Shown here one piece after another: positions 1 through 64,000 of a DNA stretch of 64,000 nt; within the stretch, counting starts at the first letter, position 1, and each line of letters begins with the position of its first letter. The position numbers were made by a program, and so were the translations under genes. Below the pieces are notes generated by a model. The model was not told the DNA's origin, did no database searches, and saw only the letters and a program-made list of their open reading frames with translations. The stretch comes from Brevundimonas mediterranea (GTDB lineage Bacteria; Pseudomonadota; Alphaproteobacteria; Caulobacterales; Caulobacteraceae), in assembly GCF_011064825.1 (NCBI RefSeq), contig NZ_CP048751.1, positions 62,001 through 126,000 on the forward strand, read 5' to 3'.

Positions 1-1389
1 AGCCCTCAGCTGGCCCGCCCCCAAAGCCAGATCGCCGATCCCGCCCTGGCGGAGCGTGGTCGAGTCGCGATGGGCGAGGTGCGCCAATTGCTGGACGATC
101 TTCGTGCGGAGGAGGCCTTGGCGGCCCAGGAAAGCGAGGAGGCGCGTGATCGCGCCTATACGACCGCACGGATCGTCGTCGGCGGTGTCGGCCTGGCGGC
201 GCTGGGGTTCGGGACGAGCCTGGGTCTTTGGGCCGTCCGCGCCTCGGCGCGACGTGAACGCGAAGCCGTGGCCTTCGCCAAGGCCAAGACGCGAACCCTG
301 GCCGTCGTCAGCCACGAGATCCGCACGCCGCTGAACGGCATGCTGGGCATGTTGCAGGCCATGGCGGCCGAGCCGATGGCGGCGACCCAGAAGGAACGGC
401 TCGAGGTCGCGCTTGAATCGGGAGAAACCCTGACGGCCCTGCTCAACGATCTGCTGGACGCGTCGAAGATCGAGGCAGGACGCCTGGAGTTGCTGGAGGC
501 CGATTTCGACCTGACGCGTCTGCTCGCGCGCATGGAGACCGCCTTCGGCGAGACGGCGCGCAAGAAGGGCGTGCCGCTGCGGATCGACATCGCGCCCGAA
601 GCGGCGGGCGACTGGATCGGGGACAAGGTGCGGATCGGCCAGATCCTGGCCAATCTGATCTCGAACGCCGTGAAGTTCACCGATCAGGGCGAAGTGGCCT
701 TGTCCGTCGACGTCCCGAGCGCAGGCCTGCTTCGGATCGCCGTGCGTGACAGCGGCATGGGCATGAATGAAGCCACCCTGGGCCGCCTGTTCTCACCCTA
801 TGCGCAGGCCAGCGCCGAAACCGCGCATACGCACGGCGGCACCGGCCTGGGCCTGGCGATCTCGCGCTCGCTGGCGCGGATGATGGGGGGCGACATCACC
901 GTGACCAGCGCGGTCGGTCAGGGCTCCTGCTTCACCCTGGAGCTTCCGCTGCAACGCGGGCGTTCGGCCACGACCGAGCCCGAGAGCGCAAGAAGCCTGG
1001 CCGACCTGCACGTCCTGGCGGCCGACGACAACGCCGTGAATCGCCAGGTTCTGTCCGCCATCCTGCCCAGTCTGGGCGTCGAGCTGACGGTGGTCGAAAA
1101 CGGCGACCAGGCTGTGGCCGCCTGGCGTGAGGGCGCCTATGATCTGGTGCTGCTGGACCTGCGCATGCCGCTCTGCGACGGCTTCGAGGCCGCCCGCCGG
1201 ATTCGCGCCGAAGAGACGCCCGGCCAGCGCACGCCCCTGATCCTGTTGTCCGGCGACGTCTCCGCGTCGGTGCGCCAACAGGGCCGCGAGGCCGGTCTGG
1301 ACGGCTTCGTCGCCAAGCCGCTGGACATCCATATGCTGATCGAGGCGATGAGCGCCGCCCTTCCCCCCGCGCATCCTCTGGCCGCCTGA
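1..1389 (+). CDS. Hybrid sensor histidine kinase/response regulator (5' end outside window)
   Basis: The frame is already open at base 1, so the N-terminus is missing; the first ATG inside the window is at 70, but nothing marks it as the true start. Counting from that ATG, a membrane helix lies near residues 33-57. It is followed by a HisKA domain with the H-box VVSHEIRTPLNG (His82), a HATPase domain with N-box NLISNAVKFT, and G-boxes DSGMGM and GGTGLGLAIS. A C-terminal receiver has the acidic pair ADDN, phospho-acceptor Asp363 in LLDLRMP and the conserved lysine in VAKPLD. It should autophosphorylate on His and pass the phosphate to its own receiver. The missing part probably holds the sensor, so the signal is unknown. 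The next gene is convergent, so no partner can be inferred. Confidence 0.9.
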   Translation, partial: SPQLARPQSQIADPALAERGRVAMGEVRQLLDDLRAEEALAAQESEEARDRAYTTARIVVGGVGLAALGFGTSLGLWAVRASARREREAVAFAKAKTRTLAVVSHEIRTPLNGMLGMLQAMAAEPMAATQKERLEVALESGETLTALLNDLLDASKIEAGRLELLEADFDLTRLLARMETAFGETARKKGVPLRIDIAPEAAGDWIGDKVRIGQILANLISNAVKFTDQGEVALSVDVPSAGLLRIAVRDSGMGMNEATLGRLFSPYAQASAETAHTHGGTGLGLAISRSLARMMGGDITVTSAVGQGSCFTLELPLQRGRSATTEPESARSLADLHVLAADDNAVNRQVLSAILPSLGVELTVVENGDQAVAAWREGAYDLVLLDLRMPLCDGFEAARRIRAEETPGQRTPLILLSGDVSASVRQQGREAGLDGFVAKPLDIHMLIEAMSAALPPAHPLAA

Positions 1390-1403
1390 CTCCAGCGCCC
1401 TGA

Positions 1404-4025
1404 TCAGAACCGTTTCGTCAGGCCCAGGCTGAACACCCGTCCACGCGGATCGGCGACGACCGGGTCGTAGCCGAAGGCGTACTGGGCCAGAGGCGGCGCC
1501 TTGTCCGCCAGATTGACCAAGCCCAGGGCCAGGTCGAGATCGAGGCCGAGCGTGCGGGTGTAGAGCAGATCGACGGTGGTCTGGCTGGCGATGGTGGTGT
1601 CGTTGATCCCGCTGCGGTCATTACGATAACCGGCTGTGTAGTGGACCAGGCCGGTCAGGGCATGACCGCCGCCGCTCCAGGACAGGGCGAACTCGCCGCG
1701 ATTGCGCGGCAGGGACCGGCCGATATTGTTCAGATTGGTCGAGCCCACGCCCGACACCTGGGCCGCGCCGTCGCTGAGCCGGATGTCGTAACGGTCCACA
1801 TAGGTCCAGGTCGCCGAGGCCGAGGCCCGACCGCCCCACAGATCGCGACCGTAACGCGCCGCCAGGTCGATCCCCTGCGTCTCGATGGAAGAGGCGTTGA
1901 CGAAATAGAGCTGGACGAAGGTCAAGGCGCCGCCGGCCGAACGGGTGATGCGCGACTGGGCGTCCGTGCCGGTGCGGCCCGCCGCCGTATCGGCCGCCGC
2001 CTGATCGATGATCGCCTGGGCCGACTCCTTGACCACCTGGTCGGCATAGTCGAAGCGCCAGGCGTCCAGGCCCAGTTCCAGCCCCTTGATCGGACGCCAC
2101 AGGGCGCCGAAGGTCAGGCTCTCGGACTTTTCGGGTTTCAGGTCGGCGTCGCCCGAGGTCAGGGTGTTGACGAAGACGAACGCCCCCCGATCGAACACCG
2201 ACGGCTGAGAGGCCTGGGCGCCGGACTGGGCGTAGACGGACGGGGCGCGGAACCCCTGCCCCCACGAGGCGCGCAGCGCCAGGGCGTCGGTCACGTCCCA
2301 GCGGACCGCCGCCTTGGGGCTGAACCGCCCCTGATCGCCGTCATAGGACTCATAACGCCCGGCCAGTTGCGCCTCGATCCGGTCGCCCAGGTGGATGCGA
2401 GCCTCGGCGAAGCCGGCCAGGGTTTGCTGGTCGCCCTCGAAGTCGGGCGAGAACCCGGCGGTCAGCAGTTCGCCGGCGTTGACCAGATCGCTCCAGTCGT
2501 GACGGAAGGCGCTGCGGCGATACTGGGCGCCCAGGGCCACATCGACCCGCCCCCCGGCCCAGGCCAGGGCCTGACCGCCGGTCGAGGCGTCGGCCGTGGT
2601 CAGGCTGGACGCGCCGCGCAGACCGGTTGAGCCGGTCAGGCTGTCGATCAGTTCGGCGCTGTTGGCCGTGCCGGTCCCGAGATAGGCGCTGCCGAAGGGA
2701 TTGAAATACTGACAGGCGCCGACGCCCGGCGACCCCGTCGCCGCATCGCAGCCGGCGCCGCCCAGACCATTCAGGGCGTTCCGCAGCGCGCTGCCGATCA
2801 CGTCCGGCTTGTCATAGGCGACATGCTGGCGGCTGGCGGTCGCGGCCAGGCTCCAGGTCCAGCCGCCGGCGAAGTCACCGTCCAGACCGGCCGCCAGTCG
2901 CCATGTCTCATACTCGAACACGGCGGTCGAAGCCCCGGCCTCTGCGCCCAGAAGCCGGCCCCGGAACAGGACGTCCTCGCTGAACGGATTGTCGGGGTGC
3001 GAGGCCGGCACGGTCAGGGACTGGGCCAGGATGGGCAGCGACGGCGTCTGGCGGGCGCGGGTTTCGGAGGTTGACCAGGCCGCCTGAAGCGACAGGCTCA
3101 TGTCCCCGACCGGACGGCGATAGTCGGCGAAGACCTGGGTGCGCGTCTCCTCCGGCGTCAGGTCGAAGAAGTCGGAATAGTCGAGGCGGCAGAAGGCGTC
3201 GCCGGCGCTGTTGCGATAGGCGGCGTCGAAGGCGGGATTGTCGCAGGCCGGGTCCGGCGCATAGCCCCCCGTGCCGGGCCGGTAATAGGAGCCCGGCTGA
3301 CCGTAGCTGGTCACGGCGGTCCAGGACGCGCGGCCGTAACGGTCCGCCTGGGTGAAGTCGCGCTCGTCGGTGCTGAGCGCCGACCGGTGGAAATGCGAGG
3401 CCGCCAGGGTCAGGTCGCCGCCCAGCAGCGCAAGACCGCCGACGGCCTGGATCACGCTCTCTTCCGATCCGTCGGCCACGGCGTATTTGGCGCTGATCTC
3501 GGGCTCCGCCACATTGTGACGGGTGATGAAATTGACCACCCCGGCCACGGCGTCCGAGCCATAGACGGCCGAGGCGCCGTCCCTGGCCACCTCGACCCGC
3601 TGCAGGGCGATCATGGGAACGAGCGAATTGATGTCGACGAAGGCCGAGCCGTCGGTCGCCACCACGGCGCTGGTCGTCCAGCGCTGGCCGTCGACCAGGA
3701 CCAGGGTCGAACCCAGGCCGAGATTGCGCAGATTGAACTGGGCCGTGCCCGAGCTCTGCGGCTGGTTCAGCTGATCCACCTGGGCCTCGGAGCCCGAGTT
3801 GGCGGTGATCAGGCGGACCAGTTGCGAAGCGTCGGCGGCGCCGGCGGCCGCGATGACGTTCCGCTCCAAAGTCTCGACCGGCGCGATCCGGTCGCCGCCG
3901 GCGATGCGCGATCCGGTGACGACGATATCGTCCACGCGCGACGGCCCCTCCTGCGCCTGAACCGCACACACGCCCGCCAGCCAGGCGACCGAAGCCGTCG
4001 CCATCAGGATTTTACGCCGCGCCAT
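1404..4025 (-). CDS. TonB-dependent outer membrane receptor
   Basis: An 873-residue outer membrane receptor. It has a signal peptide ending near AVQAQ, the conserved N-terminal strand VDDIVVTGSRI, a plug domain with LRNLGLGSTLVLVDGQR and VEVARDGASAVYGSDAVAGVVNF, a long beta-barrel with FRAPSVYAQSG, and a terminal aromatic (KRF) as expected for BAM insertion. It imports a scarce ligand using TonB energy; the ligand cannot be read from sequence. The frame can be extended to a TTG at 4040. I chose the ATG at 4025 because GGGGAG lies just upstream and the signal peptide then begins MARRKIL. It is divergent from a sugar-type ABC ATPase, and the two share a control region containing two palindromes, so a carbohydrate ligand is possible but unproven. 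Confidence 0.92.
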   Translation of the reverse strand: MARRKILMATASVAWLAGVCAVQAQEGPSRVDDIVVTGSRIAGGDRIAPVETLERNVIAAAGAADASQLVRLITANSGSEAQVDQLNQPQSSGTAQFNLRNLGLGSTLVLVDGQRWTTSAVVATDGSAFVDINSLVPMIALQRVEVARDGASAVYGSDAVAGVVNFITRHNVAEPEISAKYAVADGSEESVIQAVGGLALLGGDLTLAASHFHRSALSTDERDFTQADRYGRASWTAVTSYGQPGSYYRPGTGGYAPDPACDNPAFDAAYRNSAGDAFCRLDYSDFFDLTPEETRTQVFADYRRPVGDMSLSLQAAWSTSETRARQTPSLPILAQSLTVPASHPDNPFSEDVLFRGRLLGAEAGASTAVFEYETWRLAAGLDGDFAGGWTWSLAATASRQHVAYDKPDVIGSALRNALNGLGGAGCDAATGSPGVGACQYFNPFGSAYLGTGTANSAELIDSLTGSTGLRGASSLTTADASTGGQALAWAGGRVDVALGAQYRRSAFRHDWSDLVNAGELLTAGFSPDFEGDQQTLAGFAEARIHLGDRIEAQLAGRYESYDGDQGRFSPKAAVRWDVTDALALRASWGQGFRAPSVYAQSGAQASQPSVFDRGAFVFVNTLTSGDADLKPEKSESLTFGALWRPIKGLELGLDAWRFDYADQVVKESAQAIIDQAAADTAAGRTGTDAQSRITRSAGGALTFVQLYFVNASSIETQGIDLAARYGRDLWGGRASASATWTYVDRYDIRLSDGAAQVSGVGSTNLNNIGRSLPRNRGEFALSWSGGGHALTGLVHYTAGYRNDRSGINDTTIASQTTVDLLYTRTLGLDLDLALGLVNLADKAPPLAQYAFGYDPVVADPRGRVFSLGLTKRF

Positions 4026-4090
4026 GTCTGTGCTCCCCAAAACCGTGACGGCGGCTTCTAGCGAGGGCGTGTATTTTGCGAAAGAGCAAT

Positions 4091-4106
4091 TTTGCAGATT
4101 TGCAAA
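4091..4106. promoter_or_regulatory. Inverted repeat TTTGCA-N4-TGCAAA upstream of the TonB receptor
   Basis: A perfect six-base inverted repeat with a four-base centre (TTTGCAGATTTGCAAA) lies 66 bases before the receptor start, in an AT-richer stretch than its surroundings. It looks like a repressor or activator operator, but I do not recognise the cognate regulator. Confidence 0.45.
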
Positions 4107-4157
4107 TTATCGGTTCTGCATACGCTCTGGAATATCGCGAGCCTTTGATCCGGCGAT

Positions 4158-4169
4158 GTAACCGGTTAC
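4158..4169. promoter_or_regulatory. LacI-type operator-like palindrome
   Basis: GTAACCGGTTAC is a perfect 12-base palindrome centred on CG, and in context it reads TGTAACCGGTTACG. LacI/GalR-family operators are typically palindromes with a central CG and flanking TG/CA. It lies 35 bases upstream of the ABC ATPase start and about 130 bases upstream of the divergent receptor, so it could control either or both. No LacI-family gene is in the window. Confidence 0.55.
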
Positions 4170-4204
4170 GGTAGAGAAAAATGGAAGCAGTTCAGGAAAG
4201 AAGC

Positions 4205-5289
<1,085 letters not shown>

Positions 5290-5293
<4 letters not shown>

Positions 5294-5646
5294 CCGCGCT
5301 TTTCGTCACCGCCGATGAAGGCGCCGGCGATCCAGCTGACCACGCCGGTGACGATGGCCGCCCCGATTCCCGCCCACAGGCCGTCCACGGCGAAGCCGTT
5401 CAGGAACAGGGCGGTCAAGCCGATCATCGCCGCGTTCACGATCAGCAGGAACAGACCCAGGGTGACGACCGTGATCGGGAAGGTCAGCACCACCATGATC
5501 GGCCGCACGATCGCGTTGACCAGGCCCAGAATGATCGCCGCCGCGATCAGCGAGCCGTTATTGGTGAAGTCGACGCCCGGCACGATCTGGGCCGACAGCC
5601 ACAGGCCGGCCATGGTGACGACGGCCTGGATGATGAAACGGATCAT
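5290..5646 (-). CDS. Small four-helix membrane protein, phage-holin-superfamily-IV (YvlD-like) type
   Basis: This 118-residue protein is almost entirely hydrophobic, with four predicted membrane helices. It has the pattern [29 protein letters not shown], shared by the PF04020 family (named after mycobacterial phage holins but widespread in bacteria without phage). The function of the family is not established; membrane stress or envelope roles have been proposed. It is a single gene convergent with the ABC ATPase, and their stop codons overlap. Nothing phage-like is nearby, so I do not read it as a prophage remnant. Confidence 0.8.
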
Positions 5647-5768
5647 GTTGTCCTCAATGATGTGGAAGCGTCACCATAACGCGGCATGCCGGCAAAGGCT
5701 CCCCCTCGCCCGCCCCGGCTGCTAATCAGGGCGCTGATCCAGACCGCGACACGATACGGAGACCGGCC

Positions 5769-6206
5769 ATGAGCCTTCACGGCGAATACGACCCCGACAA
5801 CATCTTCGCCAAGATCCTGCGCGGCGAGATCCCCTCGGTGAAGGTGTGGGAGGACGACCACGTCCTGGCCTTCATGGACGTGTTTCCCCAGTCGGAAGGC
5901 CATGTCCTGATCATCGCCAAACAGTCGCAGGCGCGGAACCTGCTGGAGGTCGAGCCGGACATCCTGGCCCGGCTGACGGCCGCCCTGCAACGCACGGCCG
6001 TGGCGGTCGAAAGGGCGCTGAAGCCCGACGGGATCGCCGTGATGCAGTTCAACGGCGACGCCGGCGGCCAGACCGTCTTCCACCTGCATTTCCACATCAT
6101 CCCCCGCTGGGCCGACCGGCCGATGAAGGGACACGGCCACGCGCCCATGGCCGAAGCCGCCGCCTTGAGGCCCCTGGCCGACCGGATCGCCGCAGAACTG
6201 GCCTGA
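5769..6206 (+). CDS. HIT family nucleotide hydrolase/transferase
   Basis: A 145-residue histidine-triad protein. The catalytic signature HLHFHIIP is near residues 99-106, with the family start pattern DNIFAKILRGEIPSVKVWEDD and LAFMDVFPQSEGHVLI. HIT proteins of this branch (HINT/Hit) hydrolyse nucleoside phosphoramidates or adenylated compounds in the cytoplasm. The ATG at 5769 has an upstream CGGAGA. It appears to be a single gene upstream of tRNA-Thr. Confidence 0.92.
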   Translation: MSLHGEYDPDNIFAKILRGEIPSVKVWEDDHVLAFMDVFPQSEGHVLIIAKQSQARNLLEVEPDILARLTAALQRTAVAVERALKPDGIAVMQFNGDAGGQTVFHLHFHIIPRWADRPMKGHGHAPMAEAAALRPLADRIAAELA

Positions 6207-6274
6207 GCGTGGCGGATCCGTCTTGCACAGGCGTCAATCCGTCCGCATAAGGCCAGCCAGTCCTCAAGACCGGG

Positions 6275-6350
6275 GCCGGTTTAGCTCAGTTGGTAGAGCG
6301 CCAGTTTTGTAAACTGGATGTCGCGGGTTCGATTCCTGCAACCGGCACCA
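6275..6350 (+). tRNA. tRNA-Thr (anticodon TGT)
   Basis: A complete 76-base cloverleaf with encoded CCA. The acceptor stem pairs GCCGGTT (6275-6281) with AACCGGC (6340-6346), followed by discriminator A and CCA. The D-loop contains TTAGCTCAGTTGGTAGAGC. The anticodon stem CCAGT/ACTGG encloses TTTGTAA, giving anticodon TGT (6308-6310), which reads ACN threonine codons, mainly ACA. The T-arm is GCGGGTTCGATTCCTGC. There is no sign of an integrated element using the 3' end as an attachment site. Confidence 0.97.
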
Positions 6351-6643
6351 TCTCTTCACGACTTGGCCCTGCAGTTTTGCAGGTGGCGCCTTGAGGGCGC
6401 AGCGGATCACAGACCGATATCGAACGGGTGCGCTTTCACAGCGTTTCAGTCGGGAAGGCACGGGCGACCACGCGGTATGGCTTTGACCATAGCCGAGCCC
6501 TGAAGGGTGGCGAGACACCGATCGCGCCGAAACACTCAGGTCGGAACATCCTTGTCCGATACGGCTTAGGTATCTGAAAGCCGCGAAGACACGCCGGGGC
6601 CACGGACGCACGACACTCATCAATCGGCAGGGAAACGCCCTGA
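6351..6643. other. Non-coding gap after tRNA-Thr
   Basis: About 290 bases without a convincing gene. It begins with two small hairpins: CCTGCA-N4-TGCAGG at 6368-6383 and GCGCC-N5-GGCGC at 6386-6400. These could help end the tRNA transcript, although no T-run follows. The promoter of the oxidase cluster should lie in the second half. I see no good FNR box there, only a lone ATCAA half-site at 6619-6623. Confidence 0.5.
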
Positions 6644-7342
6644 ATGCACGCCACTTACTGCGGTCCTGCGCCGCTTCCCGGCGAACTCGCCACGAGCTGG
6701 AATCTGGACCCGATTCTTCTCGCCGCGCTGTTCGCGCTGGGCGTGGGCCTGCGGCGCGACCGGGCCGGACTGGCCGGCGTGGCGGTGTTGGCGATCGCCT
6801 TCGTGTCTCCGCTCTGCGCTCTGTCGGCGGCCCTGTTTTCGGCGCGGGTCGTGCATCACGTCCTGCTCATCGCCGTCGCCGCGCCGCTTCTGGCCTTGGC
6901 GGTCCCGGCGCGACGGCCGGCCGGGATCGTGATTCCCTTCTTGGTCTCGACCGCCGTCCTCTGGATCTGGCACATTCCCGCAGCCTATGACGCCGCCCTG
7001 ACCAATATCCCAGTCTATTGGGTGATGCAGATCTCGCTGCTCGGCAGCGCGGTGCTGTTCTGGCGGGCGGTCCTGGCCGGGGACGGCGCGCCTGTGGATC
7101 GCCTCGGGTTTGTGATCGCCGCCTTCGCCCAGATGGGGCTGCTCGGCGCCCTGCTGACCTTCGCCCCGACGTCCCTCTATGCGGCGCACAGCTTCGCGCC
7201 CCTGGCCTGGGGCATGACCCCGCTTGAGGATCAGGCCCTGGGAGGGCTGATCATGTGGGCGCCGGCGGGGATACCCTACGCGATCGCAACCATCTGGATC
7301 GCGCGCCAAGGCTGGTCGCGACTGAAGGCGACGCGCGCATGA
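6644..7342 (+). CDS. ctaG: CtaG-like (caa3-type) cytochrome oxidase assembly protein
   Basis: A 232-residue polytopic membrane protein of the caa3_CtaG family, with about six to seven helices. Characteristic motifs are HHVLLIAVAAPLLALAVPAR, LWIWHIPAAYDAAL, and AHSFAPLAWGMTPLEDQALGGLIMWAPAG near the C-terminus. In Bacillus, CtaG is needed for an active caa3 oxidase, probably in copper-centre assembly. Here it leads the oxidase cluster, which supports the same role. The ATG at 6644 has AGGGA upstream. It overlaps the next gene by ATGA. It is not the Cox11-type protein that carries the same symbol in Paracoccus. Confidence 0.88.
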   Translation: MHATYCGPAPLPGELATSWNLDPILLAALFALGVGLRRDRAGLAGVAVLAIAFVSPLCALSAALFSARVVHHVLLIAVAAPLLALAVPARRPAGIVIPFLVSTAVLWIWHIPAAYDAALTNIPVYWVMQISLLGSAVLFWRAVLAGDGAPVDRLGFVIAAFAQMGLLGALLTFAPTSLYAAHSFAPLAWGMTPLEDQALGGLIMWAPAGIPYAIATIWIARQGWSRLKATRA

Positions 7343-7851
7343 TCGACTGGCTCGCACCCGCCGTTCCGCTGTTCAAGGCGGCCCATATCGTCGCCCTGGT
7401 GATCTGGTGCGGAGGGCTGCTGGCCCTGCCGTTGATGTTGACGCGCCATGACCCGAACATCTCGATTGAAGACTATCGCGTCGTCCGGAACGCCTCGCAC
7501 CTGACCTATACGATGTGCGTCACGCCGGCGGCCGTCATCGCCGTGATCGCCGGCACCTGGCTGATCTTCCTGCGCGAGGTCTATGTGCCGTGGCTGTTCG
7601 CCAAACTGGCGTTCGTCGCGATGCTGGTGATGGCCCATGGCTGGATTGGCCACACCCTCGCGCGGATCGGCGAAGACCCTGACGAACACACCCCGCCCCG
7701 GGCCTATATCCCGATCGCCCTGGTTCTCTTGCCGATGTTGATGATCCTCACCCTGGTGTTGGCCAAGCCGACGCTGGCCTGGGTCGTCCTGCCGGACTGG
7801 CTGACGGAACCCCGGAGCGGTCAGCTCTTGTTCGACACGCCCAGTCGATAG
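7339..7851 (+). CDS. CopD/HemJ-like integral membrane protein
   Basis: A 170-residue protein with about four membrane helices. N-terminal motifs are FKAAHIVALVIWCGGLLALPLM and HGWIGHTLARIGED, resembling CopD-domain and HemJ-like proteins with conserved histidines in helices. The start ATG overlaps the ctaG stop (ATGA), so translation is probably coupled. Position next to an oxidase suggests a role in haem or copper supply for the enzyme, but this is inference. The last 31 bases overlap a convergent gene. Confidence 0.75.
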   Translation: MIDWLAPAVPLFKAAHIVALVIWCGGLLALPLMLTRHDPNISIEDYRVVRNASHLTYTMCVTPAAVIAVIAGTWLIFLREVYVPWLFAKLAFVAMLVMAHGWIGHTLARIGEDPDEHTPPRAYIPIALVLLPMLMILTLVLAKPTLAWVVLPDWLTEPRSGQLLFDTPSR

Positions 7852-8333
7852 TCGAAGACGAGTTTGCCGCCATGCCAGCCCGTTACCGCCACCACCCCGA
7901 CACACAGGGCCGAGAGCAGGATGCCGTAAGGCAAAACGGCCGTCTCATATCCATAGAGACGATGCCCCCAGTTCGCCCCGAGCAGCGCCAGCAAGGTCAC
8001 CGCGATGATGAAATGGGTCCAGGCCGGAGCCCGCGCCCGGATGCCCGACACCATCAGCAGTTCGGCCGTTCCGGAAACGCCCGCCAACATGCCGAACAGA
8101 AAACCCGTGCCGGCGGACCACAGGGCGGCCCGGGCCCAGAAGCCGTCGCCCGTCCACCAGTACAGGGCGTCCGCGCCCAGGGTGCAGAAGGTCAGGGCCA
8201 CGGGGAAGGCGACGCTCATCGCATGAATCGGGTGACCGAACACCGCGACGCGCGACTCGGTCGCGGAAAATCCGGGCGCGGCCGCAATCGGGTCGATCAG
8301 GGCCTCGGCTTCCTCTTCGATCTTGTCCGTCAT
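7821..8333 (-). CDS. DUF2231 membrane protein on the opposite strand inside the oxidase cluster
   Basis: This 170-residue protein has four to five helices and the DUF2231 hallmarks: GHPIHAMSVAFPVAL near residues 33-47, a later FIIAVTLLALLGANWGHRL and C-terminal GWHGGKLVFDYRLGV. The family is of unknown function and often occurs near c-type cytochromes or oxidases. Its 3' end overlaps the CopD-like gene by 31 bases, and its start is only 21 bases from the divergent start of oxidase subunit II. A transcript running through the oxidase cluster would therefore carry its antisense. The ATG at 8333 is the first methionine before the conserved part, preceded by a weak purine-rich GGGAA. Confidence 0.82.
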   Translation of the reverse strand: MTDKIEEEAEALIDPIAAAPGFSATESRVAVFGHPIHAMSVAFPVALTFCTLGADALYWWTGDGFWARAALWSAGTGFLFGMLAGVSGTAELLMVSGIRARAPAWTHFIIAVTLLALLGANWGHRLYGYETAVLPYGILLSALCVGVVAVTGWHGGKLVFDYRLGVSNKS

Positions 8334-8354
8334 TTCCCGTCCCTGCCGCGTCCC

Positions 8355-9017
8355 ATGGTGGTTCTGACAACGGCGCTGGCGCTGGCGGGTTGCGAGGGGG
8401 CCCTGTCGACCGTCGATCCGGCCGGCCCCGCCGCCCGCACCATCGCCCAGATCTGGTGGGTGATGCTGATGGGGGCCGTCGCCATCTTCGCCCTCGTGAT
8501 GGCCCTGGTCGCGCTGGCGTTCCGGGCGCGCGGCCCCGTTGACGAGACGCGGCACGAGCGCCTGTGGGTGATCAAGCTGGGCATAGCCTTTCCGGTCGTC
8601 GTGCTGCTGGCCCTTCTCGCCTATGGGCTGGCGGCGGGCGAGCGATTGCTGCCCAGGCAGGGCGCGGATGTCGTCCGCGTCGGCGCCGAGGCCCGCCGGT
8701 CCGCCTGGGCCTTCAGCTACGCTGATGTTGCGGGGCTGAGGACCGACCAAGTGCTGCACATTCCCGCCGGGCGGCCCGTCGATGTCGCGATCACCTCCAC
8801 GGACGTGATCCACAGCTTCTGGGCGCCGCGTCTGGCCGGCAAGATCGACGCCATTCCCGGCCATGTGAACATCCTGCGCATCGAGGCCGACGCCCCCGGC
8901 GTCTATGCCGGCCGAAGCGCCGAGTTCAGCGGCGTCGGCTACGACGATTTCGCCTTCACCGTGGTCGCCCACGACCCCGCCTCCTGGGAGCGCTTCGTCC
9001 GAAGCGGCACGCCATGA
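8355..9017 (+). CDS. Haem-copper oxidase subunit II lacking the CuA site (quinol-oxidase type)
   Basis: A 220-residue subunit II. From the ATG at 8355 it starts with a short lipoprotein signal whose lipobox is LALAGC (Cys13). Two membrane helices follow, then a periplasmic cupredoxin domain containing DVIHSFWAPRLAGKIDAIPGH. The usual CuA loop, with two Cys plus His and Met, is replaced by AGRSAEFSGVGYDDF: all ligands are gone, as in E. coli CyoA. The enzyme is therefore expected to take electrons from quinol rather than from cytochrome c. No clear ribosome site precedes 8355; the frame is open further upstream, and a CTG at 8343 would add positive charge. It overlaps subunit I by ATGA. Confidence 0.87.
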   Translation: MVVLTTALALAGCEGALSTVDPAGPAARTIAQIWWVMLMGAVAIFALVMALVALAFRARGPVDETRHERLWVIKLGIAFPVVVLLALLAYGLAAGERLLPRQGADVVRVGAEARRSAWAFSYADVAGLRTDQVLHIPAGRPVDVAITSTDVIHSFWAPRLAGKIDAIPGHVNILRIEADAPGVYAGRSAEFSGVGYDDFAFTVVAHDPASWERFVRSGTP

Positions 9018-11497
9018 ACATGCTCCAGCGCCACCGCCGCCTGACCGAAATCTGGTCGTCCGAACCCGGCGCTCGCGGCCTGTTCTCGACCGTCAACCAC
9101 ACCGACCTCGGCCGGATGTTCCTGGCCGTGTCCTTCTTCTTCTTCCTGGTCGGCGGCGTGCTCGCCATGCTGATCCGAGCCCAGCTGGCGACGCCCCACT
9201 CGGCCTTCGCCGGGCCGGAGATCTACAACCAGATCTTCACCATGCACGGGACCATCATGATGTTCCTGTTCGCCATCCCGACGTTCGAGGGACTGGCGAT
9301 GTATCTGCTGCCCAAGATGCTGGGCACGCGCGATCTCGCCTTCCCCCGCCTCTCCGCCTACGGCTTCTGGTGCTATGTCTTCGGCGGGACGATGCTGCTG
9401 GTGTCGATGGTGCTGGGCATCGCGCCGGACGGCGGGTGGTTCATGTATCCCCCGCTGACCGGACCGATCTACTCGCCGGGCATCAACACGGATTTCTGGC
9501 TGATCGGCATTACCTTCGTCGAGATTTCGGCCATTGCGGCGGCGGTCGAGATCACCGTCTCGATCCTCAAATACCGCGCCCCCGGCATGTCGCTGGACAA
9601 GATGCCGATCTTCGCCTGGTACGCCCTGGTCACCGCCCTGATGATCCTGACCGGCTTTCCGCCGCTGATCCTGGGCTCGATCCTGCTGGAGTTGGAACGG
9701 GCGTTCGGACTGCCCTTCTTCCAGGCCGAGTTCGGCGGCGACAGCCTGTTGTGGCAGCACCTGTTCTGGCTGTTCGGCCACCCGGAGGTCTACATCATCT
9801 TCCTGCCGGCGGCGGGGGTGATCTCGACCATCCTGCCGGTCATGTGCCGCACGACCCTGCTCGGCTATGGCTGGATCGTGGCCTCGGCCACGGGGCTGGC
9901 CTTCCTGTCGTTCGGCATCTGGGTCCACCACATGTTTACGACCGGCATCCCGCATATGGGGCTGGCCTTCTTCTCTGCGGCCTCGACCCTGGTCGCGGTG
10001 CCGACGGGCGTTCAGTTGTTCGCCTGGATCGGGACCATGTGGAAGGGCAGGCCCAGCCTGCGCATGCCGATGCTTCACCTGCTCGGCTTCTTCTTCACCT
10101 TCGTGATCGGGGGGCTGACCGGGGTCATGGTCGCTGTGGTTCCGTTCGACTGGCAGGCGCACGACACCGCCTTCATCACAGCCCACCTCCACTACGTCCT
10201 GTTCGGCGGCTTCGTCTTTCCGATCCTGGCCGGGCTCTACTACTGGATGCCCCACGTCAGCGGCCGTGCGCGGTTCTTCCGGCTGGGCGAGCTGGCCTTC
10301 GCCCTGGTCTTCATCGGCTTCCACGTCACCTTCCTGGCCATGCACTGGGTCGGTCTGCTGGGCCAGCGGCGGCGGATCTCGACCTATCTGCCGGAGGACG
10401 GCTGGACGACCGTCAACCTGATCTCGTCGATCGGCAGTTTCGTGCTGGCCATCGGCATCGCCATGGTGATCGTCGATCTGGTGCTCCACGCCTTCACCGC
10501 GCGACGCAGCCGTCGCGACCCCTGGCAGGCCGGAACCCTGGAGTGGGCGATGATGACGCCGCCGCCGGCCTATAATTTCGCCAGCCTGCCCCATGTCGAC
10601 AGCCGTCAGCCGCTCGCCGACGATCCAGAGCTGACGCTCCGCCTTGCGCGCGGTGAAGGCTATCTCTCGGAACCCGAACAGGGGTGGCGCGAAAGCCTGA
10701 CGGTCGAGGTCGCGACCGGCAAGCCGGACTTTCACATCATCTACCCGACCAACACCCGCCTGCCGATCCTGATGGCGGCGGTCACCGGGGTGTTCTTCGT
10801 CTCCCTGTTGCTGAAGTTCTACTGGACGGTTCCGCTGGCGGTGGTCGGGGTGACGATCCTGGCGTGGCGCTGGGCCTGGTCGCTGGGACGCACGACCGAT
10901 CTGCCCCCTCGGTCGATCGGTCGCGGCCTGACGCTGCCCAACGCCACCCAGGTCAGCCGTTCGCCCAGCTGGTGGGGGTCGGCCCTCCTGCTGACGGCCA
11001 ATGCGACCTTCTTCGGCTCGCTGCTGTTCGGCTTCGCCTTCCTGTGGACGGTCGCCCCGTCCTGGCCGCCGCCCGCCTGGTTGACGTCGTCGGCGCCGGA
11101 GCTGGCGCTGGGCGTCATCGGGGCCGGGCTTGGCGTGGTGGCGATCCGACGCGCCGCGCGGACCAATCGAGAGGGCCAGGACGCCCGGCCTTGGCTGGGC
11201 CTGACCTTCGTCGCCGCCCTGGGGGTTGCGGCGGCGGCGGGCGGGGTGGTCCTGCGGGCCCCGACGCCCGGCGACCACGCCTATGGAGCGACGCTCCTGG
11301 TGCTCGGATCCTACGCCCTGTTTCACGCCGTCCTGGCGGCCCTGATGGCCGCCTTCCTCACCGCCCGCGTCGTCAGGGGCTTCACCTCGCCCAGCCGTCA
11401 GGCCGAATTCCCGGTGGTGACCCTTTGGGTCGACTACCTGGCCGGCGCCTCGACGCTGATCCTCGTCGTCGCCCATCTTCCGGGATTGCTGACGTGA
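9014..11497 (+). CDS. Fused haem-copper oxidase subunit I + III
   Basis: This 827-residue fusion has an N-terminal part of about 550 residues that is subunit I. It carries the haem-binding TMHGTIMMFLF, the CuB/tyrosine motif WLFGHPEVYI (its Glu marks the A-type D-channel), WVHHMFTTG, and TAHLHYVLFGG for the two haem histidines. After a linker with LPHVDSRQPL, the last 230 or so residues form subunit-III-like helices (SWWGSALLLTANATFFGSLLFGFAFLW, HAVLAALMAAFLTARVVRGF). It is the catalytic core reducing oxygen to water while pumping protons. Fused I-III subunits are known in some alternative aa3/bo3-type oxidases. With the CuA-less subunit II, a quinol substrate is likely. It overlaps both neighbours, indicating translational coupling. 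Confidence 0.92.
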   Translation: MNMLQRHRRLTEIWSSEPGARGLFSTVNHTDLGRMFLAVSFFFFLVGGVLAMLIRAQLATPHSAFAGPEIYNQIFTMHGTIMMFLFAIPTFEGLAMYLLPKMLGTRDLAFPRLSAYGFWCYVFGGTMLLVSMVLGIAPDGGWFMYPPLTGPIYSPGINTDFWLIGITFVEISAIAAAVEITVSILKYRAPGMSLDKMPIFAWYALVTALMILTGFPPLILGSILLELERAFGLPFFQAEFGGDSLLWQHLFWLFGHPEVYIIFLPAAGVISTILPVMCRTTLLGYGWIVASATGLAFLSFGIWVHHMFTTGIPHMGLAFFSAASTLVAVPTGVQLFAWIGTMWKGRPSLRMPMLHLLGFFFTFVIGGLTGVMVAVVPFDWQAHDTAFITAHLHYVLFGGFVFPILAGLYYWMPHVSGRARFFRLGELAFALVFIGFHVTFLAMHWVGLLGQRRRISTYLPEDGWTTVNLISSIGSFVLAIGIAMVIVDLVLHAFTARRSRRDPWQAGTLEWAMMTPPPAYNFASLPHVDSRQPLADDPELTLRLARGEGYLSEPEQGWRESLTVEVATGKPDFHIIYPTNTRLPILMAAVTGVFFVSLLLKFYWTVPLAVVGVTILAWRWAWSLGRTTDLPPRSIGRGLTLPNATQVSRSPSWWGSALLLTANATFFGSLLFGFAFLWTVAPSWPPPAWLTSSAPELALGVIGAGLGVVAIRRAARTNREGQDARPWLGLTFVAALGVAAAAGGVVLRAPTPGDHAYGATLLVLGSYALFHAVLAALMAAFLTARVVRGFTSPSRQAEFPVVTLWVDYLAGASTLILVVAHLPGLLT

Positions 11498-11817
11498 AGG
11501 ATATCCTGCGCATCCTGGTCGCGCCCCTGGTCTGGCTGGCCAGCTTCAGCGCGGTCTACGGCCTGCACGGGCTGATCTGCGGACACGGGATCGGCGGGTC
11601 GGCTTTCGGCCTGGTCTCCGTCCCGCGCCTGCTGATGGGGGGCGCCTATGGGCTGGCGGTGCTGCTGCAGGTGGGTCTGATCCTGGCCCTTCACGCCGCG
11701 CGCTTCAGTTCGCCCTCGCCGTTCGTGCGCTTCGTCAGTCGCGCCACAGCCTGGGTGGGACTGATCGCGGCGGTCTGGACGCTGTTGCCGACGTTGGTCA
11801 CGACCTACTGCCTTTAA
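11494..11817 (+). CDS. Small three-helix membrane protein of the oxidase cluster
   Basis: A 107-residue hydrophobic protein starting at a GTG that overlaps the subunit I/III stop (GTGA). It has three predicted helices: residues about 5-25 (LVAPLVWLASFSAVYGLHGLI), 45-67 and 84-103. I do not recognise a family. Its tight coupling to the oxidase core suggests a small accessory subunit filling the place of subunit IV, but the sequence does not show this directly. Confidence 0.7.
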   Translation: MKDILRILVAPLVWLASFSAVYGLHGLICGHGIGGSAFGLVSVPRLLMGGAYGLAVLLQVGLILALHAARFSSPSPFVRFVSRATAWVGLIAAVWTLLPTLVTTYCL

Positions 11818-11846
11818 CGAGCCGACAGCGAGCGATAATCACCGAC

Positions 11847-11860
11847 TTGATCTGGATCAG
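11847..11860. promoter_or_regulatory. FNR/FixK box of the agmatine operon
   Basis: TTGATCTGGATCAG matches TTGAT-N4-ATCAA at nine of ten positions. It ends 54 bases before the start of the carbamoyltransferase gene, a spacing that fits a class II activator site near -41. Confidence 0.8.
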
Positions 11861-11914
11861 ATCGTCTCCCGACCTTGCCCCTAGTATCCAGGGCTCGAAG
11901 CGCGGGACAGGACG

Positions 11915-12973
11915 ATGCGTCATTTCATCGACACGCAAGATTTCACGAGCACCGAGCTCCGGTCGCTGCTGGAGCTGACCGGCCTGCTCAAGGCCGCCGA
12001 CAGACAGGGAGGCTTGCCGCCTCTGCTGGCGGGGGCCTCCCTCGGGATGATCTTCGAGGAGCCTTCGACCCGAACCCGTATCTCGTTCGAGGTCGCCATG
12101 ACGCGGCTCGGCGGGCACGCCCTCTATCTGAAGCCCGGGGAGATTCACCTCGGCGTTCGCGAGAGCATCAAGGACACCGCCCGGGTGATGAGCCGGATGG
12201 TCGACGCCATCGAGGCGCGGACCCTGAAACACGCCACGGTGACCGAATTGGCGCGCTGGGCGACCGTCCCGGTGATCAACGGCCTGACCGACTACAATCA
12301 CCCGACCCAGGTGCTGTGCGACGTCTTCACCATGATCGAGCACAGTCCGGCCGGGAAACGGCTCGAGGATTTGCGGGTCGCCTTCATCGGCGATGCGACC
12401 AATGTCTGCTCGTCGCTGATGATGATCTGCACCCGGCTGGGCCTGAACTTCACCCACTGCGCGCCCGCCCGCTACCAGGCCCCCGAGGCGTGGCAGGCGA
12501 TCGCCCGGGCCAACTGCGCTGCGTCCGGCGGCTCCTTCACGGTCGCCGAGGATCCGCAGGCCGCCGTGGCCGAGGCGGATTTCGTCTATACAGACCTGTG
12601 GTGGTGGGTCGGTCAGGAGGCCGAAATCCCTGAGCGCACCGCCGCCTTCATGCCTCGCTACCAGATCAATGAGGCCTTGCTGGCCCATGCCCCGGCGCAC
12701 GCCAAATTCATGCACTGCCTGCCCGCCTCGCGAGGCGTCGAGGTGACGGACGCCGTGATGGATGGCCCTCGCTCGATCATTTACGACCAGTCCGAGAACC
12801 GGCTGCACGCGGAAAAGGCCATTCTCGCCGCCTTCGTCGCCCCGCGCCTGAAGCCGCGGTCGGCCGCGCGCTCGCATTGGCATGCCGGGCGCATCGCAGA
12901 GTTTCTCAAGCACCATCCCCTCACCGAGCCGGCTTCGCCGGCTCTCCTGTCGGAGGTCGACCGCCATGTCTGA
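11915..12973 (+). CDS. aguB: Putrescine carbamoyltransferase (agmatine pathway)
   Basis: A 352-residue transcarbamylase. Carbamoyl-phosphate motifs are STRTR (residues 51-55) and HPTQ (129-132); the catalytic HCLP is at 267-270. Long stretches ([53 protein letters not shown]) look closer to Enterococcus putrescine carbamoyltransferase than to anabolic ornithine transcarbamylase. It would phosphorolyse carbamoylputrescine to putrescine and carbamoyl phosphate. The substrate loop here reads [11 protein letters not shown], matching neither the YGLY loop of the putrescine enzyme nor the SMG loop of the ornithine enzyme. The assignment to putrescine therefore leans on the adjacent agmatine deiminase. 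It is first in the operon, and its stop overlaps the next start by eight bases. Confidence 0.85.
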
Positions 12974-14420
12974 CGCTGTTTCCGCCACGCCGCGCCCGCG
13001 CTTCAAGCGCGTCATGGGCCTGTTCGACGTCACCCTGTTCACCGTCTGCGCCATCCTGGTGATCGACACCCTGGCCGCATCGGCGGCGATCGGCCCCTCG
13101 GCCCTGTCGTGGTGGGTGATCACCTTCCTGCTGTTCTTCATCCCCTACGGCCTGATCACCGCTGAACTGGGGGCGGCCTATCCCGGCGAGGGCGGCATCC
13201 AGCAATGGATCCGGCGCGCCTTCGGCGATCGCTGGGCGGCGCGCACGACCTGGTACTACTGGGTCAACGTCGCCCTGTGGATGCCGTCGGGATACATCCT
13301 GATGGCCGGAATGATCGCCCAGATCACCGGCGTCGAGATGAGCCTGTGGGGCAAGATCGGCATCGGGATCGGGGCCACCTGGCTGACCGTCCTGATCGGC
13401 GTCACCAGCCTGGCGACGGCCAAATGGGTGCCCAATCTGGGGGCGGTCATCAAGGCCGCCATCATGCTGCTGATCGGCGGTGCGGGGATCTACGTCCTGA
13501 CCACCCGGGGACCGGCCAACGACCTGTCCTGGCCGAGCCTGATCCCGCAATGGGGCGCCGGTCTCGCCTTCCTTCCGGTCATTGTCTACAATTTCATGGG
13601 CTTCGAACTGGTCTCGGGGGCCGGCGAAGAGATGCGCAACCCCGCCCGCGACGTGCCGATCGCGGTCATCACGGCCGGCCTGCTGATCTCGGGCTTCTAC
13701 CTGCTGGCGACCTTCGGCATTCTCGTGGCCCTGCCCGTCAAGGACATCGGCCTGATCGAAGGCCTGCTCGACACCCTGAGGTCGCTGATGGCCGGGGCTC
13801 CGGGGCTGGACGTGATCATCCCCCTCATCGGCGTCGGGGCGGTCTTCACCATCCTGGCCAATCTGGTCACCTGGTCCATGGGCGCCAACCGCACCGCCCA
13901 GGCCGCAGCGGCCGACGGCGAACTGCCGACCGTGTTCGGGCGGCTGCGCAAGTCCAACCAGACCCCGGTCGGAGCCTATCTCCTCACCGGCCTGGTCTCG
14001 ACCTTCGTGATCGTCGTCTATGGCGTCTTCGCCAGCAGCGCCGAGGACCTGTTCTGGTCGCTGTTCGCCTTCAGCTCGGTCATCTTCCTGCTGCCCTATC
14101 TGGTCCTGTTCCCCGCCTTCCTGCGTCTCCGAGCCCGCGACGCGGAGACGCCCCGTCCCTACCGGGTTCCCGGGGGCGCGATCGGGGCCAGCGTCATGGC
14201 GCTGGTCTGCACCCTGTTCATCGTTCAGGCGATCTTCTTCTTCCTCTGGGTTCCAGGACAGCCGGTGGATTGGCGCAAGACCGGCCCGATCCTGACCGGC
14301 GTGCTGCTGATCCTGGGGCTCGGCGAGATCGTCATCGGCGTGATGAAGGCCAACCGGCGCGGACCGCCCCCCCCGGCCCGGTCCGCTGAACCCACCCTCT
14401 CGTTTCCGAAAAGGTCCGCC
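12966..14420 (+). CDS. aguD: APC-family antiporter, probable agmatine/putrescine exchanger (frame continues into aguA)
   Basis: An APC-superfamily permease of about 485 residues with some twelve helices. The N-terminal helix is [33 protein letters not shown], split here as [12 protein letters not shown] and the part after it. Further motifs are [45 protein letters not shown] and RPYRVPGG. In the agmatine pathway the antiporter takes up agmatine and exports putrescine, and this gene sits in the expected position. The ATG at 12966 has a strong site (GGAGG) nine bases upstream. There is no stop codon before the deiminase: the frame runs without interruption to 15545. The end given here is only the base before the internal deiminase start. 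Adding one C to the C8 tract at 14367-14374 would create a stop at TGA 14387. Confidence 0.83.
14367..14374 (+). repeat. C8 homopolymer at the antiporter-deiminase junction
   Basis: Eight consecutive C residues lie in the hydrophilic tail between antiporter and deiminase. With eight Cs the two proteins are in one frame; with nine, the antiporter would end a few codons later and the deiminase would be a separate gene. Such tracts are prone both to slippage in the cell and to sequencing error. Confidence 0.9.
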
Positions 14421-15545
14421 ATGTCTGAGGTTCTCGACACCACGCCCCGCGCCGACGGGTTCCGAATGCCCGCCGAATGGGAGCCCCATATCGGTTGCTG
14501 GATGCTGTGGCCCGAACGGTCGGACAACTGGCGGGGCGGCGCAAAGCCGGCCCAGCACGCCTTCGCTGCGGTGGCGGCCGCGATCGCCGAAGGCGAGCCG
14601 GTGACGGTCTGCGTCTCGCCCGCCCAGTATGTGATCGCGCGCGCCATGCTCGCGCCGACCGTGCGGGTCGTGGAAATGACCAGCAACGACAGCTGGATCC
14701 GGGACTGCGGCCCGACCTTCGTCGTCAACGACCAGGGCGTGGTGCGCGGCGTCGACTGGAAATTCAACGCCTGGGGCGGGCTGACCGACGGCCTCTACTT
14801 CCCATGGGACCAGGACGATCTCGTCGGCGAGAAGGTCATCGAACTTGAGCGCGACGATCGCTACGCCCCGGACTTCGTGCTGGAGGGCGGCTCGATCGAC
14901 GTCGACGGCGAAGGAACGGTGCTCGCGACCGAGGAGTGTCTGCTGAACCCCAACCGCAATCCCGGCAAGACCCGTGAGGAGATCGAGCAGTCGCTGCGCG
15001 ACTACCTCGGCGTCGAAACCGTGCTGTGGCTGGAGCACGGCGTCTATCTCGACGAAACCGACGGCCACGTCGACAACATGTGCCGCTTCGTCGCTCCGGG
15101 CGAGGTGGTGCTGACCTGGACGGACGACCGCGCCGACCCGCAGTACGCCCGCTCGGCCGCGGCGCTGGAGCGCCTGGCCGGTTATCGCGACGCCCGCGGG
15201 CGTCCTCTGCAGGTGCACAAGCTGCACCAACCGGCGCCGGTGCTGATCACCGCTGAAGAGGCCGCCGGCGTCGACAAGGTGGCCGGCACCCTGCCGCGCG
15301 AGCCCGGCGACCGGATGGCGGCCTCCTATGCGAATTTCTACATCGCCAACGCGGTGGTGGTCGCGCCTGCCTTCGGTGATCCGCAGGACGCCCCCGCAAT
15401 GGAGACATTGGCCCGACTGTTCCCGAACCGGCGAATCCTCTCCGTGCCTGCGCGGGAGATCCTGTTGGGCGGGGGCAACATCCATTGCATCACCCAGCAG
15501 GAACCGCTGGGGGCGCGCGAGCGCGCCGCAAGTCGGCCTCGGTGA
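14421..15545 (+). CDS. aguA: Agmatine deiminase
   Basis: A 374-residue member of the guanidino-group-modifying family that converts agmatine to N-carbamoylputrescine and ammonia. Motifs seen are [54 protein letters not shown] with the catalytic His, and [13 protein letters not shown] with nucleophile Cys356. The ATG at 14421 follows AAAAGG, so independent initiation is plausible. The same frame is nevertheless open all the way from the antiporter start, so a membrane-tethered fusion is also possible. It is followed one base later by carbamate kinase. Confidence 0.94.
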
Positions 15546-15546
15546 C

Positions 15547-16449
15547 ATGCGGCGCGTGATCGCCGTGGGCGGCAACGCCCTGTTGCGCCGGGGCGAGCCG
15601 CTGTCGGCCGAAAATCAATGGCGCACCATGGCGGCGGCCGCCCCGGGGCTGGGCCGGGCGTGCGACGGTCACGAGATCGCACTGGTTCACGGCAACGGTC
15701 CCCAGATCGGCCTCCTCGCGCTGGAGGCGGGAGCCTATGAGGCGGCCCCTGGCTGGCCGCTCGACGTGCTAGGAGCGGAATCCCAGGGCATGGTCGGCTA
15801 TGTCATCGCCCAGGCGCTGCGCAACGCCCTTCCCGCCCGCGAGGTCGCCGTGGTGCTGACCCAGACGCGGGTGGATCCCGCCGATTCCGCCTTTCTTCGG
15901 CCGACCAAGCCGATCGGCCCGGTCTATGCGTCGGACGTGGCCAAGGCGTTGGGCGCGGCGCGGGGCTGGACCTTCGCGCCCGACGGCTCCGGACTGCGGC
16001 GCGTCGTCGCCTCGCCCACGCCGCTCGAGATCGCCGAGGCGGCGACCATCGCCCGGCTGGTGGGGGCCGGCGTGATCACCGTCTGCGCCGGCGGCGGCGG
16101 CGTTCCGGTCGCCGACGCCCCGGACGGGTCCCGCCATGGCGTCGAGGCCGTCATCGACAAGGATCTGGCGGCGGCCCTGCTGGCCGCGCGGCTGGACGCC
16201 GACGAACTGCTGATCCTCACCGATGTCGATGCGGTCTACCTCGACTGGGGGCGGCCCCATGCGCGGGCGGTTCGGGACGCCCGGGCGGAAGACCTGCTGG
16301 GCCGCGACTTCGCCGAGGGCTCGATGGCGCCCAAGGTGCGCGCCGCGTGCGGCTTTGCGCTTCAGACCGGGCGGCCCGCCCTGATCGGGACGCTGGACGA
16401 CATCGACGGCCTCCTGGCCGGCGCATCGGGCACCCGTATCCGACCCTGA
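15547..16449 (+). CDS. aguC: Carbamate kinase
   Basis: A 300-residue amino-acid-kinase-fold enzyme that transfers phosphate from carbamoyl phosphate to ADP, yielding ATP, CO2 and ammonia. Motifs are VIAVGGNALL at the N-terminus, VHGNGPQIG, GPVY, VCAGGGGVPV, EAVIDKDLAAALLA and LTDVDAVYLDWG, matching the ArcC/AguC family and its usual length. The start is one base after the deiminase stop. It completes the energy-yielding end of the agmatine pathway, giving one ATP per agmatine. The same enzyme could serve arginine catabolism, but no arginine deiminase is in the window. Confidence 0.93.
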   Translation: MRRVIAVGGNALLRRGEPLSAENQWRTMAAAAPGLGRACDGHEIALVHGNGPQIGLLALEAGAYEAAPGWPLDVLGAESQGMVGYVIAQALRNALPAREVAVVLTQTRVDPADSAFLRPTKPIGPVYASDVAKALGAARGWTFAPDGSGLRRVVASPTPLEIAEAATIARLVGAGVITVCAGGGGVPVADAPDGSRHGVEAVIDKDLAAALLAARLDADELLILTDVDAVYLDWGRPHARAVRDARAEDLLGRDFAEGSMAPKVRAACGFALQTGRPALIGTLDDIDGLLAGASGTRIRP

Positions 16450-16474
16450 CATCGTTCGGAATGGCGTCGCTGTG

Positions 16475-16494
16475 CGGCCGACGAAGCTCGGCCG
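16475..16494. terminator. Hairpin between convergent genes
   Basis: CGGCCGA-N6-TCGGCCG forms a perfect seven-base stem in the 49-base gap between carbamate kinase and the convergent efflux adaptor. It is well placed for a bidirectional terminator, although no T-run follows on either side. Confidence 0.5.
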
Positions 16495-16498
16495 GACG

Positions 16499-17701
16499 TC
16501 ACCCCGCGCGCCGGGCCTTCACCCGGACGCCGTCCCGCACCTGGTCCGAAGGAAAGACCACCAACGAATCGCCGTCGGCTGCGCCCTCCAGAATTTCCGC
16601 GTCCCGGTCCGTGATCGCCCCGACCTTGACCGGACGCAAACGCGCCCTGCCCTGCTCAATCCGGAACACGGCCCATCCTCCGCTGTCGCGCACCAGCGCA
16701 CCGGCCGGGGCGATCACCGCCGACGGGGTTTCGTGCAGGAACACCCGTCCCCAGACGCGATAGCCGGGCGCGAGCCCCGCGCGGCCGGATTCGGGACCAG
16801 TGAAACGCAGCATGACCCGCGTCCGCTGCTCCTCGATCCCCAGAGCAGATATCTTGGTGAAGGCCTGCGGCTCGACCAGCCGCACCTCGGCGGGAAGGTC
16901 TGTGGCGCCGCCCCAGTCATAGATTTCGGCCCGGTCGCCCGGCCGGATCCTGACGGCGTCCTGGGACAGGAATTCGATCTGCGCTTCCAGCCCTGCGGTC
17001 GCCCCGACCTCCACCAGCGGCGTGCCGGCGGCGACGTCGCGCTCGCTCTGCTGCAGCAGGGCCGTCACCACGCCGGATGTCGGGGACGTGATGGGGATCA
17101 GGCCGGCGCCCGCTGCTTCGGGACCGGTCAAAACCGCCTGGGCCGCCGCCACATCCGCGCGCCGGGCGAGAACCGCCGCGTCACCCGCCCGAAGCGCCTC
17201 GCGCGCGGATGTGGCCGCCGCTTGGGCGTTCTCCAGACCCTGGCGTGAGACGACGCCCTGCGCCGCCAGCGGCTCCAGCCGCGCCTGCGCCCTCGCCGCC
17301 CGGTCAGCCTCGGCCCTGAACTGAAGGCGCTGCGCCTCGGCCTGGGCCAGCATCGCGCGCGCAGCTGAAATGGAGGCCTCGGCCTGGGCGCGCATGCGTG
17401 GATCGAGAAAGGCAGAACGCGCGGGGCGCAGGGTCGCCACGACCGTGCGCCCCGCGATCACGGCGTCGCCCACCTCAAGCGGCAGCCGGGTCAGATGACC
17501 ACTGACCGGGGCCGACACGACATAGGCTTGACGAACGCGCGCCCATCCCTGGTCCGAGACGGTTTCCGCGATCGGCCCGCGATGCACGGCGGCAGCCTCC
17601 ACCGTGACCGGACGGGGCGCGAACAGGACCGCCAGAATCGCCGCGGCCGCGAGCGCCAGCCCCCCCATGACGATCCAGCGTGTGTTGCGTTTTGCGGCCA
17701 T
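16499..17701 (-). CDS. HlyD/MacA-type periplasmic adaptor of an ABC exporter
   Basis: A 400-residue membrane-fusion protein. An N-terminal anchor (WIVMGGLALAAAAILAVLF, residues about 9-27) is followed by a lipoyl half-motif (SAPVSGHLTRLPLEVGDAV). Next comes a long alanine-rich coiled coil (about residues 100-200), a second half-motif (SPTSGVVTALLQQSERDVAAGTP, given here in two overlapping parts) and a beta-barrel with PGYRVWGRVF. Such adaptors link an inner-membrane ABC permease to the outer membrane or assist lipoprotein or hydrophobic-compound export. It is the last gene of a three-gene operon, two bases after the permease stop. The exported substrate is unknown. Confidence 0.88.
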   Translation of the reverse strand: MAAKRNTRWIVMGGLALAAAAILAVLFAPRPVTVEAAAVHRGPIAETVSDQGWARVRQAYVVSAPVSGHLTRLPLEVGDAVIAGRTVVATLRPARSAFLDPRMRAQAEASISAARAMLAQAEAQRLQFRAEADRAARAQARLEPLAAQGVVSRQGLENAQAAATSAREALRAGDAAVLARRADVAAAQAVLTGPEAAGAGLIPITSPTSGVVTALLQQSERDVAAGTPLVEVGATAGLEAQIEFLSQDAVRIRPGDRAEIYDWGGATDLPAEVRLVEPQAFTKISALGIEEQRTRVMLRFTGPESGRAGLAPGYRVWGRVFLHETPSAVIAPAGALVRDSGGWAVFRIEQGRARLRPVKVGAITDRDAEILEGAADGDSLVVFPSDQVRDGVRVKARRAG

Positions 17702-17703
17702 GA

Positions 17704-20073
17704 TTACTCCCGGGTCTTGAGGGCGGCGACAAGGTCAAGGCGCCAGATACGCTGACCGACGAGAACGGCGGCGGCCAGGACGGCGGCGAAATAGACGCAG
17801 ACGGCGACGCCGTAGCCGTGCGCGGTGATGATCATCGGAAGTTGCATCTCCTGCTCCGCAAAGGCCGCGACGAGCGTCCTGGCGAGCGCCACGCCGCCAA
17901 TGACGCCGAGAGGCATGGCCACGAGGGCCAACAGGAAGAGCTCACCCAGCAGGATGTAGGCGCATTCCGACTGGTCGAGGCCGAGAACCCGCAGGGTGGC
18001 CAGATCACGGCTGCGATCGGCGAGCGCGATCCGGGCGACATTATAGGCGACTCCGAAAGCGATGGCGGCGGCGAAGCCCGCGAAGAAGGTCATCTCGTCG
18101 TTCAGGATGCGCATGAAATTGGTCCGATACGCCTCGACCGTATCCGCGCGTGACGCGGCGCCCACGATCGCGGGCGCGCCCACGACGGAGCGGTAGAATT
18201 CGGCGCGACGGTCGCTCGCGACCTGGAGGGTCACCAGATTGACCAGGTCTCCCTCGCCCATGATCTGGCCGAGCGCCCGGCGGTCCATATAGGTGGAGAA
18301 GCCCGCGTAGTCCCGCGTGGTCCCCGTAACCGGCAGCACCACCCGGGGGCGCCGGCCCTCGCTGACCTCGAGTTCCACCAGGTCGCCCGGCTTGACGCCC
18401 ATACGTCCCGCCAGCGATTCCGAAAGGATCAAGCCCCGCCCCTTGAAGGGCACGCGGCGATCATCCACGTCGATGGGCAGGGAGAGCACCGCGTCCGGCT
18501 CAAGGCCGGCGACGTACCCCTGTTCCTCGCGACCGTGGGCGCGGATGCGCGCGGCGGCGTAGCGCTCGCCTTCGGCCGCGACCACGCCCGGCAGGCATCG
18601 AACCTCCGCCACCGCGACCACGCCTCGGTTCTCGGCGAAGGCCACGGCGTCCGTCCAGTGGCGCGCCCGGAAATAGGCCTGGTCGATCACCTCGTTGAGG
18701 CTGCCGAACATGAATTGCGAACCGACCAGCAGAGCCAGGCTCACCGCCAGGCCCAGCAGCGTCGACACGGCCCGGGTCGGAAAACGCTCGAGATTGCGGA
18801 CAATCATCCGGCTGGACTGGTCCAGCCGCTCCCACAACGGAATCCGTTCAAGGAAACCTTTGCGATAGGCCGCCGGGGCCGGCGGGCGCATGGCCACCGC
18901 CGGGTCGAGGCGGGCGGCGCGCCTGGCGGCGAACAGCGATCCGCCCAGGGCGGCCGCGACGGAGAAGACCGAGGCCACAAGAAAGGCCTGCCAGGAAAAC
19001 TGCAGGTCGAGGCGCGGAAAGCGCATGTACTGCGCCAGAAGCTCGGTGATGACCCGGCCCATCCAGGCGCCCAGAAGTCCGCCCCCGATCGCTCCGACCA
19101 CGCCGATCAGCGCAGCCATCTTCAGATAGACGGCCGCCGCGTCGATGTCGCCGTAACCAAAGGCTTTCAGCAGGCCGATCTGTTCGCGCTCGCTCTGCAC
19201 CAGACGCCCCAGAACCATCTGCACCAAAGCCGCCGCCACCAGTAGAAACACCGGCGGAATGACCCAGGCGACAATGCCGAACCGGTCGATGCGATCCTGC
19301 TGGAACCGGTTCGAGACCTGGTCGGCGCGCCCCACCGCCGGAACCCCTCCATAGGGAGAGAGAATGCGGTCGACCGCCGCCAGAACGGCCGCCTCGCGCG
19401 CGCCCGCCGCAAGCTTGAGCGAGACCATGGCGAAGGCGCCGCCCAGGCCCGTCACCTTCTCGACCGTGGTCCTCGGCGCCCAGAACACGCCCTGGTGCGC
19501 TTCGTCCGGCATCATGGAGGCGGGACCGGGCACATAGACGAACTCCGGCGACAGGGCTGCGCCGACCACCTTGAAGGCGACCTGGCGACCGTCGATGACC
19601 ATGGTCACCCGTTCGCCCATCTGAATGTGCGCGGCGTCGAGAAAGGTCTTGAGCGCCAGGGCCTCGTCGGTCCGCCCGGGCTCGGGATACCGGCCCTCGA
19701 TCAGGACCAGCTTGTTCAGCGCCTGCCGCGGATCGTCCGGAAGAGAGATCAATTGGGCCGTGGCCGGACGCGTCAGCCCCGGGATCTGCATCAGGCCGTA
19801 GTTCACCGCGCGGGCGTCCACCGCGACGACGCCGTCGATGGTCGCCAGTTCCCGGGCGGCGGCCAGGGGCGCGCGCTTGACGCGGGCGAAGACGTCCGCA
19901 AACCGGGTCGTCTCATAGTAGCGGCCCTGGGCGACGACCAGCGCCTCCTGGGCCGAGAAACTCATGACGGCGACCGAAACCCCGCATGTGATCAGCAGGG
20001 CGATGGCGAGCACCTGCAGCCGCATGCGCCAGAGGTCGCGCAGGAGCTTGCGATCCAGCGACGAAGGTTTCAC
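17704..20073 (-). CDS. ABC transporter permease with two FtsX domains
   Basis: A 789-residue permease. One N-terminal helix (LQVLAIALLITCGVSVAVMSF) is followed by a large periplasmic domain and a three-helix FtsX module (VIPPVFLLVAAALVQMVLGRL onward). A second helix/periplasmic-domain/FtsX unit follows, ending LVGQRIWRLDLVAALKTRE. The duplicated layout is that of LolC/YbbP-type exporters that use ATP to move lipids, lipoproteins or toxic compounds through mechanotransmission rather than a classical channel. The GTG start overlaps the ATPase stop (GTGA). The frame is open 216 bases further upstream, but that part is the ATPase gene in another frame. Confidence 0.88.
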   Translation of the reverse strand: MKPSSLDRKLLRDLWRMRLQVLAIALLITCGVSVAVMSFSAQEALVVAQGRYYETTRFADVFARVKRAPLAAARELATIDGVVAVDARAVNYGLMQIPGLTRPATAQLISLPDDPRQALNKLVLIEGRYPEPGRTDEALALKTFLDAAHIQMGERVTMVIDGRQVAFKVVGAALSPEFVYVPGPASMMPDEAHQGVFWAPRTTVEKVTGLGGAFAMVSLKLAAGAREAAVLAAVDRILSPYGGVPAVGRADQVSNRFQQDRIDRFGIVAWVIPPVFLLVAAALVQMVLGRLVQSEREQIGLLKAFGYGDIDAAAVYLKMAALIGVVGAIGGGLLGAWMGRVITELLAQYMRFPRLDLQFSWQAFLVASVFSVAAALGGSLFAARRAARLDPAVAMRPPAPAAYRKGFLERIPLWERLDQSSRMIVRNLERFPTRAVSTLLGLAVSLALLVGSQFMFGSLNEVIDQAYFRARHWTDAVAFAENRGVVAVAEVRCLPGVVAAEGERYAAARIRAHGREEQGYVAGLEPDAVLSLPIDVDDRRVPFKGRGLILSESLAGRMGVKPGDLVELEVSEGRRPRVVLPVTGTTRDYAGFSTYMDRRALGQIMGEGDLVNLVTLQVASDRRAEFYRSVVGAPAIVGAASRADTVEAYRTNFMRILNDEMTFFAGFAAAIAFGVAYNVARIALADRSRDLATLRVLGLDQSECAYILLGELFLLALVAMPLGVIGGVALARTLVAAFAEQEMQLPMIITAHGYGVAVCVYFAAVLAAAVLVGQRIWRLDLVAALKTRE

Positions 20074-20801
20074 CAGCGCATCTCCCGCGGCGCGATCTTG
20101 CGGCTGTTCCGGATCGTCTCGGCGATCTGTCCATCCCGGAACTTGACGACCCGGTCGGCCATGTCCGCGATAGCGGCGTTGTGCGACACGATCAGGGTGG
20201 TGGCTCCCACGGCGGCGGTCACTTCCGCGATGGCTTCCAGGACCTGGATCCCGCTCTCGCTGTCGAGCGAACCGGTCGGCTCGTCGCAAAACAGCAGTTG
20301 CGGCCGTTTTGCGATGGCGCGGGCCACCGCCACGCGTTGCTGCTGCCCCCCGGACAGCTGCGCCGGGAAATGATCCATCCGATCGGCCAGCCCCACCCGC
20401 TCCAGCGCCTCTTCCGGCGACATCGGGTCGGTCGCGATTGCGGTGATCAGGGCCACATTCTCCCGGGCCGTCAGGCTCGGCACGAGGTTGAAGAACTGAA
20501 ATATGAAACCCACGGACGCCCGTCGGTAGCGGGTCAACGCCGCGTCGGACGCGCCCGTCAGCTCGAAGGTCCTGAATTTCGCCGAGCCCGCCGTCGCACG
20601 ATCCAGACCCCCGAGGATGTTGAGCAGGGTCGATTTTCCCGAACCCGAGGGACCGATCAGCACCAGGGTCTCGCCTTCGCGGATCTGGAAATCGACGCCG
20701 CGCAGCGCATGCACGGCCCCGGCCTCGGTCTCGTAGACCTTGGTCAGACCCTGGATGTCGAAGGCGATCGCGACGTCAGAGGCTGCTAAGGGAGAGGACA
20801 T
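20070..20801 (-). CDS. ABC transporter ATP-binding protein, LolD/MacB type
   Basis: A 243-residue ATPase with Walker A GPSGSGKST, Q-loop region FQFFNLVPSLTARENV, signature LSGGQQQRVAVARA, Walker B LLFCDEPTGSLD and H-loop SHN. The GSLD after Walker B and overall length fit the LolD/MacB/FtsE group that energises FtsX-type permeases. It is the first gene of the exporter operon, and an FNR/FixK-like box lies 69 bases before its start, suggesting induction at low oxygen. Translation is coupled to the permease. Confidence 0.92.
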   Translation of the reverse strand: MSSPLAASDVAIAFDIQGLTKVYETEAGAVHALRGVDFQIREGETLVLIGPSGSGKSTLLNILGGLDRATAGSAKFRTFELTGASDAALTRYRRASVGFIFQFFNLVPSLTARENVALITAIATDPMSPEEALERVGLADRMDHFPAQLSGGQQQRVAVARAIAKRPQLLFCDEPTGSLDSESGIQVLEAIAEVTAAVGATTLIVSHNAAIADMADRVVKFRDGQIAETIRNSRKIAPREMRW

Positions 20802-20869
20802 GAAGCTTGAGACCAGGCGGACCCTTTCCGGGCATGTTCGGACAATGCCACTTCGAGCGAAGGCGCGAC

Positions 20870-20883
20870 TTGATGGAGGTCAA
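20870..20883. promoter_or_regulatory. FNR/FixK box of the ABC exporter operon
   Basis: TTGATGGAGGTCAA matches TTGAT-N4-ATCAA at nine of ten positions. A second, weaker match (GTGATCTGCGTCAA) lies at 20944-20957. The 268-base gap 20802-21069 holds no other feature that I can support. Confidence 0.7.
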
Positions 20884-21069
20884 CAGACGCGTCGGGGAGT
20901 GACTGCGGCGGGATAGGCCGGCGAAGGGCGGAGGCTGCGGCGCGTGATCTGCGTCAACAGGAGAGACGCTGCGCGGAACGCCGGTCTGACCCGAGCCCGC
21001 GCCCAACACGACCGGCGGATGCGGGGTCGGGCCAAACAGCGATGAGACGGGCTCCCGGGTGCGCAGAAC

Positions 21070-21690
21070 CTAAGAGGCCGGTCTGTGGCCGGCCGTCAGT
21101 CGGCGGGCGTGGCGATCGACCTCGGCGCAACATTCCTTAAACCGTATGGGAGCCAGTCCTGGCCCGATGGCGCCGAAGTTGTGACGATCCGCGATCTCCA
21201 GACCGGTCATGAGCGAGAGATGCTCATCGAACTGTTTATGCATGGCGGCCCAGGCGCCGCTGCGCTCCACCCAGTCCTGAGGCGCGCCGGACGAGGTGAA
21301 GCTGACAAGCTTGCGCCCGACCAGCAGAGGTTGATTGCCGCCGCGCTGGATCGGCGAATAGCCAAAGCCCATCCCGAAGACGCGATCCACATAGCCCTTC
21401 AGCATGGCCGGCGGCGCATTGAACCAGAGCGGATAGAACAGGGCGAAAACATTGGCGTCGCCGATCGCCTGGCGCTCGCGCACGACATCCGCCCGAGGCG
21501 CGTAACCGGGATGGTCCGGCATCTCCCGCGCGCGCATTCGCGGATCGAAGCCCAAACGATAGAGGTCGCGCACCTCCACGACCGCCCCGTCGGCGCGGCA
21601 CGCGTCCGCAAAGGCGGTCGCCATCGCCAATGTGAAGCTGCGGCGGCGAGGATGGGCGGCGATGACGGCGATGTGGAGGGACTGGGTCAT
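21070..21690 (-). CDS. NAD(P)H-dependent flavin oxidoreductase (Flavodoxin_2 family)
   Basis: A 206-residue protein of the NQO1/MdaB/KefF type. It has a beta-alpha start (LHIAVIAAHPRRRSFTLAMA), the FMN-binding FALFYPLWFNAPPAMLKGYV and DRVFGMGFGYSP. These enzymes reduce quinones or other electron acceptors by two electrons with NAD(P)H in the cytoplasm. A GTG at 21708 would add six residues. I chose ATG 21690 because the family starts there and GGTTGGA precedes it. An FNR/FixK box ends 33 bases upstream, so it probably belongs to the low-oxygen set. It is transcribed divergently from fixK. Confidence 0.88.
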   Translation of the reverse strand: MTQSLHIAVIAAHPRRRSFTLAMATAFADACRADGAVVEVRDLYRLGFDPRMRAREMPDHPGYAPRADVVRERQAIGDANVFALFYPLWFNAPPAMLKGYVDRVFGMGFGYSPIQRGGNQPLLVGRKLVSFTSSGAPQDWVERSGAWAAMHKQFDEHLSLMTGLEIADRHNFGAIGPGLAPIRFKECCAEVDRHARRLTAGHRPAS

Positions 21691-21723
21691 GATCCAACCA
21701 TGCCCCACCGACGGGCGGCGGCC

Positions 21724-21737
21724 TTGATCTCGCTCAA
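21724..21737. promoter_or_regulatory. FNR/FixK box upstream of the NAD(P)H oxidoreductase
   Basis: TTGATCTCGCTCAA matches nine of ten consensus bases and lies 34 bases before the oxidoreductase start. It also sits about 110 bases before the divergent fixK, so it could allow FixK to affect its own gene. Confidence 0.78.
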
Positions 21738-21845
21738 GGCGGGGCGTTTCGATCGCCTCCGTACCGACCCTTAGGGGCCGCTCCTGAATGTCGCGCAGAT
21801 TGGCGGCTCTCTACTCAGATCGGGTCAGACAGGGAGAACCAGACG

Positions 21846-22481
21846 ATGAGCGCCGCTGAAAGCTTCGCCTCCGCCCGTTCGATCGGCCACGACGCCTGGA
21901 TCGGCGCGGCTCGGATGAGTTTCGCCGAGGGCAAGGAGATTTACGCCCAGGACGAAGACGCCGACCTGATCTACCGCGTGATCCGCGGCGCGGTGCGGAC
22001 CTCCCACCTGCTGGCAGATGGACGCCGCCAGATCGGCGACTTCTACTACGAAGGCGAAGTGTTCGGCCTGGAGTTGTCGTCGGCGCACCGGTTCTCGGCG
22101 GAAGCCCTCACGTCTTGTGAAATCGCCATGATCCGTCGAACCTCCCCGGCGTCCGGCCGTGACGTCCAGGTCGACCGGCTGATGTGGGCGGCGGCGGGGT
22201 CGGAGCTGGCTCGGGCGCAGTCTCACATGCTGCTGCTTGGCCGGACCACTGCCGCCGAGAAGGTGGCCCGCTTCCTTCTGGACGTCCAGGCGCGGTGCTC
22301 GGGCGACGCGGCGATCCTGCCGATGAGCCGGCAGGACATGGCCGACTACCTCGGCCTGACCATCGAAACCGTCTCACGCATGCTGAGCCGGTTCCAATCG
22401 GAGGGCTTGATCCGTTTCGCCGGCGCGCGCCGTTTCAACGTCGTGCGGCCGACGAGCCTGGCCGCCAGCGCCGCATTCTGA
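21846..22481 (+). CDS. fixK: Crp/Fnr-family transcription factor, FixK type
   Basis: A 211-residue regulator: an N-terminal cyclic-nucleotide-fold domain, dimer helix, and C-terminal winged helix with [24 protein letters not shown]. The recognition helix keeps the E-T-V-S-R pattern of FNR, which contacts the TTGAT half-site. The N-terminal cysteines that bind the iron-sulphur cluster in FNR are absent, so it should not sense oxygen itself; FixK proteins are instead controlled through FixJ. It lies just upstream of fixLJ. Boxes matching its expected target are found throughout 11.8-35.7 kb. The start ATG at 21846 has AGGGAGA upstream. Confidence 0.92.
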
Positions 22482-22540
22482 ACCGCCGTGCCGCCAAACG
22501 TGCTATATCGCCCCCAAGACGTGGAGCACGGGAAGGGGTG

Positions 22541-24001
22541 TTGCAGATTCAGTCGTCGATCCTGCGTCACACCCCGGGCCGCTGGGGCTATGCGGTGGCG
22601 GTCTTCGGCGCCCTGATCGCCCTGCTCCTGCGTCTACTGGCTGATCCGGTCTTCAATGACCGAAGCTTCCTGCTGCTCAACGTCCCGGTGATGCTCGCGG
22701 CGGCCGCCTTGGGCGGACGAGGCCCGGCGCTACTGGCCGCAGGCTTGTGCCTGCTCGGGAGCGTCCTGGTCTTGGGTGAGGCTTTCTGGCTCGGCCCCGC
22801 CAACCGGATCGAGGCCTTGGTCTTCCTCGTCATGGGGCCGGCGATCGCAGTGGTGGGGGAGCGACTGTGGCGAGGCGCCCGCGAGGCCGAAAGCCGGCAG
22901 GCGCAACTGCAATCCATTCTGGAGACCGTGCCGGAGGCCATGATCGTCATCGACGAGGCCGGGATCATGCAGTCGTTCAGCCCGACGGCCATGCGCCTGT
23001 TCGGCTGGAGCGCCGAGGAAGCGATCGGCCGGAACGTCAGTCTTCTGATGCCTGAACCCTACCGCCACGAGCACGATGATTACCTCAGCCGCTACCAGAC
23101 CACGGGGGAACGTCGCATCATCGGCCTCGGCCGCATCATCGTCGGTCAGCGCAAGGACGGCTCCACCTTCCCGATGGAATTGGCGGTCGGCGAGGCGCGG
23201 ATCGGAACCGGCCGCTTCTTCACCGGATTCGTCCGGGACCTGACCGAACGGCGGGCGCAGGAGCGGCGGCTTCAGGAGTTGCAGTCCGAGTTGGTCCATG
23301 TCTCCCGGCTCACCGCCATGGGGGAGATGGCCACCGCCCTCGCTCACGAGCTGAATCAGCCCCTGTCCGCCATCGCCTCCTACACCATGGGGTCAACGAC
23401 CCTGCTCGCCTCGCCGAAGCCGGACCTGGACAAGGTGCGGAACGCCTTGTCCGCCGCCGGAGATCAAGCCCTGCGGGCCGGCGACATCATCAAGCGCCTG
23501 CGGGAGTTCGTCGCCAAGGGCGAGACCGAGCATGTGCTGGCGGACCCCGTGAAACTCATGGAGGAGGCGAGCGCCCTCGCCCTCGTGGGCGCCAAGGACC
23601 AGGGGATGCGGGTCGATCTCGCCTTTGACCGGAACACCGGCCCCGTCATCGTCGACAAGGTGCAGGTCCAGCAGGTCGCCCTAAACCTGATCCGCAACGC
23701 GATCGACGCCATGGGGGATGCGCCGAAAAGAGCGCTCCATATCGCCGTGGCGGAGGACGACGGCGATATGGTCCGCTTCACGGTCTCCGACACAGGGCCG
23801 GGCGTTCCGGAGACTGTTCTTGAGCGGCTGTTCCAGCCCTTTGTGACGACCAAGCCGGACGGCATGGGCATCGGCCTGTCGATCTGCCGCGGCATCATCA
23901 TGGCACACGGCGGCCGCATCTGGGCCGAGAATCCGCCGGAAGGCGGAGCCCGATTCATCTTCACCTTGCCGACAGCGGACCAGGAGACCGCAGATGAGTG
24001 A
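22541..24001 (+). CDS. fixL: Oxygen-sensing haem histidine kinase FixL
   Basis: A 486-residue kinase. About four membrane helices occupy residues 15-110. A haem PAS domain follows, in which the proximal ligand His178 is kept in EHDDYLSRY, together with the arginine of SRY and the distal arginine of IIGLGR, aligned by eye with Bradyrhizobium FixL His200, Arg206 and Arg220. The DHp domain has [14 protein letters not shown] (His269), followed by a HATPase domain ([18 protein letters not shown]). Oxygen bound to haem should block kinase activity. The start is uncertain: I chose TTG 22541 after GGAAGGGG; a GTG at 22538 is adjacent. The open frame continues upstream into fixK, which I treat as a shadow. 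It overlaps fixJ by eight bases. Confidence 0.93.
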
Positions 24002-24584
24002 CCGAATCCATGTCATCGACGATGACGACGGCGTTCGCCAGGGGCTGGCTTTTCTTCTTGAGGCCCACGGGCTCGACGCGCAGTTTCATGCTTCAGCGAC
24101 CGCCTTCCTGGCCGATGTCGAGGACCGGGGTGCCTGCATCGTGACGGACATCCGCATGCCGGAAATGACGGGTCTCGAACTCGTGAAACGGCTCCGCGAC
24201 GAGGGCGATCAGACGCCCGTGGTGGTGATCACCGGACACGGCGACGTACCCTTGGCGGTCCAGGCGATGAAGGCCGGCGTGCACGACTTCCTGGAGAAGC
24301 CCTTCAGCGACGCACACCTGGTCGACGCCGTCAGGTCGGCCCTCGCCGAGCGGCCGCAGCCGGACGCCGCCCGGCGCGAGGCCGAGGCCCGGCTGTCTTC
24401 GCTGTCGCCCCGCGAACGGGACGTCCTGGCCGGAGTCGTGGAGGGCAAGCTGAACAAGGTGATCGCCTTCGAACTGGACATCAGCCCGCGGACCGTCGAG
24501 ATTTATCGCGCCAATCTGATGAGCAAGACCGGCGCGCACAACATGGCGGAGCTGATGCGGATCGCCCTGGCCGCCGGCCTCTGA
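23994..24584 (+). CDS. fixJ: Response regulator FixJ
   Basis: A 196-residue regulator. The N-terminal receiver has the acidic cluster IDDDD, phospho-acceptor Asp52 in VTDIRMPEM, the switch threonine in VVITGHGD and Lys102 in LEKPF. The C-terminal LuxR-type helix-turn-helix reads [21 protein letters not shown] and [15 protein letters not shown]. Phosphorylated by FixL, FixJ activates fixK transcription in the relatives where it has been studied. Overlap with fixL implies coupled translation and matched amounts. Confidence 0.95.
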
Positions 24585-24585
24585 C

Positions 24586-24599
24586 TTGCGCCAGATCAA
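24586..24599. promoter_or_regulatory. Possible FNR/FixK box upstream of stand-alone receiver
   Basis: TTGCGCCAGATCAA matches eight of ten positions of the consensus and lies 52 bases before the receiver start, the same spacing as the stronger boxes here. Confidence 0.5.
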
Positions 24600-24650
24600 T
24601 GCGGTTGGACGGCAGACGCCTTAACCAAAGGCTTCACTTTGAAGCCGTCC

Positions 24651-25019
24651 ATGTCTCTATCTCCACCACCGGTCGTTCTGCTCGTTGAAGACGACCCCGC
24701 TGTCCGCGCCGCGCTCGCCTTCGCCCTCGAAACCAGGAATTTCACCGTCGTCCTGGCCGTCAACGCCGCCCATGCGCTGGCTCAGGATGTCGAATCCGCC
24801 GCTGCCCTGATCCTTGACCAGAATCTTCCCGATGTTCAGGGGCTCGAGCTTCTGTCCTTGCTCCGTCAGCAAGGGGTAGCGGGGCCTGCCGCCCTGATCA
24901 CGACTCACCCGCCCACGGACCTGGAGAACCGCGCGCGGGCCGCAGGCGTCCCGATCTTCGACAAGACCCGGCTTCATGATGGTCTGTTCGCCTGGCTCGC
25001 CGACGTGGTCCGGCCCTAG
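24651..25019 (+). CDS. Stand-alone receiver-domain protein (FixT-like position)
   Basis: A 122-residue single receiver domain with no output domain: acidic pocket VEDD, phospho-acceptor in LILDQNLPD, threonines in LITTHPP and lysine in IFDKTRL. It may act as a phosphate sink or as a kinase inhibitor. In Sinorhizobium and Caulobacter, FixT, a receiver-fold protein controlled by FixK, inhibits FixL. Its place directly after fixJ with a possible FixK box suggests the same negative feedback; sequence similarity to FixT could not be tested. ATG 24651 is preferred to a TTG at 24639. Confidence 0.8.
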   Translation: MSLSPPPVVLLVEDDPAVRAALAFALETRNFTVVLAVNAAHALAQDVESAAALILDQNLPDVQGLELLSLLRQQGVAGPAALITTHPPTDLENRARAAGVPIFDKTRLHDGLFAWLADVVRP

Positions 25020-25052
25020 TCCGGCGGATTTCGGGCCGCGCCTCGTCCGCGC

Positions 25053-25066
25053 ATGACTTGGATCAA
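25053..25066. promoter_or_regulatory. Possible FNR/FixK box upstream of small histidine kinase
   Basis: ATGACTTGGATCAA has a perfect ATCAA right half and three of five bases in the left half. It lies 53 bases before the kinase start, matching the spacing of neighbouring boxes. Confidence 0.5.
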
Positions 25067-25119
25067 ACGCCGACCTGCCGGCGAAGGGTAGCTTGGCCGA
25101 CAACCACAAGGAGATCGCC

Positions 25120-25716
25120 ATGCCGCTGCAAAGCCAGGACGCGCGCGACGCTGTTCGCGCGGCTCATCACCAGATCGGGAACAGCCTGCAGTCTGTCGTC
25201 AGCCTCCTGCGCCTCGAAGGGCGTTCGGCGCGGCCGGAAGCCGCCGGCGTCCTCCTGGAAGCAAGTCGCCGGGTCCAGACCGTCGTGCGTCTACACCAGC
25301 GCCTGCAGGAGAATGGCGGGACCGTCCGCCTCGACGATCTGCTCGGCGACGTCTGCAGGGACGTGGCGGAACTCGACGCGTTGGATCGGGACGCCGAGAT
25401 CCACATCGACGTCCACCCCTCCACGATGGACGCCCAGCGCGCCTCGGCTCTTGCGGCGGTCACCGCGGAATTGGTCGGCAACGCCCTGGAGCATAGCCTG
25501 GCGCGACGCTCCGGCCGGATCTCCGTCCTGCTGGCTCCTGCCGGAGAAAGCCTGATGCTGACCGTGACGGACGACGGAGAAGGCGCGGCCGGCGGTCGGC
25601 TGCCGGAAGGGTTCGGCCTGTCGCTGGTGCGCAGCCTGTGTCGTCAGTTGGAAGGCCAGTTCGCCTATGAGACAAGCGGTTCCGGAACGTGGGTCCGACT
25701 GGTCCTCCCTGTGTGA
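25120..25716 (+). CDS. Small sensorless histidine kinase (HisKA_2/HWE-like)
   Basis: A 198-residue protein consisting of little more than a dimerisation/phosphotransfer helix pair (RAAHHQIGNSLQSVVSLLRL, His near residue 17) and a HATPase domain (ELVGNALEHSL, TVTDDGEGA, EGFGLSLVRSLCRQL). It has no sensor or membrane segment, so the input must come from another protein. The preceding stand-alone receiver is an obvious candidate partner. The ATG at 25120 follows AAGGAG; an upstream TTG in frame lacks such a site. It is convergent with the next gene, seven bases apart. Confidence 0.82.
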   Translation: MPLQSQDARDAVRAAHHQIGNSLQSVVSLLRLEGRSARPEAAGVLLEASRRVQTVVRLHQRLQENGGTVRLDDLLGDVCRDVAELDALDRDAEIHIDVHPSTMDAQRASALAAVTAELVGNALEHSLARRSGRISVLLAPAGESLMLTVTDDGEGAAGGRLPEGFGLSLVRSLCRQLEGQFAYETSGSGTWVRLVLPV

Positions 25717-25723
25717 AGCCTGG

Positions 25724-26191
25724 CTAAACAGTATCCAGCCGGAAACGACGGGGCGCGCTGCGGCCGTCGCTCACCGTCACAAGACTCAGGCTTTCCGGCG
25801 AGAAACGGAAAAGCGCCACGGCGTTGGAGGCGGCGCCGAAGGCATGCTGATCGCGTCTGCGCTTCGCAACCAGGTCGTTGACGTGCGCGACGAGCTCGAG
25901 GTCGACAACCTCTGCGGCGCGCCCGGTCATGGCGACGCCCAAGGCGTCCGCTGAGTCGGCGCCGGACCGCACCACCGCCGCCGTCCGGTCGTCCGCCGCC
26001 AGACGCTCGGTCCGAAGACTGTCGCGCGCAGAGACGAAATAGAGGATCAGGCCTTCGTTCACATAGCCGACCGTCGCCGCCCAGGGGTAGCCGTCGGCGC
26101 CGTTGACCGCGACCGTCGCCAGCCTCTGGCTGTCAAGGAGGCGGACCGCGTGGCGAACCACCTCGGGCGGCGCGGGAAGACGCTCGGTCAC
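25724..26191 (-). CDS. Pyridoxamine 5'-phosphate oxidase-fold protein
   Basis: A 155-residue split-barrel flavin-binding-type protein with LLDSQRLATVAVNGADGYPWAA and VGYVNEGLILYFVSARDS at the N-terminus. PNPOx-like proteins bind FMN, F420 or haem and reduce or sequester small molecules; true PdxH is longer and carries motifs not seen here. The start overlaps the upstream cytochrome c stop by four bases, so the two are probably one operon and may share redox chemistry. Confidence 0.83.
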   Translation of the reverse strand: MTERLPAPPEVVRHAVRLLDSQRLATVAVNGADGYPWAATVGYVNEGLILYFVSARDSLRTERLAADDRTAAVVRSGADSADALGVAMTGRAAEVVDLELVAHVNDLVAKRRRDQHAFGAASNAVALFRFSPESLSLVTVSDGRSAPRRFRLDTV

Positions 26192-26547
26192 GGCGTGCGC
26201 TCCTCCGCCTGGAGCGATTCCAGATAGGCGATCAGGTCGTCGATCTCGCGCGCCCGGAACACATAGTCCGGCATCGACGGATGGTCGGCGATCGCGCCGT
26301 CGACGAAGCGGTTCTCAAGCTCCGACAGGGACCGTCGTCGCACGATGTCGCGAAAGGGCGGGGCCGTCTCCATCGGACTGGTTCCGGTCCGCGCCACGGC
26401 GTGGCAACTGGCGCAGGTCCGCCGCGCCACCCAGCCGCCCCGATCGGCCGCGTCCTGCTGGACCGTCCGCTCGACCGTCGGCTCCTGAGCGGCAGCCGCC
26501 GCTGCGAGATTGATCAACACCAGGGCGACAAGATGAACGCGGATCAT
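26188..26547 (-). CDS. Small periplasmic c-type cytochrome
   Basis: A 119-residue protein. The signal peptide (MIRVHLVALVLINLAAAAAAQ) ends near residue 21. A single haem-attachment site CASCH follows at about residues 46-50, and a probable axial Met lies in HPSMPDYVF. It should carry electrons in the periplasm. The ATG at 26547 is chosen because GGAGAA precedes it; a start at 26562 would put charge before the signal peptide. It lies 67 bases downstream of the small membrane-anchored protein and may be read from the FixK box at 26952. Confidence 0.9.
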   Translation of the reverse strand: MIRVHLVALVLINLAAAAAAQEPTVERTVQQDAADRGGWVARRTCASCHAVARTGTSPMETAPPFRDIVRRRSLSELENRFVDGAIADHPSMPDYVFRAREIDDLIAYLESLQAEERTP

Positions 26548-26614
26548 GGGCTGTTTCTCCAATTGTCAGCTTGGCTCTTGTCCGAGGCGGCGCGTGTTCG
26601 GGGGCGAGCGCGCC

Positions 26615-26902
26615 TCAGGCGTCCGGACGTCGGCTGCGCCAGGCGGCCCACCCCGCAAGGGCGGCGAAGGCGGTCAGACCAGCGAAAATCGCGCCGCTCG
26701 TCACCGGCCGCGCGCGCGCCTGATCGCCCAGATGCTCCGCGCCCGCCTCGACCTCGCGTCTCAGGCGCCGCATTTCCCTGCGCCCCGCCTTTCGCCAGCG
26801 CTTGGCGGACTTCCGCAAGGCCGCCGTTCGCTCATCGACGGCATCATGCAGACGGGCGGCGGCATCGTGGGGGTTATGGGTTTCAGACCGTTCATGGGAC
26901 AT
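26615..26902 (-). CDS. Small tail-anchored protein, ElaB/DUF883-like
   Basis: A 95-residue protein. The N-terminal two thirds is charged and helical (VDERTAALRKSAKRWRKAGR, RREMRRLRREVEAGAEHLGD), followed by a C-terminal membrane helix (SGAIFAGLTAFAALAGWAAW) and a basic tail. This resembles ElaB/YqjD-type tail-anchored proteins, which in E. coli tether ribosomes to the membrane in stationary phase; that link is by shape only. AAAGGAG precedes the ATG at 26902. A FixK box ends 50 bases upstream. Confidence 0.75.
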   Translation of the reverse strand: MSHERSETHNPHDAAARLHDAVDERTAALRKSAKRWRKAGRREMRRLRREVEAGAEHLGDQARARPVTSGAIFAGLTAFAALAGWAAWRSRRPDA

Positions 26903-26914
26903 GGAAAACTCCTT

Positions 26915-27175
26915 TCATCGGAGGATCATGGTCGTTTGGCCGACGATAACCTTGACCGATATCAAGATGCTCTGAAGCCCCCTCCATAGGCTCGCAGAAT
27001 ACCGGGCGAGCCGTTCGCGCCCCTCGATGACGAAGAAGCGCCAGGGCTGCTGGTTCATGCCGCTGGGCGCCCAGACGGCGTCCTCGACCACCCCCTGGAT
27101 GAGATCGCAACCGAGAGGGACGTGGCGGTAAAGACGGACCGCCCGGCGGCCTCGAATGGCGTCACGCGCGTCCAT
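26915..27175 (-). pseudogene. Truncated nitroreductase
   Basis: The first 60 or so residues are clearly nitroreductase family (DAIRGRRAVRLYRHVPL and EDAVWAPSGMNQQPWRFFVI, the FMN-binding N-terminus). The protein then changes after ERLARYSASLWRG and stops at residue 86, against about 180-220 for the family. The final codons run through the FixK box of the next gene, which suggests that a deletion removed the 3' two thirds and joined the stub to the neighbouring promoter. The start ATG at 27175 retains GGGAGG. It lies 23 bases after hsp20 and is probably co-transcribed, but it cannot form a complete enzyme. Confidence 0.8.
26952..26965. promoter_or_regulatory. FNR/FixK box upstream of the tail-anchored protein
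   Basis: TTGACCGATATCAA matches nine of ten consensus positions and lies 50 bases before the start at 26902. It overlaps the end of the truncated nitroreductase frame. Confidence 0.8.
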
Positions 27176-27198
27176 GACGCCCTCCCGGTCGCGACGGC

Positions 27199-27660
27199 CT
27201 AATGCGACGCCTGGATGGCGACGGTCCGTGTCGTCGCCTGGCCGTCCTTGGGCGCGGAAATCTTCAGCACGCCGTCCTTCATCACCGCAGTGATCTTGTC
27301 GGCGTCGACGCTGCGCGGCAGGACGATCGAGCGCGAGAAGGCGCCGTAGCTGCGCTCGGACAGGCGATAGTCCTTCTCCTCGACGGTCTTCTCCGCCTTC
27401 TTCTCGCCGCTGACGGTGAGCACCTCGTCCTCGACGGCGACCTTGACCTCCGCCTGGGTCAGGCCTGGAAGCTCGATGCTCAGCTCGAGGCCGTCCTTGG
27501 TCTCCGTAACGTCCATGCGCGGCGAGAGGGCGAGGTCGGAGCCGATGTTCCAGCCGGCGAAGCGGTCGAACAGTCGGTCGAATTCCCGCTGGATCGGCCC
27601 CAGGGGACCAGGAACGGCCGACCTGGCGGGAACGGAAGGCGATGTCGGGTGGGAGGCCAT
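27199..27660 (-). CDS. Hsp20/alpha-crystallin small heat-shock protein
   Basis: A 153-residue holdase chaperone. The N-terminal arm contains GPIQREFDRLFDRFAGWN. The alpha-crystallin domain runs from about residue 46 (SPRMDVTETKDGLELSIELP) through VEDEVLTVSGEKKAE and the conserved A-x-x-x-x-G-V-L motif (VMKDGVLKI). It binds unfolding proteins in the cytoplasm. The ATG at 27660 follows AAGGAG; a longer frame to 27735 would swallow the promoter box. A FixK box lies 62 bases upstream, placing it in the low-oxygen set as in other hypoxic regulons. Confidence 0.94.
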   Translation of the reverse strand: MASHPTSPSVPARSAVPGPLGPIQREFDRLFDRFAGWNIGSDLALSPRMDVTETKDGLELSIELPGLTQAEVKVAVEDEVLTVSGEKKAEKTVEEKDYRLSERSYGAFSRSIVLPRSVDADKITAVMKDGVLKISAPKDGQATTRTVAIQASH

Positions 27661-27721
27661 GAGAAAATCTCCTTGAATGGCTTGAACGCCACGACAATTC
27701 CCGATGCGCCGCCGACGCGTC

Positions 27722-27735
27722 TTGATCAGGGTCAA
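27722..27735. promoter_or_regulatory. FNR/FixK box of hsp20
   Basis: TTGATCAGGGTCAA matches nine of ten consensus positions. It sits between the stop of the upstream attachment-type gene and hsp20, 62 bases before the hsp20 start. Confidence 0.8.
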
Positions 27736-27736
27736 A

Positions 27737-28216
27737 TCAGCTCGAATATCCCGTCAGCGGCCCCAGCAGCCGCCCCCGGCCGAGACGCTCGAACCAGGTG
27801 TCGAGCGCATGGTCCGGTTCCCGGGTCAGGTCCTTGCCGATCGTGCGCGCCACAAGCGCGACCCGGCCGTCGCGGAACCGGCGTCGCAGCGGCCCGATCA
27901 GTTGCGGAGGCGCAGCCAGGACCACGCCCTGAAGCCCGCGCCGTCGCACCAGTTCCACGGCGCGGCTCGCGACAGTGGCGACGAAGGCCTCCTTGGCGGG
28001 GCGCAGATAATCCTCCCGTCCGACGGCGTGCCGCAGCCGCCCCACGCTGTTGAAGGTTCGGGCCGGCGGGCTGGCGCGGAGTTCGCGGCGCAGACGACGG
28101 AGCGAGGCCGCATTGTCGATGGCCTCCAGGGTGACGAAGGCGCCGGTCTCGACGTCCCGTTCCACGAACCGGGCGCGCCCGCCGTCGGCCAGCACGAAGA
28201 GCAGTCCCTTGCGCAT
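27737..28216 (-). CDS. Host-attachment-type protein (PF10116-like)
   Basis: A 159-residue protein beginning MRKGLLFVLADGGRARFVER. This is the pattern of the family named for an Agrobacterium protein required for attachment to host cells and structurally related to archaeal release-factor-like folds. A basic central region (RRLRRELRASPPARTF) and AKEAFVATVASRAVELVRRR follow. The actual biochemical role is unknown, and the name should not be taken as evidence of host contact. The ATG at 28216 follows GAGGT and lies seven bases after the DUF2267 gene, so the two form an operon under the box at 28711. Confidence 0.78.
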   Translation of the reverse strand: MRKGLLFVLADGGRARFVERDVETGAFVTLEAIDNAASLRRLRRELRASPPARTFNSVGRLRHAVGREDYLRPAKEAFVATVASRAVELVRRRGLQGVVLAAPPQLIGPLRRRFRDGRVALVARTIGKDLTREPDHALDTWFERLGRGRLLGPLTGYSS

Positions 28217-28223
28217 GACGACC

Positions 28224-28661
28224 TCACCTCCCCCCGGCTTCGACCGGCCATAGCGTGCGTAGCGCACCCGGCGAATGTCGAATGATCTTGTCGACCTCGC
28301 CCGGATCGAGCCGCTTGGCGGCGACCGCCAACACGGCCTGCGCGGCCGCAATCGTCTCGCGCGGAAACCCGGGCGGCAGCCGGCCTTCGACGTCGTCGAG
28401 GAAGGTCTTGAGGTCCCGCGAGCCGCCGGCCTCCTCAGGACGCCAGCCTTCCAGGACGAAACCTCGCATCAGCATCGGCAGCTGCGCCGACAGGCCAAGA
28501 ACCAACGCCAGCGGCAGCCGGTCGCGCAACCCCTGCAGCACGGCGCGCGTGGCCCCGTAGGCCTCGACCCGACTGCACGGCGGCAACCGCGTCTCGACGG
28601 CGCGCAGCCATTCATTCGTCTCCTGGACCGTCGTGTCGAAGACGGGAAGCCCGGTGCTCAT
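28224..28661 (-). CDS. DUF2267 protein
   Basis: A 145-residue soluble protein with two DUF2267-type helical units: ETNEWLRAVETRLP with YGATRAVLQGLRDRLPLALV, then LKTFLDDVEGRLPPGF with AAQAVLAVAAKRLDPGEVDKI. The GLSAQLPMLMRGFVLEGW segment between them is typical of the family. Function is unknown, but the family recurs in low-oxygen stress clusters with universal stress proteins. The ATG at 28661 follows AGGAGG. A FixK box lies 50 bases upstream. Confidence 0.82.
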   Translation of the reverse strand: MSTGLPVFDTTVQETNEWLRAVETRLPPCSRVEAYGATRAVLQGLRDRLPLALVLGLSAQLPMLMRGFVLEGWRPEEAGGSRDLKTFLDDVEGRLPPGFPRETIAAAQAVLAVAAKRLDPGEVDKIIRHSPGALRTLWPVEAGGR

Positions 28662-28710
28662 GACGTCCTCCTCCTTTCGTCGCAGCATCGACGCCTGCCG
28701 GACGGCCGCC

Positions 28711-28724
28711 TTGATCTCGGTCAA
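28711..28724. promoter_or_regulatory. FNR/FixK box of the DUF2267 operon
   Basis: TTGATCTCGGTCAA matches nine of ten consensus positions and ends 50 bases before the DUF2267 start. Confidence 0.8.
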
Positions 28725-28734
28725 GCGCCGTCGG

Positions 28735-30303
28735 TCACAGCAGACGACCAAGCCGTTGCAACAGCGCCGTCCGCGCGCCGTCGTCCGGCTGCGCCTGCAA
28801 AACCTCGTTCAGGCGCACCAGGAAGTCGGCCCGATCATTGTGCCAATCGAGCCGCGCCGCCTGTCCCGGCGCCAGGCGCGGCCGCCCCCCGACCAGGCGC
28901 TCGGCCGAGGTCTTCGTCAGGACGAAGGCGTCGTCCATGGCCGGGACGGCCGTTCTCCATCCTCCGTCGGCCAGCCTTGCGCGCAGGGCCTCCAGCGCTA
29001 CGGGTTCGCCGTGGTCGAGCAGGACGCTTCCTCCCACCTGTCCGCGCGCCTTCAGCCAGTTCACGAGATCCGTCGCGTCGGCGTGGCCGGAATAGGCGTC
29101 AAGGGTGCGAATCCGCGCCCCGACCCGGATGTCCTCGCCCTGGATGCGGAGGATCGGCCGGCCCTCCAGCAGCAGGCGGCCAAGCGTTCCCGCCGCCTGG
29201 AAGCCGGTGATCAGCACCGTCGTCTCCCGTCGCCACAGCAGCCGCTTCAGATGGCGACGGATCCGGCCGGCGTCGCACATTCCGCTGCCGGCCAGGATCA
29301 CGTGCCAGCCCCGTATGCGCTCCAGGCCGTCGCTCTCCTGCGGCCGCTGCAGATGATGCAGGCGCGTCGCATGACGCAACGTCTCGAACGGATTGGAGCC
29401 GGCGTCCGGATTCCAGCCCCGCCGCAGGAAGACGTCGGTCGCCTCAATGGCCAGCGGCGAGTCCAGGTAGATTTCCCCGGCGAGCGCGGGGTCGGCGTCC
29501 ATGACGGCGAGGAGGTCGAGGATCAGCTCCTGCGCCCGTCCGACCGCGAAGGTCGGCATCAGCAGCGGCCCGCCGGCCGCCTGGGCCGCCCGCAACTCCT
29601 CGGCCAGCCCTGCGCGGCGTCCCTCCAGGTCGAGATCCTCGCGGTCACGGTCGCCATAGGTGCTCTCCAGGATCACATGGTCCACGTCGCGGGGGCCGTC
29701 GGGTGCGGGCAGGAAGGGCTGGCGCCCCGAGCCCAGGTCGCCTGAGAACAGCAGGCGGACGGTCTCCCCGCCTGCCGCGATCGCCAGTTCGATCGACGCC
29801 GCGCCGAGCAGATGCCCGGCCGGCCACCAGGTCGCCTCCATGCCCGGCCCCGCCGCGAACCGTTCGCCGAACTTCACCGTCTGGAACAGGCGCAGCGCGG
29901 GATCCACGTCGACGGTCGAATAGATCGGCTCGACCGGCTTTTCGCCGCGACGCAGCTTGCGTCGGTTCAGATGCTCCACCTCGCCTTCCTGGATCTCGGC
30001 GGAGTCGGCCAGCATCACCTCGCACAGATCGCGCGTCGCGCGGGTGGCGTAGATCGGCCCGCGATAGCCGGCCCGAACCAGCTTGGGCAGCAGGCCGGAA
30101 TGGTCGATGTGGGCATGGGTCAGAAAGACGCCGTCGATCGAAGCCGGGTCAAAGGGAAAGGCTTCGTAGTTCAACGTCTTCAGCGTCTTCGGCCCCTGGA
30201 ACATGCCGCAATCCACCAGGAACCGGCCATGGTCGGTGTCCAGCCGCATGCAGGAGCCGGTCACGCACTCCGCCGCGCCGTGGAAAGTCAGGGTGAGGCT
30301 CAC
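28735..30303 (-). CDS. MBL-fold/beta-CASP metallo-hydrolase with RNA-specificity domain
   Basis: A 522-residue protein: metallo-beta-lactamase core with THAHIDHSG (zinc ligands at residues 63-68), GHLLGAASIEL and SGDLGSG, a beta-CASP domain (PTFAVGRAQELILDL, VILAGSGMCDAGRI) and the C-terminal motif SGHAD. This is the architecture of bacterial homologues of eukaryotic CPSF73, which are predicted RNases. It follows the universal stress protein gene by 24 bases and is probably expressed from the same FixK-controlled promoter, suggesting RNA turnover during oxygen limitation. RNA cleavage is family inference. Confidence 0.9.
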   Translation of the reverse strand: MSLTLTFHGAAECVTGSCMRLDTDHGRFLVDCGMFQGPKTLKTLNYEAFPFDPASIDGVFLTHAHIDHSGLLPKLVRAGYRGPIYATRATRDLCEVMLADSAEIQEGEVEHLNRRKLRRGEKPVEPIYSTVDVDPALRLFQTVKFGERFAAGPGMEATWWPAGHLLGAASIELAIAAGGETVRLLFSGDLGSGRQPFLPAPDGPRDVDHVILESTYGDRDREDLDLEGRRAGLAEELRAAQAAGGPLLMPTFAVGRAQELILDLLAVMDADPALAGEIYLDSPLAIEATDVFLRRGWNPDAGSNPFETLRHATRLHHLQRPQESDGLERIRGWHVILAGSGMCDAGRIRRHLKRLLWRRETTVLITGFQAAGTLGRLLLEGRPILRIQGEDIRVGARIRTLDAYSGHADATDLVNWLKARGQVGGSVLLDHGEPVALEALRARLADGGWRTAVPAMDDAFVLTKTSAERLVGGRPRLAPGQAARLDWHNDRADFLVRLNEVLQAQPDDGARTALLQRLGRLL

Positions 30304-30327
30304 GCGCAGGATCTTTCCATCACGGCG

Positions 30328-31182
30328 TCAGTGCGCCAGGACCAGGCTCGGCCCGTCCGCGTCCTTCAGGAAGGCCCGCGTGGCGCCGCCGAACATAGTC
30401 TCGCGCAGCCGCGAATGACCGTAGGCGCCCGCGACCAGCAGGCCCGAACGGCGGGAGCGCGCGGCGCCGACCAGGGCCGGCCCCTCCTCACCCTCCACCA
30501 GAACCGCGACCCCTTCGCCGACGCCATGGGCCTTCAGATAGGCGTTGAGCCGATCGACATCCGGGTCAGCTGTGGACCTGTCGAGGCCGGACACGCACTG
30601 CAGGATATGAATCTCCGACGCCATGGCCAGAAGCGGCAGGGCGGCGCGGACGGCCCGCCCCGCCTGCGGGCTGCCGTCCCAGGCGATGGCGGCCGGGCCG
30701 TCCAGCCTGGCTGGATCGCCACGGCCGACCAGGACCGGCGCGCGCAGGTCGAGCAGGATCTGGGCGAGTGCGTCGCGCCCCGCGCCGGCCGCATAGGCCT
30801 GTCCCATGACGACCAGGTCGCACAGGGCCAGGATGCGCGTCAGCGCCAGGGCCGGCCGCAGCCCGCGCTCCAGCACCGCCATCCGGGGGGCGCCGTCGCC
30901 GGCGCCGAAGACCACGTCATGGGCGGCTGCGGCACGGGCGGCCGTCGCCTCGATGCGGCGCTGCAGTTCGAGCTGCGCCCGGGCCAATTCGTCGATCGCC
31001 TCCTGCGACAAGGTGGAACCGAGGGTCAATCCCAGCGTCACCATGTCCACGGCCATGTCCGGATAGACCGGCAGAACCTCCACACTCCCCTCGTGCTGGG
31101 CAGCCAGGGCCGCCGCGAAGGCCAAGGTCTCGCCGTCGCCAGCGCCCCCGTCCGTGATCGCCACCAAGCGCTTCAGGCTCAT
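30328..31182 (-). CDS. Universal stress protein, tandem Usp domains
   Basis: A 284-residue protein with two UspA-fold halves. The second ends in VAGAYGHSRLRETMFGG, close to the ATP-binding G-x2-G-x9-G pattern; the first half is degenerate. Tandem Usp proteins are induced by oxygen limitation in several bacteria. I chose the ATG at 31182 after AGGGAGAAG over one at 31209. A FixK box ends 54 bases upstream and is paired with a second box serving the divergent Usp gene. Confidence 0.92.
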   Translation of the reverse strand: MSLKRLVAITDGGAGDGETLAFAAALAAQHEGSVEVLPVYPDMAVDMVTLGLTLGSTLSQEAIDELARAQLELQRRIEATAARAAAAHDVVFGAGDGAPRMAVLERGLRPALALTRILALCDLVVMGQAYAAGAGRDALAQILLDLRAPVLVGRGDPARLDGPAAIAWDGSPQAGRAVRAALPLLAMASEIHILQCVSGLDRSTADPDVDRLNAYLKAHGVGEGVAVLVEGEEGPALVGAARSRRSGLLVAGAYGHSRLRETMFGGATRAFLKDADGPSLVLAH

Positions 31183-31235
31183 GTTCCGCTTCTCCCTGAT
31201 GACCGACACCCTGGGCGCGCCCTCCGGCCTCCACC

Positions 31236-31249
31236 TTGATCAATGTCAA
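31236..31249. promoter_or_regulatory. FNR/FixK box of the leftward Usp gene
   Basis: TTGATCAATGTCAA matches nine of ten positions and lies 54 bases before the start at 31182. Confidence 0.85.
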
Positions 31250-31257
31250 TCGGCCGC

Positions 31258-31271
31258 TTGACCCTGATCAA
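31258..31271. promoter_or_regulatory. FNR/FixK box of the rightward Usp gene
   Basis: TTGACCCTGATCAA matches nine of ten positions and ends 46 bases before the start at 31318. Its centre is 22 bases from the previous box, about two helical turns, so both dimers would lie on the same DNA face. Confidence 0.85.
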
Positions 31272-31317
31272 GGCCCCCTCCCCGCAAGGCGTCATCCTCC
31301 TGTCCAAGGAGAACGCC

Positions 31318-32142
31318 ATGACCTACGCCAGCCTGATCGTCGCCGTGGAGTCCGGAGAGGCGGGCGACGCCGCCGTCCGCCAGGCCGTTGAACTTGCCGC
31401 GCGGTTCTCGGCCGCTCTGACCGGCGTGTGCACCGTGGCCGTTCCGCCGCTGATCGGCGACGACCCCTTCACCGGCGGCGCCGCGCTCACGGTCTTGCTC
31501 AGCGACTACGAGGCGACCGCCGAGGCGGAGCTCCTGACGGCCGAAAGACGGTTTCGCGCCTTGGCCGAGGGTCTCGCCGTCGATTGGCGCGGCCGGATCG
31601 GATGGCCCGCCTACGTTCTGATCGAGCACGCCCGCCTCGCGGACCTGATCGTCATGCCGGGCCGCATCCCCAGGCCGCCCTATGGCCGGTCGAACCCCGT
31701 CGATATCGTCATGAGCGCCGGACGCCCGGTCCTGATCGTCCCTTCCAGTGCGGGCCCGGCGCTCGGCCGGCCGGCCCTGGTGGCCTGGAAGGACACGCGG
31801 GAGTCCCGGCGGGCGGTCGCCGGCGCCGTTCCCCTGCTCAAGCAGGCGTCGGCCGTTCGTCTGGCCCAGGTCTGCGCCGGGGAGGATCGCGGCGACGCCC
31901 AGGCCGCGCTCGTCGAGGTCGCGACCTTTCTCGCGCGTCACGGGATCGAGGTCGATATCGAGATCCTGTCCGCCGAAGACGCTGCGGCAGGGAACCGGTT
32001 GCTGGACCACGCCAGGGAGACAGGTTGCGGCCTTCTGGTCGCCGGCGCCTACGGTCATTCCCGTTTGAGGGAGTGGGTTCTCGGAGGCGTGACCCGATCG
32101 CTTCTGGATCGGAGCGACCTGTGCCTGCTCCTCGCGCACTAG
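31318..32142 (+). CDS. Universal stress protein, tandem Usp domains
   Basis: A 274-residue tandem Usp protein: first half MTYASLIVAVESGEAGDAAV, second half starting near GRPALVAWKDTRESRRAVAG and ending VAGAYGHSRLREWVLGGVTRS. The first half contains PGRIPRPPYGRSNPVDIVMS in place of the ATP-binding loop. The ATG at 31318 has AAGGAG upstream. The P-type ATPase begins 14 bases after the stop, so stress protein and ion pump are likely one transcript under the FixK box at 31258. Confidence 0.92.
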   Translation: MTYASLIVAVESGEAGDAAVRQAVELAARFSAALTGVCTVAVPPLIGDDPFTGGAALTVLLSDYEATAEAELLTAERRFRALAEGLAVDWRGRIGWPAYVLIEHARLADLIVMPGRIPRPPYGRSNPVDIVMSAGRPVLIVPSSAGPALGRPALVAWKDTRESRRAVAGAVPLLKQASAVRLAQVCAGEDRGDAQAALVEVATFLARHGIEVDIEILSAEDAAAGNRLLDHARETGCGLLVAGAYGHSRLREWVLGGVTRSLLDRSDLCLLLAH

Positions 32143-32156
32143 GCTCGCCAGGACGC

Positions 32157-34697
32157 ATGCCGCCAGACTTCGCCGACGCCTGGGACGTCGCGGCGTCCCC
32201 GCGAGACAGGCGCGGCCTCGAGGAGGCCGAAGCGCGCCGCCGTCTCGAGAGCGGCGGGCCGAACAGCCTTCAGCAACCTGAAAACCGAACGATACGGGCC
32301 AGCGTCTACGACGCGGCGCGCGAGCCGATGCTGCTTCTCGTGGCCGCGGCGGCGCTTCTCTATCTGGTGATCGGCGATCATGGCGAGGGCCTCTTCCTGA
32401 TCGGCGGCGTGGTGGTGACCCTCGCCTTGGTTGTCGTGCAGGACCTTCGCGGCGAGCGCGCCCTGGCGGCGCTGCGGACCCTCGCCCAGCCGTCCGCGCG
32501 CGTCATCCGGGACGGTCGCGAACGCCGCATTCCGACCCAGGATCTCGTGCCCGGCGACCTCGTCCTCGTCGGAGAGGGTGAAAGACTCCCGGCAGATTGC
32601 CGCCTCCTCGGGGGCGACATGCTGGGCGTGGACGAATCCGCCCTGACGGGGGAATCCGCCACAGTGCTGAAGACGCCCGGCGGCGCGGGCGACGATGCGC
32701 GCCTGTTCGCGGGAACCCTGATCGTGCGAGGGCACGCGGTCGCCGAAGTGGTCCTGACCGGAGCTCGCACGGCGCTGGGGCGGATCGGCGGCGCCTTGGC
32801 CGAGATGGACGACGAGCCCACGCCCCTGCAACGGTCGTCCGGGCGGCTCGTGCGTCTTCTGGGCCTGGCCGCCCTGGTCTTCTGCGCCCTGATCACTGCG
32901 GCCTACGGCCTGACGCGCGGCGACTGGATGGAGGCGATCCTGGCGGGGATGACCTTCGCCATCGCGCTGATCCCCGAGGAATTCCCGATGATCCTCACCG
33001 TCTTCATGGCCCTCGGCGCCTGGAGGCTGGCGCGCCACAATGTCCTCGTGCGCCGCGCCGCCGCCGTTGAGGCGCTCGGCGGCGTCACCCTGCTGTGCGT
33101 CGACAAGACCGGAACCCTGACCGAGAACCGCATGGAGCTGGTCCGGCTGACGGTCGACGGCGTCGACCATGCGATCGCCGACGGCCTGCCCGCCTCCGGC
33201 GCCGCCGTGCTGAGAACCGCCGCCCTGGCCTCGGCGCGCCGGTCGATCGACCCCATGGATCGGGCGGTGCTGCGCCTCAGTGCGGCGCCGGAGTCCGACC
33301 CGGTCAGGAGTTGGCCGCTGCGTCCGGAGAAGCCTGTGGTCGTGCAGCTCTGGTCCCGACCGGAGGGCGCGTTCGCGGCCGCCAAGGGCGCGCCGGAAGC
33401 CGTGTTCCGGCTGTGCCGCCTGACCCCGGACCAGGCCGCCGCGCAGCTTCGCGCGGTGGACCGCCTCGCCGGCGAGGGCCTGCGCGTGCTCGCCGTCGCC
33501 GCCTGCCGGACCTCGGAGTCTTTTCCTGACGATCCCTGGGAGGCCGTCTTCATCTACGAAGGCCTGCTGGGCTTTGTCGATCCGCTGCGCCCCGACGCGG
33601 CTGCAGCGCTGCGGGACGCGTGCGAAGCCGGGATCGCCGTCGCCATGATCACCGGCGACCATCCGGCCACGGCTCTGGCCATCGCCCGCGAGGCCGGTCT
33701 GGACGAGACGGCCGGCGTCATGACCGGCCAGGACGTCGCCGCCTTGTCGCAGGAGGCCCTTCCGAGCCGCGTCAGGGACGTTCGCATCTTCGCCCGGGTC
33801 ACACCCGACCAGAAGCTGCGGCTGGTCCAGGCCTTCAAGGCGGCGGGCGGCGTGGTCGCCATGACCGGAGACGGCGTCAACGACGCCCCCGCTCTGGAGG
33901 CGGCCCATATCGGCATCGCCATGGGACGGCGCGGCACGGATGTCGCGCGCGAGGCGGCGGACATCGTCCTGCTGGACGACCGGTTCGCCTCCATCATCGG
34001 CGGAGTGCGGCTCGGACGCCGCATCTTCGCGAACCTGCAAAGGGCCCTGACCTATGTCACGGCCATCCACGTCCCCATCGCCGGCCTCGCGCTCGCGCCG
34101 GTCCTTCTGGGCCTGCCGCCGCTGCTGTTTCCCCTCCATGTCGTTCTGCTCGAGCTTGCGGTCGATCCGATCTGCGCCCTGGTGTTCGAGGCCGAACCCT
34201 CCGAGCGGAACGCCATGCGCCGTCCCCCCCGTCCGGCGGGATCGCCGCTGTTCGGACCGAGGCAGGTGATCGCCGCCCTGGCCCAGGGCGCGGGCGTCCT
34301 CGTCCTGGTCCTCGGCCTGTATGTCTGGGGCCTGTCCTGGGCGACCGAGGCCGAGGCGCGGGGCGCCGCCTTCCTGGCCCTGATCGGGGGCAATCTGATG
34401 CTCGGCCTGGTCGATTCCGCCGCCTCAGCGCGCATCTTCGCGCGCCAGAGACGCGCCTACTGGGTCATCGTCCTGCTCATGTCGGGGGCGATGAGCCTCA
34501 TCTTCTCCGCGCCGCCCCTCGCCCGGATGTTCGCCCTCCAGCCGCCCGGCCCTGCGCTTCTGGCCGCCGCAGTCGCGGTCGCAGTCCTGGGCGGCGGGTG
34601 GGCCGTGCTGGCCCGTCTGGCCGGCGACTTCATGGGGAAGGACCGGAGTCCTGGGCACAGGGCGGCCGTCCCGGAGACCGCGCCGCTCAGTGGATGA
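32157..34697 (+). CDS. P-type cation-transporting ATPase (P2-like)
   Basis: An 846-residue ion pump without heavy-metal-binding domains. It has an N-terminal cation-ATPase region, actuator motif TGES (residues 164-167), phosphorylation site DKTGTLT (Asp316), hinge GDGVNDAP (571-578) and a C-terminal group of helices. The fourth membrane helix reads IALIPEEFPMILTVFMALGA: PEEFP replaces the PEGLP of calcium pumps, so the ion is uncertain. The ATG at 32157 is the first methionine after the Usp stop, with CAGGA upstream. Co-transcription with Usp genes under FixK control suggests ion homeostasis when the proton-motive force falls. Its 3' end overlaps the convergent Usp gene by 11 bases. Confidence 0.9.
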   Translation: MPPDFADAWDVAASPRDRRGLEEAEARRRLESGGPNSLQQPENRTIRASVYDAAREPMLLLVAAAALLYLVIGDHGEGLFLIGGVVVTLALVVVQDLRGERALAALRTLAQPSARVIRDGRERRIPTQDLVPGDLVLVGEGERLPADCRLLGGDMLGVDESALTGESATVLKTPGGAGDDARLFAGTLIVRGHAVAEVVLTGARTALGRIGGALAEMDDEPTPLQRSSGRLVRLLGLAALVFCALITAAYGLTRGDWMEAILAGMTFAIALIPEEFPMILTVFMALGAWRLARHNVLVRRAAAVEALGGVTLLCVDKTGTLTENRMELVRLTVDGVDHAIADGLPASGAAVLRTAALASARRSIDPMDRAVLRLSAAPESDPVRSWPLRPEKPVVVQLWSRPEGAFAAAKGAPEAVFRLCRLTPDQAAAQLRAVDRLAGEGLRVLAVAACRTSESFPDDPWEAVFIYEGLLGFVDPLRPDAAAALRDACEAGIAVAMITGDHPATALAIAREAGLDETAGVMTGQDVAALSQEALPSRVRDVRIFARVTPDQKLRLVQAFKAAGGVVAMTGDGVNDAPALEAAHIGIAMGRRGTDVAREAADIVLLDDRFASIIGGVRLGRRIFANLQRALTYVTAIHVPIAGLALAPVLLGLPPLLFPLHVVLLELAVDPICALVFEAEPSERNAMRRPPRPAGSPLFGPRQVIAALAQGAGVLVLVLGLYVWGLSWATEAEARGAAFLALIGGNLMLGLVDSAASARIFARQRRAYWVIVLLMSGAMSLIFSAPPLARMFALQPPGPALLAAAVAVAVLGGGWAVLARLAGDFMGKDRSPGHRAAVPETAPLSG

Positions 34698-35496
34698 GCA
34701 GGCAGGCGAGTCCGGTCTGCTGCAACAGCGCGTGGGTGACGCCGCCCAGGACGACTTCCCTCAGTCGGCCGCGACTATAGGCGCCCGCTACGATAAGATC
34801 GCTGTCGTCGTCTTCGGCGATCTGCAGCAAGCCTTCCGCCGCATCGGCGTCCGCTATGTCTGTATTCTGCCAGCCCTCCGCCGGCAATCCGTGCCCCTTG
34901 AGGAAGTCGACGGCGTCCGCCAGTTGGGGTGCGGTCGTCCCCTCCCCCAGCGCCGCCACCAGGATACGGTCGGCGCGCGACATCAGCGGCAGTCCGGCGG
35001 ATAGAGCGAGGCGCGCTTCGCGCGAGCGCTTGTAGCCGATCAGGACCCGTCTGAACCGCAGGGTCTCGGCGGACCTCGGCACGGCCAGCACCGGTCGGCC
35101 GGCCTGGAGGACCAGACGGCTCAGATCCGCCTGACCCAGATCGGTGTCCAGCGCACGGTGCTGGCGGGTCACGATCAGGTCGCAACGCGCCGCCTGGTCG
35201 AGCAGGAAGGCCGTCACATCGAGAACCCCGGCGCTGCGGAAGTCGAGCGCGAACCCGTCGGCCGCCTCGCACAGGGCCTGTTGGAGCGACTCGATCAGGT
35301 CGTACATCTCACGCTCTCGCGCCTGCGCCTGTGCGAGGGGAAAGGCTGCGGCGACGAAGGGATCGGGCAGCCGCCCAGGGGCGGCGGCGACGAGATCGCG
35401 CACCTGGTAGTCCCGGGCGAACTGCAGAAGCGGCGGCGCGAAGCGCAGCGGCGCGTCGCCGTCATCGAGGTGGAACATAACGCTGCGCAGGGTCAT
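34687..35496 (-). CDS. Universal stress protein, tandem Usp domains
   Basis: A 269-residue protein and the most divergent of the three. The C-terminal half has RRVLIGYKRSREARLALSAG and AGAYSRGRLREVVLGGVTHA, in which the second glycine of the ATP motif is serine; nucleotide binding may therefore be weaker. The N-terminal half lacks recognisable binding residues. The ATG at 35496 follows GAGGAG. It lies 11 bases after a 46-residue gene and is likely co-transcribed with it from the FixK box at 35701. Confidence 0.87.
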   Translation of the reverse strand: MTLRSVMFHLDDGDAPLRFAPPLLQFARDYQVRDLVAAAPGRLPDPFVAAAFPLAQAQAREREMYDLIESLQQALCEAADGFALDFRSAGVLDVTAFLLDQAARCDLIVTRQHRALDTDLGQADLSRLVLQAGRPVLAVPRSAETLRFRRVLIGYKRSREARLALSAGLPLMSRADRILVAALGEGTTAPQLADAVDFLKGHGLPAEGWQNTDIADADAAEGLLQIAEDDDSDLIVAGAYSRGRLREVVLGGVTHALLQQTGLACLLIH

Positions 35497-35507
35497 AGCC
35501 GTACTCC

Positions 35508-35648
35508 TCAAGCCAGGCTCGACGCGCCGGTCTGGCGCGCAAGGAAGGCGTCGATGGCGTCGCCCTCGAAGCGGCCAAAGTTGCGGGTGAGCTCAATGTG
35601 AACACGTTCTTCAAACGCGTGAATCACGTCCTCGGTGCTGAGCGTCAT
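35508..35648 (-). CDS. Unrecognised 46-residue protein
   Basis: A short gene with a good site (GGAGA, eight bases before ATG 35648) and a FixK box ending 53 bases upstream. The product starts MTLSTEDVIHAFEERVHIEL and ends RQTGASSLA. It is soluble, slightly acidic and probably helical, without cysteines or a membrane segment. I do not recognise a family. Its stop is 11 bases before the Usp start, so it leads a two-gene operon. The support is position, ribosome site and regulatory site, not homology. Confidence 0.68.
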   Translation of the reverse strand: MTLSTEDVIHAFEERVHIELTRNFGRFEGDAIDAFLARQTGASSLA

Positions 35649-35700
35649 GGCCGTCTCCTAGCGAGCGCTGGGCAGATCAGCAGATATCCGGGAGGCGGCC

Positions 35701-35714
35701 TTGACCAATATCAA
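35701..35714. promoter_or_regulatory. FNR/FixK box of the small-protein/Usp operon
   Basis: TTGACCAATATCAA matches nine of ten consensus positions and lies 53 bases before the start at 35648. It is the last box of the series in this window. Confidence 0.83.
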
Positions 35715-35785
35715 GACTCTGCTGCTCTGACGGCGGTCATCGGACGCCTCGACTGCGGAGGATATCCGATCACCCTGACTCGGGC

Positions 35786-35809
35786 CGGAAAACGCCAGCC
35801 TCCGGCGCT
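35786..35809 (-). terminator. Probable terminator of the metallophosphoesterase transcript
   Basis: Read on the minus strand, AGCGCC-N7-GGCGTT forms a six-base stem (one G-T pair) followed by TTTTCC. It lies 19 bases after the phosphoesterase stop. Confidence 0.5.
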
Positions 35810-35827
35810 TCAGAAAAAGGGGGCGGA

Positions 35828-37192
35828 TCAGTTCCCCCGCTCTTCCCCCTCCAGCGTTTCCATCCTGGCGACCCCGTCCTCGCCCTTCGTCAGGCGGAAG
35901 GCGTCCAGTTCGCGGCCTGTCGCGGTGAAGGCGCGATAGACCACCGCGTCTTGCGACACATTCAGCGTCTGGAAGGTCTGGGTCCGCGCGGCCGTCCGGT
36001 CGGCCCAGGTCAGATCCGCCATCGGATACATCTTCGGCCCGGCGACCGAGACCACATAGGTCGAGCCCTGGTCCGACCTGTGGCCAGGGCCGGCGTTGGT
36101 CATGGCCCCCTCGCCTATGGCGCCGCGCGCATAGCCGTGGTCGTGGGCCTGAAGCACCAGGTCCACTCCGTACTTGTCGATCAGCGGCTTCAGCGCATCC
36201 CGGACGCGGCTGTTGTCCCGGTCGGGGTCGATCGAGAACAGCGGGAAGTGCAGGAACAGCACTGTCCAGCGGTTCGGATTGTCGGCCAGGACCTGATCCA
36301 GCCATCGCACCATTTCGGCCCGCATGGCCTCGTCGCCATGGAACAGCGGGGCGTCGATCGAGATCAGGCGCAGACCCTGATAATCGACGGTCCAGGCGGT
36401 TTCCTTCAGACGTTCGGCGCCCGCCGGCCCGGTCTCCGGCAGGGTGAACTGCCGGCGCCATTGGGGGTTCAGGATCGGGCCGCGGCCGTATTCGTGATTG
36501 CCCGGCGTCGGCATCTGCGGCGTCTGGGCGTACAGGAATCCGCCCGAGGCGAACCATTCGCCCCACTCGTTGTCGCTGTCGTGCCGGTTGATCAGGTCGC
36601 CGGCGTGGATGACGAAGGCCGCGTCACCGGCCTTGCGGAACCCCATCCTCAGGGTGCGGGACGCCTCGCTGAGGATATTGTTCTGCATGTCCCCGAAATA
36701 CAGGAAGGTGAAGGGCTCGGGCGTCGCGGCCGCCGTCCTGAACTGCAGCCACTCGGACCAGGCCCCGCCCGAACCGACCCGGTAGACATAGACGGTCGCC
36801 GGCTTCAGCCCCTTCATTACGGCCGAATGATAGGCGGCGCGGAAGTCCGCCGCCTCGCGCACCGCCAGGACCGCGTCGTCGGTGGTCGCGGCCACGCGAA
36901 CGGCGGAGGCGATGAAGTCCGGCCCGTCCTGGGCCTCGGCGAACTCCACCTGACCGTCCAGGCCCGGCGCGGTGCGCCAGGTGACTGCCATCTGATGCGC
37001 CGGATCAGCGGTCAGGTTGAGAATGATCCGCTCCGGCTGCACCGTCGCTGGCGCTATTGGGCGTTCGGACGCCTGGACCGGCGTTGGTTCGGGGCGATCC
37101 GGACGCTGCGTCTGGGCGAGTGCCTGGGCGCCGGTGGAGACGCCCAGGGCCGCGACAGCGGCCCCGAGCATGAGGGTGCGAGCAAACATCAT
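35828..37192 (-). CDS. Secreted metallophosphoesterase, purple acid phosphatase-like
   Basis: A 454-residue exported enzyme. It has a signal peptide (FARTLMLGAAVAALGVSTGA), an N-terminal fibronectin-like domain (IILNLTADPAHQMAVTWRT), then the dimetal core: YFGDMQ, HAGDLINRHDSDNEWG, TPGNHEYG, LFLHFPLF and AHDHGYAR. These match the metal ligands of purple acid phosphatases, which release phosphate from esters. A GTG at 37201 would add three residues; ATG 37192 follows GAGGTGG at better spacing. It lies ten bases after the TonB receptor stop, which suggests enzyme and receptor act on the same nutrient. Confidence 0.88.
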   Translation of the reverse strand: MMFARTLMLGAAVAALGVSTGAQALAQTQRPDRPEPTPVQASERPIAPATVQPERIILNLTADPAHQMAVTWRTAPGLDGQVEFAEAQDGPDFIASAVRVAATTDDAVLAVREAADFRAAYHSAVMKGLKPATVYVYRVGSGGAWSEWLQFRTAAATPEPFTFLYFGDMQNNILSEASRTLRMGFRKAGDAAFVIHAGDLINRHDSDNEWGEWFASGGFLYAQTPQMPTPGNHEYGRGPILNPQWRRQFTLPETGPAGAERLKETAWTVDYQGLRLISIDAPLFHGDEAMRAEMVRWLDQVLADNPNRWTVLFLHFPLFSIDPDRDNSRVRDALKPLIDKYGVDLVLQAHDHGYARGAIGEGAMTNAGPGHRSDQGSTYVVSVAGPKMYPMADLTWADRTAARTQTFQTLNVSQDAVVYRAFTATGRELDAFRLTKGEDGVARMETLEGEERGN

Positions 37193-37202
37193 TTTCGCCA
37201 CC

Positions 37203-40200
37203 TCAGAAGACGTAGGTCAGGCCGAGCGAGATCGACCGCCCGTTCTTGATATAGGCCCGGCTGGACCCCGTGCTCGAACCGGCGGTGTACCAGTAGGTGT
37301 GGTTGTCGAAGAGGTTCTGCACCTGCAGTGAAGCGGTGGCGCCGCCCCACAGCTTGCGCCGCACGTTCAGATCCACAAACTCATAGTCCTGTTCGTAAGG
37401 ATTGTTGCCGAAATCTTGGATGCCCTCCAGGAACTCTGACTGGTAGCTGTAGGCGGCGTAGGCTTCCCATCCGCTGTACTGCCAGAACAGCTGCACATTG
37501 GCGATGGCCTCGGGCGTCTCCATCAGCGGTAGGGTGTAGCCCGCCGGGTGCCAGGAGATTCCGGTCTCGGCTTCCGAATGCTGCAGCGTCAGGTTCACGC
37601 TTGCGCCCAGGCCCGACAGGGCGCCCGGCAACCAGTAGAAGATCTGCTGGGCGCTCATCTCGACACCGTAGACTTCGGCCCATTTGCCGTTGTTGGGCAT
37701 GGAGATGGTGACGCCGTCCGGCCCGATGTTCGCCCCCGCCGTGCCGTCGCGGATGTTGCTGGAGGCCGAGCGGAACAGGAAGTTCTCGATATCCTTGTAG
37801 AACAGGCCCAGCGAATAGGCGCCGGTGTCGCCGTTGTAGCGCTCGATCGACAGATCGTAGTTGATCGCCTTCATCGGCTTCAGATCCGGGTTGCCCTGTT
37901 CGATGCCGATCAGCACCCAGTCTGAGGTGGGGTTCTCCTCGCCGTCGCCGTCCGGATCGATGTCGTAGCTGTATTCCCGGGCCGAGGTCATGCGCGCGAT
38001 GTCGGGACGGGCGAAGCTGGTCCAGATCGCCGCCCGCACCTTGGTGTTGCGATTCAGCGCATAGTTCAGGTGGATCGACGGCAGGACATTGACGAAGTCG
38101 CTCTTGTCCGTGGTGAATCGCTCACCCTGAACCTCGTCCAGCACATAGGCCGAGATGTCGTTGCGGGTGCTCTCGACCCGCAGGCCGCCGATGATCTGGG
38201 CGTCGCCGAAGCGGGCCGTGGCCATCAGATAGCCGGCGAGAATGTCTTCCTTGAACTCGAAACTGTCTTCTCCGCTGACCTTGGCGCTGGAGGGATCGGT
38301 GGCGAAGCCTTCGAAGAAGCTGCTGTCGCCGTTCATCGCCCGCTGAAGCTCGGCCAACATGGCCTGATTGTCGATGATCACGCCCAGACGATAGAGGCCC
38401 GTATATTCGCCGTCGAACAGGTCGGTGACCTCCTTGCCGTAGAAGGCCGAGAAGTCCGCCAGGGTCCCCTCCGCGTCCAGATCAAGGAACTCGCCGCTAT
38501 AGGTCGCGCGTTTGGAGGAATAGAATTTCGCGCCGCCCTTTACCGAGTCCAGCCAGGGCGAAACGGGCCGCCATTCGGCGTTGAACTGGCCCTGCCACAG
38601 ATCCTCCTGCGCCCCGCCGACCTCGCCGGATAGGCCCGCATACTTGTATTGCGCCGGGTCCTGCACCGCCGCCATGCCGGCGTCGTTCAGCACCCATTTG
38701 GGGAAGCGGCTGTCGCCGAAGTTGACGATATCGACGCCTTTGTTGCCCAGCCAGCCGTATTTGTCGCTACGGAACTCCATGTCGTAGCTGTCGTCGATAT
38801 TGTCCTCGGACTTGGCGTAGGACAGATCGTAGTCGAGCTTGAAGTCGCCGTAGCGGCTGACGCCACCCAGGTTCAGCGACATCAGAGACCCCGTCTCGCG
38901 CGAGCCTTCCCAGAAGCGACGCAGACGGAAACCCTGCGGATCCCAGGTCCCCGAGGCGCCGTTCAGTGTGTAGTAGGACCTGGTCGATCGGTCCGCATCG
39001 GTGATGACGCCGTCGCCGTCCCGGTCAACGATCTGGGCGGTGGTATAGGAATAGATATTGCCCTTGGTGCCTGAACCTATGATGGCGTCGTCCGGGTTGG
39101 CCAGGCCCGTGGCGGTCTTGTCCACCTGGGTTAGTCGCGTGGAGTTCTTCGACGTGTCGTTGCGGAAGTTCAGCCGGTTGTCGAACTCGTCCTGGGTGTA
39201 TTCATTGAACTGACCGCGAAAGTGGAAGTCGTGGTGATCGCCGCGGTAGTCGAGGCTGGCGTTCAGCCCCTTGCGCTCGACCTCGGTCTCGCCGAACGCC
39301 AGGTCCATGCCGCGCAGCACGAAGGTATCGGTTTCCCAACCCAGGCTTTCGCTGTCTTCGTACCAGACGGGAGGCTGGTTATCGCCATCGACGCCGTTCT
39401 GTTCGAACTGGGACTTGCGCCGCGACCAGCTGGCGGTGACGAACACGCCCCAGTGGTCGTTGAACTGGCGGCCGAAGGAGCCGGAAACTTCGCCCGAGGT
39501 CTTGTCGTCGAACTTGTCCAGCAGACCGGCCGAGGCCGACAGGACGCCGTAGGTCGGCTTGTGGTCGAAGGCGGTAGGGGTGCGGATGTCGATGGAGCCG
39601 CCCAGGGCGTCGCCGTCGCGGTCCGGCGTCAGGCTCTTGACCACCGTGATGGAGTCGATGCCTTCCGGCGGCAGAAAGCTGAGCCGCACGCCGCGATAGA
39701 AGCTGTCGTCCGGGGAACCGGTGCCGCCGATGCGGACGCCGTTCATGGTGTAGTTGTTCAGCTCGGTCGACAGGCCGCGGATCGTGATCCGGTCGCCCTC
39801 GCCCGTGGTGTGGTTGCGCACGGCGTTGACGCCCGGCAGGCGCGACAGGGACTCGGCCACATTGTTGGCCGGCAGGTCGCCCATGTCGTCAGCGCTGATG
39901 ACGTCGGATATGAAGTCGGCGTCGCGCTTGGCGTCCAGCGAGCGGCGCATGCCGGCGGCGTAGCCGACCACCAGGACCTCCTCCAGCACCGTCGCATCCG
40001 GGGTGGGCATGGACGCCTCGGCCGTCTGGCGCACCAGGGTCAGAACGCCGCGAACCTCGCGCGCCTCGACGCCGGAGCCTGCGATCATCCGGCGAAGCGC
40101 CTCACGGGGAGTCATGGAGCCGGAAACGGCCTGAGCCCGCAGACCCCGCGTCAGTTCAGGGTCGAAGACGATCTGCAGGCCGGTCTGACGTGACAGGGTC

Positions 40201-40352
40201 TGGATCGCACGTCCCAGATCCTGCGCCGGGATGTTGATGGCGGCGCGCGCCTCGGCGCTGCTGGCGGCCTGCCAGGCCTGGGCCGGAGCGGCGGCGGATG
40301 TCAGGACGGCGACGGCGGCCGCCGCAAGGAGGCCGGTCTTGTAAATGCGCAT
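37203..40352 (-). CDS. TonB-dependent receptor with STN signalling domain
   Basis: A 1049-residue outer membrane transducer. A signal peptide (residues about 1-27) is followed by an STN domain (INIPAQDLGRAIQTLSRQTG to about residue 107), the TonB-box region EEVLVVGY, a plug (SLSRLPGVNAVRNHTTGEGD, LTPDRDGDALGGSIDIRTPT) and a barrel ending LGLTYVF. The STN domain contacts a FecR protein, and the FecR and sigma genes lie directly upstream, giving a surface-signalling system. The start MRIYKTG at 40352 follows GGGGGAT. The plug and extended barrel resemble receptors often coupled to carbohydrate or phosphate-ester uptake. The ligand is unknown. Confidence 0.93.
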   Translation of the reverse strand: MRIYKTGLLAAAAVAVLTSAAAPAQAWQAASSAEARAAINIPAQDLGRAIQTLSRQTGLQIVFDPELTRGLRAQAVSGSMTPREALRRMIAGSGVEAREVRGVLTLVRQTAEASMPTPDATVLEEVLVVGYAAGMRRSLDAKRDADFISDVISADDMGDLPANNVAESLSRLPGVNAVRNHTTGEGDRITIRGLSTELNNYTMNGVRIGGTGSPDDSFYRGVRLSFLPPEGIDSITVVKSLTPDRDGDALGGSIDIRTPTAFDHKPTYGVLSASAGLLDKFDDKTSGEVSGSFGRQFNDHWGVFVTASWSRRKSQFEQNGVDGDNQPPVWYEDSESLGWETDTFVLRGMDLAFGETEVERKGLNASLDYRGDHHDFHFRGQFNEYTQDEFDNRLNFRNDTSKNSTRLTQVDKTATGLANPDDAIIGSGTKGNIYSYTTAQIVDRDGDGVITDADRSTRSYYTLNGASGTWDPQGFRLRRFWEGSRETGSLMSLNLGGVSRYGDFKLDYDLSYAKSEDNIDDSYDMEFRSDKYGWLGNKGVDIVNFGDSRFPKWVLNDAGMAAVQDPAQYKYAGLSGEVGGAQEDLWQGQFNAEWRPVSPWLDSVKGGAKFYSSKRATYSGEFLDLDAEGTLADFSAFYGKEVTDLFDGEYTGLYRLGVIIDNQAMLAELQRAMNGDSSFFEGFATDPSSAKVSGEDSFEFKEDILAGYLMATARFGDAQIIGGLRVESTRNDISAYVLDEVQGERFTTDKSDFVNVLPSIHLNYALNRNTKVRAAIWTSFARPDIARMTSAREYSYDIDPDGDGEENPTSDWVLIGIEQGNPDLKPMKAINYDLSIERYNGDTGAYSLGLFYKDIENFLFRSASSNIRDGTAGANIGPDGVTISMPNNGKWAEVYGVEMSAQQIFYWLPGALSGLGASVNLTLQHSEAETGISWHPAGYTLPLMETPEAIANVQLFWQYSGWEAYAAYSYQSEFLEGIQDFGNNPYEQDYEFVDLNVRRKLWGGATASLQVQNLFDNHTYWYTAGSSTGSSRAYIKNGRSISLGLTYVF

Positions 40353-40449
40353 GTGATAGATCCCCCGCGGCCGAACCTGGCCGCTATTGGGGAAGACGAC
40401 GAACATCGCGGTCCTGACACCCGTCTTGAAAACTTGCTCTATCCGTCAC

Positions 40450-41424
40450 CTAAGCTTCAGACAGCAGATAGCGGCCAGCGTCTTTTCGGGTCAGCCTGAG
40501 CCCATGAAGCCGGGCGATCGCGGCCAGGGCGTTCTCGGGATTCTCATAGGAGAAACGACCGCTCACGAGCGCACGGCCCAGTTTCGGATCAGAGAGTGAG
40601 ACCTCCACCCCGGTGGTCCGTTTCAGATCGCCGATCACGCTGGTCAGCGTCGTCTCATCCAGTTCCAGCCACCCCCTGGTCCAGGATGGAAGGTCGGTCT
40701 TGGCCTCGGGTTGTCGCAGGCTGGCGCGTTGAACACCGGCCTTCAGCACCCGACCACGCTCCCCGGCCCGGATTCGCACGACGCGCCCCTTGGTCGGCGT
40801 CACATCGACGGCGCCTTCGAACACCACGACCTCGACCATCGGGCCGTCAGGGGTCTCGAGAGAGTCCACGTTGAACCGAGTGCCGACGGCGGTGATCCGC
40901 ACCCCTTCGGCTTCCACCGTGAAGGGGCGGCCAGCGTCATGGGCGACTTCGAAGAAGCCTTCGCCGTCCAGTCGCAGTCTCCGTTCCGTGTCGCCCAGCA
41001 GGACACGCACCTTGCTTGCGCCATTCAGCCGGACCGCCGAGCCATCCGCCAACGCCACGGCTTGCGGAACGCCGCGACGACCGACGATCATCTCTCCCCG
41101 AAGGGAGGAATTTGCGCCGAACAAGGCCGCGCAGGCGACACAGGCGGCCAGGCCCGCCGGCGCCCAGATCTTCACCCAGGCCGGCGTCGAGGCGAACAGG
41201 CCCGGCTTCGCCGTCCGGTGAGCGGCTCGCCGCGCCGCCCACAGGATGGCCGGATCGGCGATCAGAGCCTCATGCTGCTCCAGCAGGCGCTGTCGATCGG
41301 GCCGCCCCGCCAGCCAGGTGTTCAGCGCGGCCTGCCGCGCCGGGGTCCAGCCGTCTCCCTGCTTTTCATCCGCCCAAAGGGCCGCCGCCCGGTCGTCACG
41401 AGCGTCAAAGATTTCAGTCGACAT
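40450..41424 (-). CDS. FecR-type transmembrane anti-sigma sensor
   Basis: A 324-residue inner-membrane sensor. The cytoplasmic N-terminus (AALWADEKQGDGWTPARQAA) should hold the sigma factor. One membrane helix follows near residues 83-104 (WAPAGLAACVACAALFGAN), then a periplasmic FecR domain (GRRGVPQAVALADGSAVRLN, FTVEAEGVRITAVGTRFNV) and a C-terminal STN-interacting region. It relays ligand binding at the TonB receptor to the sigma factor. ATG 41424 follows GGAGGGG and overlaps the sigma gene by 11 bases. Confidence 0.92.
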   Translation of the reverse strand: MSTEIFDARDDRAAALWADEKQGDGWTPARQAALNTWLAGRPDRQRLLEQHEALIADPAILWAARRAAHRTAKPGLFASTPAWVKIWAPAGLAACVACAALFGANSSLRGEMIVGRRGVPQAVALADGSAVRLNGASKVRVLLGDTERRLRLDGEGFFEVAHDAGRPFTVEAEGVRITAVGTRFNVDSLETPDGPMVEVVVFEGAVDVTPTKGRVVRIRAGERGRVLKAGVQRASLRQPEAKTDLPSWTRGWLELDETTLTSVIGDLKRTTGVEVSLSDPKLGRALVSGRFSYENPENALAAIARLHGLRLTRKDAGRYLLSEA

Positions 41425-41920
41425 GACGCCCCTCCGCCGTCTTGCGAAGCGTCTGAGCGGCGCGACTATAGTGTTTCTGAACCGCCTCAACCGACATGTT
41501 CAATTCGCCGGCGATATGTTCATAGGATTCCTCGCCGGCGCGGCGTCTCACGAACACCTCGCGGCGCACGGCGGGCATGGCGTCCAAGGCTTTCTGACAC
41601 AGACGCAGCCGTTGGTTCATGTCCAGCGCTTCCAAGGGAGACGCCGCGCCGTCCGCTTGGTGGTCCGTCTCGCCGAAATCGTCAAAAGGCGTGGTTTCTG
41701 ATCGGCGCGCGCGATCGATCAGAATATTGCGGGCGGCCCGCATCGCGTAGGACAGCGGATCCGTGATCAGCGCCACCCGCGCACGGGAAAGCACACGCAG
41801 AATAGCCTCCTGCGCGACGTCTTCCGCATCGGCGCTCGACGCCAGTCTCCGTCGCACATAGGCGAGAAGCGCACGATTGTGCGTCACAAGCGCCTGCCCC
41901 ACTTCGTGCTCGTGACTCAC
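41414..41920 (-). CDS. ECF sigma factor, FecI type
   Basis: A 168-residue sigma factor. Region 2 has LLAYVRRRLASSADAEDVAQ and DPLSYAMRAARNILIDRARR; region 4 has LDAMPAVRREVFVRRRAGEE and ELNMSVEAVQKHYSRAAQTL. It directs RNA polymerase to the receptor promoter when FecR signals. The start is a choice between GTG 41920, preceded by AAGGGG at good spacing, and ATG 41950, which would add ten residues. I favour GTG because it gives the usual ECF length. A strong hairpin overlaps that ribosome site. Confidence 0.9.
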   Translation of the reverse strand: MSHEHEVGQALVTHNRALLAYVRRRLASSADAEDVAQEAILRVLSRARVALITDPLSYAMRAARNILIDRARRSETTPFDDFGETDHQADGAASPLEALDMNQRLRLCQKALDAMPAVRREVFVRRRAGEESYEHIAGELNMSVEAVQKHYSRAAQTLRKTAEGRHVD

Positions 41921-41925
41921 TGGGC

Positions 41926-41945
41926 GGCCCCTTACCGAAGGGGCC
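41926..41945 (-). promoter_or_regulatory. Hairpin covering the sigma-factor ribosome-binding site
   Basis: GGCCCCTT-N4-AAGGGGCC is a perfect eight-base inverted repeat with a four-base loop, five bases upstream of the GTG start. One arm is part of the AAGGGG ribosome site, so folding would hide it. If the ATG at 41950 is the true start, the repeat would instead be coding. Confidence 0.6.
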
Positions 41946-42100
41946 GACATAGAAGCGGCGCGTAACGGAAATTCGACATCTTGATGTCGGTTTGACTTCG
42001 CATCCGCGAATGACGGGCGCCGTCGAGCCTGGCCTGGCGCCCCAACGCAGGCTCTGCCCGCGCCGGGAACCAAGCCTCGGCTTCGACGGTGCGCGACGGT

Positions 42101-42487
42101 TCAAGGCCTGGGGGCGGCCTCCCTGTCTGCGGCGGACGCGGCATACCGTATCTGTGAGGGACGCGGCGATGTCGAAGCCATCCCCTCCGCCGTCATGCCG
42201 CGCGACATCATCCACGCCTGGATGCGGTTCAATGTGGCGAACGTCTGAGGCGTGAGCCCCTCGCCTGTATTGATCACCTCGAGCAGCCAGGCGGCTTCCC
42301 GTTCGGACGTGGGCGTGCAGGCGAGCAACTGGCTCTCGCATCGCTCAAGCCGCATCTCAAAATCGCGCTCGGCCGCGCAGCAGGCTTCGTAGGATGCAAA
42401 TTCATCGGGCAGGAAGCCGTCGAACCGGCGAAGGATGTCCCATTCGGCGAACAGGTCGGCGAAGGTCGGCATGTGGCTCTCGGCCAT
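42101..42487 (-). CDS. Hypothetical acidic soluble protein
   Basis: A 128-residue protein starting MAESHMPTFADLFAEWDILR with GGAGA before the ATG at 42487. The middle is helical (ERDFEMRLERCESQLLACTP, REAAWLLEVINTGEG), and the C-terminus becomes basic and disordered. I do not recognise it. It lies 54 bases after the small membrane protein and may be the last gene of the regulator-led cluster. Confidence 0.65.
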   Translation of the reverse strand: MAESHMPTFADLFAEWDILRRFDGFLPDEFASYEACCAAERDFEMRLERCESQLLACTPTSEREAAWLLEVINTGEGLTPQTFATLNRIQAWMMSRGMTAEGMASTSPRPSQIRYAASAADREAAPRP

Positions 42488-42541
42488 GGGGGAATCTCCT
42501 CGCCGTCAGCCCCTGGCGACGGCGAAATCAACAAGAGTGAG

Positions 42542-42967
42542 TTAGGCCGGCGCGCCAGGCAGCAATCGATACCGGCGCACCAGATGAGCTTCATAGGCGC
42601 CGGCCAGAAGCACGATCAGCAAGGCGATCCAGGTCGCAAGCCTGACCGTGACGGCCGTCCAGTTATAGATGAAGGCGGGGCCCAGGGCGGCGAAATGGGT
42701 CAGGACGACGGCGACCTGCAGACCAGCGGCGAACAGAAGCCACCATCGGTCCGCCCGCAACGCCAGGCCGATCAGGCCGATCGCGCAGGCGAGATCCACC
42801 AGGGCGACGCCCCAGCGGACATCGCCGAGCATCAGATGCTGCGCCAATGGGCTGAGCACCATGTCCGCCAGCAGAAGCACGGCGGCCCAGCGGTCGGCGC
42901 GACCGCCCCAGACGACAGGGGCGGCCAGGGCGACCAGACTGATGATCAGCAGCCCCGCCTGGAGCAT
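42542..42967 (-). CDS. Small integral membrane protein, unknown
   Basis: A 141-residue protein with about five hydrophobic helices (QAGLLIISLVALAAPVVWGG, WWLLFAAGLQVAVVLTHFAA, VRLATWIALLIVLLAGAYEA). No family recognised. The start overlaps the preceding stop (TGATG), so it is translated together with the coiled-coil protein upstream. Confidence 0.72.
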   Translation of the reverse strand: MLQAGLLIISLVALAAPVVWGGRADRWAAVLLLADMVLSPLAQHLMLGDVRWGVALVDLACAIGLIGLALRADRWWLLFAAGLQVAVVLTHFAALGPAFIYNWTAVTVRLATWIALLIVLLAGAYEAHLVRRYRLLPGAPA

Positions 42968-43305
42968 CAGGCGTCCAGCGCCAGCGCCGTCGCTCCGCCG
43001 GCGGGCTGATCCTTGCCCTCCAGCGGTCCGCCGGCTGTGACGATTATGCCGAGCGTGCGGGCGATGCGCGCCAGTCGATCGTGACTGGCCACGAGCCGGG
43101 ACCGCCCCTCGACAAGCGCCCCGGCCGCGGCCTGGACGTCGACCAGGGCCTGGTGGCCCGCCTGGGCGGCGAACCGGGCGCCGGCGCGGTGGCGCGTCAT
43201 GTCGTGGGTCAGAAGGCTGATTTCGGCGAGCGCCTGATCGAGCGCCTGTTCAGCGGTCTGAAGTCGTCTGGCGATTAAGTTGGCGAAGTCGGTCTTGTGA
43301 TTCAT
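42967..43305 (-). CDS. Hypothetical helical protein
   Basis: A 112-residue soluble protein, mostly helix: FANLIARRLQTAEQALDQAL, AGHQALVDVQAAAGALVEGR and LVASHDRLARIARTLGI, then a flexible glycine-rich tail. It could form a coiled coil. No family recognised. An ATG at 43335 would add ten residues and overlap the LuxR-type gene; I chose 43305. It is the second gene of the cluster led by the LuxR-type regulator. Confidence 0.65.
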   Translation of the reverse strand: MNHKTDFANLIARRLQTAEQALDQALAEISLLTHDMTRHRAGARFAAQAGHQALVDVQAAAGALVEGRSRLVASHDRLARIARTLGIIVTAGGPLEGKDQPAGGATALALDA

Positions 43306-43319
43306 GGCGAGGATCCCGG

Positions 43320-43763
43320 CTAAGAGGGCCGCCATGCGTCGAGCGTCGAGAAGATCGTCATCACCAAGGACGTCAGACCGCCCAGTACGAGCAGCCAGAG
43401 CGCCGTCGCGCCGACGATGACGCCCAGACGGATGAGCCGGTTCGCCGGAGGCGGTCGCCAGAAGCGCGCCGCCCAGGGCCGGTCATCGATCGGGTTCCCC
43501 ACGCCCGGCGAGACGGCCGGACGCAGTCGTTCTGGCAGCCGCTCGGCCAGTTCGGCATCGGTCATTCCGGCGCCTGGGTATTGAATGCCCAGCGCCTGGG
43601 CCGCCGCCCGCCGGTGACTGGTGCCGAGTTTGGCGTTGGCGCTTTGCAGATAGTTCGCCACGGTGCTGGGCGTGATGCCCAGCACGTCTGCAATCTCCTG
43701 ATTTGACAGTCTCAGGCCGGCCAGTTGCACGCATTCGATCTCGCGCCGCGTCAGTCGCCCCAT
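43320..43763 (-). CDS. LuxR-type HTH protein with C-terminal membrane anchor
   Basis: A 147-residue protein with an unusual order: the LuxR-type DNA-binding domain is at the N-terminus (LTRREIECVQLAGLRLSNQE, ITPSTVANYLQSANAKLGTS), followed by a proline-rich linker and one membrane helix (LGVIVGATALWLLVLGGLTS, residues about 113-135). Most LuxR-family proteins carry the DNA-binding part at the C-terminus. It may be a membrane-tethered one-component regulator. It heads the group of small unknown genes 42.1-43.3 kb and lies 58 bases after the XRE regulator gene. Confidence 0.78.
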   Translation of the reverse strand: MGRLTRREIECVQLAGLRLSNQEIADVLGITPSTVANYLQSANAKLGTSHRRAAAQALGIQYPGAGMTDAELAERLPERLRPAVSPGVGNPIDDRPWAARFWRPPPANRLIRLGVIVGATALWLLVLGGLTSLVMTIFSTLDAWRPS

Positions 43764-43821
43764 CGCCTAGCGTCCGATCCGCGAAAGGGCTCGCCGTCCG
43801 CAACGGACAGCGAGCCGAAGT

Positions 43822-44241
43822 CTAGACATCGATTTCCGCGCCGGTCTCTGCAGAAACCCGGGCCAGTTGCTGGATCAGGTCCAGAACGAGCTTCTGGTTT
43901 CGCACCGACAGCTCGGGCGCCCGCCGGGCGATCTCGGCCGTCTGTTTCGTGGGTGCGCCGCCCATGCGCGCCTCAGGTCCATCGGGCAGACCCAGACCCT
44001 CGAAGAAGTAGTTCAGATCGACGTTCAGGAATTCCGCAATCTCCCACAGACGCGAGGCGGCGATCCGATTGCTCCCGCGCTCGTACTTCTGGATCTGCTG
44101 GAAGGTGACCCCGGCCGCCTGGGCCAGTTGAGCCTGACTGTAGCGCAACGCCTGGCGGCGTTCGGCGACACGCCGGCCAACGTGCAGGTCTACGGGATTG
44201 AGGTTATCGCCTTGGGGCGTCTTGATCGCGACTTTTGCCAT
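43822..44241 (-). CDS. XRE-family transcriptional regulator
   Basis: A 139-residue regulator. The Cro/CI helix-turn-helix VGRRVAERRQALRYSQAQLA, AAGVTFQQIQKYERGSNRI is followed by a short helical C-terminus (RNQKLVLDLIQQLARVSAET). This type, with LNVDLNYFFEGL after the HTH, is common in alphaproteobacteria. The start MAKVAIKTPQ at 44241 fits the family; a longer frame to 44406 adds unrelated sequence. Its targets are unknown, but the adjacent LuxR-type gene is a likely co-regulated partner. Confidence 0.87.
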   Translation of the reverse strand: MAKVAIKTPQGDNLNPVDLHVGRRVAERRQALRYSQAQLAQAAGVTFQQIQKYERGSNRIAASRLWEIAEFLNVDLNYFFEGLGLPDGPEARMGGAPTKQTAEIARRAPELSVRNQKLVLDLIQQLARVSAETGAEIDV

Positions 44242-44496
44242 GGCGAAAGCTAGCCTTGGTCCGACCCGAGTCGTCAAGCCGCCTGACGGCCTCGCCGACG
44301 TTTGCCGCCGATATGGAAGACGCCGACAGCCATCGCTTCGATGATGCGACAGGATGATGGCTTGTCGCGGCAGGAAAAAGCTCCAGTACTTGCGCTCCGC
44401 CCGCAACGCGTCGGCCGTTCAGATTGAAACAAGCCCGATGATCATGAAGTCTACGCGCCGCGCCGTCTCGCCCTGAAACCACACCAACCCTTCCCC

Positions 44497-45531
44497 TTGT
44501 CCCGGAGTTTCGCCCTGCCCCTCTCTCGTCGTCTCGTTCTCGCTGGAAGCCTCGCGGGAAGCCTCGTCGGCGCCGGTTGCGCCGCGGCCCGCGCGCCCGC
44601 CCCCGCCGCCCGCGTGATCCGTCACGATCCGGCGCTGGACCGCCTGATCGCACCGGACGCCCGGCTGGAGACGCTCGCCTCGGGCTTCACCTGGTCCGAA
44701 GGCCCGGTATGGATCGCTGACGGCGGCTATCTGCTGTTCAGCGACGTGCCCGAGAACCGGATTCATCGCTGGTCCGAGAAGGACGGCGTCTCGGTCTTCA
44801 TGGAGCCGTCGGGCTATGACGGGCCGGACGCGTCTGTCTTTCGAGAGCCAGGGTCGAACGGACTGATCGCCGCCCCCCGCGGTTCGATCCTGATGGCCGA
44901 TCATGGCGCCCGCGCCATTGCGCGCGTCGATCTGGCCACCCGCGCCAAGACCCTGCTGGCGACCCGCTATGGCGACGCCCGCTTCAGTTCGCCCAACGAC
45001 CTGGTCCAGGCCTCCAACGGCGCGATCTTCTTCACCGATCCGCCCTATGGACTGAAGGAGATGGACCGGTCGCCGCTGAAGGAGACGGCGTACAACGGCG
45101 TCTATCGGCTGGACCCCGACGGCGTCGTGACCCTGTTGGACGACAGTCTCAGCTTCCCCAACGGGATCGGCCTGTCGCCGGATCAGCGGACCCTCTATGT
45201 GGCGGTCTCCGATCCCGAACGTCCGTTATTGCTGGCCTATGATCTGACCCGGACCGGGCCGGCGATGAAGCCGCGCGTGCTGATGGACTTCTCCGATCAG
45301 GTCGGGCCGTCCAATCCTGGCCTGCCGGATGGTATGGCCGTCGATCGCGCGGGCCATCTGTTCGCCACAGGTCCCGGCGGAGTACATGTGCTGACGCCCG
45401 AGGGGCGCAGCCTGGGCCGTATCGACACCGGCGGGGCTGCGGCGAACTGCACCTTCGGCGAAGACGGCCGGAGCCTGTTCATCACGGCCGGAGACCGGCT
45501 TCTGCGCCTGCGGACCTTGACCCTGGGCTGA
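44497..45531 (+). CDS. SMP-30/gluconolactonase-family lipoprotein
   Basis: A 344-residue six-bladed propeller enzyme. The lipoprotein signal has SRRLVLAGSLAGSLVGAGC (lipobox Cys28). Propeller motifs include SGFTWSEGPVWIADGGYLLF, FSDVPENRIHRW, SSPNDLVQASNGAIFFTDPP and SFPNGIGLSPDQRTLYV, with the metal-binding Glu, Asn and Asp of gluconolactonases. It probably hydrolyses sugar lactones in the periplasm. The only start in frame before the signal is TTG 44497, with no clear ribosome site. The 255-base gap upstream (44242-44496) shows nothing else that I can identify. Confidence 0.86.
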   Translation: MSRSFALPLSRRLVLAGSLAGSLVGAGCAAARAPAPAARVIRHDPALDRLIAPDARLETLASGFTWSEGPVWIADGGYLLFSDVPENRIHRWSEKDGVSVFMEPSGYDGPDASVFREPGSNGLIAAPRGSILMADHGARAIARVDLATRAKTLLATRYGDARFSSPNDLVQASNGAIFFTDPPYGLKEMDRSPLKETAYNGVYRLDPDGVVTLLDDSLSFPNGIGLSPDQRTLYVAVSDPERPLLLAYDLTRTGPAMKPRVLMDFSDQVGPSNPGLPDGMAVDRAGHLFATGPGGVHVLTPEGRSLGRIDTGGAAANCTFGEDGRSLFITAGDRLLRLRTLTLG

Positions 45532-45589
45532 GGGTCTGACGACCTCCATAGGGTCTCGACATCGCGGCTTCGCCAGACCATTGACGCCT

Positions 45590-46843
45590 ATGCTTCAGCG
45601 ACAAGCCTCACCCAGATCGACCGACGCGCAGCGGATCATCGAGGCGGCCATCGACCTGGTGATCGCTCAGGGTTTCCGCAAACTGACCCTGCGCGACCTG
45701 GCCCAGGCCGTCGGCAAGAGCACGACCGTCATCGTCAACCTGTTCGGCGCCAAGTCCGGCCTGGTCCTGGCGGTCGGCGAACATGCGCTGGAGGCGGACG
45801 CCGTTTTTCATCAGCGCTTCTTCGGCGCCGTGGCTGGTCTGCCGGCGAGCCGCGACACCCTGCTCGCCCTTGTCCTGCGCTATCTGAGGCTCCGCGCCGC
45901 GGCCGAAGCCGGCTTTGTTCGGGTCTGGGAGGCCCTGCTGCTGGACACGGACCTGGGCGAGGCGCGCCATGACCTGATGCGACGCTGGGAGGCGATGCGC
46001 GAGGCGGCCTGGCGGACCTATCTGGCGACCGTCCCCGGCGCCGCCGATTTCGCCGCGCCCCTGACCGCCTGTCTCGTCACCGAACAATTCTACGCCGGCG
46101 CCCTTCTGGGCCGCACCGACTATGAGGTCATCAGCGCCGAGGGCCTGGGCGCCCTGGTCGACCGAGTCCTGGGCCGAGACGACGGCCCCGCCCCGGCCAC
46201 CTTCTGGTATCGCGAACATCTGGTTCTGCCCCAGGCGCCGGCTGCGGGACTGGAGGTCGATTCGATGCGGCTCAAACTGCTCGACATCGCGGCGGACCGG
46301 ATCCTGGCCGGCGGCGTGGCCGGCGTGACCAATCGCTCGGTCAGCCTGGTGGCCGGCACCTCCACATCCACCATCGCCTATCATTGGCCGGACATGCGTC
46401 GCTTCGTCGTGGATGCGGTGTGGCACAGCGTGTTCCGCGACCTGCCCCATTATCTGGCGAGGCGGCGTCCCGACATGGACCCTTCCGCGGCCACGCTCGA
46501 GACCTGGGAAAGGCTGATGACGCCAACCGTCTCGATCGATCCTCAGGCCGAGGGCTTCTACACCCGATACGCCCGCCTGATCGCCAGCATCTGCCTGGAG
46601 GCCCGCCGAGATCCGCCGCTTCAGGACCTCGCCATGGTCCTGCGCGGACCGGAGGGCGGCGGCACCTTCTACAACAGCGCCGGGGTCTGGCCGACGGGTT
46701 TCGACCTGACCCGACTAGCCGCCACCCGGTTCGCGCTCTGGATCAAGGGCCAGGCCCTGGTCGCCTCGGCGACGGGGATTCCGCTGTCGGGCGCAACGCT
46801 CAAGACCGCCGCGACCCAGCTTGTGGCGCAGCAAGAGCCATAG
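45590..46843 (+). CDS. Double-headed TetR-family regulator
   Basis: This 417-residue protein is about twice the usual TetR length, with two TetR-like units in one chain. The first DNA-binding domain is clear (DAQRIIEAAIDLVIAQGFRK, LTLRDLAQAVGKSTTVIVNL). A ligand-type helical domain follows, and after residue 223 a second HTH (LLDIAADRILAGGVAGVTNR, SLVAGTSTSTIAYHWPDM) begins another TetR unit. A single polypeptide could thus mimic a dimer with unlike halves. ATG 45590 is chosen; a TTG lies at 45581. The TonB receptor gene starts 262 bases downstream and is the likely target. Confidence 0.85.
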   Translation: MLQRQASPRSTDAQRIIEAAIDLVIAQGFRKLTLRDLAQAVGKSTTVIVNLFGAKSGLVLAVGEHALEADAVFHQRFFGAVAGLPASRDTLLALVLRYLRLRAAAEAGFVRVWEALLLDTDLGEARHDLMRRWEAMREAAWRTYLATVPGAADFAAPLTACLVTEQFYAGALLGRTDYEVISAEGLGALVDRVLGRDDGPAPATFWYREHLVLPQAPAAGLEVDSMRLKLLDIAADRILAGGVAGVTNRSVSLVAGTSTSTIAYHWPDMRRFVVDAVWHSVFRDLPHYLARRRPDMDPSAATLETWERLMTPTVSIDPQAEGFYTRYARLIASICLEARRDPPLQDLAMVLRGPEGGGTFYNSAGVWPTGFDLTRLAATRFALWIKGQALVASATGIPLSGATLKTAATQLVAQQEP

Positions 46844-47105
46844 AACGGGCGTTACTTCCAGCTTCAGGTTGCCAGGGCGCTGCCTAACAGAAAGTCTTCC
46901 TACAAGCGTCATAAAAGCTTAGCAGGGCGCGCCTAATGCCGAACCGTTGTCGAACAGTTGTTTTTCTGCGGGACGCCAGCGGCTCCAGCCTTCCTCCCCA
47001 TCGCCAGGGGCCGCTCCCGTCAAATCGCCGAACCGAACGGCTGTTCGACAGCATCATCAACAGATCGGCCCGTGCGGCAGGGGGTGCCTGCGCGCGCCGC
47101 CCGCA
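46844..47105. promoter_or_regulatory. Control region of the second TonB receptor with paired sites
   Basis: In this 262-base gap, TGTCGAACAG (46948-46957) and its exact reverse complement CTGTTCGACA (47041-47050) face each other 83 bases apart. The second is part of the near-palindrome GCTGTTCGACAGC. Such a pair could bind the adjacent double TetR protein, perhaps with looping. No terminator is evident. Confidence 0.45.
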
Positions 47106-49325
47106 ATGGATCGTGCAATGCATCGTCTGCTCCTCGGCGTCTCGAGCGCCGCACTCGCCCTGGCCGCGGCCCTGCCCGCCGCCGCCCAATCTTCCTCGGC
47201 TCCGTCGGCGACGGTCGAGGACATCGTCGTTACCGCCCAGCGTCGGGCCCAGGCCAGCCAGGACGTCGGCCTCGCGCTGAGCGTCATCGGCGGCCAGGAC
47301 CTGGACGAGAAGGGCGTTCAGGTCATCAACGACATCGAGAATGTCGTGCCCAATATGGAAGTGGACAGCCAGTTCGGCAGCGGCCAGCCCGCCTTCCGCA
47401 TCCGCGGCATCGGCACCCGCGAATATTCCAGCAACAACGCCTCGACCGTCGGCGTCTACGTCGACGAAGTCGCCCACCCCTATACGATCACCACCCAGGG
47501 CGCGATGTTCGACATCGCCCGGCTGGAAGTGCTGCGCGGGCCGCAGGGCACCCTGTACGGCCGCAACACCACGGGCGGCGCGGTGAACATCATCACCAAC
47601 GCCCCGACGGCGGACCGGCACGCCGGCTTGACCGCCGAATACGGCTCCTATGACCGCTACAAGGTCGAGGGCTTTGTCTCGGGTCAGATCGTTCCCGGCC
47701 TCCTGGGCCGCCTGGCCGCCGTCACCGAACTGGGCGGCGCCTGGCAGTATCACCGCACGACCGGCCAGAAACTGGGCGACGTCGACAAGACCGCCGTGCG
47801 CGGCCGCCTGACCTGGGACGCCTCGGAAGACGTCACGGTCGATCTGGCCGCCACCTATTCCATCGACAAGTCCGACGGCCTGGGCTTCCGCCTGCGCAGC
47901 GACTATCCGGTCTTCGACGGCAGCGTGACCTATCCGGCCGACACCGCCCGCCGGATCACCGGCTGGAAGATCTCCGAGGCTTTGGCCGGCGTTTCCGGCC
48001 GCAGCCTGGACGCCAAGCCGGGCCGCGACAACGACGGTCTGGACCTCAGCGCCCGCGTCCGCGCCGACCTGGGCTGGGCCACGCTGAACACCATCACCGC
48101 CTACCAGACCTTCAGCCGTTCGGAATACAACGACTGGGACGGCACGCCGGCGGCGGAGTCGGACGTCTATTTCTACAACGAAATCAAAGCGTTCTCGCAG
48201 GAAGCCCGCCTGTCGAACCAGGCTGGGCGTCTGAACTGGATGGTCGGCGCCCACTATGCCGATGAGAGCATCGACGGCGGCTTCTACACCGAGTTCCGCG
48301 GCGCCAACCGCAACCTGATCAACACCCCCTACGACCAGTCGGTCGAGGCCATCGGCGTCTTCACCCACAACAGCTTCGCCCTGACGGATCGCCTCAGCCT
48401 GATCGCGGGCCTGCGTTACGAGAACGAAGACCGCAGCCTGACCACGACCGGCACGCGTCGCCTGAACGTCGCGGTCGGACCGGAAAAGACCTACGATATC
48501 TCGCTGTCGGAATGGACCGGGCGCTTCGGCCTGGAATACGATCTCGCCGAAAACGCCCTGCTCTACGCTAGTGTCGCGCGTGGGGTGAAGTCGGGCGGCT
48601 TCACCACCTACAATGGTCAGTCGCAGACCCCCTTCAAGCCCGAAATCGTCATCGCCTACGAGACAGGGATCAAGTCGGACCTGTTCGACAAGACCCTGCG
48701 CGTCAATGGCGCGGTCTTCTTCTACGACTACGAGAACCAGCAGATTCAGGGCACCGAATACAGCCGGGAAACCGGCCAGTTGGGCAAGATCACCAATGTG
48801 CCCAAGTCCGAAATCTACGGCGGCGAAATCGAACTGACCTGGACGCCCTTCGCCGGCCTCACGATCAGCCAGAACTACGGCTACAAGGAAGGCGAATACA
48901 GCGAGTATTTCGCCATCGACGCCACGGCGACCAACGCCGCCAATCCGGCGAACGGACCGTGGGACGTGATCATCTCGAACGACCGTTCGGGCGAACCGCT
49001 GCAGTTCCCGAAGTTCAACTACGGCGGCTCCATCGCCTATGACTGGTCGATGGCCGGTTTCGCCCTGCGGGCCGAGACCAACTACAATCAGCGCGACGGC
49101 ATCTACAACGCCTCTTCGGCTTCGGTTCTGCCTGGCTACTGGCTGTGGAACGCCAATCTGAGCGCAGGTCCGGAGAACGCCAACTGGCGCGTCGGTCTGT
49201 GGGCGCGCAACCTCTTCAACACCGAATACGAAGAGACCCGCAACAACTTCAACGGCGGCGCTCGTCCGACCAGTTCGCCGAACCAGGGCCGCACCGTCGG
49301 CGTCCGTCTGACGATGGACTTCTAA
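47106..49325 (+). CDS. TonB-dependent receptor
   Basis: A 739-residue receptor. It has a signal peptide (MHRLLLGVSSAALALAAALP then AAAQ), the strand VEDIVVTAQRRAQASQDVGL, a plug with SAFRIRG-type sequence (PAFRIRGIGTREYSSNNAST) and LEVLRGPQGTLYGRNTTGGA, and a barrel ending VGVRLTMDF. The plug motifs match the large FyuA/CirA-like group without an STN domain. ATG 47106 is used; ATG 47118 is an equal alternative at the start of the hydrophobic signal. It is followed by two phosphatases on the same strand, suggesting import of a phosphorylated or dephosphorylated nutrient. Confidence 0.92.
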   Translation: MDRAMHRLLLGVSSAALALAAALPAAAQSSSAPSATVEDIVVTAQRRAQASQDVGLALSVIGGQDLDEKGVQVINDIENVVPNMEVDSQFGSGQPAFRIRGIGTREYSSNNASTVGVYVDEVAHPYTITTQGAMFDIARLEVLRGPQGTLYGRNTTGGAVNIITNAPTADRHAGLTAEYGSYDRYKVEGFVSGQIVPGLLGRLAAVTELGGAWQYHRTTGQKLGDVDKTAVRGRLTWDASEDVTVDLAATYSIDKSDGLGFRLRSDYPVFDGSVTYPADTARRITGWKISEALAGVSGRSLDAKPGRDNDGLDLSARVRADLGWATLNTITAYQTFSRSEYNDWDGTPAAESDVYFYNEIKAFSQEARLSNQAGRLNWMVGAHYADESIDGGFYTEFRGANRNLINTPYDQSVEAIGVFTHNSFALTDRLSLIAGLRYENEDRSLTTTGTRRLNVAVGPEKTYDISLSEWTGRFGLEYDLAENALLYASVARGVKSGGFTTYNGQSQTPFKPEIVIAYETGIKSDLFDKTLRVNGAVFFYDYENQQIQGTEYSRETGQLGKITNVPKSEIYGGEIELTWTPFAGLTISQNYGYKEGEYSEYFAIDATATNAANPANGPWDVIISNDRSGEPLQFPKFNYGGSIAYDWSMAGFALRAETNYNQRDGIYNASSASVLPGYWLWNANLSAGPENANWRVGLWARNLFNTEYEETRNNFNGGARPTSSPNQGRTVGVRLTMDF

Positions 49326-49336
49326 GACCAGGACAG

Positions 49337-49365
49337 GGCGGATCGGCTTCAGGCCGGTCCGCCCG
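49337..49365 (+). terminator. Hairpin between receptor and phoD
   Basis: GGGCGGA and TCCGCCC flank inner arms CGGC and GCCG, giving an eleven-base-pair stem with one bulge on each side, 12 bases after the receptor stop. No T-run follows, so it may reduce read-through or stabilise the upstream message rather than terminate fully. Confidence 0.5.
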
Positions 49366-49393
49366 ATCCGTTGCTCCCGTTGGAAAGCCCCCC

Positions 49394-50980
49394 ATGCTGC
49401 TGAAGCCCACCCTTCCGATGAACCGCCGCCTTCTGCTGGGCGGCCTGGTCGCCGCGTCCCTGGTGCTGCGTTTCGGCCGGGCTCAGGCCCAGGCGGGCGG
49501 GGCCTATGTCTTCCCGCTGGGCGTCGCCAGCGGCGATCCGGCCCCCGATGGTTTCGTCCTGTGGACGCGGCTGGCGGTCGATCCGGTGGCGCCGGACGGC
49601 CTGGGCGGCATGGGCGGCCCGGTCGCCGTGCGTTGGGACGTGGCGGCGGACGAGGCCTTCAACCGCATCGTCGCCTCGGGCGAGGCCGTGGCGGATCGCG
49701 CCGACGCCCACAGCCTGCATATCGAGGTCGAAGGTCTGCGCCCCGACCGCCCCTATTGGTACAGGTTCACCGCCCAGGGTCAGCAGAGCCCCGTCGGCCG
49801 CACCCGCACCGCCCCCGCCCCGAACGCCGACATCGACCGCCTGCGTCTGGCCGTCGCCTCCTGCTCGAACTGGGAGTCGGGCTATTTCAGCGCCTATGGC
49901 CATATGGCCGACGAAGCGCCGGACCTGACCCTGTTCCTGGGCGACTATATCTACGAATACACCCGCACGGGCGCCCAGGCGGCCAATGTGGTGCGGCCCT
50001 ACGGACTGGAAGAGGCGACGACCCTGGCGGGTTATCGCAACCGGTACGCCCTGCACCGGACGGACGCGGACCTGCAACGGCTGCACGCCGTCGCCCCCTG
50101 TCTGGCGGTGTGGGACGACCACGAGATTCAGGACGACTATTCCGGCGTCTGGTCCAAGACGCCCGGCGTCATGCCCAATGATTTCCTGCTGCGGCGCGCC
50201 GCCGGTTACAAGGCCTTCTACGAGGCCATGCCCATTCGCCGCACGCGGCTGGACGCCCGGCTGCAGATGCCGATCTATCGCGGCGTCCGCTATGGCCGGC
50301 TGGCCCAGTTCTTCATGCTGGACGGCCGGCAGTACCGCTCGAAACAGGCCTGCGCCGACGGCGTCAACGGCGGCAAGGGCCAGGTGGTCACCGACGCCGC
50401 CTGCCCAGACCGGCTGGACCCGGCCCGCACCTTCCTGGGCTTCGAACAGGAACGCTGGCTGTACGACGGCCTGGCCCGGTCGCAGGCGCGCTGGAACATC
50501 CTGGGCCAGGATCTTGTGATGGCGGGGCTGAGGTTCGGAAACGGCGACGCCGAGACCCGCTACTGGACCGACACCTGGGACGGCTATCCCGTCGCCCGCG
50601 ACCGGATGACCGACGCCCTGGCGACGCTGAAGCCCCGCAATCCGGTGGTGCTGAGCGGCGACTACCACTCGTTCTGGACCAATGACGTCAAGCGGGTCAG
50701 CGCCGATCCGTCATCCGCGACGGTGGCGACCGAATTCGTCGGCACCTCGATCTCGTCGTCCGGCCCGCCCTATGACGCCCTGATGGCGAACATGCCGAAC
50801 AACCCGCAGATCAAATTCTTCGACAGCCGGGTGCGGGGCTATATGTCCATCGACATGGACCGCGACCGGATGAACACCCGTTATCGCGCCATCTCGGACG
50901 TACGCGATCCCCATGCGGCGGTCTCGACCCTGAACAGCTGGGTGGTCGAGGACGGCCGTCCCGGCGCCGTCGCCGCCTGA
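49394..50980 (+). CDS. phoD: Alkaline phosphatase D family phosphodiesterase
   Basis: A 528-residue secreted enzyme. The N-terminus MNRRLLLGGLVAASLVLRFG, with a twin arginine followed by a hydrophobic run, suggests Tat export. The N-terminal domain has VASGDPAPDGFVLWTRLAVD. The catalytic domain has VASCSNWESGYFSAYGHMAD, FLGDYIYEYT, VWDDHEIQDDYSG and VVLSGDYHSFWTND, the calcium/iron-binding residues of PhoD. It cleaves phosphate mono- and diesters. ATG 49394 follows GGAAAG. Position between a TonB receptor and an acid phosphatase, next to a type II secretion operon, supports a role in phosphate scavenging. Confidence 0.93.
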   Translation: MLLKPTLPMNRRLLLGGLVAASLVLRFGRAQAQAGGAYVFPLGVASGDPAPDGFVLWTRLAVDPVAPDGLGGMGGPVAVRWDVAADEAFNRIVASGEAVADRADAHSLHIEVEGLRPDRPYWYRFTAQGQQSPVGRTRTAPAPNADIDRLRLAVASCSNWESGYFSAYGHMADEAPDLTLFLGDYIYEYTRTGAQAANVVRPYGLEEATTLAGYRNRYALHRTDADLQRLHAVAPCLAVWDDHEIQDDYSGVWSKTPGVMPNDFLLRRAAGYKAFYEAMPIRRTRLDARLQMPIYRGVRYGRLAQFFMLDGRQYRSKQACADGVNGGKGQVVTDAACPDRLDPARTFLGFEQERWLYDGLARSQARWNILGQDLVMAGLRFGNGDAETRYWTDTWDGYPVARDRMTDALATLKPRNPVVLSGDYHSFWTNDVKRVSADPSSATVATEFVGTSISSSGPPYDALMANMPNNPQIKFFDSRVRGYMSIDMDRDRMNTRYRAISDVRDPHAAVSTLNSWVVEDGRPGAVAA

Positions 50981-51010
50981 TTTCCCCACAGTCTGATAAG
51001 CGTAGTCTAA

Positions 51011-51778
51011 ATGCCCCTTCTTTCCTCGGCCGGTCGCGGCCTGGCGGTCCTGTGTCTGGCCCTGAGCGGCTGCGCCGCGACACCGGACACGGCGCCGGTG
51101 TTCTGGACCGGTTTCCAGGATCATCCCCACGGTTATCTGTCCGCAGACGCGGCGCCGAACGCCGCCCGGTTCCTGCCGCCGCCGCCCGCCGCCGGATCCC
51201 TGCGTGAACAGGCCGATATCGAGACCTATCGCTCGACCCGCGCTCTCGAGGGCGGTGCGCGCTGGGCGATGGCCCAGGCGGACAATGAGATCGAGACCCC
51301 CTCGGCCCCGCGTGTCTTCGCCCCGGCCCTGGGCGTGACCTTCGACCCCGAGCGCGTGCCGACCCTGACCCGTCTGCTGGGCCGGATGCTGGGCGACCTG
51401 GAAACGATCCAGACCCCAGTCAAGAAGGGCGTCCGCCGCCCCCGGCCCTTCGTCGCCGAGCCGGCGGCCACCTGTATCGCGCCCCAGCCCTGGCTGACGG
51501 CCAGCGGTTCCTATCCGTCGGGCCACGCCGCCCTGGGCTGGGCCTGGGCCCTGGTCCTGTCGGAAATGGCGCCGGACAAAGCTGACGAGATCCTGGCGCG
51601 CGGCCTAGCCTATGGCGACAGCCGGGTGATCTGCGGCGTCCACTACCCCAGCGACGTCGAGGCCGGCCGGATCGTCGGCGCCGCCCTGGTGGCCAGCCTG
51701 AAGGCCGACCCTGACTTCCAGGCGGATTTCATCCAGGCCCAGCGCGAACTCCAGACCCTGCGCGCCGCCCGGCCCTGA
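51011..51778 (+). CDS. Class A acid phosphatase lipoprotein (PAP2 superfamily)
   Basis: A 255-residue phosphatase. The lipoprotein signal has LCLALSGC (lipobox Cys21). The PAP2 signature appears in order: KKGVRRPRPF (K-x6-RP), SYPSGHAALG with the catalytic-site His, and SRVICGVHYPSD with the nucleophilic His. This is the PhoN/class A non-specific acid phosphatase type, active on many phosphate monoesters in the periplasm or at the outer membrane. It starts 30 bases after phoD and is likely in the same transcript. It is convergent with gspM, seven bases apart. Confidence 0.92.
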   Translation: MPLLSSAGRGLAVLCLALSGCAATPDTAPVFWTGFQDHPHGYLSADAAPNAARFLPPPPAAGSLREQADIETYRSTRALEGGARWAMAQADNEIETPSAPRVFAPALGVTFDPERVPTLTRLLGRMLGDLETIQTPVKKGVRRPRPFVAEPAATCIAPQPWLTASGSYPSGHAALGWAWALVLSEMAPDKADEILARGLAYGDSRVICGVHYPSDVEAGRIVGAALVASLKADPDFQADFIQAQRELQTLRAARP

Positions 51779-51785
51779 TCCGGCT

Positions 51786-52259
51786 TCAGGTCGAGGGCGC
51801 CAGCACGCCCTCGACGCTGATCGTCGCATCGGCGTTTTCGACGACGTTCAGCGTCGTGGCCTCGACCTTGCGGTCATGCAGGGCCGCCAACCAGCCGAAG
51901 GCCGCCGTGCTGGAGACATTGGTCAGGTTGAAGCCCAGGCCGCCGTCCGGCGACATGCCCATGACCGGCGTCACCCCAGTGATCGAACCGACCTCTGCGA
52001 CCACCGCCGCGACATCGACGTCGCTGCTGGCGGCGTCTGTCCTCGCCATGCGACCCGTCGCCGTCTGAACCAGGGCCAGATCGGCCTCGGCCACGGCTCG
52101 CGCCTCGGCCGCATCGGCCCGCCAGGCCCATGCCGGACGAACGATCAGCAGCCAGACCAGAACGGCGGCGATCGCCAGGCCCATCACCGTCAGCATCCGC
52201 TGCTCGCGCAGGGTGCGGCCGTCCCACCAGGCGGCGGCTTGAGACATCAGGCCGTTCAT
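51786..52259 (-). CDS. gspM: Type II secretion protein GspM
   Basis: A 157-residue inner-membrane protein. A short cytoplasmic start (WWDGRTLREQRMLTVMGLAI) runs into one membrane helix (LAIAAVLVWLLIVRPAWAW), followed by a periplasmic ferredoxin-like domain. With GspL it forms part of the assembly platform. It is the last gene of the operon and overlaps gspL by four bases. Sequence identity within the GspM family is low, so position and topology carry the assignment. Confidence 0.88.
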   Translation of the reverse strand: MNGLMSQAAAWWDGRTLREQRMLTVMGLAIAAVLVWLLIVRPAWAWRADAAEARAVAEADLALVQTATGRMARTDAASSDVDVAAVVAEVGSITGVTPVMGMSPDGGLGFNLTNVSSTAAFGWLAALHDRKVEATTLNVVENADATISVEGVLAPST

Positions 52260-53374
52260 GCGGCGCCTCCCACGATGATTTCACTGACCACCCGCCCGCC
52301 GTCCTCGACGGTCGAGGCGTCGGACATGGACAGGCCCGAGGCGGCCAGGGCGGTCCGCAAGGTCTCCAGGTCCGAAAAGGCCGGATAGCTGACGGTCGCG
52401 CGCACCCCCTGGCCGGGATCGGCGCTCAGACTGTCCAGTTCCGCGCCCTCGACCTGTTCCACGGCGGCGAACAGGGCGGCGCTGACCGAGGCCAGGCCGC
52501 CCGGCGGCGGGGCCACGGCGATCTGGCGACGCGCCGCCTCCATCGGATCGCTGGCGCGGGCGGCGTCGGGCATGGTTTCGGTGATCAGGGCCAGGGTCCG
52601 GCGTTCGGCCCGGTCGGCGGCGACCTGATCGCGCGCGCCGACGGCGAGGGTCAGGATCAGGGGCGACACCACCAGAGCCGCCGCCAAACCGGCCGCCAGC
52701 CGCCAGCCGCCCGCCCGAACCTCGCGTTTGCGCTCCAGGCCCGACAACAGATCGACGGCCGGCGCCGCCGCTGCGGCCGCCAGCAGCCGCTCCAGCGTCT
52801 CGGGATCGTCCATGCGGATCAGGGGGCGCCCGCCCGCCACCGCCTCGACCAGATCGGACTGGACCGTGGCCGCGAAATGCGCGCCGCGCAGCCCCATGTC
52901 GGTCCCGAAGACGGCGGCGCTCAGAGCGTCGTCGGCCGGCGCTGGCAGGATCAGACAGTCGGGCACTACGGCGACAGGGGTCACGCCCAGAGCGGCGAGA
53001 TAGTCGATCCACGCCTCCAGCAGACCCGCGCCCACGGCGGCGACCAGACGCGGCCCCTCGCCCGCGACCGGCCCCAGGGCCACGACCGGCCCCAGGGCCA
53101 CGACCGTGCGCTCGGGATCGCCGGCCAGATCATCCTTCAAGGCCCAGCGCGCCGCCGCCCGCACCTGGGCCGTCCCGCCGACCGGCAGGTCCAGCCAACG
53201 CACCAGGACATCGGCGCCGGGAGCGACGGCCACCGTGCGGACATCGAGCGTCGCGGCCGAGTCTTCCAGCAGCAGCGAGCCGCGTTGCAGCACGCGTCCC
53301 CCGGCGTCGAACGTCAGGAAGGGCGCCGGCATCGAGGCCGCCGGGGGGATGATGACGATACGGGTCTGGCTCAT
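52256..53374 (-). CDS. gspL: Type II secretion protein GspL
   Basis: A 372-residue bitopic protein: an actin-like cytoplasmic domain (about residues 1-225) that binds GspE, one helix (WRLAAGLAAALVVSPLILTL) and a periplasmic domain that pairs with GspM. The repeated VVALGP-VVALGP near residue 92 comes from an 18-base tandem duplication. It overlaps gspK and gspM by four bases each. Confidence 0.9.
   Translation of the reverse strand: MSQTRIVIIPPAASMPAPFLTFDAGGRVLQRGSLLLEDSAATLDVRTVAVAPGADVLVRWLDLPVGGTAQVRAAARWALKDDLAGDPERTVVALGPVVALGPVAGEGPRLVAAVGAGLLEAWIDYLAALGVTPVAVVPDCLILPAPADDALSAAVFGTDMGLRGAHFAATVQSDLVEAVAGGRPLIRMDDPETLERLLAAAAAAPAVDLLSGLERKREVRAGGWRLAAGLAAALVVSPLILTLAVGARDQVAADRAERRTLALITETMPDAARASDPMEAARRQIAVAPPPGGLASVSAALFAAVEQVEGAELDSLSADPGQGVRATVSYPAFSDLETLRTALAASGLSMSDASTVEDGGRVVSEIIVGGAA
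53070..53105. repeat. 18-base tandem duplication inside gspL
   Basis: The unit GGCCCCAGGGCCACGACC occurs twice in perfect tandem, keeping the frame and adding six residues (VVALGP) to GspL. Perfect identity suggests a recent slippage event. Confidence 0.93.
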
Positions 53375-54357
53375 TCTTCAGGGATCCAGCGGCGAATGAC
53401 AGTACGCACGCCGCCGTCCGGCGCGGCGTGAATCAGGGCGGTGCGGACGGCGTGGGCGCCGCCATAGTCGATATCGACCCGAAGATCGAAATAGCGCGTC
53501 GACAGCGTGACTTGCCCGCGCGTCTCATCATCGGGCGTGAAGCCCTTGAGCGCCGGCTGGCTCCAGAAGGCGTCGACGCTGGACCAGCCCAGCGCCGGGC
53601 GGGCGGCGATGGCGGCGCGCGCGCCCTGAAGCCCCAGGGCGCCGCGCGTCAGCATGACCAGAAGGGGCGCCTCGGCCGGGCTCAGGGTGTTGATGTTCAG
53701 CGTCGTCTGGGTGGTCGCCGGCAGGGCGCAGACATAGGGGCGCAGCCGCCGATACAGGGCGTCGTCCATATTGGCGACCGCCCGCATCTCGCTGACGTCC
53801 GCCAGGATGACGCCGCCGGTGCGATACGGCGTGGACAGGCCGGCGTAACGGGCATCCTCGGCCCCGCCGGGTGAAGCCTCGGCGTCATTGTCCATCCAGT
53901 CGGTCAGGGCGGCGGCCGCAGCGGCCATCCGGGCGCGCGACAAGCCGAGGGCGGCGCCCAGGGCGACGAACTGGGTCGTGGCTTCGGGGCGGGGAAACAG
54001 GTCCTCGTTCTGGCCGAAGACAAGGCTGTTCAGGTTGAAACAGGCCTGGCCGTCCGTGACGACGGCGCGGATCGCGCCCTCCTCCACCGGAAACTCCAGC
54101 ACCCGGCCGTTCCAGCGCGGCTCCAGCGGGGTGCGGGCGGGATCGATCTTGACCAGGTCGGCGATCTGGCTCCGCGCCAGGCTTTCGGCGCCGGCGGCGT
54201 ACCACTGGGCCTGAGCCTGGGTCTCGGCGTTGGTGGTGCGGCGCACCGAGAAGCGCACGTCGTCCAGAATGGCGACCGCCACGACCGCCATCACCGCCAC
54301 CAGCAGCAGCACGGTCAGCAGGGCCATGCCCTCGCGCGATCCCCGCAGCCGTCTCAT
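53371..54357 (-). CDS. gspK: Type II secretion minor pseudopilin GspK
   Basis: A 328-residue large pseudopilin. The prepilin cleavage region GSREGMALLTVLLLVAVMAV lacks the glutamate at position five of the mature protein, the known mark of GspK. A long globular domain follows with helix-hairpin-helix-type segments (INTLSPAEAPLLVMLTRGAL). With GspI and GspJ it forms the tip of the pseudopilus. The start at 54357 overlaps the gspJ stop (ATGA). Confidence 0.92.
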   Translation of the reverse strand: MRRLRGSREGMALLTVLLLVAVMAVVAVAILDDVRFSVRRTTNAETQAQAQWYAAGAESLARSQIADLVKIDPARTPLEPRWNGRVLEFPVEEGAIRAVVTDGQACFNLNSLVFGQNEDLFPRPEATTQFVALGAALGLSRARMAAAAAALTDWMDNDAEASPGGAEDARYAGLSTPYRTGGVILADVSEMRAVANMDDALYRRLRPYVCALPATTQTTLNINTLSPAEAPLLVMLTRGALGLQGARAAIAARPALGWSSVDAFWSQPALKGFTPDDETRGQVTLSTRYFDLRVDIDYGGAHAVRTALIHAAPDGGVRTVIRRWIPEE

Positions 54358-54965
54358 GCGGCGGCGACCAGGAACAGTTGATCCAGGCGGCCGAAACCGT
54401 CCAGGGTCATGACGATCCGCACCGCGTCCGGCAGCGGCCGGTCGCTGGTCGAGATGAAGGCCGGCGCCTCGGATCCGTTCAGGATGAAGGTCACGGTCGC
54501 GTCCTTGACCCCGCGATACAGAACCTGGGGCGGTCCCGCGCGGGCGCCGTCCAGATAGGGAGAGACGCGCCGCTCCAGCCGCCCCTCGACCACCCGGTAT
54601 TCGACCCTTTGCAGCGACGGGCGCGGCGCCGCGTCCGGGTTGGACCACCCGTTGCGAACCAGGACCAGAATGGGATCGCCGGGCGTCTCCTGACCCATCA
54701 GGGCGCGCGGCAGGGGGCGGCCGGTCGGGCCGCGCGTGCGACGCGGCGACGCCTGGGCCAGATCGGCCTTCAGCAGGGCGCGCGTCCGTTGCAGATCGCC
54801 GATGCGGTCGGTCTCGGCGCGGATGGCGAATTTGGCGTCGATGGTCTGGCTCAGCACCAGGGCGCCGGCCCCGGCCAACAGGGCGAAGATGGCCAGCGAG
54901 ACCAGGACCTCGACCAGGGTGAACCCCGCCCGCCCCTCCCGTGACTTCGTGCGCGGCGCCCTCAT
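54354..54965 (-). CDS. gspJ: Type II secretion minor pseudopilin GspJ
   Basis: A 203-residue pseudopilin with cleavage site GRAGFTLVEVLVSLAIFALL (processing after Gly, Glu at mature position five) and a beta-rich C-terminal domain. It forms the tip complex with GspI and GspK. It overlaps gspI and gspK by four bases each. Confidence 0.92.
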   Translation of the reverse strand: MRAPRTKSREGRAGFTLVEVLVSLAIFALLAGAGALVLSQTIDAKFAIRAETDRIGDLQRTRALLKADLAQASPRRTRGPTGRPLPRALMGQETPGDPILVLVRNGWSNPDAAPRPSLQRVEYRVVEGRLERRVSPYLDGARAGPPQVLYRGVKDATVTFILNGSEAPAFISTSDRPLPDAVRIVMTLDGFGRLDQLFLVAAA

Positions 54966-55369
54966 GCCCCGGCCGCCCTGAACAGGACGCGGTCCGCCAC
55001 CTGGCCCTCGTCGGTGAAGACCCGCACGTCAATCCGGCCCATGCCGGCGACTTCGGTCCCGGTGACGACGCGACGCCAGCGCCAGACGCGGCCGGCCATC
55101 TGGGTTTCGCCGCTGACTTCGCCCACCGGCAGGCTGGGCGCGATCATGGCCTCGGCCGCGACATTCTCGGCCACCAGACCGCCCAGGGTGCGCACCTCGA
55201 CGCGCACGGCGGAACGGGTGCTCTCGCCGGACAGGTTCAACAGGGCCATGGCCGCCAGGGCGAACACCGCCAGGGCCACCAGCATTTCGATCAGCGTAAA
55301 CCCGGCGCGGGCGTATCGAGCCCTGCCGCCGGCCGGACGACCACGCGCTGCTGGAACGGAATCAATCAT
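54962..55369 (-). CDS. gspI: Type II secretion minor pseudopilin GspI
   Basis: A 135-residue pseudopilin. A longer than usual basic leader (about 23 residues) precedes the cleavage site RAGFTLIEMLVALAVFALAA. It starts the tip complex with GspJ and GspK. It overlaps gspH by eight and gspJ by four bases. Confidence 0.9.
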   Translation of the reverse strand: MIDSVPAARGRPAGGRARYARAGFTLIEMLVALAVFALAAMALLNLSGESTRSAVRVEVRTLGGLVAENVAAEAMIAPSLPVGEVSGETQMAGRVWRWRRVVTGTEVAGMGRIDVRVFTDEGQVADRVLFRAAGA

Positions 55370-55826
55370 GGATCGACACCTCGCCCGCGCCGTCGACCGT
55401 GACGGTGCGGGACTGGTTGTCGCGGGTCAGGCGGACCCGGGCGGGGTCGGCCACGCCGGTGGGATCGAAGACGATGCGCACAGGGTCCGCCGGCGCCGCG
55501 ACGCCCTCGCCCCAGGTGCGGGCGATGAAGACGCCGTTCAGCGGCGTCCAGACGGCGCCGTCGAAACTGGAAAAGGCGTAGCCGGCGGTGTCCGCATCCG
55601 CCGCCACCGGCCGATTGGTCAGGATCGCCTCCTCGCGGGCGCGCGACAGCCGGGCGGCGAACTGCTCCGCCTCCAGACCCACGGCCGGGCGGGGATCGGG
55701 CAAGGACAGGGCGACCGCCCCGGCCGCCAATCCGATGACGGCCACCGTGACCATCAGCTCGACCAGGGTGAATCCAGTACGGCGACGCTGAAGCCTAGCC
55801 CTGCCAGTTGCCGAGGTCCGCGTCAT
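55362..55826 (-). CDS. gspH: Type II secretion minor pseudopilin GspH
   Basis: A 154-residue pseudopilin with cleavage site RTGFTLVELMVTVAVIGLAA and a C-terminal domain containing EEAILTNRPVAADADTAGYA, typical of GspH/FimT. ATG 55826 is the nearest methionine before the leader; it overlaps gspG by 32 bases, which is unusual in this tightly packed operon, so a later non-ATG start is possible. Confidence 0.88.
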   Translation of the reverse strand: MTRTSATGRARLQRRRTGFTLVELMVTVAVIGLAAGAVALSLPDPRPAVGLEAEQFAARLSRAREEAILTNRPVAADADTAGYAFSSFDGAVWTPLNGVFIARTWGEGVAAPADPVRIVFDPTGVADPARVRLTRDNQSRTVTVDGAGEVSIHD

Positions 55827-56247
55827 TGCCCTCGCCCCCTTCCTTGCCGTCCGCCCCCAGGGAGAAGACGTCGAACTGCTGGCCGTGCGCGCTCTGGCGA
55901 CGATAGCGGTAGGGGTTGCCCCACGGATCTTCGGGCAGGCGACGCACATAGCCGCCCTGGCGATAGCGTTCCGGCTGGGCCAGGCCGGCCGGCGCGGACA
56001 CCAGGGCCTCGAGCCCCTGCTGGTCGGTGGGGAAGTTCAGATTGTCCAGGCGATAGGTCTCGATCGCCTGCTCCAGAACCGAGATGTCCGCCTTGGCCTT
56101 GCCGACCATGGCCCGGTCCTGGCTGGGCAGGACATTCAGCGCCACCACGGTCGCCAGCAGGCCGATGATGACGATGACCACCATCAGTTCGACCAGGGTG
56201 AAACCCTGACGCTTCTTACGCTTGTTCTGATTTTCTGACGTCATCAC
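55795..56247 (-). CDS. gspG: Type II secretion major pseudopilin GspG
   Basis: A 150-residue major pseudopilin with leader cleavage at KRQGFTLVELMVVIVIIGLL. The conserved body includes TYRLDNLNFPTDQQGLEALV, LPEDPWGNPYRYR and FSLGADGKEGGEGNDADLGN, the C-terminal calcium-binding loop of GspG. It polymerises into the piston that pushes substrates through the secretin. Start 56247, or the adjacent ATG at 56244. It lies ten bases after gspF. Confidence 0.96.
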   Translation of the reverse strand: MMTSENQNKRKKRQGFTLVELMVVIVIIGLLATVVALNVLPSQDRAMVGKAKADISVLEQAIETYRLDNLNFPTDQQGLEALVSAPAGLAQPERYRQGGYVRRLPEDPWGNPYRYRRQSAHGQQFDVFSLGADGKEGGEGNDADLGNWQG

Positions 56248-56257
56248 TAAACTCTCC

Positions 56258-57475
56258 TCACCCCATCGCCAGGGTGTTGATCTGAAGTATGGGCAGCAGG
56301 ATCGACAGGACGATCATCGCGACCACCCCGCCCATGACCACGATGATGGCCGGCTCCAGCAGGCTCAGCATCACGGCGGTGAAGGTCGCGAACTCGCGTT
56401 CCAGATAGTCGGCGGCGCGTTCCAGCATCGGCTCCAGCCGTCCGCTGCTCTCGCCCGAGGCGGTCATATAGACCAGCAGCGGGGGGAAGACGTCGGCGCG
56501 GCGCATGGCCGCCGACAGGCCCCCGCCCTCGCGCACCGCCTCGCCCATGGATTCAGTCGCCTGACGCAGGGCCATGTTGGACACGGTGCGGGCGGTGATG
56601 GTCAGGCCCTCCAGCACCGGCAGGCCCGCGGCGATCATGGTCGACAGGGTGCGCGCCATCCTGGCCCCATGCAGGTCCCGCGTCAGACGGCCGAGGACCG
56701 GCAGTTTCAGCATCGCCTGGTCGATCCGCAGGCGGATTTCGGGTCGGCGTCGCGCGACCACGCCCGCGACGATCAGCCCGGCCAGCAGCAGCAGGAACAG
56801 CCAGCCCCAGTTCCGCATCAGGTCCGACACCCCGATCACCAGTCGCGTCAACAGCGGCAGGGTCTGGTTCATGCTCTCGAACTGATCGACCACCTTGGGC
56901 ACGACGAAGGTCATCAGAATGGCGATCACGCCCAGAGCGACCACGGCCAGGACGCTGGGATAGACCACGGCGGTGATCACCTTGCCGCGCACCTGCTGGT
57001 CCCGCTCCAGCCCGTCGGCCAGACGTTCCAGGATCGGCTGAAGCGCGCCCGACTGTTCCCCGGCCGAGACCATGGCCCGGTACAGGGGCGGAAAGGCCTG
57101 GCCCTGCAAGGCCATGGCGTCGGACAGGCGACGCCCCTCCATGACCCCTGCATGCACGCCTTCCAGCACCCGCCGCACCACCGGCCGATCGGCCTGAAGC
57201 GCCAGGGTGCGCAGGGCCTCTTCGATCGGCGAGACCGAAATCAGCGTCGCCAGCTGGCGCGTCGTCAGGGCCAGGGTCTTGGCGTTCAGGCGGTCGCCCC
57301 GGCCGGCGCCGCCCGTCCGCTCGGCACGCGGCGCGATCCGGGCCGGCGTCAGCTCCAGCGGCATCAGCCGGCGCTTGGTCAGCCAGCCGCGCGCCGCCGC
57401 CTCGTCCGAAGCGGTGACTGCGCCGGACACCGTCCGCCCCGCCGCATCGACGGCCACATAGTCGAAGGCCGCCAT
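56258..57475 (-). CDS. gspF: Type II secretion inner-membrane platform protein GspF
   Basis: A 405-residue polytopic protein of standard length with two repeated GspF/PilC domains. Motifs are MAAFDYVAVDAAGRTVSGAV at the start, LERLADGLERDQQVRGKVIT and MIAAGLPVLEGLTITARTVS, with membrane helices near residues 170-190, 220-240 and 375-400. It couples GspE ATP hydrolysis to pseudopilus assembly. Start and the gspE stop overlap (TGATG). Confidence 0.95.
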   Translation of the reverse strand: MAAFDYVAVDAAGRTVSGAVTASDEAAARGWLTKRRLMPLELTPARIAPRAERTGGAGRGDRLNAKTLALTTRQLATLISVSPIEEALRTLALQADRPVVRRVLEGVHAGVMEGRRLSDAMALQGQAFPPLYRAMVSAGEQSGALQPILERLADGLERDQQVRGKVITAVVYPSVLAVVALGVIAILMTFVVPKVVDQFESMNQTLPLLTRLVIGVSDLMRNWGWLFLLLLAGLIVAGVVARRRPEIRLRIDQAMLKLPVLGRLTRDLHGARMARTLSTMIAAGLPVLEGLTITARTVSNMALRQATESMGEAVREGGGLSAAMRRADVFPPLLVYMTASGESSGRLEPMLERAADYLEREFATFTAVMLSLLEPAIIVVMGGVVAMIVLSILLPILQINTLAMG

Positions 57476-58971
57476 CAGGCCGCCTCCGCCGGATCGGTCG
57501 CCGTCTCCTGGCGGGCGACGCGGACCGCCTCCTCGACCGAGGTCACGCCGTCCAGCACCAGGGCGCGGGCGCGTTCCGTCAGGGTTCCGCCCCCGGCGAA
57601 GGCGGCGGCGATCACGGCGTCCTCATCCGCCTCGGCTGCAATCAGCCGGCGCACGCGATCGTCGATCTTCAGCACCTCGTACAGGCCGACCCGGCCGACG
57701 TAGCCGGTATTGCCGCAGTGGGCGCAGCCGTGCGGACGCCAGACCTGCACCCCGGCCTTGGCGCCGACCAGTTTCGCCGTCTTTTTGTCGGCGATCTCGG
57801 GCGTGCGGCAGTGGTCGCACAGCCGCCGCACCAGCCGCTGGGCCACGATCAGCCGCAGAGTCGAGGCCAGCAGGAAGGGCTCCACCCCCATGTCGCGCAG
57901 CCGCGTCACCGCCCCCGCCGCGTCGTTGGTGTGGACGGTGGACAGGACCAGGTGGCCGGTCAGGGCGGCCTGAACCGCAACCCCCGCCGTCTCCACGTCG
58001 CGGATCTCGCCCACCATGACCACGTCCGGGTCCTGGCGCAGGATGGCGCGCAGGCCCGCCGCGAAGGTCATGCCGACCTTGGTGTTGACCTGGGTCTGGC
58101 CGACGCCGTCGATGGCGTATTCGACCGGATCCTCGACCGTCAGGATGTTGCGCGTCTGGTCGTTCAGCAGGGCCAGGCCGGCGTACAGGCTGGTGGTCTT
58201 TCCCGAGCCGGTCGGCCCGGTGACCAGGATGATGCCGTTCGGCTCGGCCAGGGCGGCGCGGAAGGCGGCCAGGGCGTCGGGCGCCATGCCCAGACGGTCC
58301 AGGGTCAGGCCCGCCTGATCCTTGTCCAGAATCCGCATCACCACCCGCTCGCCGCCGCGCGACGGCAGGGTCGAGACCCGCACGTCCAGCGTCTTGCCGC
58401 CCAGGGCCAGGGGGATGCGCCCGTCCTGCGGCACGCGCTTCTCGGCGATGTCGAGCCGCGCCATGACCTTGATGCGCGACACCAGCAGCGGGGCGATGCG
58501 CGGGTTCAGGCTCAGGGCCTCGCGCAGCACCCCGTCGATCCGCATCCGCACCAGCAGCGCGTTCTCATAGGTCTCAAGGTGGATGTCAGAGGCGCCGGTC
58601 CGCACCGCCTCGGCGATGATCCCGTTGATCAGCCGGATCACCGGCGCGTCGTCGGCCGTGTCCAGCAGATCGGCCGCCGCGGGGATGTCGTCGATCAGAC
58701 TGTCCAGCCCGGCCGGCATGTCCAGATCGTCGCCGTCGGTCGCCGCCAGATGGTCGCCGGCATAGACCTCGGACAGTTGGCGGTCGAAGGCCGCCTGGCT
58801 CAGGGCTTCGACCGCGAGGGGGCGCCCCAGGACGCGCCGCGCCTCGATCAGGGCCTTGGGATCCGCCCCCTCGCGCAGACCCACCCGCGCCACCTCGCCG
58901 GCGTCCAGCAGCAGGACGCCGTGTCGTTTGGCGAATCCATAGGGCAGGCTGGGGCTGACCAGGGTGATCAT
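57475..58971 (-). CDS. gspE: Type II secretion ATPase GspE
   Basis: A 498-residue cytoplasmic ATPase. The N-terminal domains contact GspL. The catalytic part has GPTGSGKTTSLYAGLALL (Walker A), the Asp box NILTVEDPVEYAIDGVGQTQ, Walker B VVMVGEIRDVETA and the His box LVLSTVHTNDAAGAVTRL. A four-cysteine zinc module follows (CDHC then about 29 residues then CAHC), diagnostic of GspE/PilB. It powers pseudopilus growth. It lies four bases after gspD. Confidence 0.96.
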   Translation of the reverse strand: MITLVSPSLPYGFAKRHGVLLLDAGEVARVGLREGADPKALIEARRVLGRPLAVEALSQAAFDRQLSEVYAGDHLAATDGDDLDMPAGLDSLIDDIPAAADLLDTADDAPVIRLINGIIAEAVRTGASDIHLETYENALLVRMRIDGVLREALSLNPRIAPLLVSRIKVMARLDIAEKRVPQDGRIPLALGGKTLDVRVSTLPSRGGERVVMRILDKDQAGLTLDRLGMAPDALAAFRAALAEPNGIILVTGPTGSGKTTSLYAGLALLNDQTRNILTVEDPVEYAIDGVGQTQVNTKVGMTFAAGLRAILRQDPDVVMVGEIRDVETAGVAVQAALTGHLVLSTVHTNDAAGAVTRLRDMGVEPFLLASTLRLIVAQRLVRRLCDHCRTPEIADKKTAKLVGAKAGVQVWRPHGCAHCGNTGYVGRVGLYEVLKIDDRVRRLIAAEADEDAVIAAAFAGGGTLTERARALVLDGVTSVEEAVRVARQETATDPAEAA

Positions 58972-58975
58972 GGGA

Positions 58976-61132
58976 TCAGTTTCCGGTCGGCGGCAGGGGC
59001 GCGACCTCGACCGGGGCGACGGGGGCGGTCACGCCAGTCGGGGCGATCACCATCGGCTGGCCCGTCGCCGGGGCGGCCGGCGCCTGGGTCCGCATATAGT
59101 CCCGCACCAGGGCGTCCAGGCTGGGCTCGCGATCCGGCTGCACCGCCTGCTGCTGGTCGCGCATATAGCCCCAGCGATCGGCGGCCAGCCCTTGAGCCTC
59201 CTCGCGGGTGCGGACGATGGTGGGACGCAGGAAGACCATCAGATTGGTCCGCCCGCGCTGACGGCTGTTCGACCGGAACAGGGCGCCGACGCCCGGCAGG
59301 TCGCCCAGGCCGGGGATCTTGTCGGTCGAGATGATGTCGTTCTGGTCCAGCAGGCCGCCGGCGACCGCGATGTCGCCGTCATCGACCACCAGGGTCGTCT
59401 GCAGCTCGCGCTTGTCCAGCACCAGGTCTGTCGCGCCACGGGTCAGCCCGCCGTTGATCGCCGACACCTCCTGGCGCAGCGTCAGGGTGATGGAGCCGCC
59501 GGCGTTGATCTGCGGCTTGACCGTCAGCCGAACGCCGATGTCCTTGCGGTCGGTCGTGGTGAAGGGGTTGGAATTGCCGTCCAGCAGGGTCTGGCCGGTC
59601 GTGATCGGCACCTCCTGTCCGACCAGGAAGGTGGCCTCTTCGTTGTCCAGCGTCATGATCGACGGGGTCTGGAGCAGGTTGGAGCCCTTGTCGGTCTTGG
59701 CCGCATTGATGATGAAGCCGAACAGGCCGTCGCCGACCTCGACCCCGGCGCCGCCGATAAAGCCGTTGGCGCCCACCAGACTGTTCAGGGCCAGGGTCTG
59801 TAGCTGTTCCCGCAGCGGATCGTCCTTGTCCAGCTGCCCGGCATAGGCGCCGCCGGCCATGTTCACCAGCGGGGTGGCGTTGGCGGTGTAGTTGGTCAGA
59901 CCGACGCCGTTCTCGCCGCCGTACAGCCACTGGACGCCCAGCTCGCGCACCGCGTTGTCGCTCAGTTCGACCACGATGGCCTCGATCAGCACCTGCTGGC
60001 GGCGCACGTCCAGCCGCCGGATGACGTCGGCCAGGGTCCGCTGCATGTCGGCCGGCCCGGCGATGACCAGGGCGTTGGCGCCAGGGAAGCGGGCGATGGT
60101 GGCGCGCTGGCCGGTGGCGGTGACGGTGGACGAGCCGATGGCGCCGCGGTCCGCGTCCGCTCCGCCCAGGCTGGAGGCGGCGCGCGACAGGCCGCTCGAC
60201 GCGCCGTTCGTCGATCCGGTCGGGGCGGTGCGCAAGCCCTGGCTCGCGCCCGTCGAGGCCGTGACCGGCTGGCCCACCACCTGCTGCAGCACCGGCAGAA
60301 GCTGCTCGGCGTTGGCGTGTTCCAGGAAGACGACGTTCACGTCCTGGCTGGCGCGCGAACGGCCGTCCAGGTCATGGATCAGGCCGCGCACGCGGGCCAG
60401 GGCCTGGCCGTCGCCGCGCAGGACGATGGAGTTCGAGCTTTCCACCGCCGTGACGGTGACCATCCCCTGCCCGCCGCCGCTCGGCGCCGCCATCACCTGC
60501 TGCAACACCCCGGCGATCTCGCGCGCCGAGGCGTTTTCCAGCGCCACCACCTCATAGCTGGACCGGTCCACGTCGATCCGGCCGATCAGGGAGCGGATAC
60601 GGGCCAGATTGTCGGCGAAATCGGCGACAACCACGCTGTTGGCGCCGGGATTGGCCAGGACCTGGCCCTGGGCCCCGACCAGCGGCCGGATCGTCTCGGC
60701 GGCCGAGGCTGCGTCGATGTTGCGCAGTTGGAACACCTCGGTCGAGAACCGCTCGGCCCCGACGGTGGAGGGCCCCTGGGCCGCGCCCTGGGCCGGGCTG
60801 ATCCGATAGGCGCCCGACTGGGTCGGGGTGACCACCAGGCCGTTGGCCCGCAAGGTGGACAGGAAGACCTCGAACATCTGGGCGCGGCCCAGCGGCCGAT
60901 CGCTGGTCACCGTCACCGTCCCAGTCACGGCCGGATCGACGATGAAGGTGCGGCCGGTGGTGCGGGCCACGTCCTGAATGAAGGCGCGGATGTCGGCGCC
61001 CTGGACGTTCAGGGTCTGGCGCGCCTCCTGGGCCATGACGGGCGCGGCGGCCAGGGGGGCCTGCAGGGCCAGGACGGCGGCGAGGGCGCCGACGCCGGAA
61101 CGCTTCAGGCGATTGCGCAGAGAGGCGGTCAT
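58976..61132 (-). CDS. gspD: Type II secretion outer-membrane secretin GspD
   Basis: A 718-residue secretin. A signal peptide ends near APVMA. It is followed by an N0 domain (LNVQGADIRAFIQDVARTTG), N1-N3 repeats (VVTPTQSGAYRISPAQG, VVADFADNLARIRSLIGRID, VQEVNVV-type segments) with a serine/glycine-rich N3 loop, and the C-terminal secretin domain (VPITTGQTLLDGNSNPFTTT, LTLRQEVSAINGG, IPGLGDLPGVGALFRS). It forms the gated outer-membrane pore. No pilotin gene is visible nearby. It overlaps gspC by four bases. Confidence 0.96.
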   Translation of the reverse strand: MTASLRNRLKRSGVGALAAVLALQAPLAAAPVMAQEARQTLNVQGADIRAFIQDVARTTGRTFIVDPAVTGTVTVTSDRPLGRAQMFEVFLSTLRANGLVVTPTQSGAYRISPAQGAAQGPSTVGAERFSTEVFQLRNIDAASAAETIRPLVGAQGQVLANPGANSVVVADFADNLARIRSLIGRIDVDRSSYEVVALENASAREIAGVLQQVMAAPSGGGQGMVTVTAVESSNSIVLRGDGQALARVRGLIHDLDGRSRASQDVNVVFLEHANAEQLLPVLQQVVGQPVTASTGASQGLRTAPTGSTNGASSGLSRAASSLGGADADRGAIGSSTVTATGQRATIARFPGANALVIAGPADMQRTLADVIRRLDVRRQQVLIEAIVVELSDNAVRELGVQWLYGGENGVGLTNYTANATPLVNMAGGAYAGQLDKDDPLREQLQTLALNSLVGANGFIGGAGVEVGDGLFGFIINAAKTDKGSNLLQTPSIMTLDNEEATFLVGQEVPITTGQTLLDGNSNPFTTTDRKDIGVRLTVKPQINAGGSITLTLRQEVSAINGGLTRGATDLVLDKRELQTTLVVDDGDIAVAGGLLDQNDIISTDKIPGLGDLPGVGALFRSNSRQRGRTNLMVFLRPTIVRTREEAQGLAADRWGYMRDQQQAVQPDREPSLDALVRDYMRTQAPAAPATGQPMVIAPTGVTAPVAPVEVAPLPPTGN

Positions 61133-61974
61133 GGACGCGTCCTTATGGTGGTGGTGCGCGTCTCGCCCGCGCGCTCATATTGGATGTCGGCGGACGGGGC
61201 GCTGGCCAGCTGGCCACGCAGGGCGCCGATGGCCTGAGGGCTGTTCAGCGCCACGCCATTGACGGACAGGATGACGTCGCCCGACTGAAGCCCGGCGCTG
61301 CGCAGCTCGGACGCATTGCCGGCCGACGAGACGGTGAAGCCGTTGACGCCCAGACCCTGGATCCGGGGCCGCAGCGCGGCCTGGGCCATCAGCCTTTGGG
61401 GATCGACGACCACGCCCTGAGACGAGGCGGGCGCGGCGGTCGGCGGGGCCACGACCTGGGGTGTCGACGGCGGCGGGGGCGGCGCAGCGGCCCCGGCGGG
61501 CGTGTCGGCGAACTCCAGACGGCTCAGGGACTGGCCGCGCGCCAGGGTGACGAAATCCGACCCGACAGACTGCAAGACCAGGCCGGGCTCGACCTCCTCG
61601 CCGACGCCGACGGACAGTTGGCGTCCGTCCGCAAGACCGATGATGGCCGATCCGCCGCCGACGCCGCCCGCGCGCACGCCGAACAGCCGCATCTGGCTGG
61701 CGTCCGCGCCCGAGGCGCCGGCCAGGGCGCCCTGCCCGCCTGTGCGGAAGAAGGCGTCGAAACGCGACAGAATACTCATGTCCACCGGCCCCGCCGGGGC
61801 CGTGGCACCGGCCGGTTCGAGCTTCGGCTGAGGCCCTGCGAACAGCCAGACAAGCCGCCCCGTCTGAACCAGCAGCAGCAGGATCAGCACGACCTCGACG
61901 ATGCGACGCAGCGGCAGACGACGCATACGGTCGGCCACCGAAGAGACGTTAAAACTACGGATAGCCGCGATCAC
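61129..61974 (-). CDS. gspC: Type II secretion protein GspC
   Basis: A 281-residue inner-membrane protein with one N-terminal helix (IVEVVLILLLLVQTGRLVWL). A periplasmic HR domain (SRFDAFFR to LADGRQLSVGVGEEVEPGLV) binds GspD N0. A proline-rich linker and a C-terminal PDZ-like domain (NGFTVSSAGNASELRSAGLQ, SGDVILSVNGVALNSPQAIG) follow. It links the inner platform to the secretin and helps select substrates. It is the first gene of the eleven-gene gspC-M operon, whose promoter should lie between 61975 and about 62110. Confidence 0.93.
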   Translation of the reverse strand: MIAAIRSFNVSSVADRMRRLPLRRIVEVVLILLLLVQTGRLVWLFAGPQPKLEPAGATAPAGPVDMSILSRFDAFFRTGGQGALAGASGADASQMRLFGVRAGGVGGGSAIIGLADGRQLSVGVGEEVEPGLVLQSVGSDFVTLARGQSLSRLEFADTPAGAAAPPPPPSTPQVVAPPTAAPASSQGVVVDPQRLMAQAALRPRIQGLGVNGFTVSSAGNASELRSAGLQSGDVILSVNGVALNSPQAIGALRGQLASAPSADIQYERAGETRTTTIRTRP

Positions 61975-62048
61975 GACGCCATGCCTGTTCCGACCCCGAC
62001 GGCCATCCCGCGATCTAGACTAATCGTCCGTATGCGGGCCGCACCGAA

Positions 62049-62097
62049 GTGTGAAGACACGAAGAACATCTGGTGACAGATGCGATCCATACGGATC
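62049..62097. repeat. Three consecutive short inverted repeats upstream of gspC
   Basis: GTGT-N4-ACAC (62049-62060), CATCTG-N4-CAGATG (62067-62082) and GATCC-N4-GGATC (62084-62097) follow one another, each with a four-base centre. They may be operator sites or a folded leader of the secretion operon; the sequence does not decide between these. Confidence 0.5.
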
Positions 62098-62108
62098 ATT
62101 CAGTAACG

Positions 62109-62140
62109 AAAACGACCGGAAGGCCGAGGCCTCCCGGTCG
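62109..62140 (-). terminator. Rho-independent terminator of the last TonB receptor
   Basis: On the minus strand, CGACCGG and AGGCC arms pair with GGCCT and CCGGTCG around a two-base loop, with one mismatched pair (62113-62140). TTTT follows directly. It lies 23 bases after the receptor stop. Confidence 0.85.
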
Positions 62141-62163
62141 CAACGCGTCACTTGTTCCAAAGA

Positions 62164-64000
62164 TCAGAAGCGGGCGGTCAGGCTGACCGAGGCGCTCTGG
62201 CCCAGGTCGTAGTTGTTGACCCGGATCTTGTTGCCCCGTTCCTGGTATTCGTCGAACTCGGTTCCCAGCAGGTTCCGCAGTTCCAGGGCGAAGCCCATGT
62301 CGCGGGCCATGACGGTGAAGTCCTTGCGATAGACGAAGTCCAGGAACACGCCGGGCTCCTGGATGAAGTCAGGCTCGCGGCTCGCGCCGGTGCCAGCGCC
62401 GCGGGCGGTGATCCGGTCGCTGACATAGTTGACGATGATCGTCGCCTGCGAGCGGGCCGTATCGTCTTCCCAACCCAGTTGCAGGTTGGCGACATGGTCC
62501 GACTGGCCTTGCAGACGGCTGCCGTCCTGAATGAAGAAGGACGCCTGTTCCGGCGCACCTGCCCCACCCAGGGTCAGGACGGTGTCGCCCTCGCCCACCT
62601 TAACCTCGGAGTCCGAGTAGGTGTAGTTGGCCTGCACCAGCCAACGCTTGTTGGCGATGAAGCTCATGGTCTGGTCGGGGAACTCGAAATACTTCTTCAC
62701 CTCGACCTCGGCGCCCATGATGGTCGCCTTGGGCGCGTTCAGATACGACTGCTGGCGCTGGTTGCCCACTTCGACGATGACGGATTCAACCGGCTTGTCC
62801 ATGTCCTTGTAGAAGACGCCGGCGGTGATGAACTGCTGGCGGGCGAAGTACCATTCGTACCGCGCGTCCAGGTTCAGCAGTTCGGTGTCCACCAGATAGG
62901 GGTTGCCGATGAAGATGCGGTCGCTTTCCGGATCGGTATAGGCCTGGGGCGCCAGTTCGCGGAACTGCGGACGGCCGATCGTCTGCGACACGCCGAAGCG
63001 CAGTTGCTGATCCTCGGCGAAGTTCCAGGTCGCGGTCAGCGAAGGCAGCCAATACTGTTCTTCGATCTCGGTGGCCTCGTAGGTCGAGGTTCCGCCGAAC
63101 ACGTCGCGCGGCGTGACGCTCTGCTGACCGTCTTCGAAGCGGACGCCGACCGTGGTGCGGACCAGCGGGATGATTTCCGCATCGACCATGGCGTAGGCGG
63201 CGTTGACCTTCAGCTCGGCGTCATAGGCGCTGGCGCCGTTGCTGCCGGCGATTTCACGCAGCTGCAGCGTCGTCGGATTGATATTGTAGTCCGAGAACAG
63301 ATAGTCGATGCGCGACAGGCGCTGGCTATCGGTCAGGCCGTTGACGGCTTCGAACTGCAGATCGTGGCGGCTGGCTTCGCGGTTGTTGTCGAGGGTGGCG
63401 ACGCCCGCGCTGATGACGGCTTCGCGCGCCGAGGACAGCGGCAGGGTGTAGGCCACGTCCACGCCGCCGGAGACGATATCGTTGTCCAGTTCGCTGAACG
63501 AGATCAGATTGCCCTGAACGTTGTGAATGTAGTCGCCGTTCGCATTGACGCCGTACTGGAAGCGCGACTCATAGGGCGCGTCCCGCGACGTCTTGGCATA
63601 GGCCGCGCGCCAGTCGATCTCCAGCGCGCCATCCATGAACTGATGTTCGCCGGCCAGCTGGCTGCTCCAAAGCTGGCGCACGAACCATTCCGTATAGTCG
63701 TTGCGGATGACGCTGCCGCCGGCGTCGAAGTCCGGACCGGCCACCGAGCGGGCTTCCTTGGTCGTGTTGCGGACGTACAGGTTGGTCCACTTGACCTCGT
63801 GGTCGGCGTTCGACAGCGACAGACCGCCGAGGAAGTTCAGGCGAATGTCGTTCTGGTTCGAGTCGACGTCATAGGTTGAAACCGGCACCAGGACTTCGCC
63901 CTGGAACTGGCCCTCTTCCTGGACGCCGCCACGGGCGCGCCAGCTGTTGTCGTATCCGGCGACGGCGATCAGGCCCAGGGTGCCGAAACCCGTGTCCTGC
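62164..64000 (-). CDS. TonB-dependent receptor (5' end outside window)
   Basis: The last 612 residues of a large outer-membrane receptor; the frame stays open to base 64000, so plug and signal peptide lie beyond the window. Barrel motifs include LRFGVSQTIGRPQFRELAPQ, QFITAGVFYKDMDKPVESVI, GNPYLVDTELLNLDARYEWY and the terminal VSLTARF with its aromatic end. This pattern matches the long, plug-first receptors of the Caulobacter-type TonB group often linked to carbohydrate or complex-nutrient uptake. The ligand cannot be judged from the barrel alone. A strong terminator follows the gene. Confidence 0.92.
   Translation of the reverse strand, partial: QDTGFGTLGLIAVAGYDNSWRARGGVQEEGQFQGEVLVPVSTYDVDSNQNDIRLNFLGGLSLSNADHEVKWTNLYVRNTTKEARSVAGPDFDAGGSVIRNDYTEWFVRQLWSSQLAGEHQFMDGALEIDWRAAYAKTSRDAPYESRFQYGVNANGDYIHNVQGNLISFSELDNDIVSGGVDVAYTLPLSSAREAVISAGVATLDNNREASRHDLQFEAVNGLTDSQRLSRIDYLFSDYNINPTTLQLREIAGSNGASAYDAELKVNAAYAMVDAEIIPLVRTTVGVRFEDGQQSVTPRDVFGGTSTYEATEIEEQYWLPSLTATWNFAEDQQLRFGVSQTIGRPQFRELAPQAYTDPESDRIFIGNPYLVDTELLNLDARYEWYFARQQFITAGVFYKDMDKPVESVIVEVGNQRQQSYLNAPKATIMGAEVEVKKYFEFPDQTMSFIANKRWLVQANYTYSDSEVKVGEGDTVLTLGGAGAPEQASFFIQDGSRLQGQSDHVANLQLGWEDDTARSQATIIVNYVSDRITARGAGTGASREPDFIQEPGVFLDFVYRKDFTVMARDMGFALELRNLLGTEFDEYQERGNKIRVNNYDLGQSASVSLTARF

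Follow-up and report, generated by a model that had tools for sequence, protein, structure and literature searches.

The locus examined here raises the question of whether a respiring alphaproteobacterium may draw ATP from agmatine when oxygen is scarce. It lies in a stretch of 64,000 nucleotides from Brevundimonas mediterranea, called hereafter the window, and consists of four coding regions, all on the + strand, between positions 11915 and 16449. They encode a putrescine carbamoyltransferase (PTC, aguB/ptcA type, 352 aa, 11915..12973), an APC-family antiporter in the AguD position (12966..14420, its start overlapping the PTC gene by 8 bases), an agmatine deiminase (AguA, 374 aa from its own ATG, 14421..15545) and a carbamate kinase (300 aa, 15547..16449). 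This is the aguBDAC order of agmatine deiminase (AgDI) operons, as the initial annotation had read it with the right coordinates. Its count of four genes holds for the coding regions but not for the open frames: there are only three, since no stop separates the antiporter from the deiminase.

Family matches agree with these identities. The PTC scored 525.4 bits with the NCBIfam model TIGR04384 (cut-off 500), and its best PDB match and closest solved structure by sequence is the E. faecalis PTC, 4a8h. AguA reached 582 bits with TIGR03380 (NCBIfam cut-off 381.8) and has its best PDB match in the agmatine deiminase 2jer, with which its GGGNIHC segment aligns; the Cys of this segment is presumably the catalytic one. 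The carbamate kinase, closest to 8crv, passed one of four carbamate kinase models, NF009008 (404 bits, cut-off 361), and stayed below the cut-offs of TIGR00746 (347 versus 358.25, short by 11 bits), NF006926 (351 versus 416) and NF009007 (228 versus 266). In the antiporter, only APC-type permease domains were detected (AA_permease_2). No NCBIfam transporter equivalog exceeded its cut-off, the best models being GadC types, and the closest structures are of the GadC and AdiC types. The protein is 33–39% identical to Bacillota AguD of agu loci, and gene context makes agmatine and putrescine its most likely substrates.

We consider it likely that the four genes form a catabolic agmatine deiminase operon feeding substrate-level phosphorylation under oxygen limitation, with control of the FixK/FNR type. 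The APC protein would most likely import agmatine in exchange for putrescine, and AguA would convert agmatine into N-carbamoylputrescine and ammonia. PTC would then form putrescine and carbamoyl phosphate from N-carbamoylputrescine and phosphate, and carbamate kinase would use carbamoyl phosphate to phosphorylate ADP, giving ATP, CO2 and ammonia, with flux presumably running in the direction that yields ATP. Transcription would start about 35 bp downstream of a box at 11847–11860, when oxygen is scarce, upon binding of a FixK/FNR-type activator. This activator could be FixK or the FNR-like protein of the genome, the nearest candidate being a FixL-FixJ-FixK set in the same window. There are precedents for both aspects of the proposal. 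In Lactobacillus buchneri, all four agu genes drop to 0.35–0.39-fold in air, and the available text of that study names no regulator (PMC4521753); in Eggerthella lenta, agmatine can substitute for arginine as energy source, according to the accessible part of PMC10234575.

Judging from its gene content, the host is probably a facultative anaerobe, and no match to arcA was found in its genome. It carries a narG-like gene (called from translation), nrdD, nrdG, hemN and moaA, and the first four of these make life without oxygen probable. No SpeA-type arginine decarboxylase was found above cut-off in the genome, so that agmatine may have to be supplied from outside. A separate pair of genes for AguA and N-carbamoylputrescine amidase is located at 1153757–1155597 of the contig. 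A relative of AguA (E<=1e-30) occurs in 130 of the 131 genomes of the genus; operon-type AguA occurs in one, the window's own (next best E 3.6e-66).

The operon might instead serve for nitrogen supply, putrescine supply or pH defence and respond mainly to agmatine or acid, like its counterparts in streptococci and enterococci, the box doing no more than adjust its expression. The reactions release ammonia whatever their purpose, and, as described in the accessible part of PMC3796520, E. faecalis relies on AguR to switch its operon on in response to agmatine, and CcpA and the mannose PTS repress it. We nevertheless find this use unlikely. Inspection of the window ORFs revealed no recognisable regulator gene beside the operon, and some of the relatives share the box. 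Moreover, the AguA-amidase pair is already there for putrescine and nitrogen, so that what PTC and carbamate kinase add would be mainly ATP.

The oxygen-limited reading involves the FNR/FixK-type box TTGATctggATCAG (also written TTGATCTGGATCAG), which the initial annotation had placed ahead of the operon and which is indeed found at 11847..11860 on the + strand, centred some 61 bp ahead of the start codon of PTC. It has nine of the ten set bases of TTGATN4ATCAA, the one mismatch being a G for the last A. The window holds nine sites with at most one mismatch to this pattern, versus a mean of 0.36 and a maximum of 2 in 100 shuffles. A -10-like hexamer, TAGTAT (11882..11887, + strand, 4/6 matches), weak alone, follows 21 bases after the box, which is the spacing of class II FNR-type promoters.

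Conservation of the box was looked for upstream of related PTC genes. Close PTC relatives were found in four of 390 genomes of the window's family (E<=1e-90) and, at E<=1e-110, in 25 of 40 genomes of a second family (f11) and three of 60 of a third (f174); wider samples gave 3/385 in the class and 2/398 in the phylum, own genome counted. The window, the three other loci of its family and the 25 and three loci of the other two make up 32 alphaproteobacterial loci. A protein search returned 2246 PTC relatives at E<=1e-80, with Caulobacter, Sphingopyxis, Asticcacaulis, Polymorphobacter, Hyphomicrobium and Arenimonas among the names in the best 120; locus L148 has all four operon genes.

Within 200 bp upstream of PTC, with start codons of the relatives extrapolated from alignments, a box with at most one mismatch was present in 10 of the 32 loci and a perfect one in five. 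Shuffling gave a mean of 0.51 for 32 loci (largest 3 in 200 rounds) and 0.015 for perfect boxes, figures to be read with the relatedness of the loci in mind, which keeps them from counting as 32 separate tests. Equally sized background windows from the same loci held such a site in 17 of 748 cases, six of them perfect. By family, the box was found in three of four loci (window's family), three of three (f174) and four of 25 (f11); it was absent at this threshold from 22 of the 32, including one of the window's own family (L096). In the other families it lies 40–88 bp upstream. In six more f11 loci a common site with two mismatches, TTGCGN4ATCAA, lies 75–77 bp upstream, and when these are included, 11 of 16 loci have a hexamer matching TATAAT in at least four of six bases, 20–22 bases past the box; this is suggestive only, as the background is 5.7% for three registers and the search took the best of eight. 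Beyond the 32 loci, two of 28 PTC loci had a site no more than one mismatch away (the scan of one of the 28, L031, used an incorrect upstream length). A chance origin of the box is unlikely in view of the 32 loci, and the predicted oxygen link of the operon has good comparative support.

The box could also be a chance match or a relic, the operon being transcribed through from a cytochrome oxidase gene (ending at 11497) and a small ORF (ending at 11817, 97 bp before PTC) that lie just upstream on the same strand. The mismatch in the box and the failure to find a sigma-70-type promoter within 11600–16700 would fit with such readthrough. However, the box recurs 40–88 bp upstream of PTC in other families, far more often over the 32 loci than shuffling predicts, and the oxidase gene has no match in the 23 longer relative loci, which leaves readthrough with little probability.

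The preferred reading, control by oxygen through the box, gains from the neighbourhood of the operon. Genes of the FixK, FixL and FixJ types are found 5.4 kb downstream, beside a cluster of stress genes. The FixK-type Crp/Fnr regulator (211 aa, 21846..22481, + strand) matches HTH_Crp_2 above cut-off; its best NCBIfam model is the Caulobacter FixK NF050806, with 190 bits and a cut-off of 300 that is not reached. It is itself preceded by a box, TTGATctcgCTCAA (21724..21737, + strand), centred about 115 bp before its start codon. The FixL-type sensor kinase (22184..24001, + strand) gave 521 bits with NF041777 over residues 236–601, below the cut-off of 850, and probably starts later than the first start codon of its frame, which overlaps fixK. 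The FixJ response regulator (23994..24584, + strand) passed NF006900 (267 bits, cut-off 255). Genome-wide, 23 perfect palindromic boxes were counted versus two for a reversed control pattern, and seven of the 23 lie within 20870..35714, a stretch that the box scan and family matches define as holding stress genes: Hsp20 (27199–27735, - strand), DUF2267 (28224–28751, -), a beta-CASP hydrolase (28735–30303, -), Usp (30328–31209, -), a P-type cation ATPase (31428–34697, +) and a second Usp (34687–35511, -).

Parts of this arrangement recur elsewhere. In the three f174 loci (L137–L139) three further genes come after the operon: a carbamate kinase gene on the other strand, a Crp/Fnr-type gene whose product is 29–30% identical to the FixK of the window, and a P-type ATPase gene; L137 also has Usp and beta-CASP matches. 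At L094, a Hsp20 gene is located upstream of the operon on the opposite strand, with a box in between. The full stress cluster is absent from the other 19 of 23 compared loci, over the roughly 10 kb or less available on each side of PTC, and some of these 19 show ATPase or FixJ-like matches. In Caulobacterales, FixK controls 21 operons with redox function, according to the available text of PMC4999443, the main text of which contains none of the words agmatine, putrescine, carbamoyltransferase and carbamate kinase. Box conservation, the Fix-type genes in the window and the neighbouring stress genes together favour the oxygen-type control that had been suggested at the outset.

The ATP-yielding scheme further requires that the carbamoyltransferase act on putrescine. 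Published criteria for PTC, as given in the accessible part of PMC3282769, are a (Y/W)(G/W)(V/L/I)X loop replacing SMG, a C-terminal extension, and the absence of the lysine that otherwise stands two positions ahead of STRT. The window PTC has a WWVG loop where ornithine enzymes have SMG, and a Glu in place of the lysine (Gln in E. faecalis). Its residues 327–331, IAEFL, fit the signature of the extension, (L/f/v/i)XX(F/Y/L/M/v)(L/i/m), rated weakly diagnostic by the same source (PMC3282769, accessible part). A review cautions, in its available text, that putative PTCs with varied residues still need proof (PMC4581275). That the enzyme is an ornithine carbamoyltransferase and the cluster a disguised arginine-type pathway is very improbable: the ornithine models TIGR00658 and NF001986 do exceed their cut-offs (370 and 363 bits), but the TIGR04384 score is much higher, the loop and the lysine position are not those of ornithine enzymes, the deiminase is of the agmatine type and arcA has no match in the genome.

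The most unusual element of the operon is the frame shared by transporter and enzyme, which is real in the sequence, the fused protein being putative. The antiporter and deiminase lie in a single open frame (ORF 12882–15545), of 859 codons counted from the antiporter ATG. The deiminase has its own ATG (14421) with AAAAGG upstream, so that it may be translated separately. APC transporters generally have both termini on the cytoplasmic side, which makes a fusion topologically possible, and sharing a frame might change either of the two proteins. A protein in the database that stems from another assembly (P0241, 525 aa, 99% identical) spans the same junction uninterrupted, with two differences, noted by eye, before its end, where the final residues resemble sequencing adapter and point to a truncated contig. 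Since P0241 is read through the same junction, an assembly error is less likely, and a run of eight C close to the junction may give rise to length errors.

No AguD-AguA fusion was found among 50 loci having both genes in the same order (49 places, L003 and L095 being one contig). In 46 of them the antiporter frame stops before AguA or at most 61 bases into it (32 gaps, 14 overlaps). Four loci considered as fusions (L138, L139, L151 and L154) were rejected, as each has a stop before AguA that the matches had overrun. At least eight database proteins among the matches listed (120 of 220) have both domains on one chain (P0252–P0254, P0256, P0259, P0260, P0262 and P0263), with one member each and an 'ena' source; P0259 has a frame-shifted stretch, detected by eye, and the eight are therefore not taken as proof of fusion.

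Where the operon came from was examined by phylogeny, as the initial annotation had named joint transfer from Firmicutes as a point to test; the PTC and AguA trees do not support such a transfer. The PTC tree comprised 59 rows, three loci (L005, L096 and L149) being left out because the translated match held a stop, and several loci with short flanks being exchanged for longer ones of the same place. A branch (SH-aLRT 88, not starred) sets the 30 alphaproteobacterial rows apart, and they nest in a 34-row set (98, starred) with Chloroflexota, Actinomycetota and Marinimicrobia. The majority of the Bacillota rows are found in other parts of the tree, and a clostridial one on a long branch (L036, Clostridiales) is sister to the set that holds the alphaproteobacteria. 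Forcing the 30 alphaproteobacterial and 18 Bacillota-type rows together, rows that were grouped after the first tree for a hypothesis set beforehand, gave a tree 218 log units worse (p-AU 1.6e-37), and joint transfer from Firmicutes was rejected for PTC.

In the AguA tree, the window falls in a group with the remaining operon copies from its order (7 rows, 97, starred), within a mostly proteobacterial set of 54 rows that includes Pseudomonas (96, starred), and the 16 rows that carry a Bacillota operon label are all in the opposite half. The carbamate kinase is 46–65% identical to alphaproteobacterial copies and 36–41% to Bacillota copies; its nearest named relatives are proteobacterial, Caulobacter and Pseudoxanthomonas among them. 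From these trees and identities, the operon seems to have been put together, or to have resided for a long time, outside Firmicutes, and the differing genomic neighbours suggest that it moved among Proteobacteria.

If the proposal is true, bacteria whose oxygen runs out would have an energy reserve in agmatine, and an ATP-making fermentation would belong to FixK regulons besides respiratory genes. Agmatine fermentation, known from gut and food bacteria and studied mainly in fermenting Gram-positives, would extend to respiring alphaproteobacteria and be tied to their oxygen sensor. A bolder version, to which we give only a small chance, is that in Caulobacterales and Parvibaculum-like bacteria it has been recruited to the low-oxygen regulon of FixLJ-FixK, within a mobile module for survival that also comprises stress proteins and a cation ATPase, and that in this species the antiporter and deiminase form one protein, in which agmatine coming in would pass directly to the enzyme.

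The aguBDAC (AgDI) operons of Enterococcus faecalis, Streptococcus mutans and lactobacilli have the same four functions in the same order. The window differs from them in its PTC (45–52% identical to the Bacillota versions compared, and mostly in a separate clade), in its FNR/FixK-type box with no AguR recognised, and in the joined AguD-AguA frame. The Anr-controlled arcDABC genes of Pseudomonas likewise place a deiminase, a carbamoyltransferase, a carbamate kinase and an antiporter under an FNR-type regulator; their substrate is arginine and their deiminase is from a different family than that of the window. Like the window operon, the aguBA genes of Pseudomonas aeruginosa (PMC514541, accessible part) and the host AguA-amidase pair begin with agmatine deiminase, but their amidase hydrolyses carbamoylputrescine, so that no ATP is gained. 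The PTCs of Caulobacter sp. and Parvibaculum lavamentivorans, close relatives of the window PTC, had earlier been identified as such from their sequences (Polo et al. 2012, PMC3282769), without mention of oxygen control of their genes in the available text, and a literature search by titles and abstract openings, within the collection of papers covered, found no report of FNR or FixK control of agu genes. Set beside these systems, the operon appears to be a known pathway, strongly supported by sequence, in what would be a new regulatory setting.

The antiporter and agmatine deiminase genes were found to lie in a single open frame of 859 codons (window 12966-15545), and the deiminase has its own start and a ribosome-binding-like site inside this common frame. 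Read-through across the antiporter/deiminase junction is also present in P0241, a database protein from another assembly. The start regions of the two genes, at 12942-12995 for the antiporter and 14397-14450 for the deiminase, are alike (70% across a stretch of 54 bases), and GCCATGTCTGA is present in both.

Perfect FNR/FixK boxes form a dense cluster at window 20870-35714, where seven of the 23 in the genome are located amid genes for Hsp20, DUF2267, a beta-CASP hydrolase, Usp and a P-type ATPase. For the beta-CASP metallo-hydrolase (28735-30303), the top NCBIfam model was the type VII CRISPR protein Cas14, with a score of 297 that is far under the cut-off of 800; it probably belongs among stress-linked RNA nuclease relatives. 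Elsewhere in the window, phosphate-related genes (35828-50980) encode a purple acid phosphatase, a PhoD-like phosphatase and two TonB receptors, and type II secretion genes (54354-61132) encode proteins J, G and E and secretin D.

At locus L168, a Crp/Fnr regulator (L168:8326-9060) carries an N-terminal cysteine cluster resembling that of oxygen-sensing FNR, and scores under the cut-offs of the FnrL and Fnr models. Its FNR-like cluster contrasts with a survey of four Caulobacterales genomes that reports finding FixK alone (PMC4999443).
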